A stretch of 64,000 bases of DNA from Agarophyton chilense. Taxonomy: Eukaryota > Rhodophyta > Florideophyceae > Gracilariales > Gracilariaceae. Under the pieces are notes generated by a model, which was given only the letters and a program-made list of their open reading frames with translations, made no database searches and was not told the DNA's origin. Shown here piece after piece: positions 1 to 64,000 of the stretch. The position numbers and the translations under genes were made by a program. The stretch lies in assembly GCA_030374765.1 (NCBI GenBank), contig JARGXX010000075.1, positions 372,001 through 436,000 of the forward strand, read 5' to 3'. Each line of letters starts with the position of its first letter. Positions within the stretch are counted from its first letter, which is position 1.

Positions 1-612
1 GACCTGTATCCAATCTTGGACGTGATCGACAACACCCAATGGGATCGAGTTCCAGTGGAAAATCAGCCCGCAGGGGAAGGATCCGCGCCAGACAAGTCTC
101 CTGGCCGGTACGATCCGGGCTCCGGTAACTGGGTCTATTACAATCCCTTCGAAGGGGTTCGCATCAGCGCGGCGCAAGCACGGGCGCTGATTGACTCGCC
201 TCGACCGATGCCGGTGGGACACCCGACGGGGTTCATTTATACCGACGATTACGAGCACGAGCCTCCAGTAGACCTGGACGATCCAGCGTTGGATAACGAC
301 ATGCCAGCTCCTAGTAGAGTACCCCCTGTGGAGCCATCTGCACCCTTTTAACCAGTGGGAACGACCTCAGCTGCGGCGGCGAATGCATCCGGTGGCGGTC
401 CATCTGCTCCCCCCGGGTGGGGTGTGAACACCGTTGCGCAGGCGCCGGTTGCCACTCCGCAAGCGGATAGTGTGCGACAAGGCCTCGGGAACGCAGGCAT
501 TCCGATTCCCCCGGGTATGACGGATGTGAGCCAGATGTTGGCTTTCGCCTCGGCGTACCATCAGGGTCAGAATCCCAACGGTGGGGCGGGTCCCTCCTCG
601 GGCTTTCCGTAG
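1..612 (+). pseudogene. Partial unrecognised ORF entering from the left edge, one in-frame stop
   Basis: A plus-strand frame is open from the first base of the window to a stop at 610-612, broken once by TAA at 349-351. The product is rich in Pro, Gly and Ala, with an acidic stretch (YTDDYEHEPP) around residue 80. I see no known domain, signal peptide or membrane segment. The compositional bias and the position beside a minus-strand Ty3 element suggest part of a retroelement, either an antisense frame or the end of a neighbouring element, but this is inference. Its true start lies outside the window. The segment 441-468 recurs exactly at 1663-1690. Confidence 0.3.
441..468. repeat. 28-bp direct repeat, copy 1
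   Basis: This 28-bp segment (begins GGCGCCGGTTGCC, ends AAGCGGAT) is repeated exactly and in the same orientation at 1663-1690. The two copies bracket the chromodomain ORF and the pyrimidine-rich tract. An exact match of this length 1.2 kb apart is unlikely by chance. It may be the footprint of a recombination or template-switch event in the element's 3' region. Confidence 0.75.
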
Positions 613-665
613 TTCCGCCTTCGGGCAATTGTGGAGTCCATAGCTTGGCGACAATAGTAAACTTC

Positions 666-835
666 TGATATTTGCATAACTTTTTTTCTCCTTCTTTCCT
701 AGGATCTTAACTTCTACTTCTTTTCTTGTTCCTTCTTAGGATCATCTTCATCTTCATCTTCTTCCCTTCCTAGGGTCCAATCTTCTTCTTAATCTTCTTC
801 TCCACTTCGTGGGTCTTCTTTTCCTTTTTTTCATC
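666..835. repeat. 170-bp pyrimidine-rich tract (purine-rich on the minus strand)
   Basis: The plus strand is almost entirely C and T, with a degenerate recurring unit of the form CTTCYTAGGRTC (near 698, 736 and 768) and a TCTTCATCTTCA run. On the minus strand this is a long polypurine region lying between the chromodomain ORF and the unseen 3' LTR of the Ty3 element. Ty3 polypurine tracts are normally 10-20 nt and abut the LTR, so this is longer than needed and its role is unclear. Confidence 0.55.
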
Positions 836-1007
836 ATAAACTGTCCCGATAACCGGTGCTGTGTTCCCCGGTTAACGGCGCTAGGCCGAGGGCCAGTAGA
901 CATTCCCTCTCAATACGTGTTCTTCGGGATACTCTCCTCAATTCCTCTTCAGAGGTCCAACATCTTCCTCACTTCGAGGTCCCATCCACAACAGTTCCCG
1001 TGGTGGC

Positions 1008-1247
1008 TTACCCGACTTGGGCACGATCCAGTGTTGGAGGCAAGGTTACCGGAGCGCGTCGGCGATAGGATAAAACCTTAGACCTCGGAAGGTGGTCAAT
1101 GGGTTTCACTGTATCCTCATCAGGCGAGAATCCGTACCATCGGACTTGGTAGCGGACTTCTCCCTCGGGGGTGTGGATGTGACGCACGATGCGATCGATA
1201 GCGAATTCGTGCGGGTACACTTTTCCCTGTTCGGGCTTCTCTTCCAT
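1008..1247 (-). CDS. Stand-alone chromodomain protein of the Ty3 element
   Basis: From ATG at 1247 this encodes about 79 residues. The core fits a chromodomain: EFAIDRIV (beta 1), RYQVRWYGF (beta 2-3, with the Trp and Tyr expected in the aromatic cage), then PIDHLPRSKVLSY (C-terminal helix). In chromoviruses this domain is normally fused to the C-terminus of integrase and guides insertion to methylated-histone chromatin. Here it lies about 550 bp downstream of the integrase stop and in another frame, so it is either a separate ORF or a domain split off by mutation. The open frame extends upstream to 1355 with a non-ATG start, but ATG 1247 gives the shortest protein that keeps the whole domain. 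Confidence 0.6.
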   Translation of the reverse strand: MEEKPEQGKVYPHEFAIDRIVRHIHTPEGEVRYQVRWYGFSPDEDTVKPIDHLPRSKVLSYRRRAPVTLPPTLDRAQVG

Positions 1248-1797
1248 CTTGGAACGCTCTAGTTCCCTTGAGGGTGTCAACGTAGGGTCTAGACACATCC
1301 CGGTGGGTTCTTTTCGGTGTTGCGAGCGGGTCTCAGCACTTCGTCCAAACTGCACCGAGTGGCCTGTGGGCTACGTTGTAACTTCCGTCTACGGAGTCAA
1401 AACGGCCCAGTTTTGGATTCTTCTTAAAGCCGAGATCTTCACGATAACAACGGTGTTCTTAGATTCCGTGACGGTTGAGAAACCGCGACGCGGTAGCGTC
1501 TCCAATCTCAGGGGGGTAAGACTTCAACGGCAACCCGAGCTACGGGGACGAAGGTTGCTCTTGTGGAACGCGCCGTGCGACGGAGGCGGTTTGCGCGACG
1601 GTTGGTCGTCAGAGCCTTTTGATTGGCTCGGTGCCATTCGACGTGTGCCACATAAATGGGCGGGCGCCGGTTGCCACTCCGCAAGCGGATGTGAGATGGC
1701 GCTTTCGACACGCGCTAGCACTCTCCTGAGCTGTCCCCGACGGGTCTCACTCATTTCATTCCCATTCCTGAGGGTTCCAGTGTCTCCATAGGAGTTC
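1248..1797 (-). other. Gap between integrase stop and chromodomain ORF
   Basis: No convincing coding sequence is seen here on either strand. The open frames present are short and unrelated to known domains. It contains the second copy of the 28-bp repeat (1663-1690). If integrase and chromodomain were once fused, the connecting sequence has either decayed or been replaced here. Confidence 0.4.
1663..1690. repeat. 28-bp direct repeat, copy 2
   Basis: This is an exact copy, in the same orientation, of 441-468. It lies between the integrase stop and the chromodomain ORF. Confidence 0.75.
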
Positions 1798-3858
1798 CTA
1801 TTCCCATTCCATAACGGAGAGCCAAATTTGGTCAACCTCGTCGTCGAGATCTTCCCCGTGCGGGTCCGCTGACACAGCTCGTTCCCGAGAAAGCGGGGTT
1901 TGAGTGTGCGACACCTCAGTGTCTCGTCCGCGGCGGCGGGTGATCGTCGGCTCTGTAGGCGTTCCGGGTGCGGAGTTCTCCACACGACTCTCCCTAGACG
2001 GGTTTTGGTCATCTTTTCTGACGTCGTGCTCGGCTGGGTCGGCGGTGATGTCGTTACCCATACGCTGGGGTTGTGACTTCTCTGTAGCCGGCTCGGTCGG
2101 GCTCGCCGTCTCACTGTGAGAACTAGATTCCCTGTTAGGGCGACTGGCTGACGCCGAAACATCGTACTGCGAAGGAACTAAGTCCTCCTCCCCCTCCTTA
2201 GGCGGAAAGCCAGGAGGCTTGATTACCTCCGGTAGGGGAGTAACTCTGTAAGAGTTCGTTGACTGGGCCCTTGAGGGACCGGGCCCAGGTTCGGGAGTAT
2301 CGGAAGTTTCCAGTAGGTCGGTTAAACCACGTTCCGGGTGCGGAAGTATAACGGGGCGGGTGTTCCAATCTCCGCCTGACGGGTTAACTTCCGTTGAATC
2401 ATCCCCTGTGGAGGGCGTTGGTGCCGACAACACTTCCACATTTGGGTTGGGCGCTCGTGTGATGCGGTCCCTGGAGATCCGTTCGTGGCGGTTAGCGATA
2501 TCCAATACCACCGTGTCCGGGTCTACAGAAACCACCCGATAGGGTCCGTCCACAATTGGCGAAAGCTTGTGCCTACGTTTCTTTTCAGGATTGTAGTATT
2601 CCTTTCGAAGGAAGACGAAGTCGTCGGGCTCCACCTGAGGTAGAGGTTTGCGAACCCGATTGTCAAAGTCCTTCTTGTAGGCGCGTTGAGCTTTGTCCAT
2701 TGCTTTCCAAGCTATCGGCACCATCTTCGTAAGCCACTCCTTCCAGGCTTTTCGGTACAATCCCGGTGACGGGTACGTCGACAGCGTCGGTTGAGCCTCG
2801 ATGGCGACCGGCGGTGGTGTCCTCGACAGTACCAGTTCGAATGGGGATAACGATGTAACCCGATGTACCTGGGTGTTGTATGCATACGTGATAGCGTCTG
2901 TGTACAAGTCCCAATTTTTGGGGTGATCCGCAACATACGATCTCAAAGCGTTGAGTATCGTACGGTTAAACCTCTCCACCTGGCCATTCCCCTGAGGGTG
3001 ATACGTAGTAACAAATAAATTCCTTACATCAAGGATTCGACATACATCCTGAAAGAACTTTGATGCGAATTGCCCTCCGTTGTCGGATAACAACTGCACC
3101 GGCGGTCCATATACGAACACCCAATGGGTCAGGAACGCTTGCGCGACGGTAGCGGCGGTGATCCGCTTCAGCGGCACCGTTCTCGTTAGCTTAGAGAATC
3201 TGTCAGAAATGACAAGCAGATACCGATGACCTCGGGGCGTCCTGATAAACTCCCCTAGGATGTCTATGGCCACGAATTCGAGTGGAGCCCGTGCCGGGAA
3301 CAGCGTCAACTTCTTAGAGTGCTTCCGAAGTTTGACGTCATTCTTGGCGCAATTGGCGCAGGCCCGTCTGACGGCGTAACAATCGAATGCCATTGCCGGC
3401 CAGTAAAAGTCCCTTCTCAACGTGAGGTACAGTTTTCTTCCCCCGGGGTGGGCGCCAACCTTCACATAGTGAGTGAGGTATAATAACCTCTGTTGTAGGG
3501 TGTGCGGCACCACTATCCTCGGGCGAGGTCCAACGGTCCTGATTTGGTAACCCTGATCGTCGTCCTCGAAAGGTAACTGAAATCCTCCGTTGAGGCGAGC
3601 CCGAATCCGTGTACAGAATGGGTAGAGCTGTTGCTCGCGTATCATCTCCTCTGGAGAGATAGGTATAAAAGAGCCGGTCGGCGAATCCAGACTCTCGTTG
3701 ACGAGTATATCGTCACAAACATCATCCGTCAGCGGTTGAGCTCCTCCCTCGAGGTCCGATACCATAAAACATGGGATGTCATCGTCCTCGTAGGGTTCCG
3801 TTTCCGCTGTGGTTCCCAAGCGGGATAGTGCATCCGCCTGAGTGTTCAGCTCCTTTTC
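1798..3858 (-). CDS. Ty3/gypsy integrase (with RNase H tail in frame)
   Basis: The frame begins with the end of RNase H (KELNTQADALSRLG, the usual N..ADALSR closing motif), so it is the continuation of pol after a frame break, not an independent gene. Then come an HHCC zinc finger (HYVKVGAH ... CANC), and the integrase core with D in FVAIDILGEF, D in LLSDNGGQF and E in GQVERFN. A long Pro/Ser/Thr and charged C-terminal tail ends in SVMEWE. The protein would insert element cDNA into the host genome. The TTG codon at 3819 has no support as a start. The tail of about 230 residues after the core is longer than I would expect and carries no chromodomain, which lies in its own ORF downstream. Confidence 0.85.
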   Translation of the reverse strand, partial: EKELNTQADALSRLGTTAETEPYEDDDIPCFMVSDLEGGAQPLTDDVCDDILVNESLDSPTGSFIPISPEEMIREQQLYPFCTRIRARLNGGFQLPFEDDDQGYQIRTVGPRPRIVVPHTLQQRLLYLTHYVKVGAHPGGRKLYLTLRRDFYWPAMAFDCYAVRRACANCAKNDVKLRKHSKKLTLFPARAPLEFVAIDILGEFIRTPRGHRYLLVISDRFSKLTRTVPLKRITAATVAQAFLTHWVFVYGPPVQLLSDNGGQFASKFFQDVCRILDVRNLFVTTYHPQGNGQVERFNRTILNALRSYVADHPKNWDLYTDAITYAYNTQVHRVTSLSPFELVLSRTPPPVAIEAQPTLSTYPSPGLYRKAWKEWLTKMVPIAWKAMDKAQRAYKKDFDNRVRKPLPQVEPDDFVFLRKEYYNPEKKRRHKLSPIVDGPYRVVSVDPDTVVLDIANRHERISRDRITRAPNPNVEVLSAPTPSTGDDSTEVNPSGGDWNTRPVILPHPERGLTDLLETSDTPEPGPGPSRAQSTNSYRVTPLPEVIKPPGFPPKEGEEDLVPSQYDVSASASRPNRESSSHSETASPTEPATEKSQPQRMGNDITADPAEHDVRKDDQNPSRESRVENSAPGTPTEPTITRRRGRDTEVSHTQTPLSRERAVSADPHGEDLDDEVDQIWLSVMEWE

Positions 3859-3862
3859 TTGT
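3844..3862 (-). other. One-base frame disruption within RNase H
   Basis: In the RT frame the protein reads ...EILYKKRS and stops at 3846-3848. In the integrase frame the expected RNase H ending KELNTQADALSR begins at the same place. Shifting back one base at the A4 run (AAGAAAAGG on the minus strand) joins the two. Because the break is inside a folded domain and no strong slippery heptamer is present, a single-base deletion in a homopolymer, or a sequencing error, is the simplest reading. Confidence 0.75.
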
Positions 3863-6341
3863 ACAGGATCTCAAAGTCGAATTCCGACAGTCGGAGACGC
3901 CAGCGCATAAGGCGGCCCGAGGGTTCGGAGATCTCCAGGAGCCAACGCAAACATGTGTGGTCCGTATGGACTTTGAAACGAGTACCCATCAGATAGGGGC
4001 GAAGTGTAGCTAAGGACCACACATCGGCTAAACATTCTTTCTCGGAGACCGAGTAGTTCCTTTCATGGACATTCAGGGAACGTGACCAGTACCCAATAGG
4101 GTGACGTTCACCATCCTCAGAGGATTGGAACAGTGCACACCCTACTTGGTTTGCACTAGCATCGGTGTCCACTTCGTAAGGGAGCCCAGGATTGGGTAGA
4201 GCCAAGATTGGCGGTGATGTTACGGCATTCACCAGTGCCGTGAAGGCAGACGCTTCCGCGTCGCCAAAAGGTTCCAGTTCAACTGGTTGTCCCTTCGTCA
4301 GGAGCCTGTTGAGGGGGGTGGCAATATCCGCAAAGTTCGGGACGAATCGGCGATTCACGTTACACAGACCTAAGAAGGATCGCAACTCCGGTTGAGTTTT
4401 CGGGTGTTTTGCTTCCTTCAAGTATTTCACTCGTATTTCATCGATTGAAAGCTGTCCGGGATGGATGATATGACCCAGATACTTAACCGAATCGGTGAAA
4501 AACTCGCACTTCTTGAGTTTCAAGGTGATTCCCGCGTCGCGGAGTATCTTCATTACAACCCTGACATGTTCGAGGTGGTCATCCAGGTTGTTAGAGAAGA
4601 CAATAATGTCGTCTAAATACACTAGACACGTCCTCCACTTGAAGGGAGCCAACAGAATGTCTATCGCCCGTTGAAACGTTGCGGGGGCATTTGTCAACCC
4701 AAAAGGCATCCTCCGGAATCGGAAAAGTCCTTGATGACACACGAAAGCCGTTTTGTCTCGATCTTCCTCCCTAATAGGGACTTGCCAGTAGCCCGAATTG
4801 GCGTCGAGGGTAGAGAAAACAGTAGCGCTCCCAAGGGAGTCGATGTATTCGTCCATCCGAGGGATCGGGTACACATCCTTAATGGTTACCTCGTTGAGGC
4901 GTCTGTAATCGATGCAGAAACGCCACGATCCATCCGGTTTCGTAACTAACACCACTGGTGAGGCCCAAGCGGACTGGGCAGGTTCAATTACGCCCGATTT
5001 AAGAATCTTCTCCACCTGATATTTCTCCTCTTCCCGAGCTTTCGGTCCAGCCCTGTAAGGGTGTTGGGCAATAGGCCGAGTGTTCGGTAACAAGTCGATG
5101 CGGTGTTCTGTAATCCCAATAGTTCCAAGGGAACCATCCCACATGGGGGTAAATTCACGAAGCATGTGCCTCAGCTTCTCCCGATGAGATGCGGGTACAT
5201 GGTTGAGATCCCATTTCTCCAATTCCTGAACAGGATCCGTCTGGTCTGCTCCTGTGATAGGGGCCGTAACCTTCTGAGGTTTAAAGTGTTCAGCGTGTGG
5301 AGCTGCAGTCGTATGCTCACCGTCTTCCGCGATTTCGACAGTGTCCTCCCCCTCCTTAGGGTCCGCCACACCAAGGACCTCTGCGATAGAGATCTTTGTA
5401 GGTAGGACTGCATGCGGGTGTGGAAGAACAGAACCCAGGATCTGGTGTTTGACCAAATGCTGCGTTGTCTTTCCAAAGTTGGCTACCAAAACCTTGAAAG
5501 GTTTATCCGGTTCCACGGAGACAACCCCATTCGCAAGGGCGAGTTGACGCCGCGTATACAGAGACGGGTTCGGTTGTACCACATGCACACCAATTTGCTT
5601 GGTAACATCTGTGACCCAAACCTGGGTTTCTGGCGGGATAGCCACTGACTTCGCAACCTTTACCCGTGTAGACACAGGGTCCTTCTTCACAGATTCCTGC
5701 GCGACAGGGAGAGGAACGCGTGTTAGCGCTGCTCCCTGTAAGGGTTTACGAACGATTGGGATCCTAGACCCGTCTTCGAGTTCCACAGTTCTATTCCGAG
5801 GACGGATGGCTTCCACGAAGCGGTCGCAAAAGTCACAACCCAGTATGACTGGTGCTGCAAGTGACTTGCATACAATAAACTCTAGCTGAACGAGATAGGA
5901 GCCTAACCTCACCATGAGGGAAATTGTACCCAGTGTCCGTAGTGGGTTGTTGTTCGCATCGGCGATATCCAAACGTGGACCGGTACGAACTTGAACCCGG
6001 AGCAGCGGGGGTAATAATTCAACATGAATTAAGTTAGGAGCGGCTCCTGTATCCAGGACAGATATTTGACGAACCATAAACTGGTTGGACAGGCCGAAGT
6101 CGGCGAAGACTTTATAATTCCGCTTGGCCATTACCATAACTCGATCCGGAATACGGAGATTACGGGACCGTATCCACGGGCGACGGAGGACACTAAAGTA
6201 TCCCGAGTTAACGTCGGTGTCAGCCGTTCTCCCTGAAAGGATAGTCACAGCTGGGGAGCGAAGCTGGAGCGCCTCGGGCGTCTTCAATTCCAGCTTAGAA
6301 GACGCCCCTCCCGCAGGGGAGAATCCCAGGTTTAGTTTTTC
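3846..6341 (-). CDS. Ty3/gypsy pol: protease, reverse transcriptase, RNase H
   Basis: This frame has no convincing ATG near its beginning and is open back through the gag stop, so it is probably made by -1 frameshifting from gag. Domains in order: aspartic protease (VLDTGAAPN), a linker, reverse transcriptase (YRRLNEVTIKD, TLDANSGYWQ, FGLTNAPATFQ and the catalytic YLDD followed by IIVFS), then RNase H (VDTDASANQ, SEKECLA, VHTDH). All catalytic Asp and Glu residues I looked for are present, so this portion looks recently active. It copies element RNA into DNA inside the virus-like particle. The frame stops at 3846 just before the end of RNase H and continues one base out of frame into integrase. 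Confidence 0.9.
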   Translation of the reverse strand, partial: EKLNLGFSPAGGASSKLELKTPEALQLRSPAVTILSGRTADTDVNSGYFSVLRRPWIRSRNLRIPDRVMVMAKRNYKVFADFGLSNQFMVRQISVLDTGAAPNLIHVELLPPLLRVQVRTGPRLDIADANNNPLRTLGTISLMVRLGSYLVQLEFIVCKSLAAPVILGCDFCDRFVEAIRPRNRTVELEDGSRIPIVRKPLQGAALTRVPLPVAQESVKKDPVSTRVKVAKSVAIPPETQVWVTDVTKQIGVHVVQPNPSLYTRRQLALANGVVSVEPDKPFKVLVANFGKTTQHLVKHQILGSVLPHPHAVLPTKISIAEVLGVADPKEGEDTVEIAEDGEHTTAAPHAEHFKPQKVTAPITGADQTDPVQELEKWDLNHVPASHREKLRHMLREFTPMWDGSLGTIGITEHRIDLLPNTRPIAQHPYRAGPKAREEEKYQVEKILKSGVIEPAQSAWASPVVLVTKPDGSWRFCIDYRRLNEVTIKDVYPIPRMDEYIDSLGSATVFSTLDANSGYWQVPIREEDRDKTAFVCHQGLFRFRRMPFGLTNAPATFQRAIDILLAPFKWRTCLVYLDDIIVFSNNLDDHLEHVRVVMKILRDAGITLKLKKCEFFTDSVKYLGHIIHPGQLSIDEIRVKYLKEAKHPKTQPELRSFLGLCNVNRRFVPNFADIATPLNRLLTKGQPVELEPFGDAEASAFTALVNAVTSPPILALPNPGLPYEVDTDASANQVGCALFQSSEDGERHPIGYWSRSLNVHERNYSVSEKECLADVWSLATLRPYLMGTRFKVHTDHTCLRWLLEISEPSGRLMRWRLRLSEFDFEILYKKRS
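6276..6341 (-). promoter_or_regulatory. Candidate -1 programmed frameshift signal, gag to pol
   Basis: On the minus strand the last gag codons are AAA AAC TAA, preceded by G, giving the heptamer GAAAAAC at 6341-6335. The pol frame is the -1 frame and is open across this point. Thirteen bases after the heptamer is a 5-bp stem (CTCCC 6321-6317 with GGGAG 6312-6308). It is followed directly by a perfect 10-bp stem (GGGCGTCTTC 6307-6298 with GAAGACGCCC 6285-6276, 12-nt loop). The first base of the heptamer is G, so it is not the ideal XXXYYYZ form, and the first stem is slightly far away. Mechanism is inferred. Confidence 0.5.
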
Positions 6342-8362
6342 GAAGCGGACCCCACCGAATTCGGTGCAGCTGCCTCGAAGGGGACCGGTTGTTCCCCGTT
6401 CGCGGGTACAAGTTCTGTATCCCTGTTAGCAAGGTGAGCTCGGAGTATCCTCTGTTCCTCATAGGACCTACTCGGGACTCGAGCTTTCTCCTCAAGGGTC
6501 AGAGCCTCGTACTGAGCGATAATTCGTGAACCCTCCCGCAGGGAAAATGTGCAGTCTGGTGCTTTGTGACCACGGAGGTAACACAAATAGCAAATCAGCT
6601 CTGCCGGGTTCGGTTGTGGACCTGAATCCACGCGACGTGGTGCTGTATCCCTCCATCCGGGGCGAGAGAACCGAGCAGCGGTATTCGCAAAAGGTGGCGA
6701 TGCGGCTGGCACCCTCCGTCCTTGGGTGTAGAGCGCAGGGTCTTCATTCGTAGTCGGAGCGGATGTCGACGGCAACTCAGACGTACCCATAGAATCGGGG
6801 TTACTTCCCATGAAGTGAATGTTATCATTGACCCCCACAGGGGCAGGGCCTCCTGCGAGTGACAAAGACGAGTTACCTCCATCGGCGAGGAGTGCACTTG
6901 TCGGCCGACTCTTTCGGTTCTGCCGGGCACGGAGAGTATCCCCCTCAGCCTGGGCGTACTGAACCAGTTCCAAGTAGGTCAGCCTGCGCTTCTCTTCCCG
7001 ATGTCGGGCAACCAATGCCCTTATCGAGGGGTCCAAACCATCCACAAACATGGAGCATCTCTCGTAGGCGGGTAATACATTCCCGCATCGGTGAAACGCT
7101 TTATTCAAGCGAGTTGAATACACCGTTTCGGTTTCCATCGGCTTCTGCCGCGTATCCCTTAATGCAAGGATTGATTCCTGAATCGCATTTCCAGTAGCGT
7201 ATGACCTCAAGAGGTACTGCACCGCTTCGGGCCAGCACGTGACTCCCCCTTCCGAGGCTCGGGATGATCCACGGACGGAGTTGAACTGGTCTTCAGCCAT
7301 CCCCTTTGAGAAATAGGGTAATGCAAGATACGCTTGCGCTTCACTCATACCGAGGATGTCAGCCTCCTGGACAAACCTCGCAAGGAAATCGAGCACCAGA
7401 ATTGGGTCTGTTCCTGTGAACTCCCTCTTCTGTAGGGTGATGCTCAGCCTTTTGATGTAGTCCTTGACCTTACCCGTTCCGTGGGATGTTCGATCTCCCG
7501 AAGGGTTATCCAACCGGTAATAGTGGTACGATAGCAGCTTCCGATAGAGAGGATTCGTCGGCTTCAGCTCCCTTAATCCAAGGTGTTTCCTACCCTTCTT
7601 CCGGGTACGGATTGCCCCTAGAGAGGTGTAAGTAGCCTTCGACAGAGTCGCCCGGGATGACCGGCGTTCCTCTTCACTATCCGAAGATATGGAGGACGAA
7701 CTCGATGGCGAGCGATTGGGATCGGAATCCGATAAATCCTCTTGGAGGTGAACCCTCTTCTTGGACTTGCGGCGGTCCCGTTTAGCGGAGCGGTGTTCTT
7801 CGTCTTCCGAAACGTCGGGTTTATCCTTCGAGGCTCCTGTGTTTCCGTCCATATGGATAATGGCCTCGAGGGTGTCCAGCCGAGCTCGGAAGCGTTCCGC
7901 TTGCACGCGGTGTTCCTCCACGAGGCTCCGGTACTCCTGGATAAAGACCCCAGGGGTACCAAAGCTTTCCAAAAGGGAGTTCACATCCCTCCTCAGGGTA
8001 CGAAGGTCATCGGCGACTCCCCGTTCCTGGGCGTCCTCCACCTTGCAGCGGAGGGTACTAACCTCCTGAAGGAGCTCGACGTGAGCCGCGTTGGCGATAT
8101 CGATTCGAGTCTCCAGGCGCTGTAATTCAGGGTCGGCCCGACTTCGGGGTGCTGCTGAGGGGGTCTCCACCACTGGAGCTGGGCCCACAGCCACGACCTC
8201 TCGAGGACCTGAAACCACTGAGGGTGCTCTCCGAGTGTCCGGATCGATACCGGAATCGTTCCGACCTTCGGGAATTGAGCTCCTCGACCTAGGCGGGGCC
8301 GGGGGCACTGAATCCGCTTGACGGTTCGATCCAGTCCTGGAACCACGGGTAGGCGGCGACAT
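6332..8362 (-). CDS. Ty3/gypsy Gag polyprotein
   Basis: ATG at 8362 starts a 676-residue protein. The N-terminal third is basic and low in complexity, followed by a heptad-rich segment (around ELQRLETRIDIANAAHVELL), a Ser/Asp-rich linker (SDSDPNRSPSSSSS) and a central helical region typical of retrotransposon capsids (DPILVLDFLARFVQEADILGMS onward). A CX2CX4HX4C zinc knuckle (CYLCYLRGHKAPDC) lies near the C-terminus. Gag packages element RNA into virus-like particles in the cytoplasm. The frame is intact. The last sense codons form the candidate frameshift site into pol. Confidence 0.88.
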   Translation of the reverse strand: MSPPTRGSRTGSNRQADSVPPAPPRSRSSIPEGRNDSGIDPDTRRAPSVVSGPREVVAVGPAPVVETPSAAPRSRADPELQRLETRIDIANAAHVELLQEVSTLRCKVEDAQERGVADDLRTLRRDVNSLLESFGTPGVFIQEYRSLVEEHRVQAERFRARLDTLEAIIHMDGNTGASKDKPDVSEDEEHRSAKRDRRKSKKRVHLQEDLSDSDPNRSPSSSSSISSDSEEERRSSRATLSKATYTSLGAIRTRKKGRKHLGLRELKPTNPLYRKLLSYHYYRLDNPSGDRTSHGTGKVKDYIKRLSITLQKREFTGTDPILVLDFLARFVQEADILGMSEAQAYLALPYFSKGMAEDQFNSVRGSSRASEGGVTCWPEAVQYLLRSYATGNAIQESILALRDTRQKPMETETVYSTRLNKAFHRCGNVLPAYERCSMFVDGLDPSIRALVARHREEKRRLTYLELVQYAQAEGDTLRARQNRKSRPTSALLADGGNSSLSLAGGPAPVGVNDNIHFMGSNPDSMGTSELPSTSAPTTNEDPALYTQGRRVPAASPPFANTAARFSRPGWRDTAPRRVDSGPQPNPAELICYLCYLRGHKAPDCTFSLREGSRIIAQYEALTLEEKARVPSRSYEEQRILRAHLANRDTELVPANGEQPVPFEAAAPNSVGSASKN

Positions 8363-8589
8363 GCTGCAGAAACGACACCGACGATTCGGGGTAACGATGA
8401 AATTCGATCACGAGATTCCCGGAGAACGGATGACGTAACACAAAACAAAAATAAAAACCAATTCCACACTTTCCAAAGGGGACCACTACAACAAATCTTC
8501 ACGACGGTGCTTCCTCTTCCAAGAGATATTCCAACCCGTGGATGACCAACCCAAAAGTCCGAGAACGGATTCTAAGTCGGGAGACCACT
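8363..8589 (-). other. Ty3 leader with likely tRNA primer-binding site
   Basis: This is the untranslated region between the 5' LTR and gag. On the minus strand, TGGTCTCCCGACTTAGA (8587-8571) begins two bases after the LTR edge. TGG is the complement of tRNA CCA, as expected for a canonical primer-binding site at a tRNA 3' end. I could not identify the tRNA. No gene is seen. Confidence 0.5.
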
Positions 8590-9486
8590 TTTGGAGCAAA
8601 ACCCGGCAACGGGAAGTGCTCTCAAGGTGTTCGAAGCCTTGCTCCCTGGGGGAGGCAGACTCAGAGACAGAGCCCTCCGTTCCACCCGTAGTGTGGGGTG
8701 TAACTCCCACGGGGGATTCCGGCAGTACCGACCGAGGTGAGGGGTAGAAACCATTGGATCGGGAATGGGTATGGGTATCCCAAAGAATGGGGAAAATCCA
8801 GCGAAGAGGAAAAACGGGGCGAGGGTCGGGCACTAACAGGCACCGGACCCGAGAACCAGAAAAGGGGCGAAACAACAAAAAAAACCCAATACAGGGGCGA
8901 AAACCTGTCCTCGAAAGGAAACACAAAAAACACGCAACAGGTAAGCAGAACCCCCACGGGGTATCGTGCACGCAGGTCGTCTGAGCGGTCCCAAGGGGGT
9001 GGTTGCACGGAACCCAAACGTGGGCACTCTCCAAGTGGAGTAGTGTCCCTACGCAGGCGTTGCTAACCAGAGCCCGTTCCGGGTTGTAAGGCCGAAACGA
9101 TGGCGACGAAGAACCTCTAAAGGTATCGAAGACCAACCTTGGTTCCCATTTACCCTGAGCTCGGACTGTCAGATCTCGTCTCCCTAAGTAGGGCCCACAA
9201 ACTAAACTCTACAGTAGTGCACACCTGCTCAGGGCCATACACGTGGCGATCCCACTGCCAGGGCCCAAAAATCCAACGTTCTAACAAATATCCGAAATTC
9301 GGTGCCAAAACTAAGCCACGTGTATCACGGGGCCAATCCAACCATGGGCCATCCGAATTTTCACTTCAGAAAACAGTGCCACCTCAGCACACCTTAGAGG
9401 AGATCATAGTCATAACCCTCGGAGGGTTCAACCCTCATTTTATGAGTTGGATCTTCAAGTATCTCCCAACTGGGCGTTGCTCTACA
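8590..9486 (-). repeat. 5' LTR of the Ty3/gypsy element, about 897 bp
   Basis: It is closely similar over its full length to the solo LTR at 58533-59447, with scattered substitutions and a few indels. Its upstream end is TTGCTCTACA (plus strand, 9477-9486), the reverse complement of the TGTAGAGCAA seen intact in the solo copy. Its other end has mutated to TTTGGAGCAA. The bases after 9486 (AAAGC) would be the target duplication, but the partner lies outside the window. Long frames within it, including a 216-codon sense frame, overlap one another and are probably not genes. Confidence 0.88.
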
Positions 9487-11561
9487 AAAGCACATAAAAC
9501 AAACAATAAAGAAGCGGTAAAAACGTGAAGGGGAGGATATTCTCAGAACAAGGGCCATAGCTCAAATAAGATTAGCACAGAGACTATGCTGCCCCTTAGT
9601 AGATAGCGTCCCTAGGATTTCTAGCGAACCTCAAGATGGTGGTGAGTTGGTTGTTGGTTGGCCTCTGCCTTTCTCGTGTTGACCATGTGCTCTTTACTGT
9701 GCCCGGAGGCATAGGAGCTACCGGACTGTAATGCTTACACCGTGGCGTGCTACAACATAAATTTCTAAAATGAACGATTAGAGTATTTGGTGGTCACATC
9801 GTACAGGTGTACAGTAGTTTGTTGCTACTATATTAATTCTAATTTCCAAGCATTCAATGAGATTAATCTTCTTATCAAACCGTTAGCGATTGCAGCACCA
9901 AGAATAGCCTACGAATGCCATATATCCTTTTCGATACTTTTTGATCATCCGATTAAAAGTACATCTCAAATGCTACAAGGAAACCGAGATGAGCCGGGAC
10001 GGGGCTGATCATGGTGGAGACATACGAGTCTTGGAGGGTTTCCAGGTTGAAGGAAATGGTGTTTTGTTTGTCATTTATTGCTTTGTCGCCTTGGTGATAG
10101 TCAGTGCGATCAGATGGTGCGTTTGGAGAGTCCGAACACCTAACGCTTGCGGGGAGTCATCCGTCGGAGATGTAGTTGCGGTGCCAATGCTCAACTTTAC
10201 AGCAAATTTCACATGGATATTTCATCGTCAGGCTGCTGCATTGACGGCGAGCGCCAAGCAGCGCCCGATTGTTGCTGCAGTAAGGCAGATATCAAACGCT
10301 TGTATCGAGGGCTTAGAATTGCTCCAATGCGATGTTTGGAGCACTGTGAGTGTCATCACATTGCTTGAGCACTGAGGCAATATTTTCGTACTTACCAGAC
10401 ATCACTAACACTTCCCTGAGGGCCTACTTAGAGTCTCAGTCTAAAGAGCAAAACGCATTCTTCACGATTTCTGCTCTTTATGGACTCCCAGACGAGAATT
10501 GGAAGATGGATATGTCAGAAAGGTCTCCTCGATCCAGAATGAAATCCCTATTATTCTCATACATATCAATTCTGCGCAGGCATGGGTTGAGTTGGGTAGT
10601 AAAGTCTACCGAGAAGACGGCCATATCGCACGTTATATCCGCATTAAGGCCCATATCGCTTTGTGTAAGACTGAAAACGGACGTTAAGTTTGCCCATGAA
10701 GACCTCAGGGAGAATTCTAATGATTTCAAGCCAAACGCCGTTCGCGTGTAAGAGGCTTTTGAGATGGTCGATATAGGACCTGGATCAAACTTGAAGCGTG
10801 GTTGCCGGAAATCAGAATTTCCCACAACCAGAACAGTACCCGAAATTTAAAACTGGCCTACGGAACAAAGGAAAACAACGCCAAGAAAGACTTAGTCGAA
10901 TCGTTCTGACCCACCATTCCCGTTTGGTCCTTACACGCAGCAAGAAATCCTGCAATGGATCGACGACTGCACAAAGGCTATAAATGAACAGAAGAACGAA
11001 ATGAAATCCGAGCTCGCCACTCTCGAGGCGGTTGGCGGTCTAGCACGGTCTATTTACTCTCAAAAAACAAAAAAGGTATCACTCCTAGCACGGGTAGGGG
11101 TCATGGGAATGGTCATGGTATTGTTCATGGTAACGGTGTAAATCGATTACGGGACCCTCAGAACAACTCCACCAGAAGCACTATTTTGTGTTCTCACTGT
11201 TTTAGACACCAGCTTTTTTATAGGCCACCGGAAGGTGTGCCAAATACAGCATGGCTGCTCCTGACCTCGCCGAGTGCATTGAATACTGCAGTGAACATAG
11301 AGTATTACACGAACTCTAACGAGAGAAAAGATTTCGTTAGAAGTTGAACGCAAGTTTCGCTACTGCGTGGGTACGAGTCTGGTGTTAGACTATCTACAAC
11401 AAATTTCAGGATAGAGTTATTTGTAATTTTGTGACTCTACGTGTAGGTACCTACGATAAGATGGTGAACAGCTAGTTTGGCTCAAATTCAATGTATGCAA
11501 CAGAAGGGTATTTAAGACCGAGACAAGACACTTTCCCGTCTCTCTCTTTCATCATCATTAC
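9487..11561. other. 2.1 kb without a recognisable gene; TATA-like box near its right end
   Basis: I see only short open frames, the longest 133 codons at 10350-10751 (+), with no known motif. Near the right end, TATTTAAG at 11509-11516 followed by CT-rich sequence (TTTCCCGTCTCTCTC) resembles the promoter and transcription-start region of an LTR. The intact copia element is inserted just after this, so the segment 11300-11561 may be the LTR or leader of the decayed Ty3-like element that resumes at 16066. This is inference. Confidence 0.35.
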
Positions 11562-11659
11562 TGACGGAGTGCACAAGATGTCTCACTTTACTTGGGTCGA
11601 CGTCGGCGTCTGGTGGACTATCTATTCCTTGGTCTGGAGGCAACGTGTACGGTCTGTCA
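11562..11659 (-). repeat. 3' LTR of copia element, 98 bp
   Basis: It starts TGACGGAG and ends GGTCTGTCA on the plus strand. It is identical to 15963-16060 except for A versus G in GGTCTGGAGG. Its minus-strand first bases, TGA, serve as the pol stop codon. The terminal motif TGTACGGTCTGTCAG is repeated at 11690-11704 just inside the element. Confidence 0.95.
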
Positions 11660-14600
11660 GTGTTGGCTGGGCGCAGCAGCATGAGGTCTTGTACGGTCTG
11701 TCAGTCCCCGGTGCTGCTGCGCTGATGGAGGGGCGGACGTGGTCATGTGCAGTCGCTTCAGATGGTTGTGGTGTGCCACGCGGTTTAGCGGCTTTGTGAA
11801 TGGGTCGGCCGAGTTTCGGGAGCTTTCGACGTGGGTTGGGGTGACAACTCCTCGCTGTCTGTTGTTGGCGATGTGATGATGGCGGATATCGATGAGTTTG
11901 CGTCGTTTTGTTGGCGCCGTGTTGTCGATGATTTGGAGGGTGCTGGAGTTGTCTATGAAAAGCGGAGAGGGTGTTATTGGGTCGATGCCGATGTCCTGGA
12001 GTAGGCGACGAAGCCAGTTGGTGACTTGGACCGTAGAAGAAGCGGCGATATACTCAGCTTCGCACGTGCTGAGTGCGGTGATAGATTGTTTCTTGGAAGA
12101 CCAGCAGATGGGGGATCCGTACAGTAGGTGTACAGAGCCGCTGTAGGAGCGACGGTTGGTTGCGTTGGCGTAGTCTGCGTCAGAGAAAGAGCAGAGTGGG
12201 TGTTTTGTGGGTTGGTTGCTGGTGCATAGGATGCCGAGGTTGCGGGTACCAGCTAGATACCGTAGGAGCCATTTTAATTTCTGCTGGTCGCTCCTAGTGG
12301 GATTTTGCATGGCACAGGCGAGGCAGTTGGTTGCAAAGGTAATGTCGGGCCGCGTTGAATCGGCGAGATAGCGCAGTGATCCTAAGGTGTGGCGGTATTC
12401 GGTTGTATCCTGTGAGGAGAGTGGCCGGTTTTGTATTGTGAGGAGCATTTTTTGGTTTGGCAGTGGGGTTGGTTTCGTGTTGCATGCGCTCATGTTGTTG
12501 GTCTGAAGGATGTCCCGTATAACGTGTGGTTGTGATATGTGTATGTTTCCGTTGTCCGTTCGATGGACGATCCAGTTCAGGTATTTGGTGGGGTGGCCCA
12601 GGCGCTTAATTTTGTACTTCTTGGACAGTTTGGTGTAAAGGTCGGTGATGAGCTGTGTGTCGGTCGCCGTGACTAGGAAGTCGTCCATACTAAGTGCGCA
12701 TATGAGTTTGCCGCGGTGGTTTTCGTGGAAGATGACGTTTTGGTCAGCTGAGGTGGTGTCGTAGCCATGGATCTTGAGGTAGTTTTGAAGGGCATTGGCG
12801 TAGATGAAAGCAGCTGGTGGTGTGCCATAGAGGTTACCGATGAGGCGTCCATATTTAACTGGATGAGCGAGGGTACCATCGAATAGCGGGGGCTGTCGGA
12901 CGTATACCGCGAAGGAGGTGTCGTAATTTTCATGGAGGTATGCCGAAGATATGTCGAAGTGTTCGATAGGCCATTTGTTTTGCGCATCTATCGCAAAGAT
13001 GTCTCGAATAGATGTCTTCTCGGCCATGTGGTTGGCGACGTTGGAATGGTCGTAGTGAATGCCCGGGAGCATGCGGTCGCCGCGCACTGTGCATCTGGCC
13101 TTGCGTTCTAGGACTTGGCCGTGCTCAGACCATTTGTACCGGTATGTCATTTTGAGTGGTATGGGTTTGGATGTAGTGGGTAGATCGGAGTTGTGTATCC
13201 ATTTGATCGTGCCGTTGTCGTCCAATTTTCGAAGTTCGGTGTTGTGTGCTGCAGACCATGCCTCTGCGTCGGGGAATCGTCCCGCATCTTTTCTGGAAGT
13301 TGGGTCGCGTGTAAAAGGGCTTATGGTTGGCGGGTTGGGGTTCTTTGTGAGGGCCCTGCGTACTGTGGGGTTTGAGACGGTGGGATCGGATTCTTAGTAG
13401 TATGGTATGAAGTCGACGGCTCTCAGTTTTTGTGTTTGATTTGTGCGGAGGTTCTGTACGACTATCATCGTGTCGGAGATGCTATACATATATCGAGCGG
13501 GCTCGGCGCGGGGCTCGAGTTTGTGTTTTTGTGATTTGTGTATGGGTGTATGGCCTAGTTGGCCGAAGGAAAAGATGCGGCTGGCGTTGGGCTGGCGGTT
13601 GTTCCAAAGGGTTGCAGGGGAGTTGTCTGTGGAGCGGTGATACATGATATTATACTTGAAGGCTGCGTCTCGTACGGCGTCCTCTCAGCAGTTGTCGGGG
13701 AGTTGGGAGTGATGGAGGTTCGCGCGGGCAGCGCGCATGAGTGTTTGGTTGATCCGTTCCGCGATGGAGTTTTCTTGGGGTTGATGTGGGGTCGTTGTGC
13801 GGTGTTCTATTCCGTATGTGCGGTACAGTTCAGATGCCTTCTTTGATAGGAATTCCTTGGCATTGTCGGTGCGGTATATTGCAGGAGTACGAGGGCCGCT
13901 GGTGTGGAGTATGGTCAGGAGTTCCCGGATGCAGGGAAGGACTTCAGAGCGTGATTTGAGGAAGTAGAGGATGAGGTATCTACTGTGGCTGTCTATGAAG
14001 CTGAGGAAATGTCGGTTTCCGTGGCGAGAGGGAGGGTTGATCGGGCCGCATGTGTCCGGGCTGAAGTAGTAGCCAAGGGCATAGTGGTGTGAGGTGAGGT
14101 GATGTGGGCGTGGTGTTTGTTTGCCGTATGCGCAGGATGTGTAGGTTAGGGGCGGCCGGTGGTTGCGGAGGTTTCCAGGCATGTTAGGGAGTATTTTCCT
14201 GTTTGCCATGACTTGTATGGCGCGCATCGGCGCGTGGTTTAACCGAAGGTGCCAGTCGTGGTATATAAGTTGGGATGGCGATGGTCGGTGGGTCGGGTCT
14301 GGTGGTGGGTAGTGTTTGTGGATTAGTGGTTCACGCCTCGCTGATAGGTAGGAGGATGGGCCATGGTGGCTGTGGATGTTCTTGGTGTAAAGTTTTGTTC
14401 GTGGGTGGGGTTGGTCGTTGGCGGTTGGATTCGTGTGCAGATGCGTTTGCTTTTTGGGTGGAGCAGAGCGTTTCGGGATTGGGATTGTGCGGCTTGTGCG
14501 GGCTACTGCTGTTTTTCGTGATCGCGAGAGGATGTAGGCGTTGTGGTTAGGGTTCCATGGAGCGACGCCGATATCTTTGGGGAGCCTGTCTTTCTTTAGT

Positions 14601-15958
14601 TGAATGATGGAGGCTCTAACGGGGTCGAAGGTTACTGCGCCTGATCGCACTGCGATGTCGTGGACAGACAGAAGGGTGTCGGGGACTCGAGGTGTGCACA
14701 CGGCGTGCAGTGTGAGGTTTTTACCCTTGCTGGTGAGGATCGCGGTCTGGCCGGCGTGCGTACAGGGCACGGACTGGTTAGTTGCTGTTTTCGTTTGCAT
14801 TGTTTGGCGTGTGGGATGTAGTAATGCGGAAGGGCTTGGGACATGTGTTGGGTGTGCTCCGGAATCCAAAATTAGCTTACCGTGGCTGTCAGAGTCCTCT
14901 GAGGCGTATTGCAATTCTTGCAGGGGGTTTTCGTTGTCGTTGTTTACGACATATAGGGCCCGAGCGCGCGGTTGTGGGCGTCGGACGCGGGCTGGTGCGC
15001 GTTCGCCTCTGTGACGCGGGTGGTTGGGGTCTCGGCATTCAGTGTCTGTATGGCGTGGGGAGCGCACGCCGAGGGCGATGTGGTGCTGGCACGGGTTCGC
15101 GTGGCGCTCTCTGTACCGTGGGGTGGTATGAGTCCGTTGGCGTTGGGTAGGAGTACGTGTTTGATCCCCGGTAAGGCCGTGGGCAGAGAGTCCGAAAGTG
15201 CGGGATTCTGTGTGTACATATTTGTGTATCATTTTGAATTGGCTGGCAAATTCTTGTGGGGTGCTGGGTTTTGTTGAGAAGAAGGTGATGTCAATCTGTG
15301 CGGTGTCTGGATTGTGTTTTAGTTCCTCGATCATGAAAGAGACTGTGAGGCTTTGGTCTGATATTCCCGGGTATCTGGCGGCTACCATACGAGCTCTGAT
15401 ATCTAGATGCTTCTCGAGATACTCCGTAATGTCCATCCCAGGTTCGAAGATGGTGTCTTCTGCTTCTTGTTTGAGGTATTTGTGGTTGTCTTGGTTTGCC
15501 GTGTTAAGATGGTTCGTTATGTACTGCAGGAGATCGTGTGGTGATGGATCGCTTTCTGGTGTTATCAGTAGGTTTAGGATATCTGTGGGAGTCGTGGATA
15601 GTATTTTTCCGACGAGCAGGTCTTCCTTGTTGTTGAATGATTTGAGTTCAGCAGCTGCCTGTGGTTTGGGTAAGTTGCTTGTGAGATGATCTAGGCACTC
15701 GTTGTGTCGTGCGTAGGCGCGTAGCGCTACGAGCCAAGGTCCGTAGTTTGCTTTTTCGAGTTGTGGGATTTCGGATTTGGAGTCGTTCGCCATGGTGTGA
15801 TGGTGTGTGGTGTTATCTGCTTGTAAGGTATACTTTTGTTCTTGGTAGACGAGTCTTAAGAGGTCCGCTGTTATGTCGACGAATGGTGCTTGCTCTTGGT
15901 GGCGGCGGAGTCGGCGGGATCGTGCGGATGTGGGATCGATTTGTGAGTGAGGGCCCAT
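11657..15958 (-). pseudogene. Copia Gag-Pol polyprotein, single frame with two nonsense codons
   Basis: One frame of 1,433 codons runs from ATG 15958 to TGA 11659-11657. It is interrupted by TGA at 13687-13685, where neighbouring residues DNC-EDAV suggest a lost Trp, and by TAA at 13396-13394. A more typical Gag start, MANDSKSEIPQL, is at 15793. Domains: Gag with a Cys/His knuckle; protease LDSGAHPTH; integrase WHLRLNH...SCAYGK, with the first Cys of CxxC replaced by Tyr, and core residues SPDTCG, YRTDNAKEF and NSIAERIN; RT with FDISSAYLH and SMDDFL; RNase H with FSDADYAN and STCEAEYIAA. Stop codons and the lost Cys mean this copy is probably not autonomous, although it is young by LTR identity. 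Confidence 0.92.
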
Positions 15959-15962
15959 AACC
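15951..15962 (-). promoter_or_regulatory. Primer-binding site complementary to initiator tRNA-Met anticodon arm
   Basis: Immediately after the 5' LTR the minus strand reads GGTTATGGGCCC. This is the exact complement of GGGCCCAUAACC, which spans the CAU anticodon loop and adjoining stem of eukaryotic initiator tRNA-Met. Half-tRNA priming of this kind is established for Drosophila copia. The ATG inside the site is also the first in-frame ATG of the gag-pol frame. Confidence 0.8.
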
Positions 15963-16060
15963 TGACGGAGTGCACAAGATGTCTCACTTTACTTGGGTCG
16001 ACGTCGGCGTCTGGTGGACTATCTATTCCTTGGTCTGGGGGCAACGTGTACGGTCTGTCA
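15963..16060 (-). repeat. 5' LTR of copia element, 98 bp
   Basis: This is the upstream LTR relative to element transcription, 98 bp, flanked on the right by the ATTAC target duplication. It is unusually short for a copia LTR; no clear TATA box is visible within it. Confidence 0.95.
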
Positions 16061-16065
16061 ATTAC

Positions 16066-19000
16066 CGTCATAATAAAAATTCTCCAATTTTTTCAACATC
16101 AACTTCTACACCACCGCTCCTCATAGATCTGCTCCGCCTACGCCAAACCTGCCGCAGCGCAAAATTACGCTTTGTCTACGCCGAACCCGCCGCTCCGCAT
16201 AATTCCGCTTCGCCGAGGTCGACACGTGTCAAACGCTCTTGCTGTACTGCTTGCAGTTGCGCCACATCGAAAGAGCCGCTCTGTAGGGCATCAGTATAAT
16301 CAAAATGATCAGACCCGTGCAATTCAAAGTGTCTCTGAGGAAAAGATCTCAGCCTCAGACATTCGCGTTTTAAAGAACATGGAAAATTCCACGCCTAGTA
16401 CCCCAACATGACTGTGGCAGGCATACCCTGGCAAACACCACTTACATCATATCTGATTTTAAACTACCTTGTGAACAGCTTTGGATAGCCTTTGCTATAA
16501 CACCTTCGGGTGGACACCGAGACTTTGTTCGACATCAATCGCAGCCCACTCATTGCACCGATTGCTCGGGAATTGGAAGCCCAACCACTCGCCCTAATGG
16601 CGGTTACGTCAGTCGACGCATGACCCCAGAAGGACCCAAAAGTAGTAGCAGCAACTCGAGCTCCAGCAACCGTTTGGACTCTCACAGTCCACGTGGGAAC
16701 TACCATGTGCAGCGTTCAAAAGAGGACTCATTCCAGGACCCATCTCTCTTTGACCCGATTCACCCCAACCAGCATGAAGCCGTCTTGACAGCATTTAATG
16801 GAGTGATATCCGCTGCCCCATCGCAAGGAATTCTTGCGACTCACGCAACTGCTCCGCAAGGCATTCTAGCGGGCGACGTTGACTAAAACCCCCTCGATAT
16901 CTTGTGGCCCCCCTGCAAAGCTCAAGCCGCTCAAGATTGACTTCACCACCGACGCATGCTCCGTTCGCGTGATATTTCGTTACCACTTCCTAGAACAGCG
17001 ACAATTTCCGGAGAAGTTTGTAGAGAACCTAGTGACGGCTGGAATGGTATATTCTAAGCCAAGCGCAGTTTGGGTCTCTGCGCCACCCCTCGTCCCTAAA
17101 CAAAGTCCATTACGTTTCCAATTCTCTGTAGATTTGTGCCCTTTTAACAAGTACACTGTTCTTCATAAATTCCTAATGCTCAATGTCGAACAGCTTTTGA
17201 AGCAGACCGGCTCTCGATATTTTGCTACAGTTGACCTCATACATGGATGTTGGCAGCTTCCTCTCGCAGAGAGTTCTCAAACGCTCTAGTTTTTCATCAC
17301 CCAGATGAGATAATCACTCCAACAAGAGTGCTACATGGCACTACACATGCAACCACGCATATGCAGTCAGCCTTAGTGGAAGTCATTGCGGGAGATCTTT
17401 GACCATATCTACTGCATGGGCTTGATCAACTACTACTTCATCACTCCACCATTGATGGTCTTCCCGAACGCATCCGCTCACTGTTTCGGTTGTTTTCTGA
17501 GCGTCATGTGAAGCAACATTCTGCCAAATGCATCCCTTCTGCAACTTCGATCATGTTGTGAGAGAGGATCATATCAGCTGGTGGTGTCAAGTACGACCCA
17601 CGACAACAGTCTTGTTTCCATGAACTAACCATTGAACGGTGTTCACGTACTATAATTTCGTTGCACTTTGCAGTGGATGAAAACGGGCACTTCAAGTATT
17701 TCCAATCTCATTAATGCACTGCAATAGTGCATAACAACCATGTATCTTCAAGCAGACAAACACACAACTCCGGCAGAACCTTGAATTGTCTTAAGCACAT
17801 TCTGATGAGAAGAAGTCGAATTACAAGCATTGGAAGCCTGCAAAACAGCGCCCACGAACTAGGTGACACTGTCTCTTCGTGACAACAATCAGTTTTACTG
17901 GCGCATCAGAAGGCGCTTGGTTAGGAGTTGTTACACAAGTACCTCACGATGATTTAAGCCTGCCGCACCCGAGTCAACGACACTCCTCATTTACGTTCTG
18001 TTCCAGTCGGTTGAACGAAACTCATTTTCTCTAGTCCACTATTGTAAAAGAAGCCTACACAGTGCTTGAAACATTGTACGGCATGCACTGGCTGGTAGCA
18101 ACACCCGATTGTTTTGATATTTTCACGGATTATAACAACCCCATTTTTCTTTTTGATCCACTTTTTGTCGCACCTTAACTGTCACAGACTTCAGTTCGTG
18201 TAGTTCTCAGATGGACCGTATATTTTAGATTGTAAGACTAAACCTGCTTCCATGTCAAGGGCACGGATAATTTTTAGGCAGATCTGCTAGGAAAATGGTC
18301 AGCCCCAAGAACGGTCAAACGATCTGTCAGAATTCTCGAGCTTTCATCTTCCTCCAGCAATAACTTCGATTGGCAATCGCACAACAAGATCTTCCCAATA
18401 TTGAAAGTAAACTGTGACTTTCGCCAATAGAACCTGCAAGTGAAGCACGAACTATGGAGACGCCTGAGTAAGGACACCATACGGATACTGAAAAAGGCGG
18501 GGGACCGGCAACTTCTTCTTTGCATCACTTCTAACACTGAACCCGGTGGTCATCGTGGGCACGAAGCCAGGATATGTGTACTACAGAAACATTTTTCTGG
18601 TTCACAATGACAACCAACGTTATGAACTTCGTTTAGGCCTCCATTCACTGATGTTCTACAGTTGGAGATGAGGCAGTCCCGCGCCCTTTCGGGCCAGTGT
18701 TTTACGATACATCGCCTCATGATATTGTTCAATTTGACTACTTGGAAATTGAATAGCCCTTCAAGGAACGTGGAATGTGGTTCATCTCGCAATGCATCAT
18801 AGTGAAGTCAGTGTGGCAACACAGACATTTATGCCCTGTGACACACTTGAAATTTGAAGAATGTATTCAATCGAAACAACACACAAAGAAACTGCTAGTT
18901 TGTGCACTTTTCATCGATGGATGTACGACTTATGTGGATGTGATCGCCAGATGATCTGGAGCACTGACAGTGGCGCAGTCAAGATTTATCACGACAAAAG

Positions 19001-19260
19001 CCTTGATCGACGAGTAGAACAGCCTTGGGTGGCTTCTATTGTTCTCCACATTTTGTGCCCTAATTTTTGTATCTCCATCAAGATCGTTGCAGTCAACTGC
19101 GAAGTTGCATTCAGCCGCGAAGTGAGTCGTGTTCAGTTCATTGCGCATTACGATTGGGGCATCGGTTCTTCAAAGTGCTTTTTTACCGATCTTTGAACAT
19201 GTCATCAAAAGCCAAAAACGATGCTAATCTCTGTACCCACTCTGATTCACATGAATAAGG
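16066..19260 (+). pseudogene. Decayed Ty3/gypsy-like element (RT and integrase remnants)
   Basis: The best preserved part, 16879-17289, reads as a Ty3 reverse transcriptase N-terminal half: VENLVTAGMVYSKPSAVW, FQFSVDLCPFNKYTV and FATVDLIHGCWQLPL, which contains the first catalytic Asp. After 17290 the frame is lost. Fragments such as the stretch ending LFSERHVKQHSAKC (about 17520) still follow the RT order. Around 18890-19020 VCALFIDGCTTYVDVIARW resembles an integrase core. Many stops and shifts show an old copy. The 16066-16460 segment has repeated CCGCCTACGCC-like units and no coding signal. The upstream part may lie at 11300-11561, separated by the copia insertion. Confidence 0.6.
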
Positions 19261-19270
19261 GTGATTCTTA

Positions 19271-19741
19271 TTGACAGATGATGTACCTATACAGGTAGAG
19301 ACTGAAGACACCGACGAAATTGCTCCTGTTCCGACACGTTCACGTACAATTTCCAGTCCAAAAGTTATTTTGAAGCAGAAAACTGGCCCATCAACACGTC
19401 TGAGAAGCCAGATTCAGAAGCGTAGCCAAAAAAACCTTCGAAAAAAGTCACAAAAATGTACTGGTAAACCGTTTTCTTCTCGGAAATGTTCAAAACACAG
19501 CCGAAATGTTACAGTTGCTATCAAATCCGATGATCTTCCAAACCACCCCAGCCGCGACATTATCAAACTTTCAAAAGACCAGTTGCTGGCTATATTTGAA
19601 ATAGCTTCCGCGGAACTTACTCCCAACATACTGTATAACGATGTGGAGCCTCTTTTAAGTGTTCTTAGCCTACGTGAAACAATAGCGAATCACAACATAA
19701 CGCCTTTCTCTGATCTGAAAAAACTCCTCTTGAAGCACTGA
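19271..19741 (+). CDS. Unrecognised basic ORF after the decayed Ty3 element
   Basis: The frame of 156 codons opens at a TTG. The N-terminal part is acidic (QVETEDTDEIAP), then strongly basic (RSQIQKRSQKNLRKKSQK), followed by a potentially helical C-terminal half (RDIIKLSKDQLLAIFEIAS). No known domain is recognised. It follows the integrase remnant directly, so it could be the tail of that element's polyprotein. It could also be a small independent ORF; I cannot decide. Confidence 0.3.
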   Translation: MTDDVPIQVETEDTDEIAPVPTRSRTISSPKVILKQKTGPSTRLRSQIQKRSQKNLRKKSQKCTGKPFSSRKCSKHSRNVTVAIKSDDLPNHPSRDIIKLSKDQLLAIFEIASAELTPNILYNDVEPLLSVLSLRETIANHNITPFSDLKKLLLKH

Positions 19742-19839
19742 ATAGTTTGACTAAAACCCCGGTCCCCCAACTTATCAACGTGGAAAATAATAATCTCAAT
19801 AGTTCTTCTCCGTTACTAACGTCGTCTGCAAATGTTTTA

Positions 19840-20265
19840 TTACCGAGCGAATGCGTAGGTCATTTTATTTCCGAGTGAAACAATCCAAGACGCCTCTATA
19901 TGGTCGGTTTGAATCTTATCTCCACCTCCTTCGCGGTGCCGGCCGGGCAGTATTAACTGTCTAATGAAGAAAGTCAATGAGTGATCCTTGGTGGGTGTGA
20001 AATCAGATATTATTAAGCAGATGTTTTCAATCACGATTTCTGAAGCTAGTAAGCGAAAGAATTCAAATTTTGCGGTTCTGGTCAGGATTTTGGAAATTTC
20101 TGAATATTCTGGCTGGGCTGCGGAGAAGAATTTTATCTTCTCTGTGTGGGTGAGTCCTGAGAGAGGTAAAAGAAGTCTTTGGAGCTGTTTGTTGGTGTTT
20201 TGCTGTTTGTGTGTGTTGTTGCGGATTGATTGGAGAACTCTCTCAGGACTGTTTTTCTCCTTCAA
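19840..20265 (-). CDS. Unrecognised 141-codon ORF
   Basis: From 20265 a frame encodes a 141-residue protein with a basic, Gln/Asn-rich start (RNNTHKQQNTNKQLQRLL) and a hydrophobic middle (EIVIENICLIISDF). I recognise no domain. It sits between two retroelement remnants and could be chance or part of an element. There is no promoter or codon evidence I can cite. Confidence 0.2.
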   Translation of the reverse strand: MKEKNSPERVLQSIRNNTHKQQNTNKQLQRLLLPLSGLTHTEKIKFFSAAQPEYSEISKILTRTAKFEFFRLLASEIVIENICLIISDFTPTKDHSLTFFIRQLILPGRHREGGGDKIQTDHIEASWIVSLGNKMTYAFAR

Positions 20266-20404
20266 TCTACATAGATACTACACGTGGCCAAATGGACACG
20301 ACGGACAGCTGTAAGAAGCTCGGCGTTTGACAAATCTCCGAAGCAAGCGAGAGGCAGCAAGTCTTGCTAAAATAGAAGCCTGTATCATTGGATCGTTTGG
20401 GGTC

Positions 20405-20638
20405 ATGAGAGCCCGGCGTGTATTGGCAGTTGAAGTCGCTCTACGGCGCTTGGCAGCCGTCATTATGGCGAAGAACTCAGGCAACTGGGATGCTGCTCGC
20501 GAGCTAGGGGAGGATGACAACGAGTTAGTGCCGGAGAAATATCGACGAAGGCTGCATAAATCTGCAAAATTACGTCATGAACTCGCGGGACGCTCCCGAA
20601 AAGATAAGTCTGCCCCGGGTGACGGGAAGACGAATTAG
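20405..20638 (+). CDS. Gag-like basic ORF of the YR element
   Basis: The open frame starts after a TAA near 20310; its first ATG is at 20405. It encodes about 77 residues rich in Arg and Lys (RRRLHKSAKLRHELAGRSRKDK) and ends at TAG 20636-20638. It is in the same frame as the following RT ORF. The basic composition fits a nucleic-acid-binding Gag, but no zinc finger is present and the assignment rests on position. Confidence 0.35.
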   Translation: MRARRVLAVEVALRRLAAVIMAKNSGNWDAARELGEDDNELVPEKYRRRLHKSAKLRHELAGRSRKDKSAPGDGKTN

Positions 20639-20689
20639 GGAGTTCATTTAATAAGACAACAACAACAACATCTCGGGGAATTTGGAGTA

Positions 20690-22581
20690 GTGGACATGCG
20701 GGACTTGCTTCCCCTACAGTGGGCGATCCCAGGTGGATCTGGGCATGTGCAAGAACAAGCTAGTATGAATAGTCGACTAAGGCAGCGCTACGCAAAGCGA
20801 CGCATGCTGGACACGGTTACTCGAAGACTTGTATTAGGGCTGAATGGCCTATATGCCGGGCATGTCTTCTCTCTAGAACTTCAAGGTGAGGAGAGAAACG
20901 CGGTTCAACGGGTAGCGACCCTTTTTGCGAGACATCGGGGAGGCAGCATGCCACCGATATTATTTCGATGCGGCGGCTGCCGTCGTTAGGATGAAGGCAT
21001 ATTTTATTATGGTGAAAAGCACTCCTGGGAGCTTATCAACCCTGATCTGGTGTCACTGCCGGTCGAAGGATTGGCGGCGTCTGCGGACGTCTTGGCATTA
21101 CTGCCAGAAGAAATTCGGGTCGCTTATGAGTGGCGAGACTCACAAGTGAAACCGAAACGGGAAAGGGAGGCCCTCCAGAAGCCCTTCTGTGGGGTCGAAG
21201 GAGGAGCATACAAAAGGCTTGTTGAAAAGCTGGAGGGAGTGGGAATAATATCGTTGCAAAGGGAACAAGCAGAAGTAACGAATGGAGTTTTTGCAGTCCC
21301 AAAGAAAGAAAAGGGCAGTCAACGCCTAATTATCGATGCGAGAAATGCTAATAACGCATTTTTCGCAGCCCCAGATACACAGTTGCCCAACCCAGCAGAC
21401 CTTGCTAGACTTTATCTGCCTTCAGGCACTAAGATCTATATGGGGAAAACTGATATGGACAACCAGTATCACAGAATGAAGATGCCTGAGTGGTCACGGA
21501 CATTATTTGGTCTGCCCAGTATCAGCTCTGGAGACTCGCAGTTGTTCCCTGTTGTCTGTTCGATGCCGATAGGATGGTCTCATCCCGTCTACATAGCTCA
21601 GAATGTGCACAGGTTTCTGCTTGAGAGAGCCGGGTTGAGACAAGAGGATTGGATACCGGATGTGATCGAGGTTTCGGCTTTCGTTATGGGGCGTACGTCG
21701 ATGATTATTTTTCTTTGGGTACCAGTTTGGAGAAAAGCGTACAGAATCTGAGAGTGGTTGTCGAAGAGTCCAGGAAGAGTAATCTGCCCTCCAAACCACA
21801 AAAAATATCGGGGCCAGGAGAGAGTGAGTTTACGGAAGTCCTAGGCATTGAAGTACACCTCAATGGCCTTCTGATGCCCGACGCAGTAAAGTTGCGTAAA
21901 CTAATAGGGTTAACGGAAGCGGTCATAGGTAGGAGAAGATGGAATGTGAAAATGCTACAGCGACTGTTAGGCAAGTGGGCGTGGTTTTTGTTGCCCCAAC
22001 GTCCCCTGTTCTCAGTTTTATCCGCGGTATACAAGTTGAACCGAGCAGAACACGAGTCCGTGGTGGCCTCAAAAGCCGCCAAGCAAGAATTATCTTTGCT
22101 CGTTGCTCTCTCACCATTAATGCGCGTTGATTTAACTAGAGAATTTGCGGAGACGGTACTTTGCGTTGATGCCAGTTTCTGGGGAGGAGGCGTCGTTTAC
22201 ACGACGACAGAAACCCCTCTCTGGCTGCTGAAAGCGTCCGCAGATGATAAAGTACAATGGATTAACGCACAACCATGGAAGCTGGCTATTAGACACAAAT
22301 GGCATAAAAAATCACCCATCCATATCCTCGAGGGGGAAGCGTGCTTTTTAAGGCTTCGATGGGCACTTCGACACCGAAAACAATTTGGCAAGCGTCTGAT
22401 AATCTTCATTGACAACCAGGCTCTTATCGTAGCCTTGAAGAAAGGACGCAGCAGTGTGTGCAGTTTTAACCGGATTTGTCGTAGAGTCGCGGTTTTGCTC
22501 TTGGCTGGCAACATGAGACTGGAACCATTTTACGTGCCGTCAGTAAATAATCCTGCTGATGAACCCTCCAGGCCTGTTTGA
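20690..22581 (+). pseudogene. YR-element reverse transcriptase and RNase H
   Basis: The frame from 20690 is interrupted by TAG at 20987-20989, reopens (FYYGEKHSWELINPDLVSL), then needs a one-base shift near 21690. RT motifs: GVFAVPKKEKGSQRLIIDAR, KTDMDNQYHRMKMP (motif A Asp) and YVDDYFSLG (catalytic DD). RNase H follows with VDASFWGGGV, ILEGEACF, FIDNQAL and NPADEPSRPV, so all four acidic positions are kept. The form of RT and the RNase H ending fit DIRS-type elements rather than Ty3. The protein would copy element RNA; the frame breaks rule out normal expression. Confidence 0.8.
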
Positions 22582-23562
22582 TCTAGCCAACAAGAGGGTA
22601 AAACCAAGCACTCTCCAAAATTACCGTAAAAACTTGCAACACTTTGTTGAATGGTTGAAAACACTGGATGATTCTGAAAGAAAGTACTATACGGCACAGG
22701 AGGTGGACAGGTTGTTCAGGAGGTGTTGTGTGGAGCGGCACAGGGCAAACCCAAACCTGCAGTGGGTCCAAGCGGCCCAAACCAAAGCAGGGTTAGAATT
22801 CTTCTACCCGAATTTAGTTGGGAAACTACCCTTGTCGGGACTAAGTATCCAAGGGTGAGTAAAAGCTAGGCGGGTACAGCATCATGGGGTTTGCCCTGAA
22901 CCGGTTGCTTATGCAATAGCACTCGACCTGGTTCGGCATGGACAACCGGACATAGGCGTGGGAGTACTGATGCTGTTCGATGGATATCTCCATCTGGGGA
23001 ATCTTTTGGGACTTGGAATGGACGATATTGTGATACTGGATCTATCAAGGAAGCCGCACTATGGAAGGATGAACATTTCTATTTTAAAGTGCGGCCGAAA
23101 CGAGGCAGTAACAATGCGCCCATATTTATGGCAGTATTGTTGTCTCGATTGATAGAAAAGAAAAGGGTATTAAGGGAACACAAGTTTTTTAAAATGCCTC
23201 CAGCACGATTTAGGGAGCATTTTCGGCGTGCCGCTGCGCGACTTTCAATAACACAAATTGTTACCCCTCACATGCTGCGTTTTGGCGGTGCCACAACCGA
23301 TAAACTTTATGGTCGCCTCGCCGACCATAAAATAAAGAACAGAGTTCGTTGGGCGTCAGATAAGAACTTTAAACTCTACATACAGCCCCACAAGTTGTAT
23401 GGGTTCATGAAAACTTTGACAGACGCCCAGCGACTTCAGTTCGAGGCGGCTATTGCCAGAGCAGCAACGTTATTAAACGTTACGCCACCCGCTTGGGTTG
23501 GGGGTCGGGAGAACGTGCAAGCACTAGAGGAAGCTAGGAGTAGAAATAAAGGGAGGCTCTAG
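22559..23562 (+). pseudogene. YR-element tyrosine recombinase
   Basis: ATG 22559 lies within the end of the RNase H frame. The N-terminal core-binding region (KPSTLQNYRKNLQHFVEWL) is followed, after frame breaks at about 22858 and 23089, by the catalytic region. The box I segment reads FDGYLHLGNLLGLGMDDI, where DIRS recombinases have an Arg at the His (CAT for CGT). The later motifs are intact: HMLRFGGATT (H-x-x-R), RVRWASD and KLYIQ with the presumed nucleophile Tyr. This enzyme would integrate a circular element intermediate. The altered box I residue and frame breaks make it inactive here. Confidence 0.78.
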
Positions 23563-24993
23563 GACTTAGTGATTTCTCGGTGGGTCAATTTCAGTTTTGG
23601 ACGGAAAATTGATCAGAATCAAAAAGCTCTGTTTAAAATCAATAAGTTCTGAAAAATTCTGATTTTCGGACCTCATCGGGACTTCTTGGGTCCTGGAGTA
23701 GTATGGCGTGGAGATGGGTTTGACGGAGGATGGGTTAAACCGGCTAGGGCTAGGTAGACTTAGGCGCTTGCATGGGCTTCGCGTGGAATTACAATTAATG
23801 AAGCTTTACAATAAATCCTTAGAAATGTTGTTGTTTCAAATAGTATTCCTTTTGTTTAAGCGCGAGCGGTGAACGAGTGTAGTTCTATTAGCATACGAAC
23901 GTAGAGAGCTGGCTAGATTGTTGCAAGTAGGAAATGTATATGAAGACCTGTTTCCCACGGATTTGACTTCCGAAGATAAACACCAGCTTCTTTCAGACGC
24001 TTTGACTTGGAAATCGCAATGCTACAAAAGTGTATACAATGATTTCCACAGTGAAACCCAGCAGCTATTGGAAAGTATTCCTAAGATTCAGGACTCCCCC
24101 AGGTGGTCTCAAACACAATCAAGGAATTTTACATATTCTGCAGCCCCCCCCCCCCCCCCCATGGAATCGTCACTCAGATCGGGAGAGTTCCAGTGCCCAA
24201 CCAGCTTCTGAAGAATGGTATCAAGCGAAAAACGACGCCGGGAGGATGTGCCCTCGACATTCTTCCCTCATTCCCTCTTATCATCAGAGAGACATAGCAC
24301 AACCTCCCTTGCCTGCCCCCACATATTGGGTCCCAACTTGATTATGGAATTCCTCCGCCGAAGTCAAAAAGGACAGCGATACATAGACAACCTTAATTTG
24401 TGAAAGAGCAAAAGAAATAACCCCCCGGGCAGAGCAAGAAGTGCGACACATTGCCTTTTATCTTCACACAATCATTCTACAGTACAATGGAAATGTAGAT
24501 TAAGCTGTCACAGACAAGATTTGGATGGAGATAGACATCACGGGCCTGTTTTGCATCATCAACGTGAAACAATACTTCCAGCCGAACATTCTTCTTAGCT
24601 GTTTCTCTCACTGGAGAAACTACAAACATCTTTTGGAGGTCACGGAGTCAGGGCGATTGACGAGCCTGTACCTCTACCAAGATCTCAACAAGTACGCAAT
24701 GTAATCCACGAAAGCAGCCGCCGCGATGCAGACACACGCTAAATAACATTCGAAGAAGACGGGAGAACGCTGAGATCACTAAAAGAATCGCATGACAAAA
24801 GCAGACTCCAAGATCGAGTAAATCCCGGCCAAGAACCTTCCTGCTCCACGCGTTTCCCTTTCACAAACCTTGTCTCCTCACAGCCTCGGTCATAACTTCC
24901 CTGAATCTTCTTCTTGATGGAATTTCTTCCCCTCTGCAATCTCAAGCACCTAAAGGCACCTCCAAAGCTGCCGCTGGATCCATAATTCGGCGA
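23563..24993. other. 1.4 kb without a supported gene; contains a C17 tract
   Basis: An open frame at 23918-24211 (+) encodes an unrecognised 97-residue sequence. It leads into a run of 17 C at 24144-24160, directly followed by ATGGAATCG. The remainder has short frames only. Part of this could be the upstream, gag-like portion of the RT remnant that follows, but I cannot support it. Confidence 0.35.
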
Positions 24994-26940
24994 GTGAACT
25001 CCTTGAAAAAGACAACACCTCCAAACTTTTTGCTTCTCTTTCAAACCTCTCGTCTCTCAATGCGTCACACCTATACGTTCTCCGTGATTGGGAAGCATGC
25101 CTGCTGGTCTACCATCCGTCAACCGCTGTCGACATTTGCTGCCCTCCTTGTGCTGAATTTGCGCTTGATCGATGTTGCGAAGATCGATGTTCTTCAAACT
25201 CTGAAAATCCTTGCCCCAACTTGGAAACGTTATATGCCCCCACACATTGCTCCTGCCTTCTCCCACCCTGATCTGGCATATTTCAAAATTCTCCTACCGG
25301 CAGAGCTCTCGGAAAATCAGTTTCTCCCGAAGTCACGCGTTCATGCCGAGCCTGGTAATTATTCCCCGTTGCTCACCAAGTTACAGAGTTCTAGAATGAT
25401 GTGCTAGTCTGTAGTTCACAAAGAAGCACACCACTACCAACAACTGTCAGACTCCATTACAATGACTCTATTTGCGGTTGTTAATGACTCAAAAAAAGAT
25501 AGACTTATAAGCTGGCCTCGGCTGCAGATTGCTTCCATGCCTCAACCTCCATCGGTTGATCTTCCGACGCCTGATACTTTCAGCAACAGCAAAATGTCAT
25601 CCATTAATCACCCCTCGCCATTTTTCTTCGATATATGCACCATATTTCACTCAATCCGCCTTCCCAGATCGTTCGGTCGACTACTGCCAATGAAAACCGC
25701 CCAATTTTCTCTTTTCGATGAGCAAACGCAACATGCCGTCCCACAAGAAACTCAAACCAAAACTCTCCCATCTGATTTTGTTTGGCCGTTGCAGGCCATA
25801 CTGCCCATGAGCTTTACATTGAGCGTATCAGTGGCCCATAACTTGGCAAAAGCTTTTCTCGAAATCTCTTACTCAACAGCCCGAGCCAAGATCTCCAAAC
25901 ATCGCCGTCCTCCGCTTCAATTCATGACCCTCTTGAAAACATGCGGTACCGTGCATATACGATGTAGAGACCTGCTCTTTCTCCGTATTTTAGACGACAT
26001 TAATGCAATCTAAGCGGAATGGCTCTCAAGAGAAACCATAGTTTATAACCGTGAGTGTGATAAGGTTTTGTTTCTTCACGGTCTTCTACGCAAGCCACCA
26101 AAGTCCAGCCTTCTTGACGTCGTTGTGATCGACTGTCCACCGTATATCGGATGGAAAGGGTACCTAAAAGGAAATTTAATTCGACCAGACCCTGAGAAGC
26201 TTCTCCAACACATATCTCTTGCAGCGCCATCTTCCAAAGTTTTTCATAAGACCCTGGTACAACTTCGTTCACTCCCAGCCGCCTTTTCTGGCTCGCGCTC
26301 GCTAGAAGACCAGCTATATCATTTCTCAAGCTGACATTTCTCGTAACCCACCGTATTGTAACCCCAGCCAAAGCTCTCCAGCTTGCTGCCCAAAGCGAAG
26401 TCACAGCGCTTTCCGCCATGCTTCCACTAACCAGAGTCTACTCAAATCTAAATATCTGGTCCATTATTGTGGCATTTGACGCGAGCTAAACAGTGGCAGT
26501 TATATCTTTAACTTTAGTCGCTCAGCGTGCAGAGGATTTTATGCATGACCTTACCGCCCGCGGAAACATTATCACAGAGCTGAAACACATAAATTACACA
26601 CCATCGTCAAGTATTGTAAGTGTTCTACAGAATGTTCTCACATATGGCGTCGGCCACAACATAGACATGGCTCAGAAGGCTATGCAGGTGTGCTCAAAAT
26701 GGAATGGACCGTCTCTCATGAAATCAAACGGAAACTTTTGGTTTTTTTCTCTGACTCAACATCTACGATCGGGGCTTTCACCAAAAGACGATCCTCATCT
26801 GCCAACCTCGCCCTTTCTAACCGCCGATTTGCGACTATAACCTTAGCCCATGATTTGTACCCTCGTCTCCTATCAATACCATCCCGTCTCAACCCCGCTA
26901 CTAGAAACTTATATACATTTGGTAGTGGTAACGAAGAGTA
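24994..26940 (+). pseudogene. Degenerate reverse transcriptase and RNase H of unassigned type
   Basis: Within 25462-26013 the motif order suggests an RT: FAVVNDSKKDRLISWPRLQ (fingers, with LISW where most RTs have RLIxDxR), FFFDICTIFHSIRLP (motif A Asp), LPMSFTLSVSVAHNLA (motif B) and FLRILDDINAI (motif C, DD). Downstream, SIIVAFDASE at about 26460, and in another frame FFSDSTSTIGAFTKRRSS and IPSRLNPA (26690-26940), resemble an RNase H. The linker 26000-26340 is open but unrecognised. Several stops separate the pieces. The RT class is uncertain, though the RNase H ending recalls DIRS-type elements. Confidence 0.45.
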
Positions 26941-27015
26941 GACTGTGTATTGAACAGATATAACAACAGTTAACAGTTTATATCTTAAAAGGGATCAATA
27001 ACGGGATGGATAAAG

Positions 27016-28304
27016 TCAGAGTCTGTCAGGTCTTATATGGTGAACGAATCTACTTAGTGGCAACAACTGATGCCAAGTCATACCAAGTAAAAAGTCGTAT
27101 CTACTTTCAGCTACGATCCATGGCGACGCGTATGTGTGCTCTCCGGTCCGCACCGAAGCAGTAACCATTGAATTTCTCATTTCCACAGAATCTTCCTTCG
27201 AATGGTTAATATGCATACTAGTCAGATTCATATTGAGAAAATCTATGTGTAGCGAGGCGAATGCCTTTGACACAACGTTCGTGTTACATCCATCATCTGT
27301 CAAGATCGATACGGGTATCCCCTCCAATGCCCCCTTCAATACAATCAATGCTGCACATTGCACAGAACAGTTTGCAGAACCGACCTGGCTTTGAAAAGAC
27401 ACATTTTGACTTGTATAAGGTTCTTTCGACCGGTGTTTACTTCCGAAAGAACCTCTTAGTTTTCCGCACTATCTTAATCCTCCTGCAGGACATTAGACCC
27501 CACTTCCACATTAGTAATATTTCCCTTCTGGTTCCCATTGTCACAGCGGTGTTTGTAGGGACGACATCCCGGGTTATGGAAGGTAAAGAATGGGTTGTTC
27601 TTTATGTCTTCCAGGCGCTATTTAGATATGTAACGGGAGCGACCTTCTGCATTTCCAATCTCCATTGAGTCGGAAGGTGCGTCGTCCCTTACAGGAGCGA
27701 CCTGATCTTCATAAGATCATCCCATGAATGCTGCCTCCTCTTGCATAGCAAATTTGGTCGCTTCTTCGAAGTCATAGCAATTCGCCTTTTTTACTTCAAA
27801 TTTTAATTTCGCCCATAAGCCGCTTACAAACTCATCCCACTTCTCACTAGCACCAATATCCGGAATGGTAAGAACACTGTTGTGAAAGTCCGACAAGTAG
27901 CATGAAACAGATGACGTCTGCTTAAAATTGCTCAATTTATCTCTGGCCCTTTTCTCATGGTCTTCAGGAACCAATTTCTTCTGAATTGCAGTTACAAACT
28001 GCGCCCCAGATTTCGGTTTGTTCGGAGTATTCACCATTGTATACCACTATATAGCTGCAGTACTAATCAACAGAGTTGAGGCATACGTAATATTGTTTTC
28101 ATCGGTAAGACTCAATCGGCTTTCAAGCTGTACAAGGTTGAAATACTGTTCAACTTTATAGACCCAAGTGTTAACTATCAAATAAAAACGGTCTCCTGAA
28201 AATGTTGCTGGTTTGTTCGGCTTGAGTTTGATCGACACAGCAACATTCCTACGATCATTTCCATCAGTCGTACGGTCCTGAGAACAGTCGTTATCATTAT
28301 TCAT
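27016..28304 (-). pseudogene. Ty3/gypsy gag and protease remnant
   Basis: Three minus-strand pieces follow gag-protease order. At 28304-28047 an N-terminal Gag segment reads KPNKPATFSGDRFYLIVNTW. At 28037-27717 the capsid core reads RARDKLSNFKQTSSVSCYL followed by FVSGLWAKLKFEV, a standard Ty3 Gag pattern. At 27402-27016 a protease piece carries ILTDDGCNTNVVS, with DDG at the active site. Frames change between pieces and the element's RT is not found to the left, so this is a truncated and decayed copy. Confidence 0.7.
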
Positions 28305-28799
28305 GGAACCTTAGAAGCGATGTTTACCAATGGAACAAAGACAATTAACGATGTACTTGTTTTACGGCTGGCACTTCGATGTCTCGACACTACCGAGAGG
28401 AGGTCTGCCAGACGCCTCTATTTAAGAGGTTAAGCCTGATATCGCCACAGCGTCTGCGCTGATTCCAGCCCCGAGTGGGCGACAGCCCTCTCCTGAAATG
28501 GCGGGAGAGTGTAGGTTCGAATAATGCTGTTAAAAACATGTAGAAATAGACATCGGCCATGCAACCTCTTACGTTCGTACCCCTACATACCAGCACTCAG
28601 GAGACGAAGTTTGCATTTATGTACTCTCTTGGATACGTTCCGAATATCGTCTCCACTCGCTGTAGGCTCCTACTGCAACGTAAGTTGCATCTCCCCTGCA
28701 GCGTTCTAGTAAAAACACAGCTTAAAAAACTAACTCACCTCCCTTGGATTCCGAAACTCAGAACATGAGCCTTGTATATATTCACTAAGAATCAGGAAC
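28305..28799. other. Noncoding stretch upstream of the Ty3 gag remnant
   Basis: No gene is seen. CTCTTAAATAG on the minus strand near 28430 could be a TATA-like box of a degraded LTR for the gag remnant. I considered and rejected a tRNA near 28450-28530. Confidence 0.3.
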
Positions 28800-29792
28800 G
28801 GTTACATCCTTAACAGCAGAGCGATCGATGAGGTTTTAGTCCTTTCATCACAGAAACACCTCATCGACGACCTATACGTCCAACTTCTGTTCATGTACAG
28901 AAGCAAGAGGCTGGGCACACTAACGCGCTTTTTAAACTGAACTATCACGCGAACAGCGGAAGGCATAATCATTGCACAACCAGACGCAATCAATTCCGTA
29001 CTACATCAAAGACATTTAGGATAGCAACCCGACTCTGATCCCGTACAACAACATCGAAGTACTGGATCAACAACCCCAAACAAAACCGCTCACCACAAAG
29101 AAAGCCCTCAAATATAGCAGAACCCTGGGTGAAATCCAATATATAAAAGACAGCACATGACCGGATATAGCCTACAAAACGAACCGACTATCCCAACACA
29201 TGGAGATTCTACAGAGCCACCACAACTAATCACTTTCATGCCTTCTTCGCTACGTAAAGGGTATGAAAACTCACGGCCTTTTCTACCCATATCCAGAGAC
29301 CGGCAAAAACGACCAGCTTCAACTTCAAGTCTTCAGCGATGCCGACTTTCCCAATGCTAAAAACCGCAAATCGATCTGTGGCACGGTTAACTGCTTTAAC
29401 ACCCCCCCAATTTCGTGGAAGTCCAGAAAGCAAATCATATTAGCGCTGCTAAACACAGAAGCGGTATATATCGCGGCAACCAAAGCAGCGCGGCATATAA
29501 CATGGCTTTTAAAACTATTATGAGATGCTCAAAATGTTCAGACATTACCCACCCCCATTGTATAAACAATCGCTCCGCACTACTCATAGCAGAGAACCAA
29601 GTCCTCACAAAGCAACGAAAATGCATTGATATAAGTCACCATTTCTTACAACATCATGTAAAAAACAACAATATTCGACTGCACCGCATTCCTACAGCCA
29701 AAAAGAGAGCTGACATCTTCACTCAGCCACTCCATCGAGAACGTTATCAGCAGCTTCGAGACACACTCAATGTCATAACCCGCCCGTCATAA
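28800..29792 (+). pseudogene. Copia RT-RNase H remnant, same lineage as the intact copia element
   Basis: The piece around 28830-29010 (EVLVLSSQKHLIDDLYV ... KRLGTLTRFLN) aligns motif by motif with the intact element's DDFLVTATDTQLITDLY ... KRLGHPTKYLN. A Trp codon following LN has become TGA. RNase H motifs follow at 29330-29520 (VFSDADFPNAKNRKS, PPISWKSRKQI, LLNTEAVYIAA). The C-terminal tail at 29540-29792 reads IDISHHFLQHHV ... RADIFTQPLHRERY. Several frame breaks are present. No LTR was found on either side, so it is a fragment. Confidence 0.75.
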
Positions 29793-30163
29793 AAATGTGA
29801 TGCAGCAACCGGAGACTGTCAAACAACAACACAAACACTTGCTGCACCACATTTTTAGATGTCAAACAGCATTACAGTACAGATAACAGTAGATAAGAAC
29901 GATGACGACGACGAACTCAAGTAAAGACAAGTGATAGTGCCTTTCACTTACAGTTTCAATGATTCAAATGTCATGAACAAAAAATTCTTAAATATGTACC
30001 GCTTTTTGCGACTTGTACCTACTGACCACTTTTTTAATCCTCATGAGATATTGTGTGTCGTATAAGTTGTAATTCGGATGCTGTCACGTTTTTTTATCTG
30101 GTGTAATGCTTTTAAAGAACTGCGTTCATAAAAGGTCGAGGCAATTGGGAAGTCGTTATCATC
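29793..30163. other. Noncoding gap between copia remnants
   Basis: This is A/T-rich sequence with no convincing open frame, repeat or RNA gene. Confidence 0.5.
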
Positions 30164-30168
30164 GTAGA

Positions 30169-30395
30169 TATGAATGTCGACAGCTAGTGACAGGATGCCA
30201 TGTATTGCGCACGCGAGCACTCACGTGCTCTGACGCCCGTTCCGACTTGCATTCGTAGTTAGGGCATTTACATGAGCATTTAAAATTGTCGACATAATCA
30301 CGGCAAGACGACTCAGCAGGTCAACTGACTACACTGAGGTGCGCACTCGAGTTGTCTAAAAAAACAGCTACACTTGCTACCCCGCTCAATACTTA
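30169..30395 (+). repeat. 5' LTR of old copia element
   Basis: This 227-bp repeat begins TATGAATGTCGACAGC and ends GCTCAATACTTA. It contains a short inverted repeat, GAGCAC-TCAC-GTGCTC. It pairs with 34546-34773. Confidence 0.88.
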
Positions 30396-30411
30396 GGGAT
30401 GAGACCAGCAC
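30396..30411 (+). promoter_or_regulatory. Degraded initiator tRNA-Met type primer-binding site overlapping the gag ATG
   Basis: Directly after the LTR the sequence GGGATGAGACCAGCAC resembles GGGTTATGGGCCCAGCAC, the complement of the initiator tRNA-Met anticodon arm. It has two bases missing and two substitutions. The ATG of the first gag frame (30399) lies inside it, as in the intact copia element. Confidence 0.5.
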
Positions 30412-33400
30412 CAGCCTCATTCCCCGGTACGTCCAGCCGTCCACGTTTTCCTTGGGACCTGAAAAACGTCCCGTGGACTGACGGCAAATGCAACCTGGAA
30501 GACTATTCAAAGTCGGTGGCATTATGGACTTCGTTTCACAAAAATTTGGACTCGAATTTGAACAAGAGAGCTTTACCGCTTCGCGGCATAATGCTGAAGA
30601 GCCAGCCAGCTGTATGGAGGGGCTTGAGATCTATGTTCTACGATCAGTGACGAAGATGTTGCTTCAGATAGGGAAGCCGACAAGATCGTCAAAACCATCT
30701 ATAAGAAAGATTCGCTGTCTGTTGTCAGTGAGATTTATGGAAACTTTATCACGCTTTTGAACGCGAAGCGCTTCGGCAATGAAACGTTACGCAATTTCGA
30801 ACTTAGATTCGATGCACAGGCGTCTACGTTTAACGCCCAATCTGGATCCGCCAAGTTGTCCGAGTCGCTGACAGCCTTCATGCTTTTGGCCAACTCAGCT
30901 TTCCGCTTCCGATCGCTGCCAATGCAGCACAGCCTCCCACCGCGCAACCAAAACCGCCCCGACCGTCACACCAAGGTTAGACCGCTGTCCATGTGCTATC
31001 CTTGTGATATTAACGGGAAGTTTGGTCAGTGGAAAAGGAACCACAACTCGGATGGTTCCTTACCCTCGCATGTCCGCTGCCTCGACTTCCCGGGTCCGTC
31101 GCAGAACACGTCGCCGCCAAACAAGTATAGACAGTAAACTGATGCCCCGAAGAAGTCTGTCTCATTTAACAGTACCACACTGACCAGTTCGACGGCAGCT
31201 GTCTCCGCAAATCACGCGCCCCCCCGTCTCGGTCCTCTCCTAGATGACGGCGCACCGTACAGTGCCATCGGACAAGTCGAGCTGCATCTCCTGTCTATCC
31301 AACTAGGATTCGCTCCCGACATTCCACTTGAACCAATTCCTGCATCCCTCAACGGCCACACCATGTGGCAGTATGGCGTGGGTGCTCATGCAAGCCCCAA
31401 GCGCAGCATACTTGGCTCGATTGTCCTCCCCGCCAAGTCTGACTTCGAAAATGACATCGACATCACCCACTCAGTGCTCGAAGGATTATCAAAGGGAGTG
31501 ATCGGGAGAAATTTCACCCGCAGGGCGAACATTTTTCATCTTGGTATGAACGCTCTGTGCTTCGATGCTAACGGCGCGATCGATTCTCTGGCAATCGTTG
31601 ATGACGGCTTCTTATTTTATATTCCTGCAGAACGCTTCGCATCATCCAAACGATACCTTGCATCTACGCTGTACTGTCTGTCCGCAGTTACGCTCGAGAG
31701 GTCGCCGTGGGCCGATGTGAAGGCTACCATTGACAAGGTACCCACGCATGTTTGCGGCCACGCTTGATTTTCGGAATTTAAGCTCTTATTGCAGCGCAAC
31801 AAGCTGTGGAACCGTACTGTCGCTCAGTACGTGGCAGACATGGTGAACGGTTGCGCAGCCTGTCGGTCCACTGCCGTTCCACCTCCAATGAGGAAGGTGT
31901 CGATCATCTCGTTGAACACGGCATTCAAAGACGTCGTATGCATTGATCACTTGTTTCTGGATCAAGTTTGCGTGCTACATTTAATGGAAAATGTGTCTCT
32001 CTACTCCACTGCCCACGTGGTCAAGTCCACGTCTATGCAGGAGGCAATTACCGGGTTCGAGGCAAGTTGAGTGGCTTAATTATGGCACCCACAAGCCATC
32101 AGAAGAGACAAAGCGTTTCTCCTTGGAGCATCCCGAGATCATTGCAAGCAGCTTCACATCCCGCTCCATGCCGAGCCGCCCCGTCATCATGCTAAAAACG
32201 CATTTTTGTCACAGAATAACATCATTCGCAGTGTTTTCTTGAGGCTCAAGTTGGCAGCTGGGGCAGACTTCAACGCTGACCGCTCTGTTTACATGGCTGT
32301 AACAATAAGAAATGACTTATATGGAAATGACATCATTTGAGCATTCGAGATGGCAAAAGGCTTCACCAAACCAATCAATGGAAAGCCACATAACATTGTG
32401 CTCCCAGCTGACGTGGCAGAAACCTGCAAACTGTTTATCGCTCGGCGCAAGCTACAGCGCATCCTTAAATTCAAAGCTATCAAGGACATACCATTCACCG
32501 CCGGTGACCTCGTCGAAATGTTTGTCAAACAGGAAGTTGAGAAGTGCGGACGATGGTCGCTCCGCAAGACTGTGACATCAGTCAACGCCGACAGCCTCAT
32601 TGTCACTGTGCCTGGCAAAGCTGGCAATAAATTGACAACCGTGTTTGAGGATACGCGCATGGCAATCCCTGACTCTTGAAAGACGATATTGATGCCCTGG
32701 ATGACATGAAGGACATCGAAATACCACAGGATTTTAATTACAACTCCGAATCAACTCCAGACACTTGCGGTTGCCGACACTGATTTTGGCACAAATGCAG
32801 TAGAAGACGATGTCACTGCCAGTATAGGTAACATATTGAAAATCTTCTGGTCGTTAGAAGACCAGTATTATTCCGGCACTGTGCATTCTGCCGCGGACTA
32901 CGGGCTCGTAAATTTGAACTATGACGACGGCGGCAACAAAGTGCTGCACATGTCCAAGGAGGTTTGGAATTATTCCAGTGCCATTCCCGCAAGCTCGGTG
33001 AGAACTACATTGCCACTATCTATTAGAAGTCAAGAAGCTTCCGTGCTCAAGCAAAAAACCGCCCAGCTTGTGCTTCGTCGCCATGTCCCACCTAGCGCGA
33101 ACATTAATCTCCAGCCATACCTTATATAAGGTGAAGCCTAATGAAGACGGCTCTTTGAAGTTGAAAGCCAGGATCGCCCACCATGGGAATGAAGACGACC
33201 TGAAAGACATGCTGAGCAAAAACTGTACAACCTACCCGCCCACAGGTTTGCGCATTTTAGATATTATCGCCTCCCTGCAAGGCTGGAAACTATACAAGGG
33301 CGAAGCCACCACATTTTCCCTCCAAACTTGCAAAACGCAGCGCGATGTTTATGTTCGCCCGCCAAAAGATGGTAAGATGATTTCAACGCACGTCTGGCTT

Positions 33401-34323
33401 CTTCTTGCGGCTGCATACGGTCTGTTGCACGCCAACGCGAAGTGTCAGCACGCATTGGACGAGGTAATGAAGAACATCGATCTGATACGGTGCACTCGTA
33501 TCCCGCGACTTTTTTATCCGAAGGCTGACGGCAATCTTGTGCTACTTTTAGCCAAGATTGTGGACGACCTCAAAGAAGCCGGCGCCGACGATCGCGCGCA
33601 ACGCTTTCTAACCGCATTCAACGATCGCTTTATGGTTGTGGTCAATAATGGTCCAGGGAAGCTTAGCTTTTTCGTCATTAACTCCATTCAGCATGAACAC
33701 TTTTTCATCAAAACCAACGCTGAAGTTAAGATGAACAGTATCACGGAATACCCAATCATCCTCATGCGCCGCATAGAGTCCGATCAGTGAATGAAAAAGA
33801 TTTAGAAAGCTGCGTTTGCATCCATCAACAGCTCGTGGAGCTGGACTGGGACAGCTGCCTCCCCACTGTGTTCCGTCTACAGTAGTCCCCTACAGCAGAA
33901 AGCCCCCGGTATCAGAGTTGCGCACATCGTTGAACAATGGACTTCTGTTCGCAGGCTGAAAAAGATGGGTGCAATGATCGTATACCCTCGTTCTTCTGAC
34001 AGGCGCGACTACGATCCGCGCGTGGTATTATTTTCTGATGCCTCTCGGAGTTGTATCTGGTTTTTTGTTGGTCCCATGAAGAAAAATGCTATCTACTACG
34101 TTACGTAGTGGATCTCTCACAACGCCAAGCGACCTGTGAATAGTGTACCTGCGGCTGAGATATTTGCCGCAGGTGAAGAGATCGATGAGGGCAAGAACGT
34201 GCGCAGCGTTTACACTGAGCTGCTAAACGTCGAGTTCAAGCTACACCTTCTGGTGGAATCTAAAGATTTGATAACGTCTATGTCGACGCAAAACAAATTC
34301 TGGAGACAAATCAAAAAGAGGTG
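30399..34323 (+). pseudogene. Copia Gag-Pol remnant
   Basis: The first frame starts at ATG 30399 (MRPAPASFPG, then FPWDLKNVPWTDGK). Protease sequence near 31228 reads LLDDGAPYSAIG, with DDGA at the active site. Integrase sequence at 31789-32070 has a CAACRST finger half and VVCIDHLFLD with the first catalytic Asp. RT at 33068-33790 has KARIAHHGNEDD, RDVYVRPPKDG and AKIVDDLKEAG, but the first catalytic Asp region is altered (EATTFSLQ). RNase H near 34030 reads VVLFSDASRS. Many frame changes and stops make it nonfunctional. The RT is clearly different from that of the intact copia element, so it belongs to another lineage. Confidence 0.75.
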
Positions 34324-34545
34324 ATGTAAGCAGCATTCGGTTTCAATTCGAAACCGGTAGTTTTGAGTGCATCTTGTTGTTCCCAGGTTTTGTAAACCTC
34401 GCTGGCCCTCTGAACAAGAAGAATAGCTGCCTAACCAAAGCACTGCTTCTCACTCTCTATTCTGGTTGGCTGCTTATTGACTTCGAGGCTATAGCTGAGG
34501 CATAGAGCTCTGAGAAGCACTTCGGCTAACAAGAAAGGAGATTTA

Positions 34546-34773
34546 TATGAATGTCGACAGCTAGTGACAGGATGGCATGTAATGCGCACGCGAGCACTCA
34601 CGTGCTCTGACGCCCGTTACGACTTGCAATCGTAGTTAGTGCATTTACATGAGAATTTACATTTGTCTAAATAAATACAGCAAGATGACTCAGCAAATCA
34701 TCTGACTACGCGAAGGCGCGCACCCGAGTTTTCTAAGAAACATAGCTACAGTTGCTACTCCGCTCAATACTTA
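34546..34773 (+). repeat. 3' LTR of old copia element
   Basis: This 228-bp partner of 30169-30395 has the same ends and the same internal GAGCAC-TCAC-GTGCTC inverted repeat. It is followed by GTAGA, which matches the base pairs before the 5' LTR. Confidence 0.88.
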
Positions 34774-34778
34774 GTAGA

Positions 34779-37700
34779 AGTCTTTGATGTGCCGTATAGA
34801 ACTGTACCGATTCAGTTTCGTTGATAGTGTAGCTGAAAATTTTGCGAGTAGTCGTATTAAGTTGATTGCTTTTGGAGAGGATACGGTTTGATTGATCTTG
34901 CTATTGATGTTATAATGAGAGAAGTTAGCTATGTTTTGTCAATTATGGTTGTATTGGTAATTAAGCGTGCAGGACGGTTGAAAAAGGAACTGAATTGGCC
35001 GTCAATTTTGTAAAGGGCGTAGTGAAACAGTGTGCTTTAAACGTCAGGAAAACAACTACGTTTTGCTGTCTTTCTGTCATTGATTGACAGTTTAACAATG
35101 TTGGATAGAATAAGAAATTCTTATGTAGATGACAGTACAAGTACCTGTATGAAGCATATATATCTAATGTGATCCTTTCTATTGGTGGACGAAAACTTAT
35201 TTTTGTTTCTTCGGGGCAAATTTCATATCTATCGAAGAAAAGTCCAGGTCCAAATTTGGCGCTGAAGCTTTATTCAGTTCTCAACTAGATGGGTTTTGGA
35301 ACTCAATTTAGATCCGTACTAACTTGGAAAAGCGATAATAAGTTTCAAATTGGAGTGTACACTATGTGAGGAGCTTAAACGCACGATAAAAAGAGCGCCA
35401 ATATAATGCAGCAGTCCTGAAGACGCCTAAACTCTCGGGCGCAAGTTCTCTTTTTTTCCTTCCCGTTTACCTTGTACTCTGCATTCTTCTTCGCTGTGAC
35501 CATACTTGATCTGGTCCTTCGGATCTTCCACCAGGTGAATAGAGAAAGACAGCCAAGGGGGGGGGGGGACTGGGTTGACGGGCTTCAGCGCCGTGCAGGA
35601 TTAGTCTATATCGGTTCCTGAGGCCTGGTGCCTTTTTCATTTGTAGAAGTGTGCCTGGTGTCTTGTTAAAATAGTATCTATTACCAATAGAATTACCGTT
35701 GCCAGTATCTAATTCTAATTGCAGAAAACCTAGATTATAGAATTAAATAAGCGTCCAACAGTAGAGGTGCTCTGAGTCGGACATAGTCATCTAATTCATA
35801 TCGCTGCGTCGCTGAGCTCGTGGCGGAGATCGGGAAGTCAGAGACGGAAAGAAAGCCCGACTGCCTAGCCGGGTCTAGCGACCTCCCGAGCCCAGAGAGG
35901 CGAACGGTGCAACATTCAGCCATGCAATTGCTTGGGTGCTCCACATGTATTACAGAAATACAGATAGGGCCCGCTCGAAAATAGCAAACATTGTACCCAA
36001 AACTTGTTTCAACTGCTATTCCACAGCCATATCAATGACATGAATGAACAGAAGTTCGGTCGGATATCAGCGTCGATCTGTTTCGGAACCAAAGGCTTTT
36101 TATCTGAGCACAAATGGCGGATACTCATGATTGCAAAATATTTAAGGCTCGTCGCGGTCGAATTTTGTATCAGAGCCAAGCCATGTGTACATCAAATTCT
36201 CAGTGTGTTACTGCGTGGAAGTTAGTTCAGCCAGAGATCGCGATGACAACAACGAGTACAACAAAGGCGGGTTCTTGGACCACAGATCGTTTTTCTCATT
36301 CTCGCAACGCAAAATTGGATTAGATGTACTCATTAGTGTTTGCTGTGCTAGAGCAAATTACAGAAATGGGAAACTTTCCACCGTTCCCTCGTGTTGTGGG
36401 AATCCAAAGACTTTCATGCCCAAGCCAATATGTCTGCAATTTCCATCCAGGCATTAGCCGACAAGGCCAGAAAATACGATGAAACAACTTTTGATAGCGA
36501 GTATCGAGACGAGCAACGGAATACAAGAAAACAGCACCAAAACTCTTCTTCTCAACACATCAATGGGACCACATCATTCACCGCCATCAAAATCGAAGCC
36601 AAAATCGAAGCCACCCCACCCTCCTTCTTCCTCTTCTCCTCCAAAATCCTCAAACAGGCTGCTCAATCCTGAGAATAGCTTCGGCTTTTTCGGCTTTTTA
36701 TTAGTCTTGTGTTGGACGTACGCACTGGCTCCTTTACTCAAACAGCTCCCCATGTGTGCAGATTTGTTGCGGTGCGAATCTGTTTGTGTTACTTTCGTAA
36801 ATTGATGAAATGCAGACGAGACGGAGGGGAGCGGATGGCTCAGCGGTCACTGATAGGACATTGCGTGAGCTCAACGTCTTTTTAAGCTAACTGAAACGGA
36901 ATGCATGGTCAGCTGCTGACGTGGCGACGCAAAGAAAAGGTGACGTGAATTTGAATTATTGCCAACCGAAGTGTCTGTCATCAATTTGTTTTCGACAAAT
37001 CCATTTGGCCCCGTTTCGTGCAACCAATAGTTCTTCGCGTTTTGTCTTGGGCAACTCCGAGCTACGTCATCGTTTCTCCCCCACTCATCTACAGTATGAT
37101 ATCCACAGGGCTCTCCCAAGTTGCGTTGGACTTTCGCTCACATGCAATCTTCGCAATGCATCGCTCTTCGCCTTCGCAGCTCGCTTGTTTATTGGGGTTT
37201 TTTCTCAAGCAAGGGCTATGGGCATGAGGAGGGTGATGGTTCGGCGATTGCAGACTTTGAAGAGCTTCCTTGCAGATACCGAGTGCTGCAAAACCTGCTT
37301 TCAGCCCCGCAATGCGATTAGATTGCATCGCCCGGGCTGGCTCTTTCGGTTTACTTCAAGTTTAGACCTTCAACTACCACTCTGCTTGCTTGTGTTAAGT
37401 TTTCATGTTGAATGAAACCATCTAAATTCTCGAAAGAGATCTTCAATCCTCTCTTTTCTCCGCTATTTTCAATCTCAGTCTCAATCATGCCCGCAAAGAA
37501 ATCGTACCTTTGCTCTGCTCTTTTGATAGCGGTTATGTGCGCATCGAAACATAGAACTGATGGTGTGTGTATCAGGTACTTTTCTTTGTTTAGAGAGTTC
37601 CGAATAGCGCGTGATGTACGATATCCATCTTCGATCATCCAATCACCTGCAACACTGCGCTTGCTACAATTTCGTCTGAAGTGCCTTTCGGAAATGAGAG

Positions 37701-39029
37701 GCAGCACATGCCAGACAGGAACGCCACCTTTTTTTTTAGACTGAAAGCAAAGCAGACGGTCTTTTCCGGTTCGGAGGTATCAAACACAGGAGATTTCCAT
37801 GCTATTGGCATTCAATCAACATTTCTTTCAGAAGAGGCAAAGATGTAGGTTGGGTCGTCCCTGGGCATGAGGACTATATATGTATGTCGAGCTTTTTTGC
37901 GCCACACTTTAAACTCTTTCGGTTTGAAAAGTTTCGGTGTAACTACCGTCCAAGATAAACAAAATGTGTCGCCTAATGCATCAAACTAGAAGTGCTTTCT
38001 CAATCGGTATACTGATTGTCAAACTCATTACAGTCCTCATACTCTTTCTCAGGCGTTAACACGGTAAGGTTTGAGGGTGAGATGTTACTGCCCTTTTGTT
38101 CTCCCTAGTTTCATCGATTTCAAGATAGAATCAGAGTTCCATATATGTTCTCATTTTCAGTTCGCTTTATTTGTCGATACCTGTGATGTGGTCATGGTTA
38201 TAATGCATTGCACTTCCGGAGGCTGAGCCAGAAACGCAAATAGTGCTTTTTCTGTTATTCCATGATGAAAATGGCTGAGCATTTCCGGCCTCGTGTTGGT
38301 CGTTTCTCCCGGGGATCACATTTTGATATCCATATAGCCATAATTGTCCAAATCTATTATTACGGATATGGATCGCGTACACCGACCAAAAGCGCAAGTC
38401 ATGGAGCACTTTGTGTAAACCGGGAGAACGACAACAATTTCTGAAACAAAGAACACTGCAAGCTTCCTATTTTGCTCCTCGCAAAATGTAATGAACAGTA
38501 TGCATATATGCAAGTCTTGACGGCCAGCGCTTCGCTTCCGGGAAAAGTAACCGACCAATGGATCGATGATGAGTCCTTAGAGATTTAGATTAATGACACC
38601 CCACCTTTTTTCTCCTCATCGCCTCTCACTTTGTGGTGTTAACCTAGCTCTAGAGTTTCAATTAAAAGCACTGGCACTGTCCCCACGGCGCAGCGACATT
38701 TGACGTTGGAAACTAAAGTACGGCGGTCTGTTGGGTGACAGTGGTCTCAGAAACAGCTCTTAATTTATTTCTTTAGGATAACACAACTTTTGAGCTTTGG
38801 TCTTGAGTCAACGAGTACCAGATGTGAGCCATCACTCTTCAAGGAGGCCAGAAAAGACTTTACATGTGTTTTCTAATGGTTCTCAAGACTGCTCAATGTC
38901 CTCCGGGAGACCCTGCGACTCAACCAGTACTCTAATACATTAATGCCACTTGGTACATCTCGGATGTTGCATAGAGTATTCGCAATCTGCCATGCTGCCT
39001 CGTTCCCGAGAGCGTACTCCAAGCGAGCA
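34779..39029. other. 4.25 kb with no recognisable gene
   Basis: Only short open frames are seen, the longest 164 codons at 36921-37415 (+), and none has a known motif. Notable items: a run of 12 G at 35557-35568, and a tandem pair AAAATCGAAGCC near 36588-36611 followed by a CT-rich stretch. No LTR pair, tRNA or rRNA was found. It is probably eroded repeat sequence. Confidence 0.4.
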
Positions 39030-39901
39030 TGCGCACGAGGTTTGGAGCCCCACAATTGCGATGCCCAGCATTTTAAGGGCTATTGCCGCTTGGTATTCTC
39101 TCTCCGCAGACGTATATAATGGTACTAAGATCGACAACGTCTTGACGCCTTATGACGAAATGAACGAATTGCACTGTCTGACGGGAACAAACACATGACA
39201 TTCGAGGACCACCGTTGCCATCTGCTACTGCTCCTGCTAGTGCTACTGTCTTGTGACGAACCTCGAATTCTCATGATTTCCTGCAATAGGAATCGATGTG
39301 AAACTAACAAGAAACATCCTAAATACATACAAAAGTATGTCAGACCCGGTCTCGTTTTCTGAGAGATCGACTTTTTGTTTCGCCATGCCGTGCGAGAGAA
39401 GGGCAACTAGTACCATGGCCAGACCAGGATTGCTTTTGTCTCTGACTCCACAGCATGTGTGTTTGCGCTTGCGAGGCCATAGATTCACGTGTTTGCAATG
39501 AGCATCTGGTGAGTACGCCCGACTCTATCTTAGGCGTACGCATGATTTGCAGTGAGCGGGCTGTGGCCGTTTTTGTCATATGGATGGTTGGCCGCATTTG
39601 TGCGGAAGAGGTTTATGCGGAATCGTTATTCGTTGCCGAGAAGACGAAACGCCCCTTCAATCTAGATGCGGGCATTCTCGAGACGCTGTAACAATTCCCT
39701 CAAAAGGGGAGCTGTGCTTTCTTTTCCATGAGTCAAGTAGAAAACGAGTCGGCAATTGCACGAATTCCGATCGATTACAAGCATACCTCGGTCTCGACTC
39801 TGTGGAAGCTCCAGCAAGGATACGCAAAACGCAAAACGCAAATGCGCCAGCTCGGAACAGCCAGTAGATGTCGCGAGGACAGTGTCAAGGAATTCTTCAA
39901 T

Positions 39902-40690
39902 TTACAAACGTCTCCAATGCTCTTCTATTTGAATAAAGTTTCTATCCTCTGTCGCCAACATCCTGTTCTGCCCACACTCCCATACGACTGCTCCGTCACT
40001 TCCCTCCACAACGTACTTATATTCTATATCTTCAGCCCGCTTCGTAAACACTACAACTACCCAATGTCCTCCTATCTTTTCCATTCGCACACCTCGCTTC
40101 ACGTCCCACTGCCCCAGTGCCTCGCAGTTTCCAACTATCTTCGCGGAACCCCGAAGGGCCATACGCATTACATGCGGAGGCATCCCATCTCCGACCAGGT
40201 CAAACCGGATCATCGATCTTTTTGACGTCGACTCAGAGGGCCAACTACAAGGCAGGGAGGGGGGTGGGGTGCAGGTATCACCATACCGCCCGTGGCGCTT
40301 CCGTGGCATTTGCGACCCATTTTCCTTGCACTCTTCCCTTTCTGGTGTTCTTGCCCGTTCCAAGTTTGACGCCGGTGATCTGTCCTCTCCCGTCGACGAA
40401 GAGCTGGAGAACATGGACCCGTCAGCGCTTTTTACAATAGGCTTCTGATCAAACAGCCCAGAACACGACAACGTATCTGATTCGACTCCAATGAAGCCTC
40501 TCTTCTCCCCGAGAGCAACTGATTGCACTCGGTTTTGGGAGACGGTGCCAGAAAATGAGCTAGAGAGCGCATTGGTTCCACAGCCGGCTGGAAGATCGGT
40601 GTTGGTGGTGCAAGGACGGGCATGAAAAGCCTGACCGGAAGCGAAAGAACGGAAGAACCGCAAAACTCCTTCAAATAGCAGACTTTTCAT
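39902..40690 (-). CDS. CBM20 starch-binding protein, left copy
   Basis: ATG at 40690 begins a 262-residue protein identical to that encoded at 41815-42603. The N-terminal third (MKSLLFEGVLRFFRSFASGQ, then Ser-rich) could be a targeting sequence or disordered region, and the middle is basic and Pro-rich. The C-terminal 100 residues form a CBM20 starch-binding module: GSAKIVGNCEALGQWD, IEYKYVVEGSDG and VVWECGQNRML, with both Trp positions that contact glucan. No catalytic domain is attached, so it probably binds or targets something to starch granules. TATAAAAG (minus strand, 40839-40832) lies about 140 bp upstream. It is divergent from its twin copy. Confidence 0.82.
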   Translation of the reverse strand: MKSLLFEGVLRFFRSFASGQAFHARPCTTNTDLPAGCGTNALSSSFSGTVSQNRVQSVALGEKRGFIGVESDTLSCSGLFDQKPIVKSADGSMFSSSSSTGEDRSPASNLERARTPEREECKENGSQMPRKRHGRYGDTCTPPPSLPCSWPSESTSKRSMIRFDLVGDGMPPHVMRMALRGSAKIVGNCEALGQWDVKRGVRMEKIGGHWVVVVFTKRAEDIEYKYVVEGSDGAVVWECGQNRMLATEDRNFIQIEEHWRRL

Positions 40691-40831
40691 GGCAAAGGAG
40701 AATGTCCGGGGAGACGGGGGGGTTGAATCAATCGATGGCTTACTGTTGCGACGAGAGCAGCGTGTTGGTATCCGTTTGAAAGATGGCGGGGTGGGTAGCG
40801 GTAGAGGTCGAGGACTCGGCAGAGGGGATTT

Positions 40832-40839
40832 CTTTTATA
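40832..40839 (-). promoter_or_regulatory. TATA box of the left CBM20 gene
   Basis: TATAAAAG on the minus strand, 142 bp before the ATG. The mirror copy is at 41666-41673. A perfect TATA match at the same place in both arms supports the gene start. Confidence 0.6.
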
Positions 40840-41070
40840 CATGGTAGAGAATGGTGCGAAACGTAGCCGTGATACATTTCGGTCCAATTCGTTGGTAATA
40901 ATCAGCAGGAAGATAATCATATCTGACAATACGACTCCCCTTCAGAGGTTTTCTTGACAAATGCTCGCGCGAAAAGATATTCCTCTCCCATTCCAGTAAA
41001 AAAATGTGCACCAAAAATTACGAATGCAAGCGCTAGCGACAGAGAGAGGCACAAACAGTAGTTTTGTACG

Positions 41071-41434
41071 AAAAATAATTGACATTTATTCAAAACGTCA
41101 TGGGTGCGGAATGCAAAAAGATAATTACGAGGTAGAGTTCTTCTTCTCTTGATTTCTTTAGATAATCAAAGACCCGGCACATAGAGGTATAATTGAAGAG
41201 AAAACCTACGAGCAAATGTGCGTTATAGAAGCGAAGAGTAACACGGGCGAAAATGTTACATGTGATTCAACCGTTAGTGGGACGGATCCTATACGTTTTC
41301 TAGATTTAATAATGCTAACACTCATATTTGATTTGATTTTCTTTCTCTGTTCAAGACCCGATTCTCCATGTAGATTTTCGAATCTATCTTCGAAAGCAGT
41401 AGATCCAGAAAACTGATACTCCTTATCGATTTGT
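41071..41434. other. 364-bp single-copy spacer of the inverted duplication
   Basis: This sequence separates the two arms and is not itself palindromic. I see no gene, repeat or transposon end in it. The innermost 40 bp of the arms beside it already carry several mismatches. Confidence 0.7.
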
Positions 41435-41665
41435 CGTACAAAACTACTGTTCGTGCCTCTTTTTGTCGCTAGCGCTGGCATTCGTAATTTTTGGTGCACA
41501 TTTTTTTACTGGAATGGGAGAGGAATATCTTTTCGCGCGAGCATTTGTCAAGAAAACCTCTGAAGGGGAGTCGTATTGTCAGATATGATTATCTTCCTGC
41601 TGATTATTACCAACGAATTGGACCGAAATGTATCACGGCTACGTTTCGCACCATTCTCTACCATG

Positions 41666-41673
41666 TATAAAAG
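41666..41673 (+). promoter_or_regulatory. TATA box of the right CBM20 gene
   Basis: TATAAAAG, 142 bp before the ATG at 41815 and mirrored at 40832-40839. Confidence 0.6.
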
Positions 41674-41814
41674 AAATCCCCTCTGCCGAGTCCTCGACCT
41701 CTACCGCTACCCACCCCGCCATCTTTCAAACGGATACCAACACGCTGCTCTCGTCGCAACAGTAAGCCATCGATTGATTCAACCCCCCCGTCTCCCCGGA
41801 CATTCTCCTTTGCC

Positions 41815-42603
41815 ATGAAAAGTCTGCTATTTGAAGGAGTTTTGCGGTTCTTCCGTTCTTTCGCTTCCGGTCAGGCTTTTCATGCCCGTCCTTGCACCAC
41901 CAACACCGATCTTCCAGCCGGCTGTGGAACCAATGCGCTCTCTAGCTCATTTTCTGGCACCGTCTCCCAAAACCGAGTGCAATCAGTTGCTCTCGGGGAG
42001 AAGAGAGGCTTCATTGGAGTCGAATCAGATACGTTGTCGTGTTCTGGGCTGTTTGATCAGAAGCCTATTGTAAAAAGCGCTGACGGGTCCATGTTCTCCA
42101 GCTCTTCGTCGACGGGAGAGGACAGATCACCGGCGTCAAACTTGGAACGGGCAAGAACACCAGAAAGGGAAGAGTGCAAGGAAAATGGGTCGCAAATGCC
42201 ACGGAAGCGCCACGGGCGGTATGGTGATACCTGCACCCCACCCCCCTCCCTGCCTTGTAGTTGGCCCTCTGAGTCGACGTCAAAAAGATCGATGATCCGG
42301 TTTGACCTGGTCGGAGATGGGATGCCTCCGCATGTAATGCGTATGGCCCTTCGGGGTTCCGCGAAGATAGTTGGAAACTGCGAGGCACTGGGGCAGTGGG
42401 ACGTGAAGCGAGGTGTGCGAATGGAAAAGATAGGAGGACACTGGGTAGTTGTAGTGTTTACGAAGCGGGCTGAAGATATAGAATATAAGTACGTTGTGGA
42501 GGGAAGTGACGGAGCAGTCGTATGGGAGTGTGGGCAGAACAGGATGTTGGCGACAGAGGATAGAAACTTTATTCAAATAGAAGAGCATTGGAGACGTTTG
42601 TAA
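41815..42603 (+). CDS. CBM20 starch-binding protein, right copy
   Basis: This encodes the same 262-residue protein as 39902-40690. In the part I compared base by base (the last 240 bp of the gene) I found one difference, a synonymous His codon (CAC versus CAT, in GGHWVV). The CBM20 module occupies about residues 160-258: a beta-sandwich that binds alpha-glucan chains, known from amylases, glucan dikinases and laforin-type proteins. Red algae store floridean starch in the cytosol, so a small non-catalytic CBM20 protein may act in granule metabolism, which is inference. Having no intron, the gene could have been duplicated directly as DNA or through an RNA step. Duplication of the promoter and 3' flank favours DNA. 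Confidence 0.85.
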   Translation: MKSLLFEGVLRFFRSFASGQAFHARPCTTNTDLPAGCGTNALSSSFSGTVSQNRVQSVALGEKRGFIGVESDTLSCSGLFDQKPIVKSADGSMFSSSSSTGEDRSPASNLERARTPEREECKENGSQMPRKRHGRYGDTCTPPPSLPCSWPSESTSKRSMIRFDLVGDGMPPHVMRMALRGSAKIVGNCEALGQWDVKRGVRMEKIGGHWVVVVFTKRAEDIEYKYVVEGSDGAVVWECGQNRMLATEDRNFIQIEEHWRRL

Positions 42604-43468
42604 ATTGAAGAATTCCTTGACACTGTCCTCGCGACATGTACTGGCTGTTCCGAGCGGGCGCATTTGCGTTTTGCGTTTTGCGTATCCTTGCTGGAGCTTC
42701 CACAGAGTCGAGACCGAGGTATGCTTGTAATCGATCGGAATTGGTGCAATTACCGACTCGTTTTCTACTTGACACAGGGAAAAGAAAGCACAGCTCCCCT
42801 TTTGAGGGAATTGTTACAGCGTCTCGAGAATTGCCGCATCTAGATTGAAGGTTTTCGTCTTCTCGGCAACGAATATCGATTCCGCATAAACCTCTTCCGC
42901 ACAAATGCGGCCAACCATCCACATGACAAAAACGGCCACAGCCCGCTCACTTCAAATCATGCGTACGCCTAAGATAGAGTCGGGTGTACTCACCAGATGC
43001 TCATTGCAAACACGTGAATCTACGGCCTCGCAAGCGCAAACACACATGCTGTGGAGTCAGAGACAAAGGCAATCCTGGTCTGGCCATGGTACTAGTTGAC
43101 CTTCTCTTGTACGGCATGGCGAAAAAAAAAGTCGATCTCTCAGAAAACGAGACCGGGTCTGACATACTTTTGCATGTATTTAGGATGTTTCTTGTTAGTT
43201 GCACATCGGTTCCTATTGCAGGAAATCATGAGAATTCGAGGTTCATCACAAGACAGTAGCATTAGCAGTAGCAGTAGCAGATGGCAGCGGCGGTCCTCGA
43301 ATGTCTTGTGTTTGTTCCCGGCAGACAGTGCAATTCGTTCATTTCGTCATAAAGCGTCAAGACGTTGTCGATCTTAGTACCATTATATACGTCTCCGGAG
43401 AGAGAATACCAAACGGCATTAGCCCTTAAAATGCTGGGCATCACAATTGTGGGGCTCTAAACCGCGTG

Positions 43469-44511
43469 GGCTATTGCAAAAAGCATTATCGCAGACGTCA
43501 CTGCGAGATTCACGACTGAGACTATGTAGTTTTTGCAGTTAGTTCAGAAGAAGTTTGTCTTACCCTCTCAAGCAGCAAGTCTCACCCCCGTGATTATTCA
43601 CACAGTCGTTCATACCTTAATATTTTGCAGGTGAAGCAGTCAGCAACCGCTCCCGCGGCACGGGGCTCAGCTTGATTCCCGAGACAGATCACCACCCGTC
43701 GCTCTGTGCATTCCCCAGCGCTGCACGCTCCAGAATTTGTTCGTCAATGAAGTAGCCCACCTAGTTCGATGTGAGAGAAGCTCTCGACTTGTCTGCGAAT
43801 GTCATCGGGTGTACAAAAATGAAGCGCGCGGGCACAATTCTGCAGAACCGTCGTTAAAAAAAGGTCTGTGAGATGAGGCGTGAAGGGCATTGAGATGTGC
43901 TTCATACGTACCGCCACGAATTGCGCGAAGCAACGGGCGACAAGAGAACACCGTAGCCTCCTCAAGTACACACGGGCTCTTTCTCTTTGAAGGTTTTGCC
44001 ACGGAATGCGCCTCGCCCCATTGCACGTGGAACTCACATCGAAACTGATCCGAGCGAATGCGACTTTGACAGGGGCGCTCCGGATGTATTTTCAGGAAGA
44101 GACCGCATCGAAGTCGTCCGAGCATGATATTGGCAATCTCTTTGAAAAAGATTGCAGCTTGTCAGTGACAAGACGACGCCTACCCTTCATTCGCGTTTCC
44201 GTTTGGGGCAACTGGGTGCCGTTGTACATTAAAAGGCGACGGAAGAAGATGATCATTTGTAGAACGACATTCGGATACCGTTCGTGTAAGGTTGCATAAG
44301 GCAAATGTCTGAAATAGATTGTCTCGCAGGCAGCCCGAATACAGTTTGTTCCCAAGGCTCAATCGAATTCAGAACAAATGTCGCCGAAAGAAGGTTGCAC
44401 CCAGAAATGATTTCAGTGCGCTGCTCTGTCTCAAAAGCGTTGATTTTAGGTCAACGCCAGTCGTTTGCCGGCAGCGCAGTCAGGCACAGGAGAAAATCTC
44501 ATTCATACCCA
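43469..44511. other. 1 kb with no recognisable gene
   Basis: Short open frames exist on both strands (for example 43802-44125 minus, 107 codons), without known motifs or supporting context. I see no repeat or RNA gene here. Confidence 0.4.
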
Positions 44512-44787
44512 CAAACTATGAGGATCATGAGTCTGAAAGAAGACGGTACGCAGGATAGGCCAAACCCATCATCAAATTTGCTGATCTGGACCAAAGGTAT
44601 TTGGTAAACACAGAACTATCGAGTTGAGTGGTGAACAAAAAAAAAGTTTTTCGGGTGCATACAAATTATGAGGGTAAAAGAAACAAAAATATTCCCTGGT
44701 CTGGAACAAAACTGTGTAGGCTGTGGTTGGTAAGCACAAACGTGTCGAGATGTATGGTGAACAAAAAATAAGTTTTTCGTGTGCATG
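44512..44787. repeat. Two degenerate tandem units beside the MBOAT gene 3' end
   Basis: Unit 1 (44512-44661) and unit 2 (44662-44787) share the order CAAAYTATGAGG, GGTCTGGAACAAA-like, GTAARCACARA, GTGGTGAACAAAAAA and AGTTTTTCGKGTGCAT. The units differ at many positions and in length. They lie just past the MBOAT stop codon and may contribute to its 3' UTR. Confidence 0.65.
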
Positions 44788-44796
44788 ACGCACTCT

Positions 44797-46245
44797 TTAT
44801 TGAATCTTCGATGCGGGCTTCTTCGCTGGCGGTGTGGTAAGTCCGGTGTTGAACAAAATAAGCGAGAAGAGTAAAATCCAATGTCCGTAGAAGCCGAGAC
44901 CTCTGAAGGCGTCGATAGAAAGGTTGGACGCAAGCAACACAAATGATATGATGAAGTAATTAAGAGTGGCATGCGTTGCCAAGAACGAGATCGTGGAGTA
45001 CAACGGCATAAGCGGTCCTGGTGTCTCCCGGTCCGCCATCAAGAAACGCGGGCGGATAGTCCGTCGCACTTGTCGGTGAACAACGGTTGCAGCGGCCACC
45101 GAGAGGAAGAACATGTAGTAACCCGGATAAAAGCCGTGCCAGAACGCGGAGACCAGGTAGGTGAAATAAAGATTGACAGATGGTGGAGCACGGTCGTATA
45201 CGTAGCGGCGCAACCACAAATTGGTGGTTTTGTTCCAATTCTGAGAAGAAGTTCGCAGCGAACCAGAAGTTTCGTACTGCAATACATTGACATTCTCGAC
45301 GCGATCCCACTTCTCTGTACCAGTAGCCTTATCAAAACCGTTAAAGCCCAAGCCCGACATGCACGCCGAGCCCTCAGCAATCTTCCAACCAAAGTAGTAC
45401 TTGAATCGCACGGCAAGTAATCCCACCTCGATAGCGGCATATCGCGACAGGAAAGTTCCCGTTTTAAAAAAGTTTTTGTCGCTGAGCATTGCTGCGCAAG
45501 GAAACTTGAGTGCAATGGCAGTGTGTGATACAAAAAAGAAAAGACCCTGGAATAGCCTCCACAGACCGGGCAAATACGGTGGGGGTGCAACATTATTACC
45601 CGTCGCAAAGGCAACATAGTCCGAGTATTCGAAAGCAGGACCGATGACGACGTTTGCCGGGAAGAGAATGAAGCTCAAAAACTCTAAGAGTGATGGAATT
45701 TTGCTGACGGATCGCAACTTTTGTTTAGGTGTGGCATCGGGATCGACACCGTCCTGAACGTTGTACGCCAGACCCATGATCTTCTGGGTAGTGACCATGG
45801 CCACTAGTGTCCAATCCAGTGTCCAGCCGAGGTAGTCGGTGGCCTGTCTGTACAAGTGCCCGGCGGCGAGAATGAGCATGGCAACAACAGAGACGGTCTT
45901 GGCACTGCGGGGCCCAAGCAAGTGCATGAGCAGGTAGCAGAAGAGACAAGAGGACAAATTGAGCACTGCCTGATAGCCGTTTGCAAACTGGAGCATCCAG
46001 CCGCCGACGACGACCGAGAACACATGTCGGAACAGACCAGATGGGCCGGGCGGCAGTGCACGCCACGACAGAGCGACGGGGTAGGCTAGCAGCAAACAGA
46101 GGAAGAGGCGAATCTCGGCGGCGCTAGCCGCGGCAATGTCGGCGAGCACATGGACGCCCTTGAGCAGGGGCGCCGGCGTAAGGGCCTGGTCATAGGCGAT
46201 GGCGACATCACGGAGGGAAGCGAAAGCAGAAGCGACTAGCGCCAT
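44797..46245 (-). CDS. MBOAT-family lysophospholipid acyltransferase
   Basis: ATG at 46245 gives a 482-residue multi-pass membrane protein. The frame runs open further upstream, but that part is Arg/Ala-rich and lacks membrane character, so I prefer MALVASAFASL as the start. MBOAT signatures: SQNWNKTTNLWLRRYVYDR (about residues 334-352) and SAFWHGFYPGY, with the catalytic His near residue 370. These match the Ale1/LPCAT3/MBOAT5 type, which transfers acyl groups from acyl-CoA to lysophospholipids in the ER (Lands cycle remodelling). At least eight hydrophobic segments are visible. The C-terminus is Lys-rich (AKKPASKIQ). No intron is seen. The gene is head-to-head with HSP70 across a 735-bp region. 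Confidence 0.88.
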   Translation of the reverse strand: MALVASAFASLRDVAIAYDQALTPAPLLKGVHVLADIAAASAAEIRLFLCLLLAYPVALSWRALPPGPSGLFRHVFSVVVGGWMLQFANGYQAVLNLSSCLFCYLLMHLLGPRSAKTVSVVAMLILAAGHLYRQATDYLGWTLDWTLVAMVTTQKIMGLAYNVQDGVDPDATPKQKLRSVSKIPSLLEFLSFILFPANVVIGPAFEYSDYVAFATGNNVAPPPYLPGLWRLFQGLFFFVSHTAIALKFPCAAMLSDKNFFKTGTFLSRYAAIEVGLLAVRFKYYFGWKIAEGSACMSGLGFNGFDKATGTEKWDRVENVNVLQYETSGSLRTSSQNWNKTTNLWLRRYVYDRAPPSVNLYFTYLVSAFWHGFYPGYYMFFLSVAAATVVHRQVRRTIRPRFLMADRETPGPLMPLYSTISFLATHATLNYFIISFVLLASNLSIDAFRGLGFYGHWILLFSLILFNTGLTTPPAKKPASKIQ

Positions 46246-46980
46246 TGTAGGGGAGGGGACGCGCGCAAAGTGTGGGAGGTGATGAAAAGTGGAGAAGCAC
46301 GGGGGGGAAGGTGGGGGTTGGAGGAAGAAGAAGAAGCGTGGGGCTGAGGTAGGGCGCAACGCATCAAGTGGGCATATAAGCCAGTCTGCATACACGAATC
46401 GTACGGCGGTACGCAATGGCGCGGCGGAGCGCCAACCATGAGCGAAGTGTGTGATTCGTGATGGGATGGCGCTCACAGCGTGCGCGCCGCATCGAAGGCG
46501 ATCGGCACGGGCGTCAGCACGCCTGCGCGCAGCACGCCCAGTGGCGCCGCGCCAGGTGGCGCCGCACGTCCCAAACACTCCGCGAGGCGGCGGAAGCGCG
46601 CGCCACTGTGCTCTTCACAAGTGGCGCGCGTCTGAGCGACGCCGGGGCGGCGCGCACGCGCGATGTGCCCATTCAGATTGCAACACTTTGCGCGTTTCCA
46701 TTGGTTCGCCTTGCGCTCTAGAAGCGTCGCGCTGCGCGCTCACTGGCTCGTATGGCTGCTGTGCAATGGCGCATGTGCTCGACGGACGCCGCCGGTGGCC
46801 GCCACCTCCACCGTGATCCCGTCGCGCTCGCTATCCTCCGCCCTCCGTTACGCATTTATACCAAAGGTATAAGCGCGTCGCTTTCTTCGTCGCACGCCCC
46901 CGTCGCTGCATCGATTGCCTGAGGCATCCTTGTACCTCCTCAGACAGGTTTGGGCCCATTTTCGCAGACTGTCACTTGCT
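46246..46980. promoter_or_regulatory. 735-bp shared intergenic region between MBOAT and HSP70
   Basis: This GC-rich region separates two start codons facing away from each other. TATA-like sequences are seen at 46372-46379 for the minus gene (TTATATG on the minus strand) and near 46855 for the plus gene (ATTTATACC). The middle has many GCGC-rich words and CCAAT-like ATTGG near 46700. It probably holds promoters for both genes. I see no heat-shock element I would defend. Confidence 0.5.
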
Positions 46981-48990
46981 ATGCGCGCCTTAACTCGCTT
47001 CGGCGTCGCGCTTCGGCGCGCCACCGTGTCGCAGCGAAGGGGATTGTCCTCTGCCATCTCTGGCGATGTCATCGGCATTGATCTCGGCACCACCAATTCC
47101 TGCGTTTCTGTCATGGAAGGCAAGACCCCGCGTGTCATCGAGAACGCAGAGGGAGTGAGAACCACCCCCTCAGTGGTCGCCTTTACGCAGGATGGCGAGA
47201 AACTCGTTGGCATCCCCGCACGCCGCCAAGCAGTTACAAATCCTACCAACACCCTTTTTGCCACCAAGAGACTCATCGGTCGCCGCTACTCTGACAAAGA
47301 GTCCCAGGCCGACGTGTCTGCCATGCCGTACAAGATTATTCCCGGTCCGAACGGCGATGCTTGGGTCGAGGCCGGCGGTCAGAAATACTCTCCGAGCCAG
47401 GTCGGAGCCTTTGTCTTGCAAAAGATGAAGGAAACCGCTGAGAGCTTCTTGGGACGGAAGGTCAATCATGCCGTCATCACTGTCCCGGCCTATTTCAATG
47501 ACTCTCAGAGACAGGCCACTAAGGACGCTGGTAAGATTGCGGGCTTGGATGTTGCTCGAATCATTAACGAGCCTACCGCCGCTGCACTAGCGTACGGCTT
47601 GGAGAAGGCTGATGGAAAAATCGTCGCCGTCTATGACCTTGGCGGCGGTACCTTTGATGTCAGTATCCTCGAGATTTCTGGTGGTGTCTTCGAGGTCAAG
47701 GCCACCAACGGAGATACTCATCTCGGCGGTGAAGATTTCGACAACGTCTTGCTTGACAATCTTGTCTCCGAGTTCAAGAAGGATCAGGGTATCGATCTTT
47801 CAAAGGACCGTCTCGCTCTGCAACGATTGCGTGAAGCAGCTGAAAAGGCCAAGATTGAGCTTTCTTCTACCATGCAAACCGATATAAACCTTCCCTTCAT
47901 TACGGCCGATGCAAGTGGACCAAAGCACATGAACATGAAGCTCACACGCGCCAAATACGAGTCACTTGTCGACCCGCTCGTCAGACGTACCTTGGACCCC
48001 ATGAAAAACTGCCTCAAAGACGCTGGTGTTTCCAAAAAAGAAATCGGCGAGGTTCTCATGGTGGGAGGTATGACTCGCGTGCCGCGCGTACAGGAGGTAG
48101 TGAAAGACTTCTTTGGAAGAGATCCATCAAAGAGCGTGAACCCTGATGAGGTTGTTGCGATGGGCGCCGCCGTTCAGGGTGGTGTACTGCGAGGCGATGT
48201 GAAGGATATCCTGCTGCTTGATGTCACACCATTGTCTCTGGGTCTGGAAACATTAGGCGGAGTTTTCACGAGATTGATTAACAGGAACACCACTATTCCC
48301 ACCAAGAAGTCACAAGTGTTCTCGACTGCCGCGGACAATCAAACCCAGGTCGGTATCAAGGTTCTCCAAGGCGAGCGAGAAATGGCTGTTGACAACAAGA
48401 TGTTGGGTCAGTTCGATCTCGTAGGTATTCCACCGGCACCAAGAGGCGTACCGCAAATTGATGTCGTCTTTGATATTGATGCAAATGGTATTCTTCACGT
48501 CTCCGCACGTGACAAGGCTACTAGCAAAGAACAAAGTATTCGAATCCAAAGCTCTGGCGGCTTGTCGGATGGCGACATCGATGAAATGGTTAAGAACGCT
48601 GAATCCTTCGCTGCTGCCGATAAGGAACGCCGCGAGTCCATTGAGGCGAAAAATGATGCGGACAGTTTGTTGTACAGCACTGAAAAGAGCTTCAATGAAC
48701 ACAAGGATAAGTTGAACGCGGAACAGATTGCCGATGTCGAAGCTGCGATGACGGATTTGCGCTCAGAACTTGACAATGAAGGCGCAAGTGCTTCAGACAT
48801 CAAGGCGAAAACAGAGGCATTGTCTAAGGCTGCCATGTCAATAGGGGAAGCAATGTATAAGGCTTCCCAGGAAGCGAATGCGCAGAGAGATTCTGCTTCG
48901 GAGTCGTCCTCAACAACAGAGGGAGATCCCAAATCTGAGAGTGACTCGGACAAGGAGCCTGAAAAGGACAAGAAGGCTGGCGGCGCGTAA
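46981..48990 (+). CDS. HSPA9: Mitochondrial HSP70 chaperone
   Basis: ATG at 46981 gives 669 residues. The first 25 ([20 protein letters not shown]) are Arg-rich without acidic residues, a typical mitochondrial presequence. The mature protein starts with [18 protein letters not shown], the ATPase phosphate loop of the DnaK type. Other family signatures are [29 protein letters not shown] and [16 protein letters not shown]. The substrate-binding domain follows ([15 protein letters not shown]). The tail is acidic, ending DKKAGGA. It drives protein import and folding in the matrix with GrpE and J partners. Sequence type is alpha-proteobacterial/mitochondrial rather than cytosolic (no EEVD). An upstream in-frame TTG at 46915 is not needed. 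Confidence 0.95.
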
Positions 48991-49226
48991 ATGATAACTT
49001 GTACACCGTATCGTTTTGATCTATAAAGAAAGAAAACCCCAACGCTTCGTGCTGGATTGTAATTGAGGTGATGGTCGAGAGTCGCTTTGTGGGCACTGAG
49101 AGGTAAAGGCGTAAGCATGGCATTGATTTGGTGATGGATAGGTTTACTGACGGGAGGGTGCAATGCAGTTGGATGACAAACAGGGCAGTAGTTGCATCGT
49201 GACTCTTGATAAAACGCTTTAACGCG

Positions 49227-50510
49227 CTACGGTTCGGTCGCATGCTTCTGGCGCTTCTTCGACTTTTTCTTTTTTGGCTTCACAACGGATGCGTTCACGA
49301 CTACTTCGTCAACTTTTGCGTTAGGCTGATTTTTCTTATCGCCCAAATTTGACTCCTGATTGGCGGTGTCTGCGATGTTCTTATCTTGTATGTCTTTTTC
49401 GTTCATGTTGTTGTGTTTTATGTTGTGGTGTTTTGTGTTATTGTGTTTTATGTTCTTGCGTTTCATGTTGTTGTGTTTTATGTTCTCGTCTTCTATGTTC
49501 TTGTCTTCTATGTTCTTTCCTGCTTGTCCATTATGTTCAGATGGAATTTTCTGAGGTTTCGCGACTTCATCAAAGCGTTTTAGTGATGGTGCATCATCTC
49601 CTTTAAAGAATGCAAATATGGGTCTGTTGAACGCTTTGCCAGACGGACGCTTGTCTCTCAACATGCGAACAGAACTGAATCCACAGTGCTCTAGTAAATA
49701 TTTCGAAAACATGCTTGGCTTCAGTTTCAAGTTATCAAAAGAACTTTCCTTAGGTGCCAACCCTTTTTGCCTGGCTAACTTGTAGCTTTTTACAGGCTGG
49801 GGCTCGAGCACAAGCACGCCGCCGGGCTTTAAGGCGTTAAACATGCGATGAAATAAGCGTTCCAGTGCGTGGTCACCGCCGTCGATATGTACCCACTTAG
49901 TCACGCTGAGGCAAAGGAGAACATGGTACTGTTCGGAAAGAGACTGTGATTCCGAGGCTTGCTCAGCCGACAAATCCTCCACGCGAAACGCTGTGTTGAA
50001 AGGAAATGAAACAGAATGGGGGGAGGAGCGGTTTGCCCCAGAACTGTTGGCCTTGATTTGCTGCTGAGCATGTCGTCGAAGAGAACCGCGAGCGTGTCGA
50101 ATTAGCTTTCCATCAATGTCCACTCCAAGTGCCTTAACGCAGCGAGCATGTCGAGCCACCTCCATGGTGAGCTTGCCGTCATTGCATCCCAGATCGAGCA
50201 CACTGAACCTGTCGTAAGCATCGCACAAATTTCGTACGAGCGGAAGGCGATCATCTGTGCTGGGATCATTGCCGCGAAGACGGCGGTTGTAGTAGTTGGG
50301 GTAACTGCCGTGCTTGGTTGGCACGCCAGACGTATTCGACTGCGCGACAGCGGTGCGTGGTGCGGAAGAGTCTCGTGGTTTCTTGCTGGCGGGTGGGAGG
50401 GCGGGTGAGGTGTTGGACGGCGATCGCGGGCGCTTGCGCGAAGGCGGCGCGCGCCTAATGGGGTCTTCTCGGCCACGCTCCACGTCGGCTTTGACGGGGG
50501 AGGTGGTCAT
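49227..50510 (-). CDS. Bin3-family RNA methyltransferase (MePCE/BCDIN3-like)
   Basis: ATG at 50510 gives 427 residues. An N-terminal basic, Pro/Ser-rich region (to residue 66) contains likely nuclear localisation clusters. The Bin3 signature YPNYYNRR is at residues 70-77, SAM-binding motif I VLDLGCNDG at 104-112, KWVHIDGGDHALERLF at 205-220 and LVLEPQPVKSYK at 233-244. This family methylates the 5' gamma-phosphate of RNAs such as 7SK or U6 snRNA; the substrate here cannot be told from sequence. Residues about 330-390 are a run of short repeats of the type NIKHNN, encoded by a 15-bp minisatellite, and the end is Lys-rich. The gene converges with HSP70 and is divergent from TBC1D23. Confidence 0.88.
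   Translation of the reverse strand: MTTSPVKADVERGREDPIRRAPPSRKRPRSPSNTSPALPPASKKPRDSSAPRTAVAQSNTSGVPTKHGSYPNYYNRRLRGNDPSTDDRLPLVRNLCDAYDRFSVLDLGCNDGKLTMEVARHARCVKALGVDIDGKLIRHARGSLRRHAQQQIKANSSGANRSSPHSVSFPFNTAFRVEDLSAEQASESQSLSEQYHVLLCLSVTKWVHIDGGDHALERLFHRMFNALKPGGVLVLEPQPVKSYKLARQKGLAPKESSFDNLKLKPSMFSKYLLEHCGFSSVRMLRDKRPSGKAFNRPIFAFFKGDDAPSLKRFDEVAKPQKIPSEHNGQAGKNIEDKNIEDENIKHNNMKRKNIKHNNTKHHNIKHNNMNEKDIQDKNIADTANQESNLGDKKNQPNAKVDEVVVNASVVKPKKKKSKKRQKHATEP
49378..49520. repeat. In-frame 15-bp minisatellite in the Bin3-type gene
   Basis: Repeats of the form TTGTGTTTTATGTTG (plus strand) vary slightly and keep length in multiples of three. They encode units such as NIKHNNM and NIEDKNIED on the minus strand. 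All seem to be variants of one five-residue unit (N-I/M/T-K-H/D-N/K). Confidence 0.8.
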
Positions 50511-51075
50511 TTTGTCGAGCCTGCAGCTTGCTACGGCTGTTCGGCCTGCACCGACCGTGGGCCTCTGCGTCTCATTGCCACTTTGAGTGAAAGTGTGTCG
50601 GCGGCTGCTGCTGAAGACAGCCGTTCAACATGTATCTATCTACCTTCGTACGTATAGTGGCACACGTGCAGAGCGCCAAAATTTGGTGCGGTTTGGTGTT
50701 CATCAGCACGGCGATTTGCGCAACTCTCCGAAAGTTGGAATTGTGCGCGCGCGCGGGAGCGAATGTGAAGCCCCGCCAAACGCGCGCTGCATCGCTGTCG
50801 GGCCTGTTGCTCGAAGAGGAAGCGGTTAAACGCCCCGCACTTGACGCCTCCCCGCTACCCACTGCCCGTGCCTTCGGCTTTCCACAGCTGTTCCGAGCCA
50901 CCCTCTGTACTTTACGAAAACTCTTTTCGACCAGGCATGCACCTCATGCCTGGCGGGCTGCGCTCGCAACGCTGACGAAAAGCTACTCGGTTGCTTTTGC
51001 CCCCGCCTTTTCCACCACCTTTCTTCCTCCGAGCGCGTATCTTTCTTTGGCTGCATTTTCAAGTTCTTGCTTCAA
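50511..51075. promoter_or_regulatory. 565-bp shared region between Bin3-type gene and TBC1D23
   Basis: This lies between two divergent start codons. It contains a GCGCGCGCGC run near 50742. I see no strong TATA box. The open frame at 50630-51079 (+) appears to be a chance frame in the TBC1D23 5' region. Confidence 0.45.
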
Positions 51076-54000
51076 ATGAATCTCAAAGACGACGAATGGG
51101 AACCGGATCCCACCGACCCCATCCAGCTCCGAAAGGTACGCTATCATCACTTTTCGAAACAAGCGATTCCCCAGCTGGAAGCTTTATCATTGCCAGCATT
51201 TTAGCTAACTTTCATTCCAAACAGCTCCGCCTTCTCTCAAAGTCTGCAGTCAATCCCCATGATATAGCCAATTTACGCTCGGTCTTGCTCGCTTCCCCAT
51301 TCAATGGAGCTATTCCCCACGAGATTCGCGGTACAGTCTGGCTTCTTCTCCTCCGTCTTCGCAGCGAAGATCTTCTGGCAGAAGATCCCGCCACCTTTGC
51401 CAGGTGCGCTCGTGACGCCGTCGCCGACGAAAATTCTCGTGAACAAATCGATAAGGATGTGCAAAGAACGCGCCCAGGCCTATCCCGGTTTAAGCAGCCT
51501 GCAGTTCGCGGCGCACTCTTACGTCTCCTCAGCCTATTTTGTGAACGACGGCAGGTTGCTTATGTACAGGGTTTTAATGAACTGCTTGCCCCATTTGTTT
51601 TGCTCGCCGACACGGGCGGTAATCCTCGTATTGTTTACGCGCTCTTTGCTGAATTCGTTTCCCGCTTTGCTCCATGGATGCTGGAAACCTCAGAATCTCG
51701 CGTCTTTGATGTCTTGAAGAGGTTATTCAAGTACTTTGGTCGTCTCTTATTGTATCACGATCCTGAATTGTACTGGCTCTTAGAGCGACACATGATGACT
51801 CCGGACCTCTACGCTACATCATGGTTTGTCACTCTTTTTGCTCGCAACTTTACAGTTGAGTCCATCATGGCGCTTTGGGACCTTTTGCTACTTGAAGATG
51901 ACCCTCTGGGTACTTCATTTTTTGGCATTGCTCTACTTCGTTCAAAGAGAGATGAACTGCTTTCAGTTGATGAGAGCCGCATTCCAGAAACGTTAATGAT
52001 GCTCACAGCCAAAAGTCCAGCTGACGTCAGAAAATTTTGGAAGATTGGTAGCGAAATGCGTGTCAAACACACTCCTCCTTCATTTCAAAGACTCATGACA
52101 GATAGAATTCTGAATGCGAATGGCAAATCTACTCCAGTTGCACTTTCCGCAGCGCGCGCCATGCAAGCCTCCGTTTGTCTACAAACAACACCCGATGACC
52201 TATTGTCTGCCGGAGCACATTACTTCGCCTGGGATTGCCGAACAGAGGCCGAATTCCATGCCGGACACCTGGCGCAAGCAGCTCATTTGCCTCTCGATGC
52301 GTTGCGAGAGGCAAACGGAAAGATTACTTCAGAAACGAGCGAAGCTGCGAGGCAGGAGTTGCAAAGGGCGGTTGACTTGTGCGAACCACTCAAGAATTCC
52401 TCACACATATGTCTCTTAGGCTCAGGTGTCAAAGAAGAAGACAATATGGATATCAATATGTTAGCGTTGTATCTTACAAGAATTGGGATACCCTATGTTT
52501 CCACCCTTCGTGGCGGCTTCATTGAGGTTCTCAAGGCTGGGAGCGAGAGCAACCCGCTATCTGCAATCGAGCTTGTCGATTACGATCGCAGACGGCATCA
52601 AGAAGCTCGTCGGGAGCGCATTGCGTTACAGAAAGGAAGGGAACGTCAGACACAGATCAAGGAACGGAATGCGGCCAGAGGGCGAAGATATGGTGCATAC
52701 CCTCTTACCCCAGGTGTTGATACTGGCTCCAAACTGGAACCCTCTTCTCCTTCTAATCAGCCTCCATTTGCTTCCATTCTGCCAGGTTCGAACGTCTTTT
52801 CATCGTTCACTGATGCAGAAGTCGGTAAAGCGTTCCGAAGAGCTCTCAATGGGATTGGTCTCAGCAGTTCTTCTTCTCACTCTAACGATGAAAAGTCTGC
52901 CCTGGGCGAACAAAATGCCTCATCGAGTCAAAAACCGAAAGCAGCAGCACGACACTCATCAAATATGTTAATGTCATTAACAAGCTCGATCGGGACCAAT
53001 GACATGGATTCACCGTCACAGAAACGAAGTATTGGCATCCCGACGCTTTCGGCTGCCGATTTGAACGAAAATCCGCCACGTACGCTGACATCAAATGCAT
53101 CAGAAAGACCAACCACTGAGAACCTGTCTAGAAAAGAAAACAGCAATAATCGTGCAAGAGATATGCCCTCTGAACCGCAGTCGTTTAGAGCAACAAGAAC
53201 AGGCAGCAGCACTGGCTCTAATTGGGCATCCAACAATACGCCAACCAGCATATCACTGGGTGCAAACTTTTTCACAAGCTTGAAATCTCCCTGGGGACGA
53301 GATGCAAAGCCAGGCTGGTTGGACGATCAGAGTTTAGCGTATCCCTTATCGTCTTTACCGAAGAATTTCGTTGTCAATGTCATGGACGAAAACGTGATGC
53401 AAGGATTGCGGCTTTTCCCTTGCAGGGCAAGATCGGACAAGGGCTTGTCTTACCCTTCTCGTCCTGATGAATTTAAGAAGCGATACATAGGTGTCTCGAG
53501 ATATTATATTCTACTGCTGAGCCCTCATCATAATAGAAGTCATGTGATGGAAGTCAAACTCATGCGCTACCTGCACGATATAACTCGCATTACCTTTAAG
53601 AGAAATCGTCCAGAGGTGGTGACATTCGAAATCACTAGTGGTGCAGATGAAGACCCAGCCATAGAGTCTATCGTATGCCTCATGCCGGATGGTTTGACGG
53701 AATGTGTCGCTCTAATTAAAAAGCACAGTGATGAAGAGGCCGATTCGGAGGGCATCTCATCGGAAAGAGAAGATATTCCCAGTTCCAGTGAAGAACGTTG
53801 CAACAGCGCTGCGCATTCCAGCAGTTCAGATGAAAGCGAAAGAGCTACAAAAACCATGGAACATTCTCGTGAATGGAAAACCCGGAACAGTTCTGCTACA
53901 GCAAAGCTGCCCCTGTCAGATTCTGAAACCCCCAGCTCGTCTGCAACAGGTGACCCATGGGGAGCCAATGTCTTCAGTCGGAGAAGAACAGGGTCTAAGG

Positions 54001-54104
54001 CTGTGTCTTCTTTAGCTTCAGGGTCTGGTCAGGTAGGTGAAGAAGATGACGCGGAGTTTGGCCCATTCAAGGCGGCACCTTCGGCAAAATGTAGTTCGAG
54101 CTGA
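51076..54104 (+). CDS. TBC1D23: TBC1D23-type protein: TBC, rhodanese and C-terminal PH-like domain
   Basis: I join exon 1 (51076-51135) to exon 2 (51225-54104), giving 979 residues. The TBC domain spans about residues 28-320, with RGTVWLLLLRL, then IDKDVQRTRP near 95 and YVQGFNE near 133, the arginine and glutamine fingers of active RabGAPs. Also present is YHDPELYWLLERHMMTPD, a match to TBC1D23. A rhodanese-like domain (FAWDCRTEAEFHAGHL, about 352) lacks a catalytic Cys (CLLGSGVKEED). A Ser-rich linker leads to a PH-like domain (about 730-850, ending near DITRITFKRNRPEVVTFEI). In animals TBC1D23 tethers endosome-derived vesicles at the Golgi by binding golgins and the WASH subunit FAM21. Confidence 0.85.
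51136..51224 (+). other. Probable 89-bp intron in the TBC1D23 gene
   Basis: It begins GTACGC after codon AAG and ends CATTCCAAACAG, with a CTAAC branch-point-like sequence at 51205-51209. Splicing joins MNLKDDEWEPDPTDPIQLRK to LRLLSKSAV in phase 0. The unspliced frame is also open from another ATG at 51096, so intron retention would still give protein. Splicing is inferred from consensus only. Confidence 0.65.
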
Positions 54105-55034
54105 ACATATATATATATATTATCAATTACGTTCGCTCGCTATTGTTTTCACCGTTACAGAGTTTGTCTGGTCGTGTACATCCAAAAACTGAATGTGGTC
54201 GATACCGCGTTTACTTGCAGAAAATGCCCATAACTTTTGTTGGTCGTCGCATACTTGTCTGAGCGTTCTGTTTCACGGACCGTGGCGATATGAGCTGGCG
54301 TCATATATTGTTAGGCAAGGCCATTTCGGGGGTCCCTGCCTCACAATATCGTAGCCATACAAGAAGCGTCGCGGGAACTCTGCATGGAGGCCCAATAGAT
54401 ACGCCTCTTTGTCGCCAGGAATGTTTTTGATAACGCTTATGTTCTCCACCTTTTCATTGCAGTATGACCCAAATTGATGTCAGCCGATATGAAGTATATT
54501 TGCAACATTTATGTATACAAACTGACATATCCTTCTCTTGACAGGAGGGTCAAACCATTGGCGGGCGGTCATTTCTGACAGTTAAGTGTCCTATCGATCT
54601 TGTTCAACAAAGGATACTGCGAGCTCGATGCGACAGGCCGCATTTGTTAAAGCACACATATTAACAAAGACGAGACGTGACGTATCCCCTTTTTCATCGC
54701 GACTCCGAGTTTTCATCATGTAGCTCTTTTCCGATAACGTATATACTGAATGTATATAAGGAACGTGTTTCGTTGAGAACTGAGCTCCGGTGACTTGCGC
54801 CCCCAGCTCCTCACAAACAGATTCGGGTTTCTTTTAAAACGCTTTGCACCTGCGACTTGACAAATCACAGACCAGGGGACCAATGAGTTTCATGTATCGT
54901 TTGTCATGATCAAGGTACTCTACACGAAAATCAATGAACGACATTATCGCGATGGGGACGAAAGGTTTTTCTAATCTTACTTTTTTCAGTCAATGCAAAG
55001 TCTTTCTCATCACTAGTAGGAGATGGTCCGCCTT
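54105..55034. other. 930-bp intergenic region between convergent genes
   Basis: It starts with an AT dinucleotide run (about 54105-54120) just after the TBC1D23 stop. The remainder has no supported ORF. It must contain both 3' UTRs. Confidence 0.5.
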
Positions 55035-56555
55035 TCATAAAAGAGAGTCCATGTAATAGAGCACATCTCTCACTTCTTCGGTGGACGGGTCGTGTTTCTG
55101 TTTCGCGAGCATGTTCTTTAAAGCCAAAATCTTAAAACTGTTCTCAACCATCGGGCAAAGCGCCACAGCTTCCGCCCCTCTCGAGTACCCCAAATCACCA
55201 AGATCTCGAATAAGTACCCTTTGAGAATAGTGGTGTTCCACTCCGTACTCCAGTGCTCGCACAATTTGCTGTGCATGCTCCTCAGCCCCCGTTATTGCGA
55301 ATAAAGCCTTGTATGCAGCGTAACGTACTAGAGGTATCGAATTGGATGTGTACGATTCAATCATGTCGAGCAGTTGATCGTCAAGATGAGATACTTGATT
55401 CGCACATATTGCAGACGCTGCTTTGAGCAGCCATTCGTACGGTTCATCTGAGCTCGATCCCACCGCTTCCACTCCAAGCTGGGGAGTCATTGTAGTGCGT
55501 CTACTGCGCATCTCATTCTCCCTCCTTTCTCTGAATATCATTTCAAGCTTCTCTCGAAGCGCAGGTTCTAAATTTTCCAGGTCAAAGAGACTTTCTTGTT
55601 GTTTGAACCCCGACTTGGACTCTTCCTTCAAAATAGAGTCTTTCTGACCCTTTGCCAAAAGGCGCTTCAGCTGATATGTTACACTCTGTGGAAATGAAAA
55701 GTGCACTCGCAAAAGTGCACATCGTTGTGCTATGTTCGAAATAGCTTCAGCAGCTCGATATCTCAAGAAATAGTCAGGACTCCGAAGCGCATCCGAAAGT
55801 GCGACAACCGCGGCCTGATTGGTTTCAGTGGGTGCAGAAGCGACAACGCCAAGTGCCAATGCAGCTCGACGACGTATACCATATCCGCCAAGACTTGTTT
55901 GGTCGTTGGACGTTTGCAAGACATTGACCAGAGCTGCCTCAGCTGCCGTAACTTTAAATTTATAAATCCACCACAGGCCATAGTACCGCACACTTGGATC
56001 AGGATGAAACTGGATGTTCCAAATAGCTTCTTCAACAGAGCGCGGACATGCGTCATCATGAGTTACGCTGGACGGATCAAAGGCGTCATGCTCTGAAGAG
56101 GACGACAAAAGCCCCCCGACGAGCTCGCCTGCGTCACTAAGGAAGTCCAGTTGCTCTCCAGACATTGAAGAGAATTTGTGACGAATGTGTTCGGCGCGCT
56201 GCTGTATGCTCGTGATTGCCGCTAGCCCTTCGTGACCACTTTGGTCATAGACGGAACGTAGCTCAGTATCGCTGAGTATTGTGTAGGCTTTTGATATATG
56301 CTCAAATGATAACAAGGATGTTTGATTTTGCACCGTATCGGGATGAGTTTTCTTTGCAAGGCCAAGGTACGCTCTTCGAATGTGAGAAGTGGTGATTGAA
56401 GATGAATTGTTGTGGTCCAACCCGAGAACGGAGTACAGACAGGGTTTTGAATTTGATGACAATGTTGCTCGCACAGAGGAGCGATTTCGTGCGCCCCTAA
56501 ACAGCGAGGGACTCGTCTTGGGGAGTGCAATTGGTAGAGTGAAAGCAATCGCCAT
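55035..56555 (-). CDS. Plastid-type J-domain protein with HEAT-like repeats
   Basis: ATG at 56555 gives 506 residues. The first 35 residues are rich in Ser, Arg and Ala with almost no acidic residues (SLFRGARNRSSVRATLSS), which fits a plastid transit peptide. A J domain follows (about 38-108), with the HPD motif at 71-73 (KKTHPDTV) and the usual helix III and IV pattern (FEHISKAYTILSD), so it should stimulate an HSP70. There is no Gly/Phe or zinc-finger region. From about residue 170 onward are helical repeats of HEAT or PBS-lyase type (VRYYGLWWIYKFKVTAAEAALV; YFLRYRAAEAISNIAQR; LVRYAAYKALFAITG). J plus HEAT architecture may serve a photosynthetic assembly or phycobilisome-related role, which is inference. 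Confidence 0.82.
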   Translation of the reverse strand: MAIAFTLPIALPKTSPSLFRGARNRSSVRATLSSNSKPCLYSVLGLDHNNSSSITTSHIRRAYLGLAKKTHPDTVQNQTSLLSFEHISKAYTILSDTELRSVYDQSGHEGLAAITSIQQRAEHIRHKFSSMSGEQLDFLSDAGELVGGLLSSSSEHDAFDPSSVTHDDACPRSVEEAIWNIQFHPDPSVRYYGLWWIYKFKVTAAEAALVNVLQTSNDQTSLGGYGIRRRAALALGVVASAPTETNQAAVVALSDALRSPDYFLRYRAAEAISNIAQRCALLRVHFSFPQSVTYQLKRLLAKGQKDSILKEESKSGFKQQESLFDLENLEPALREKLEMIFRERRENEMRSRRTTMTPQLGVEAVGSSSDEPYEWLLKAASAICANQVSHLDDQLLDMIESYTSNSIPLVRYAAYKALFAITGAEEHAQQIVRALEYGVEHHYSQRVLIRDLGDLGYSRGAEAVALCPMVENSFKILALKNMLAKQKHDPSTEEVRDVLYYMDSLL

Positions 56556-57076
56556 TTGATGGTGAGACGTTTTGAAGAAGCGAAATATTGCTCAAGAAGG
56601 AAATTGTAACAATTTTTGTTTGTTCTTTTTCTTTGGACGAAACAGTGGTGAGCAATGCGCACGTACATGGACGACGGCAACACAGAGAAAAGTTGTCACA
56701 CAAAATGGGGAGGGGGGGGTTGTAGATAAGAGCTGGGAGCGGGTCGATGAGATCTCGATGTGATGTGACGAGGTTGAGGTGAACGTGTCAAGAACTGCTC
56801 CCAGAAGCAACCGGTTGCAGTGTATTCTGTACTACAGTAATACTACTACTACTGCAGTAGTCTTCCTACGTTAAGGATTGGTGCGACAACGAGTGTCGCA
56901 CCCCTCCAAAAGGGGGCGTAGTGCGACGTCGGGGGGGTTTTGGCGGGAGCGTGCCACGTGGGCATGCTGGCCAAAACACCCCGGCGGTGGTAGCTGGGAG
57001 GGGCCGGGCACGCGGGGGGGGGCACGGGGCACGGGGCACGGGGCACGGAGGCTGGGGGCAGGCTGGGGGCAGGCAA
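56556..57076. other. Intergenic region with GC-rich tandem repeats
   Basis: From about 57013 a GGGGCAC heptamer is repeated four or five times, followed by two copies of GGCTGGGGGCA. Near 56830 is a short palindrome-like CTACTACTACTGCAGTAGT. The 5' UTR and promoter of the J-protein gene should lie at 56556-56800. No gene is seen. Confidence 0.5.
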
Positions 57077-57454
57077 CTACTGGGGTGGCATGGTATTCAA
57101 GATTTGACGTGTGATTCGGGCACACATGTCGTTCCCATCAGATTCTTGAGCCTCAATATTGAGACAACTGTCCCGCGTGTGGCAGGCGTCACGTTGCCTG
57201 TCCTTTGCAGTACCAATTAGCTTCAGATCCACCAGATTAGAATAACTTAAATTTACCTCGCGTTGCACTGCATCCAAGACTGCTTCCAAATAGGATATAT
57301 TATAGCGGTCATCCTCGCTATTAATGTGTCGAATGGCAGCCTGGATGCCACATGTTTTTTCCAAAACCGTATGCAGAGCGGGATACACTGCGTCCATACG
57401 GTCGCGTAGCCTCGACAGGAAAAGCATTCTTCTTTCCTTCGTAGTATGCGCCAT
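57077..57454 (-). CDS. Hypothetical 125-residue protein
   Basis: ATG at 57454. The sequence is mostly helical in character (RLRDRMDAVYPALHTVLEK; YLEAVLDAVQREVNLSYSNL), with few hydrophobic runs and no known motif. An ATG with a reasonable length and balanced amino-acid composition makes it a possible real gene or an element fragment. I do not recognise it. Confidence 0.3.
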   Translation of the reverse strand: MAHTTKERRMLFLSRLRDRMDAVYPALHTVLEKTCGIQAAIRHINSEDDRYNISYLEAVLDAVQREVNLSYSNLVDLKLIGTAKDRQRDACHTRDSCLNIEAQESDGNDMCARITRQILNTMPPQ

Positions 57455-57785
57455 GCTGTAGTCCTTTTCGATTAGTTGTAGTAGACAGTTGAAGAGAAGA
57501 TGTAAAGCTGTTGATATTGTTGATTTTAGCCGCGGTTGGAAGGCTGATTAGCTTAAATAGAACTTGGTGTCGTAGCATTAGGGGGATATCAAAATATTTC
57601 ACTCTTTACGTAGATTTTTCAAGTAACAGTACAAACTTTAACAAAATTACTGTATATGTATTATTAAAATTATCGTTCGTTCTTCAACCAAATCACTGTA
57701 TGTATTTTATTAGAACACTGCGCATATTTTTCTAAACTAGCTCTACTTATACGATGAAACTTACTTTCTTGTGCATCGAAAACAC

Positions 57786-57793
57786 TATAAAAG
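57786..57793 (+). promoter_or_regulatory. TATA box upstream of the Helitron ORF
   Basis: TATAAAAG, followed by an ATG at about 57828 and the open frame from 57938. It is probably the Helitron promoter. Confidence 0.45.
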
Positions 57794-57937
57794 GCAGAGA
57801 CCTGCTGCACCCAAGCTTCGGTGAACATGGCCGACTGAAGTCATTCAACAAGAACAAATGCGAGCCATGGCACGCGAAGGTCTGTCACTTCTGAGGTTCG
57901 TATCTTCAACCGCCGTCGCTCATTTAGGCAAATAACT

Positions 57938-58532
57938 TTGGAGGATGGTCCAGTTTTCATAAACTCGAAAGTAAGTACAGCACCTACTCGAGAAACCGCT
58001 CTTCATTCTTTCCAGCCTCGTAATCCTGAAGAACTTATGTTCTTCGTCGATGGAATATCCAATAGAATGCCTTCCGCAGGAGACCACACTAAAGTGCGCA
58101 GCGCAGCTAAACCACGAATAGATGTTCGTCCTGTTGTTTATAACGCTTGGGATGTGCTATCGGAAGGCGTGAAAAGAGGTACTCATGAAAGGTTTTCTGA
58201 TTCAAATGGACTTATTTTCACCAGCTTACTGCCCTCAAACTTTGGACTGTGTGACAATACAGGACATAGATCGAATCGACGTCCATTGCGTGAGTTTGGT
58301 TGGGTTATTCGCACTAGAATGTGCAAGTTCTGCGAAGCTATGATTCTTGACGCAGAACTGTATGGATCGTGCTGTGGGTCGAAAGGGCCTCGCTCGAGTC
58401 TTGAAATTAGTTTCAGAAGAACACATTTGGGCTCTCAACTTGAATTTTTGTACAGCTTTCGTTCTTTCCAAGAGCTTTATACTGACTCTAATACGATTTT
58501 CTCAACCATGGCTACGTTCATGAACAAGAAAT
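57938..58532 (+). pseudogene. Helitron N-terminal region with Cys finger
   Basis: The open frame contains FGWVIRTRMCKFCEAMILDAE followed by CCGSKG, the Cys pattern found N-terminal to the Rep domain of Helitron proteins. Within it GTAAGT...TTTCCAG (57971-58015) could be a 45-bp intron, although the frame is open through it. The frame is cut by the LTR at 58533. Beyond the LTR the same frame continues from the duplicated GAAAT for about 70 codons to a TAA near 59657. Confidence 0.75.
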
Positions 58533-59447
58533 TGTAGAGCAAAACCCGGCGACGGGAAGTGCTCTCAAGGTGTTCGAAGCCTTGCTCCCTGGGGGAGGCA
58601 GACTCAGAGACAGAGCCCTCCGTTCCACCCGTAGTGTGGGGTGTAACTCCCACGGGGGATTCTGGCAGTACCGACGGAGGTGAGGGGTAGAAACCGTTGG
58701 ATCGGGAATAGGTATGGGTATCCCAAAGAATGGGGAAAATCCGGCGAAGAGGAAAAACGGGGCGAGGGTCGGGCACTAACAGGCACCGGACCCAAGAACC
58801 AGAAAAGGGGCGAAACAACAAAAGAAACCCAATACAGGGGCGAAAACCTGTCCTCGAAAGGAAACACAAAAAGCACGCGACAAGTAAGCAGAACCCCCAC
58901 GGGGTATCGTGCACGCAGGTCGTCTGAGCGGTCCCAAGGGGGTAGTTGCACGGAACCCAAACGTGGGCACTCTCCAAGTGGAGTCGTGTCCCTACGCAGG
59001 CGTTGCTAACCAGAGCCCGTTCCGGGTTGTAAGGCCGAAACGATGGCGACGAAGAACCTCTAAAGGTATCGAAGACCAACCTTGGTTACCATTTACTTTC
59101 AGCTTCGGACTGTCAGATCTCGTCTCCCTAAGTAGGGCCCACTAACTAAACTCTACAGTAGTGCACACCTGCTCAGGGCCATACACGTGGAGATCCCCCT
59201 GTCAGGGCCCAAAAGTCCAACGTTCTAACAAATATCCGAGAATCGGTGCCAAAATTAAGCCACGTGTATCACGGGGCCAATCCAACCATGGGCCATCCGA
59301 ATCTTCAAGTCATAGGCGAATTCTAACCAGAAAACCGTGCCACCTCAGCACACCTTAGAGGGGATCATAGTCATAACCCTCGGAGGGTTCAATCCTCATT
59401 CTATGAGTTGCATCTTCAAGTATCCCCTAACTGGGCGTTGCTCTACA
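58533..59447 (-). repeat. Solo LTR of the Ty3/gypsy family, 915 bp
   Basis: It starts TGTAGAGCAA and ends TTGCTCTACA, a perfect 10-bp inverted terminal repeat. It is flanked by the target duplication GAAAT (58528-58532 and 59448-59452) and matches the 5' LTR at 8590-9486 over its full length. It includes a short extra segment near 59304-59325 absent from the other copy. No internal element sequence is present, so it is a solo LTR formed by LTR-LTR recombination after insertion. Confidence 0.95.
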
Positions 59448-59452
59448 GAAAT

Positions 59453-60182
59453 ACGCTCGTGGAGGAGGGCCTTCGTTTCTTCCTCTCCAAGGCAATGTTT
59501 TCTTATCTGTTCTAAGCCGAGAGGTCAGATACACCTGTTTGTGGTCAAAAGAACCTCCGAGTCTCGACCCAGATGATTCTTCTTCTTCTTTCACAAGGAG
59601 AATTCTATTAAACCCAAACATACGATATCTCATCCCCAAGATGTACGCCTTATTGTAACCAAGGCCGAACATTGTTCGAGAAAGGTACAGGAACATGTTT
59701 CAGTCAAGCTCTAATCCAGCCTCCGATACACAAAATAATCCATTACCTTTGGGTATATCAAGTGACGCAGCTCAAGAGGGAATTGTGATCAGAAACTTCT
59801 AGGGGTCCCATGAAGCACGTATTGAAGTCAATACAGGATCAGGACCCTTTCCAAAGGATAGCAGAGGTCGATCGCTATCGACGAGAGCCTTTATTGTTGA
59901 ACAAACTGGATTGTTCCGAACACAAGCACCAGTTGTTCAGCTTTTTGAGCACAAAGAATCTCATCAGTCTACCGGTGCCCTTCTACGGCATGTGGTAAAA
60001 TATAAGAGTCTCAAGCCAGACTCCAAAGCGGCAGAGATGGGAACTTTCTCATTGCTATATCTATATGATGAGATACACTGCTTTTATGACACTTCCTCAT
60101 ACATAGAAAGTCTAAACTCTGGCAGGGAAGTCATGTCGCCGATGAAAAAAGACTTACGTGGCCAGAGCACTCAAAGCGACGT
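59453..60182 (+). pseudogene. Helitron linker region
   Basis: This contains continuing but broken frames between the finger region and Rep. A recognisable piece near 60030-60080 reads MGTFSLLYLYDE, corresponding to the segment before the Rep domain in Helitron proteins. Frames change at least twice. Confidence 0.55.
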
Positions 60183-61303
60183 TTGTACAGTGATAATTTC
60201 CTTCTCAACTCTGGGACACGTCCCCAACAGTGGTTGCTCCGGACTCATACGAACATAGAGGATCTCCGCTTAAGACCCTTGGAAACAGAACATATAAGGT
60301 CGGGAGAGGAACGAGATCTTCGTGAGGGCACACACACTGTAAATCATGAGCTCGGTCCCCCAGGAAAGCTGTACCTCCCTGGAAATCACAAAAACTCTCT
60401 GGCGTACTGGAAACAAAAGCGGTTAGATGTCCAAGAAATAGTTGGGAAACTCGGGCCCCCCAACTTCTTCATCACCATCACAATGAATGCTTGGCGAGAA
60501 GAGATGAAGAGGCTCGGGCTAGACAATGACCATACCGGGGCCTTTTCGCCACACGGTGATGGTCCTAGACCATTCGACAGGCCCGATCTTATCGCAAGAT
60601 TGTACAACCAGTACGCAAATTCAATTCTGAAGGTTCTTCACAAGAACTCCGAGCATCTTTTCGGGGTGAAATGTGTCGGAATTGCCACAAAACTTGAATT
60701 CCAAGAAAGGAACATCCCGCATCATCATGTTTTGCTCCGTTTAGAAGGTGGAATTATTCACGATCCAGGCATAATTGAAACGCAGATCAAAGCAGAACTT
60801 CCGAGAGGTGACTTTACCGAAGATTTAGAACTTCACGGTCTCGTGAAAAGATTCAACATGCACCGACATTCCCCTTAGAGTCGTGGAAGAACTCGAAATG
60901 GAAGATGTCGTTTCGGATCCGACCAACTTTCTGTTGTTCCCGAGACCTTTATTGACGACCACACGAACAGATTGACGTATCGGAGAAGACACAATGAGGA
61001 TCTCAAGGTCGTGCCTTATAGTCCAGATCTTACGAGAAAGTACAAGGCACACATCAATGTAGAAAGAACACAGTGTGGTGGTGCCGTTGCATATCTCATG
61101 AAATATGCCTTTAAAGGCGCCAAGGATCATAACATTACAGTTCCCAGCCGTGATGATACAGGAAGCGATTTGAGGGGACAGTCAAGGGGAACTCGTGATT
61201 TACAGAACGAGATAAGAGCCTACAAGAGGAGTAAAGTGGTCGGCGCGGTTGATGCAGCTTGGAGTCTCTTCGAGTTCCGACTTGTTCGAATTTATCCGCA
61301 ACT
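60183..61303 (+). pseudogene. Helitron Rep (HUH endonuclease) domain
   Basis: The frame 60183-60878 carries GPPNFFITITMNAW, then FQERNIPHHHVLLRL with the HUH metal-binding histidines, and IKAELPRGD. After a frame break near 60870, the frame 60972-61303 carries HINVERTQCGGAVAYLMKYA, the two-tyrosine nicking motif. In an intact element this domain nicks and religates single-stranded DNA at the element ends. Catalytic residues are kept even though the frame is not. Confidence 0.85.
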
Positions 61304-61615
61304 GTAGCCACTGGACATTCACTTTCAAGGAAAGAGGCGGGTTCTAGTCCGAAACACCCGGTTCTCACGTTCACTAAAGTCGTCAATACTTGAACGCTAC
61401 TTTAAGCGTCCGTCGTGTTACCATAATCTGGAATATATGGCGTACTACGAGACGGTTCGAATCTACGACAAACTGCTGAAATCTATTCGAGAAGAAGATG
61501 CGGACAGAGACCATGGAGATCCTCGAAATTTCGTTGTCGAGCGCGGGGAAGAAGATACCACAGTTACTCGAATTCGAAGTGTTTCACCAGCCAATTCGCC
61601 TTACAAATTATCCTC

Positions 61616-63451
61616 ATGAGTCGTCCATTCGACTCTTTTGATGGACGAAAGCGGTATGGAGATCACCGCTTCCAGAGCTCCAGAGAAGCCGCAATTGCAG
61701 CAGAACTTTACATACACCGTAATGAGTACGAAACTGCACTCAATGAGGCCGTCAGATACTACTCGACACCATCGGAACTCAGTCGTATGGTTGTCACGTC
61801 CTATCAGCAAGGAGTGAATCCAGAAGCACTCATTGAAAGACAGGGAAGGGTTTTGATGGCCGATTTACGTGGTAGTTCCACTGCTGAGCAGAGAACGGAG
61901 ATGATGAAGAGAATCATACAAATATCTGATCGTCGCGGAGGTAGATTGATCAGGAAGCATCTGTACTTTGTTCAAATTGCAAGACAGCTCGGCATCCGCG
62001 AGAGTGACATTCATCTTGCTTCAGACGCAGCTCGGAATCGCCGCAGATCTTCTTCTCGCCCTGGCGACCAACTGCGAAATAGGTACAGAAATTTGAAGGA
62101 CGGCCAAGAACGAGTGTTTTGTAAGATCATGAGAGAAGTGTCCAGAGTGCGCCAAATAACGGAAACAGAACGACTTCAATCTCACGGAAAGGTGTTCTCC
62201 CTTCAAGAACATACAGGGACTGGAAAAACATATTTGCTTTCGCTTTTACGAGACATCAATTGACCACGAACTTATGTTCAATGAGATGACGGCAACGACG
62301 GGAATTGCTTCTGCATTATATGAAGGAGCTAGAAATCTTCACAGTCTTCTGGGAATTGGAGTAGATGACAAAAAAGATGCTCAAAGCCACGAACGTCGAA
62401 CCCTCTCTAAGTATGGGCCAAGGTCACAACGTGCTTAGCTTCTGAGGAAGGTGGCAGTCATCGTCATTGACGAAGCATCTATGTGCCCAAAACTATTGTT
62501 CGAAATTGTGAACAGTATTTTGAAGGAATAACGGAATTCAAATAAGGACTTGGGAGGCATGATCATGGTGCTTGTAGGCGACTATATGCAACTACTACTG
62601 GATATACCAAGGTCTACGACTGTTACCGATGCGAATGGTAACGTGAGTGTCATACCCGTGAATCTCTTACCTGAGCTGCCTTGGTACGATTGCGAACTAT
62701 GGGATCAACGAATGAAAGTTCTTCGGGTAACTGAACAAGTACGACAGCAAGACGATTCTCAATTTGCTGAGCTTCTCTTGAGGTTGGGGAAGGCACTTTC
62801 TCCCAATCCTCTTTCTTACCTCTAAGATCCACTTCATCTTTGAATGCTGCCTACCGAGGTCTACTGCAGTGGGTGGAGAGTGGCGGAAAGGAAGATGTCA
62901 CTCTCAATCGACTGATAGTTGCACTAACCAATCATCTAGTTTATGAGAACAATGAAAGAGCGCTTCAACTATTCCCATGCAGTACTTACGAACTTATTTC
63001 AGCAACAACTCTCGTGCCTATAAGGGACTGGGACGGCACAGAGATTCATAGTATTCTAGGACCGGAAATCAGGTAAAATCACGCTCCTACAGGTGTTCCA
63101 CCACATCGCCTACTGCTCAAAACTAGAGTTCCTGTCATGATCATTCGGAATGTGTTGCATCCACATCTCTTGAATGGAAAAATGTTCATCGTTTCTGGGG
63201 CCTCTCAAAGATGTGTTCGAATTACAGAGTTGGACGAAGAAAGGAGGCTTCTTAGGCATCATACCTTGCACAGGATTGATTTCGTAATCAAATTTGCCGA
63301 TGTGAAGTTCGAAAGGAGGCAATATCCGATACGTCTTGCATTTGCAGCTAGGGTTCACAAAGCAGAAGGACAAACTCTTAGCAAGATGGTTCTGGACTTT
63401 CGATCTCACTCTTTTTACCTGGACAGGTTTATGTTGGATTATCAAGAGTGA
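61616..63451 (+). pseudogene. Helitron PIF1-like helicase domain
   Basis: Helicase motifs occur in order across four frames: Walker A in LQEHTGTGKTYLLSLL (about 62200), Walker B in VAVIVIDEASMCPKL (about 62455), GGMIMVLVGDYMQLL (62550-62595, motif III), VTEQVRQQDDSQFAELL (about 62730), and AFAARVHKAEGQTLSKMVLDF near 63340-63400 (motifs V-VI). This matches SF1B PIF1-like helicases of Helitrons. At least four stops or shifts break it. The last frame ends at 63451. Confidence 0.85.
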
Positions 63452-63693
63452 GGAAAGCAAATAACGTCTTATTCTTGTACAAAGAAGAAGACGAACCAAG
63501 AAATTCAGACAAGTTTCAAAATATGCATGTTTCAGTGAAAACCCCGGTTTTGAAGGAAGTCGTTGAATTTGTATAAGACTTGACAGGTTAGAATACTTGA
63601 AATGAACGTAATTTAAAGCTGTGATTTTAGTTGAAAAGACCTTAAATTAAAGGTGTGATTTGTGATTTTGTGTTTTTTTGGACTTTTTCGGCC

Positions 63694-63710
63694 GCGGCGC
63701 AAAGCGCCGC
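63694..63710. other. Strong GC hairpin, possible Helitron 3' end signal
   Basis: GCGGCGC-AAA-GCGCCGC is a perfect 7-bp stem with a 3-nt loop, about 240 bp after the helicase stop. Helitron 3' ends usually carry such a hairpin 10-12 bp before CTRR. Here the first CTRR match is CTGG at 63734-63737, 24 bp away, so the fit is partial. Confidence 0.4.
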
Positions 63711-64000
63711 ATATCGCCGAAGGCCATGTATTCCTGGCTTTTTAATCAAGCATTTCTTTTTTATGGTTTAGAACCTCGTTTCCAGCGCACTTGTTATTCT
63801 GAAGTATGGGCAAAAATCGGAATAGCTTTGTTTCGTGCCACACGTATACTGCAGTCTACTTGAGAGGCATGCTGAGGAGGCGGACGCGGAGGCCAAGGTG
63901 AAGGCGAAGGCGATCACACCCTGAAGCGCATCGAAAATGGATCTCATGCTGGCCGTGCTTTTGCTTCAACAGATGACACAAACTGCCTTGCATACAGTCA
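63711..64000. other. Right-edge sequence, no supported gene
   Basis: There is a short open frame (63678-63863, +) and a purine-rich GAAGGCGAAGGCGA run near 63900. Nothing recognisable. Confidence 0.4.

What the first reader, a model, noticed from the sequence alone, without database searches (positions are those of the whole stretch)
11562..16060. Copia element coded from LTR to LTR with no untranslated interior
The single gag-pol frame can begin at ATG 15958, four bases after the 5' LTR, and its stop TGA is the first three bases of the 3' LTR. A 1,433-codon frame fills the whole internal region. Most copia elements have a leader, and a polypurine tract outside the coding frame. If the first ATG is used, the leader lies wholly in the 98-bp LTR. 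This would be a very compact retrotransposon.
Basis: seen in the sequence. Interest (0 to 1): 0.72.

Follow-up and report, generated by a model that had tools for sequence, protein, structure and literature searches.

The report
Copia element with unequal repeats
A small, broken jumping gene (copia retrotransposon) belongs to a large group in its host whose main protein seems to start before the usual start codon and whose two end repeats seem to be made unequal each time an element copies itself.

Summary
The element is real: 98-bp LTRs, 5-bp target duplication, copia domains. Its frame is not intact: TGA and TAA interrupt it, and all 10 copies found are broken. The ATG four bases after the 5' LTR lies in the primer binding site and is the complement of the initiator-tRNA anticodon. 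Yet a coding leader is plausible. In 13 related families of the same genome the stretch before the gag AUG is conserved as protein, and in 16 families it begins at one ACG (35 of 37 copies; the other two carry ATG there), with A at -3 in 15 of 16. This suggests a non-AUG start of a long Gag. The window family has ATC there and the PBS ATG in frame just upstream; its own evidence is weak. The 3' end is explained by a conserved hairpin, not by protein. Its loop holds CCGGGGAC and a copy of the LTR start, 44 bp before the 3' LTR. In seven families the 5' LTR follows this loop copy, not the 3' LTR, at 18 of 19 informative positions. So plus-strand DNA probably starts in the loop and jumps the hairpin arm in each cycle. 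No bench test exists; the host is unidentified.

The parts
16061..16065 (-). 5' copy of the target-site duplication, GTAAT
15963..16060 (-). 5' LTR, 98 bp
15951..15962 (-). Primer binding site GGTTATGGGCCC, exact complement of nt 29-40 of three identical host tRNA-Met(CAT) genes
15956..15958 (-). ATG inside the PBS, in frame with gag; possible start of a long Gag
   Evidence: use by ribosomes is inferred
15938..15940 (-). ATC codon that falls on the profile column where the other families have ACG
15791..15793 (-). Gag AUG of MANDSK, in the context CACCATGG
13688..15958 (-). First open piece, 757 codons: leader extension, gag, protease, integrase core (rve)
   Evidence: protease by eye from a DSGA motif
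13685..13687 (-). In-frame TGA stop
13397..13684 (-). Second open piece, 96 codons: SH3-like region, below Pfam's curated cut-off
13394..13396 (-). In-frame TAA stop
11660..13393 (-). Third open piece, 578 codons: reverse transcriptase (RVT_2), RNase H region, non-conserved tail
   Evidence: RNase H by position and eye
11712..11722 (-). Hairpin left arm GCGCAGCAGCA
11704..11711 (-). CCGGGGAC, likely plus-strand primer, in the hairpin loop
   Evidence: function inferred
11690..11703 (-). Copy of the LTR start, TGACAGACCGTACA, next to the tract
11671..11681 (-). Hairpin right arm TGCTGCTGCGC
11562..11659 (-). 3' LTR, 98 bp; its first three bases close the frame
11557..11561 (-). 3' copy of the target-site duplication, GTAAT

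Best explanation
The element is a decayed copy of a Ty1/copia retrotransposon that primes minus-strand DNA with the 5' half of initiator tRNA. It belongs to a group of at least 17 families in this genome (my grouping by eye) with two unusual control regions. (1) Gag is made in two forms: a long one from a start upstream of the gag AUG and a short one from the AUG by leaky scanning. In 16 families the upstream start is an ACG. In the window family it is probably the PBS AUG, which lies in frame 18 nt before the former ACG site, now ATC. (2) Plus-strand DNA starts after CCGGGGAC in a hairpin loop, copies the LTR-start repeat next to it (TGTCAAACA in relatives), then re-pairs with the same repeat at U3 about 44 nt on and leaves out the hairpin's right arm. 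The new 5' LTR is a shortened chimera; the 3' end keeps the hairpin. Shown by sequence: PBS match, broken frames, coding signature of the leader in relatives, the fixed ACG, paired changes in the hairpin, 5'/3' LTR differences. Inferred: use of ACG or of the PBS AUG by ribosomes, leaky scanning, the priming site, and when and why the jump happens.
For: PBS complementary to host tRNA-Met(CAT) nt 29-40; 386 exact PBS sites in the genome against 2 for the reversed pattern. Leader coding in 13 families: mismatch 0.394/0.336/0.543 by codon position (0 of 5000 label permutations as high), 1 gag-frame stop in 682 codons against 11 and 13 in 669 in the other frames, 7 in 327 between PBS and ACG. ACG in 35 of 37 copies, ATG in the other two (L066, L082), A at -3 in 15 of 16 families, though ACG is only 26 of 202 in-frame Thr codons downstream (L082 register corrected). 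The two families whose PBS ATG is in frame and open to the site (window, O) are the one without ACG and the one without A at -3 (O is one copy). Hairpin: 84.4% of cells paired, 8 of 15 pairs with changes on both sides, 0 of 500 shuffles. 5' LTR like the loop copy at 18 of 19 informative positions in 7 families.
Against: Window family: extension alone scores 6.1 bits, reached by 23 of 2000 codon shuffles; its leader shows no codon-position bias (7/9/7 singleton sites, 1/2/0 shared). 7 of 16 internal leader gaps in the frame-blind alignment are not multiples of three. RNAalifold found no common fold on the hairpin alignment, 'further pair types' did not exceed shuffles (366 of 500), and L043 and L121 fold otherwise alone. 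6 of 22 RT loci lack GGGGACTG. One informative LTR position (L078) goes against the loop copy, and in window copy L012 the 5' LTR follows the 3' LTR at base 13. No expression or cDNA data.
Confidence: 0.7

Rival explanations
1. In the window family the open leader is coincidence: the ATG is there only because the PBS needs it, and Gag starts only at MANDSK.
For: The PBS forces the ATG; the PBS ATG lies in every frame relative to gag among families; weak profile score and no codon-position bias in the family's own leader.
Against: Gag-frame translation is the best-scoring of the window leader's frames and 23 of 2000 shuffles reach it; the leader is stop-free in 8 of 10 copies; homologous position is coding in 13 families.
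Confidence: 0.3
2. The fixed ACG and the conserved leader are an RNA signal (packaging, dimer or splice element), not a start codon and coding region.
For: Leaders of LTR elements often hold such signals (general knowledge); ACG is fixed at all three bases.
Against: Third codon positions vary most downstream of it, stops are rare in the gag frame only and frequent just upstream; distance to the PBS varies from 25 to 171 nt; two copies read ATG at the site.
Confidence: 0.12
3. The 5' LTR is shortened after synthesis: recombination or annealing between the two LTR-start repeats in finished cDNA removes the hairpin arm.
For: It gives the same final sequence; repeats of about 7-14 nt flank the missing stretch.
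Against: The short 5' LTR is seen in 27 of 27 elements read, 26 with matching target duplications, which is easier for a step built into synthesis at a conserved hairpin.
Confidence: 0.2
4. Plus-strand priming is ordinary and directly before the 3' LTR; the 3' LTR start has merely mutated in many copies and TG is restored by integrase or untemplated addition.
For: Purines such as GAAAA stand just before U3 in several families.
Against: The altered 3' starts are shared within families (A, B, C, E, K), the tract and LTR-start copy are invariant in 15 of 15 representatives, and in family G position 3 also follows the loop copy.
Confidence: 0.08

Closest known systems
Drosophila copia and genus Hemivirus (Pseudoviridae), half-tRNA priming
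   Same: Short segment of initiator tRNA as primer; PBS to the anticodon region directly after the 5' LTR (PMC5371799 and PMC8515867, passages; the exact copia cut site is recalled).
   Different: Neither source passage mentions a non-AUG Gag start or unequal LTRs.
[quoted passage not shown]
   Same: Left arm borders the PPT; the loop holds PPT and LTR start; right arm follows.
   Different: There the right arm lies inside the 3' LTR and so in both LTRs; here it is absent from the 5' LTR.
Murine leukaemia virus long Gag (CUG start) and Sendai C' (ACG start) (PMC3542737, passages)
   Same: N-terminal extension from an in-frame near-cognate codon upstream of the AUG, with leaky scanning.
   Different: Unrelated sequences; here a copia lineage, ACG in 16 families, not shown by experiment.
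Hepadnavirus plus-strand primer translocation DR1 to DR2 (PMC5408681, passages)
   Same: Plus-strand start made at one repeat and used at another.
   Different: Here the homology would be in the first DNA copied, not in the RNA primer, and the distance is about 44 nt.
GalEa-like copia elements, including red-algal ones (PMC3587641, passages)
   Same: Copia elements with one primer from tRNA-Met.
   Different: Their PBS is complementary to the 3' end of tRNA-Met; this one is to nt 29-40.

Membership tests
Ty1/copia retrotransposon (Pseudoviridae) | Integrase upstream of reverse transcriptase; copia-type RT (RVT_2) | tested here: met
   rve in the first piece, RVT_2 (6.1e-39) in the third
Ty1/copia retrotransposon (Pseudoviridae) | Two LTRs with TG...CA ends and a short target duplication | tested here: met
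   98-bp LTRs, GTAAT; 5-bp duplications read in the other copies, L013 3' end was offset in the script
Ty1/copia retrotransposon (Pseudoviridae) | LTRs identical at synthesis | tested here: inconclusive
   Window LTRs 97/98 alike, but in seven related families the LTR starts differ systematically
Ty1/copia retrotransposon (Pseudoviridae) | PPT upstream of the 3' LTR | tested here: inconclusive
   A conserved G-rich tract exists 44 nt upstream, not adjacent; priming not testable here
Hemivirus-type copia | Primer is a short segment of tRNA, PBS complementary to its internal region | tested here: met
   12 nt exact to nt 29-40 of host tRNA-Met(CAT); primer use itself not testable
[quoted passage not shown]
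   PBS lies on nt 29-40; GalEa feature from PMC3587641 passages
Sirevirus | Additional env-like gene after gag-pol, plant host | tested here: not met
   No room: the frame reaches the 3' LTR; host not identified
Non-AUG initiated Gag extension | Ribosomes initiate at an upstream in-frame near-cognate codon | not testable with these tools
   Only sequence conservation

The most novel reading that the evidence does not exclude
This copia lineage has permanently unequal LTRs: in every replication cycle plus-strand DNA starts in a hairpin loop and must jump about 44 nt over the hairpin arm to complete U3, so the 5' LTR is always a fresh deletion derivative of the 3' end. In the window family the primer binding site also serves as Gag start codon, so one 12-nt sequence meets initiator tRNA twice, as primer site and as start codon.
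Probability: 0.5. Interest if true: 0.85.

Novelty: new variant of a known kind. Interest (0 to 1): 0.7.

Why it matters
LTR elements are taken to have two LTRs made identical by reverse transcription, and LTR dating and annotation rest on this. A lineage that rebuilds its 5' LTR through an internal jump would be a natural system for template switching at a hairpin and would be mis-annotated by standard tools. An ACG kept over 16 divergent families would be a clear case of two Gag forms in a retrotransposon. It also shows a constraint on any element primed by half of initiator tRNA: its PBS brings an AUG into the leader, which must be tolerated, mutated (ACG or AAG in families A in part, D, F and I) or used.

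Tried and rejected
Read-through or a changed genetic code for the TGA and TAA: not pursued; other copies break at other places, so decay is the simple reading. PPT motif in other collections: 4 viral contigs and 12 bacterial genome contigs hold the letters; tblastn with the window RT piece gave nothing better than E 0.99 in these 16, so they are taken as chance. PDB sequence search with the third piece: no match at E 0.01. A tree of 32 RT rows left the order of the window lineage, the N/P/Q lineage and the rest unresolved, so whether ACG was ancestral to the window family is open. Papers: the listings and abstract starts showed no title or abstract start on a non-AUG Gag start in a copia element or a displaced PPT with unequal LTRs; these cover open-licence PMC papers only, mostly the best 20 of each search, and I read only the passages named. 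Host identity was not established.
Full report
1. What is there. The window is G000:C75:372001-436000 of a 79.8-Mb genome in 135 contigs. The element lies at 16060..11562 on the minus strand: LTRs of 98 bp, 97 of 98 identical, flanked by GTAAT. The frame from ATG 15958 reaches the TGA at the start of the 3' LTR only if an in-frame TGA (13687-13685) and TAA (13396-13394) are ignored. The three open pieces match rve (1.9e-11), an SH3-like domain below its curated cut-off, and RVT_2 (6.1e-39).

2. Copies. The LTR query gave 20 matches, all 20 candidates scored, which pair into 10 elements with two LTRs; the tool calls such counts lower bounds. From the PBS ATG, the first in-frame stop comes by codon 758 in 10 of 10 copies. 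The PBS ATG is kept in 10 of 10; the 165-nt leader is in frame and stop-free in 8 of 10; L018 has a 7-bp deletion and L017 a deletion that begins there. So the leader claim holds for most copies and the intact-frame claim for none.

3. The ATG is in the primer binding site. GGTTATGGGCCC directly follows the LTR and is the exact complement of nt 29-40 of three identical host tRNA-Met(CAT) genes. The genome holds 386 exact sites against 2 for the reversed pattern. Every element with this PBS carries an ATG there.

4. Relatives show a coding leader. An RT search scored 141 matches of 907 candidates. Five-prime fragments of 52 loci were fetched. A profile of leader extension plus gag start, made from 11 of them, was run on all loci then held. 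Of the 52 fragments 37 gave a gag start or extension; 15 gave none. I grouped the 37 by eye into 16 families (A to P), not by formal clustering. In 13 of these families (N, O, P not included), aligned without regard to frame, the stretch between the ACG and the gag AUG mismatches at 0.394, 0.336 and 0.543 at codon positions 1, 2 and 3 (0 of 5000 permutations as high). It has 1 gag-frame stop in 682 codons, against 11 and 13 in 669 in the other frames; between PBS and ACG the gag frame has 7 stops in 327 codons, in 7 of 13 families. Of 16 internal gaps 9 are multiples of three and 7 are not. A first count over the last 45 codons of 14 families, window included, gave stops in 2 families against 7 and 8.

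5. The ACG. In 35 of 37 copies the extension begins with ACG. In the copies listed it stands on one profile column, apart from the frameshifted secondary hits printed there. A is at -3 in 15 of 16 families (one copy taken per family) and A or G at +4 (8 and 8). The other two copies read ATG: L066, and L082, which one search printed one base out of register and one search shows as ATG followed by a frameshift. I located the sites by short strings picked. ACG is 26 of 202 in-frame Thr codons downstream. An in-frame AUG between PBS and ACG occurs in 1 of 13 families (L062, with a stop after it), and one in-frame AUG between ACG and gag AUG in 1 of 13 (L081). A fixed wobble base, a strong context and coding that begins there fit a start codon. 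Near-cognate starts with leaky scanning are described for MLV Gag (CUG) and Sendai C' (ACG) (PMC3542737, passages).

6. The window family. On that column it has ATC (CAA ATC GAT; AAA ATC GAT in L012) in the ten copies of the alignment, and the PBS ATG is in frame 18 nt upstream. Among the 37 other copies a PBS ATG in frame and open to the site is found in L100 (family O, one copy) and in L083 (family G, whose two other copies lack it). L100 is the family whose ACG lacks A at -3. So the two families with an open in-frame PBS AUG are those with a lost or weak ACG; this is a small sample, but it fits a swap of start codons. Against it, the window extension alone scores 6.1 bits with the relatives' extension profile, reached by 23 of 2000 codon shuffles, while the other window frames reported score 2.0 or less. 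Variable sites in the family's leader are flat over codon positions (singletons 7/9/7, shared 1/2/0), compared with 108/79/112 and 12/8/20 in gag to integrase. Decay after insertion explains part of this. A chance open leader stays a rival at 0.3.

7. The 3' end. Past RNase H the frame crosses a conserved element that families read in three different frames, so its openness is not protein conservation. The element is a hairpin. Its left arm ends at CCGGGGAC, the loop goes on with a copy of the LTR start (TGTCAAACA in relatives, TGACAGACCGTACA here), and the right arm follows. The 3' LTR starts 40-48 nt after the tract in relatives and 44 nt after it here. ACCGGGGACTG is invariant in 15 of 15 representatives. 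On these 15, 84.4% of cells pair, 8 of 15 pairs have changes on both sides, and 0 of 500 shuffles reach the covariation score; slid versions pair at most 45.8%; 'further pair types' does not exceed shuffles (366 of 500). Against it, RNAalifold predicted no pairs on the alignment, and of 34 elements folded singly L043 and L121 took other folds. Of 22 RT loci, window included, 16 hold GGGGACTG; L039, L044, L045, L046, L050 and L051 do not. CCGGGGACTGTCAAAC occurs 70 times in the genome, its reversed control 0 times.

8. The 5' LTR follows the loop. Of 32 elements with both ends held, the script read 27; 5 were dropped because it did not locate the 3' LTR (L066, L075, L076, L081, L083). In the 27, target duplications agree within one mismatch in 26; the 5' LTR starts TG in 25, the 3' LTR in 12. 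At positions 1-3, in elements with a good duplication and a loop copy, 19 places differ between loop copy and 3' LTR; the 5' LTR follows the loop at 18 and the 3' LTR at one (L078, where the loop copy itself reads AGTC). Families A, B, C, E, G, K and L contribute. In family G position 3 is involved (L086 by script; L083 and L065, the latter without a loop copy), which speaks against mere addition of TG. Of the five dropped, one search shows L081 and L083 in agreement with the loop, L075 and L076 uninformative, L066 without data. In the window family loop and 3' LTR start alike, so little can be read: L014 (5' base 15 like the loop) and L018 (3' LTR alone differs, base 6) agree; L012 (loop alone differs, base 13) does not; each could be a later mutation.

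9. Mechanism. DNA started after CCGGGGAC would copy TGTCAAACA, stall at the stem and re-pair with TCAAACA at U3. After the usual second transfer only the 5' LTR carries the jump, and the 3' end keeps the hairpin and its own boundary, as seen. A jump in minus-strand synthesis would remove the hairpin from the 3' end of progeny, which is not seen where the motif is present. Bousios and colleagues (PMC2829016, section 8) describe an inverted repeat at the PPT/3' LTR junction in Sireviruses and about half of classic copia elements, with the right arm inside the 3' LTR. This hairpin has that geometry; what differs is that the right arm is missing from the 5' LTR. Hepadnavirus primer translocation (PMC5408681, passages) is the nearest functional parallel.

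10. PBS drift. Of the 37 relatives only L082 has an exact PBS; most have one mismatch. GGTTACGGGCCC, which removes the ATG, is found in L052, L057, L063, L078, L079 and L084, and family I has AAG or AAA there. PMC5371799 (passages) reports that in Ty1 and Ty3 the PBS of progeny is not copied from the primer tRNA, which would let such changes persist.

11. Verdict. The finding as written is partly right. The element is of a known class and broken. Following it led to two group-wide features, a fixed ACG start and unequal LTRs made by a jump, both supported by comparison and untested by experiment.

Noticed in passing
window 1801-6287 (-): A second retroelement, gypsy-like: RVT_1 and RNase H in one open frame, Integrase_H2C2 and rve in the next; the frame at 6335-8362 had no Pfam match.
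   Followed up: no
window 44800-56555: Host genes: MBOAT acyltransferase, Hsp70, Bin3-type methyltransferase, Rab-GAP TBC, DnaJ with HEAT repeats.
   Followed up: no
G000:C27:496431-522695 and G000:C75:1203370-1241907: PBS sites recur at near-exact spacing (about 3750 bp, eight sites; about 5900 then 5206 bp, eight sites), as in tandem arrays of retroelements.
   Followed up: no
G000 contigs C40-C59, C122, C126 (rows): Many near-identical RT copies share the same internal stops, so broken copies seem to have been amplified by duplication rather than transposition.
   Followed up: no
L052, L057, L063, L078, L079, L084, L071, L076, L085 (PBS): The PBS ATG is changed to ACG, AAG or AAA in several families, which removes an upstream AUG at the cost of a primer mismatch.
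   Followed up: partly
L040 (about 3053 in element orientation): A more distant lineage (Q) has GAAGGGGACTGTCAAACC in a different hairpin and GTCAAACC again downstream; its 5' LTR was not read.
   Followed up: no
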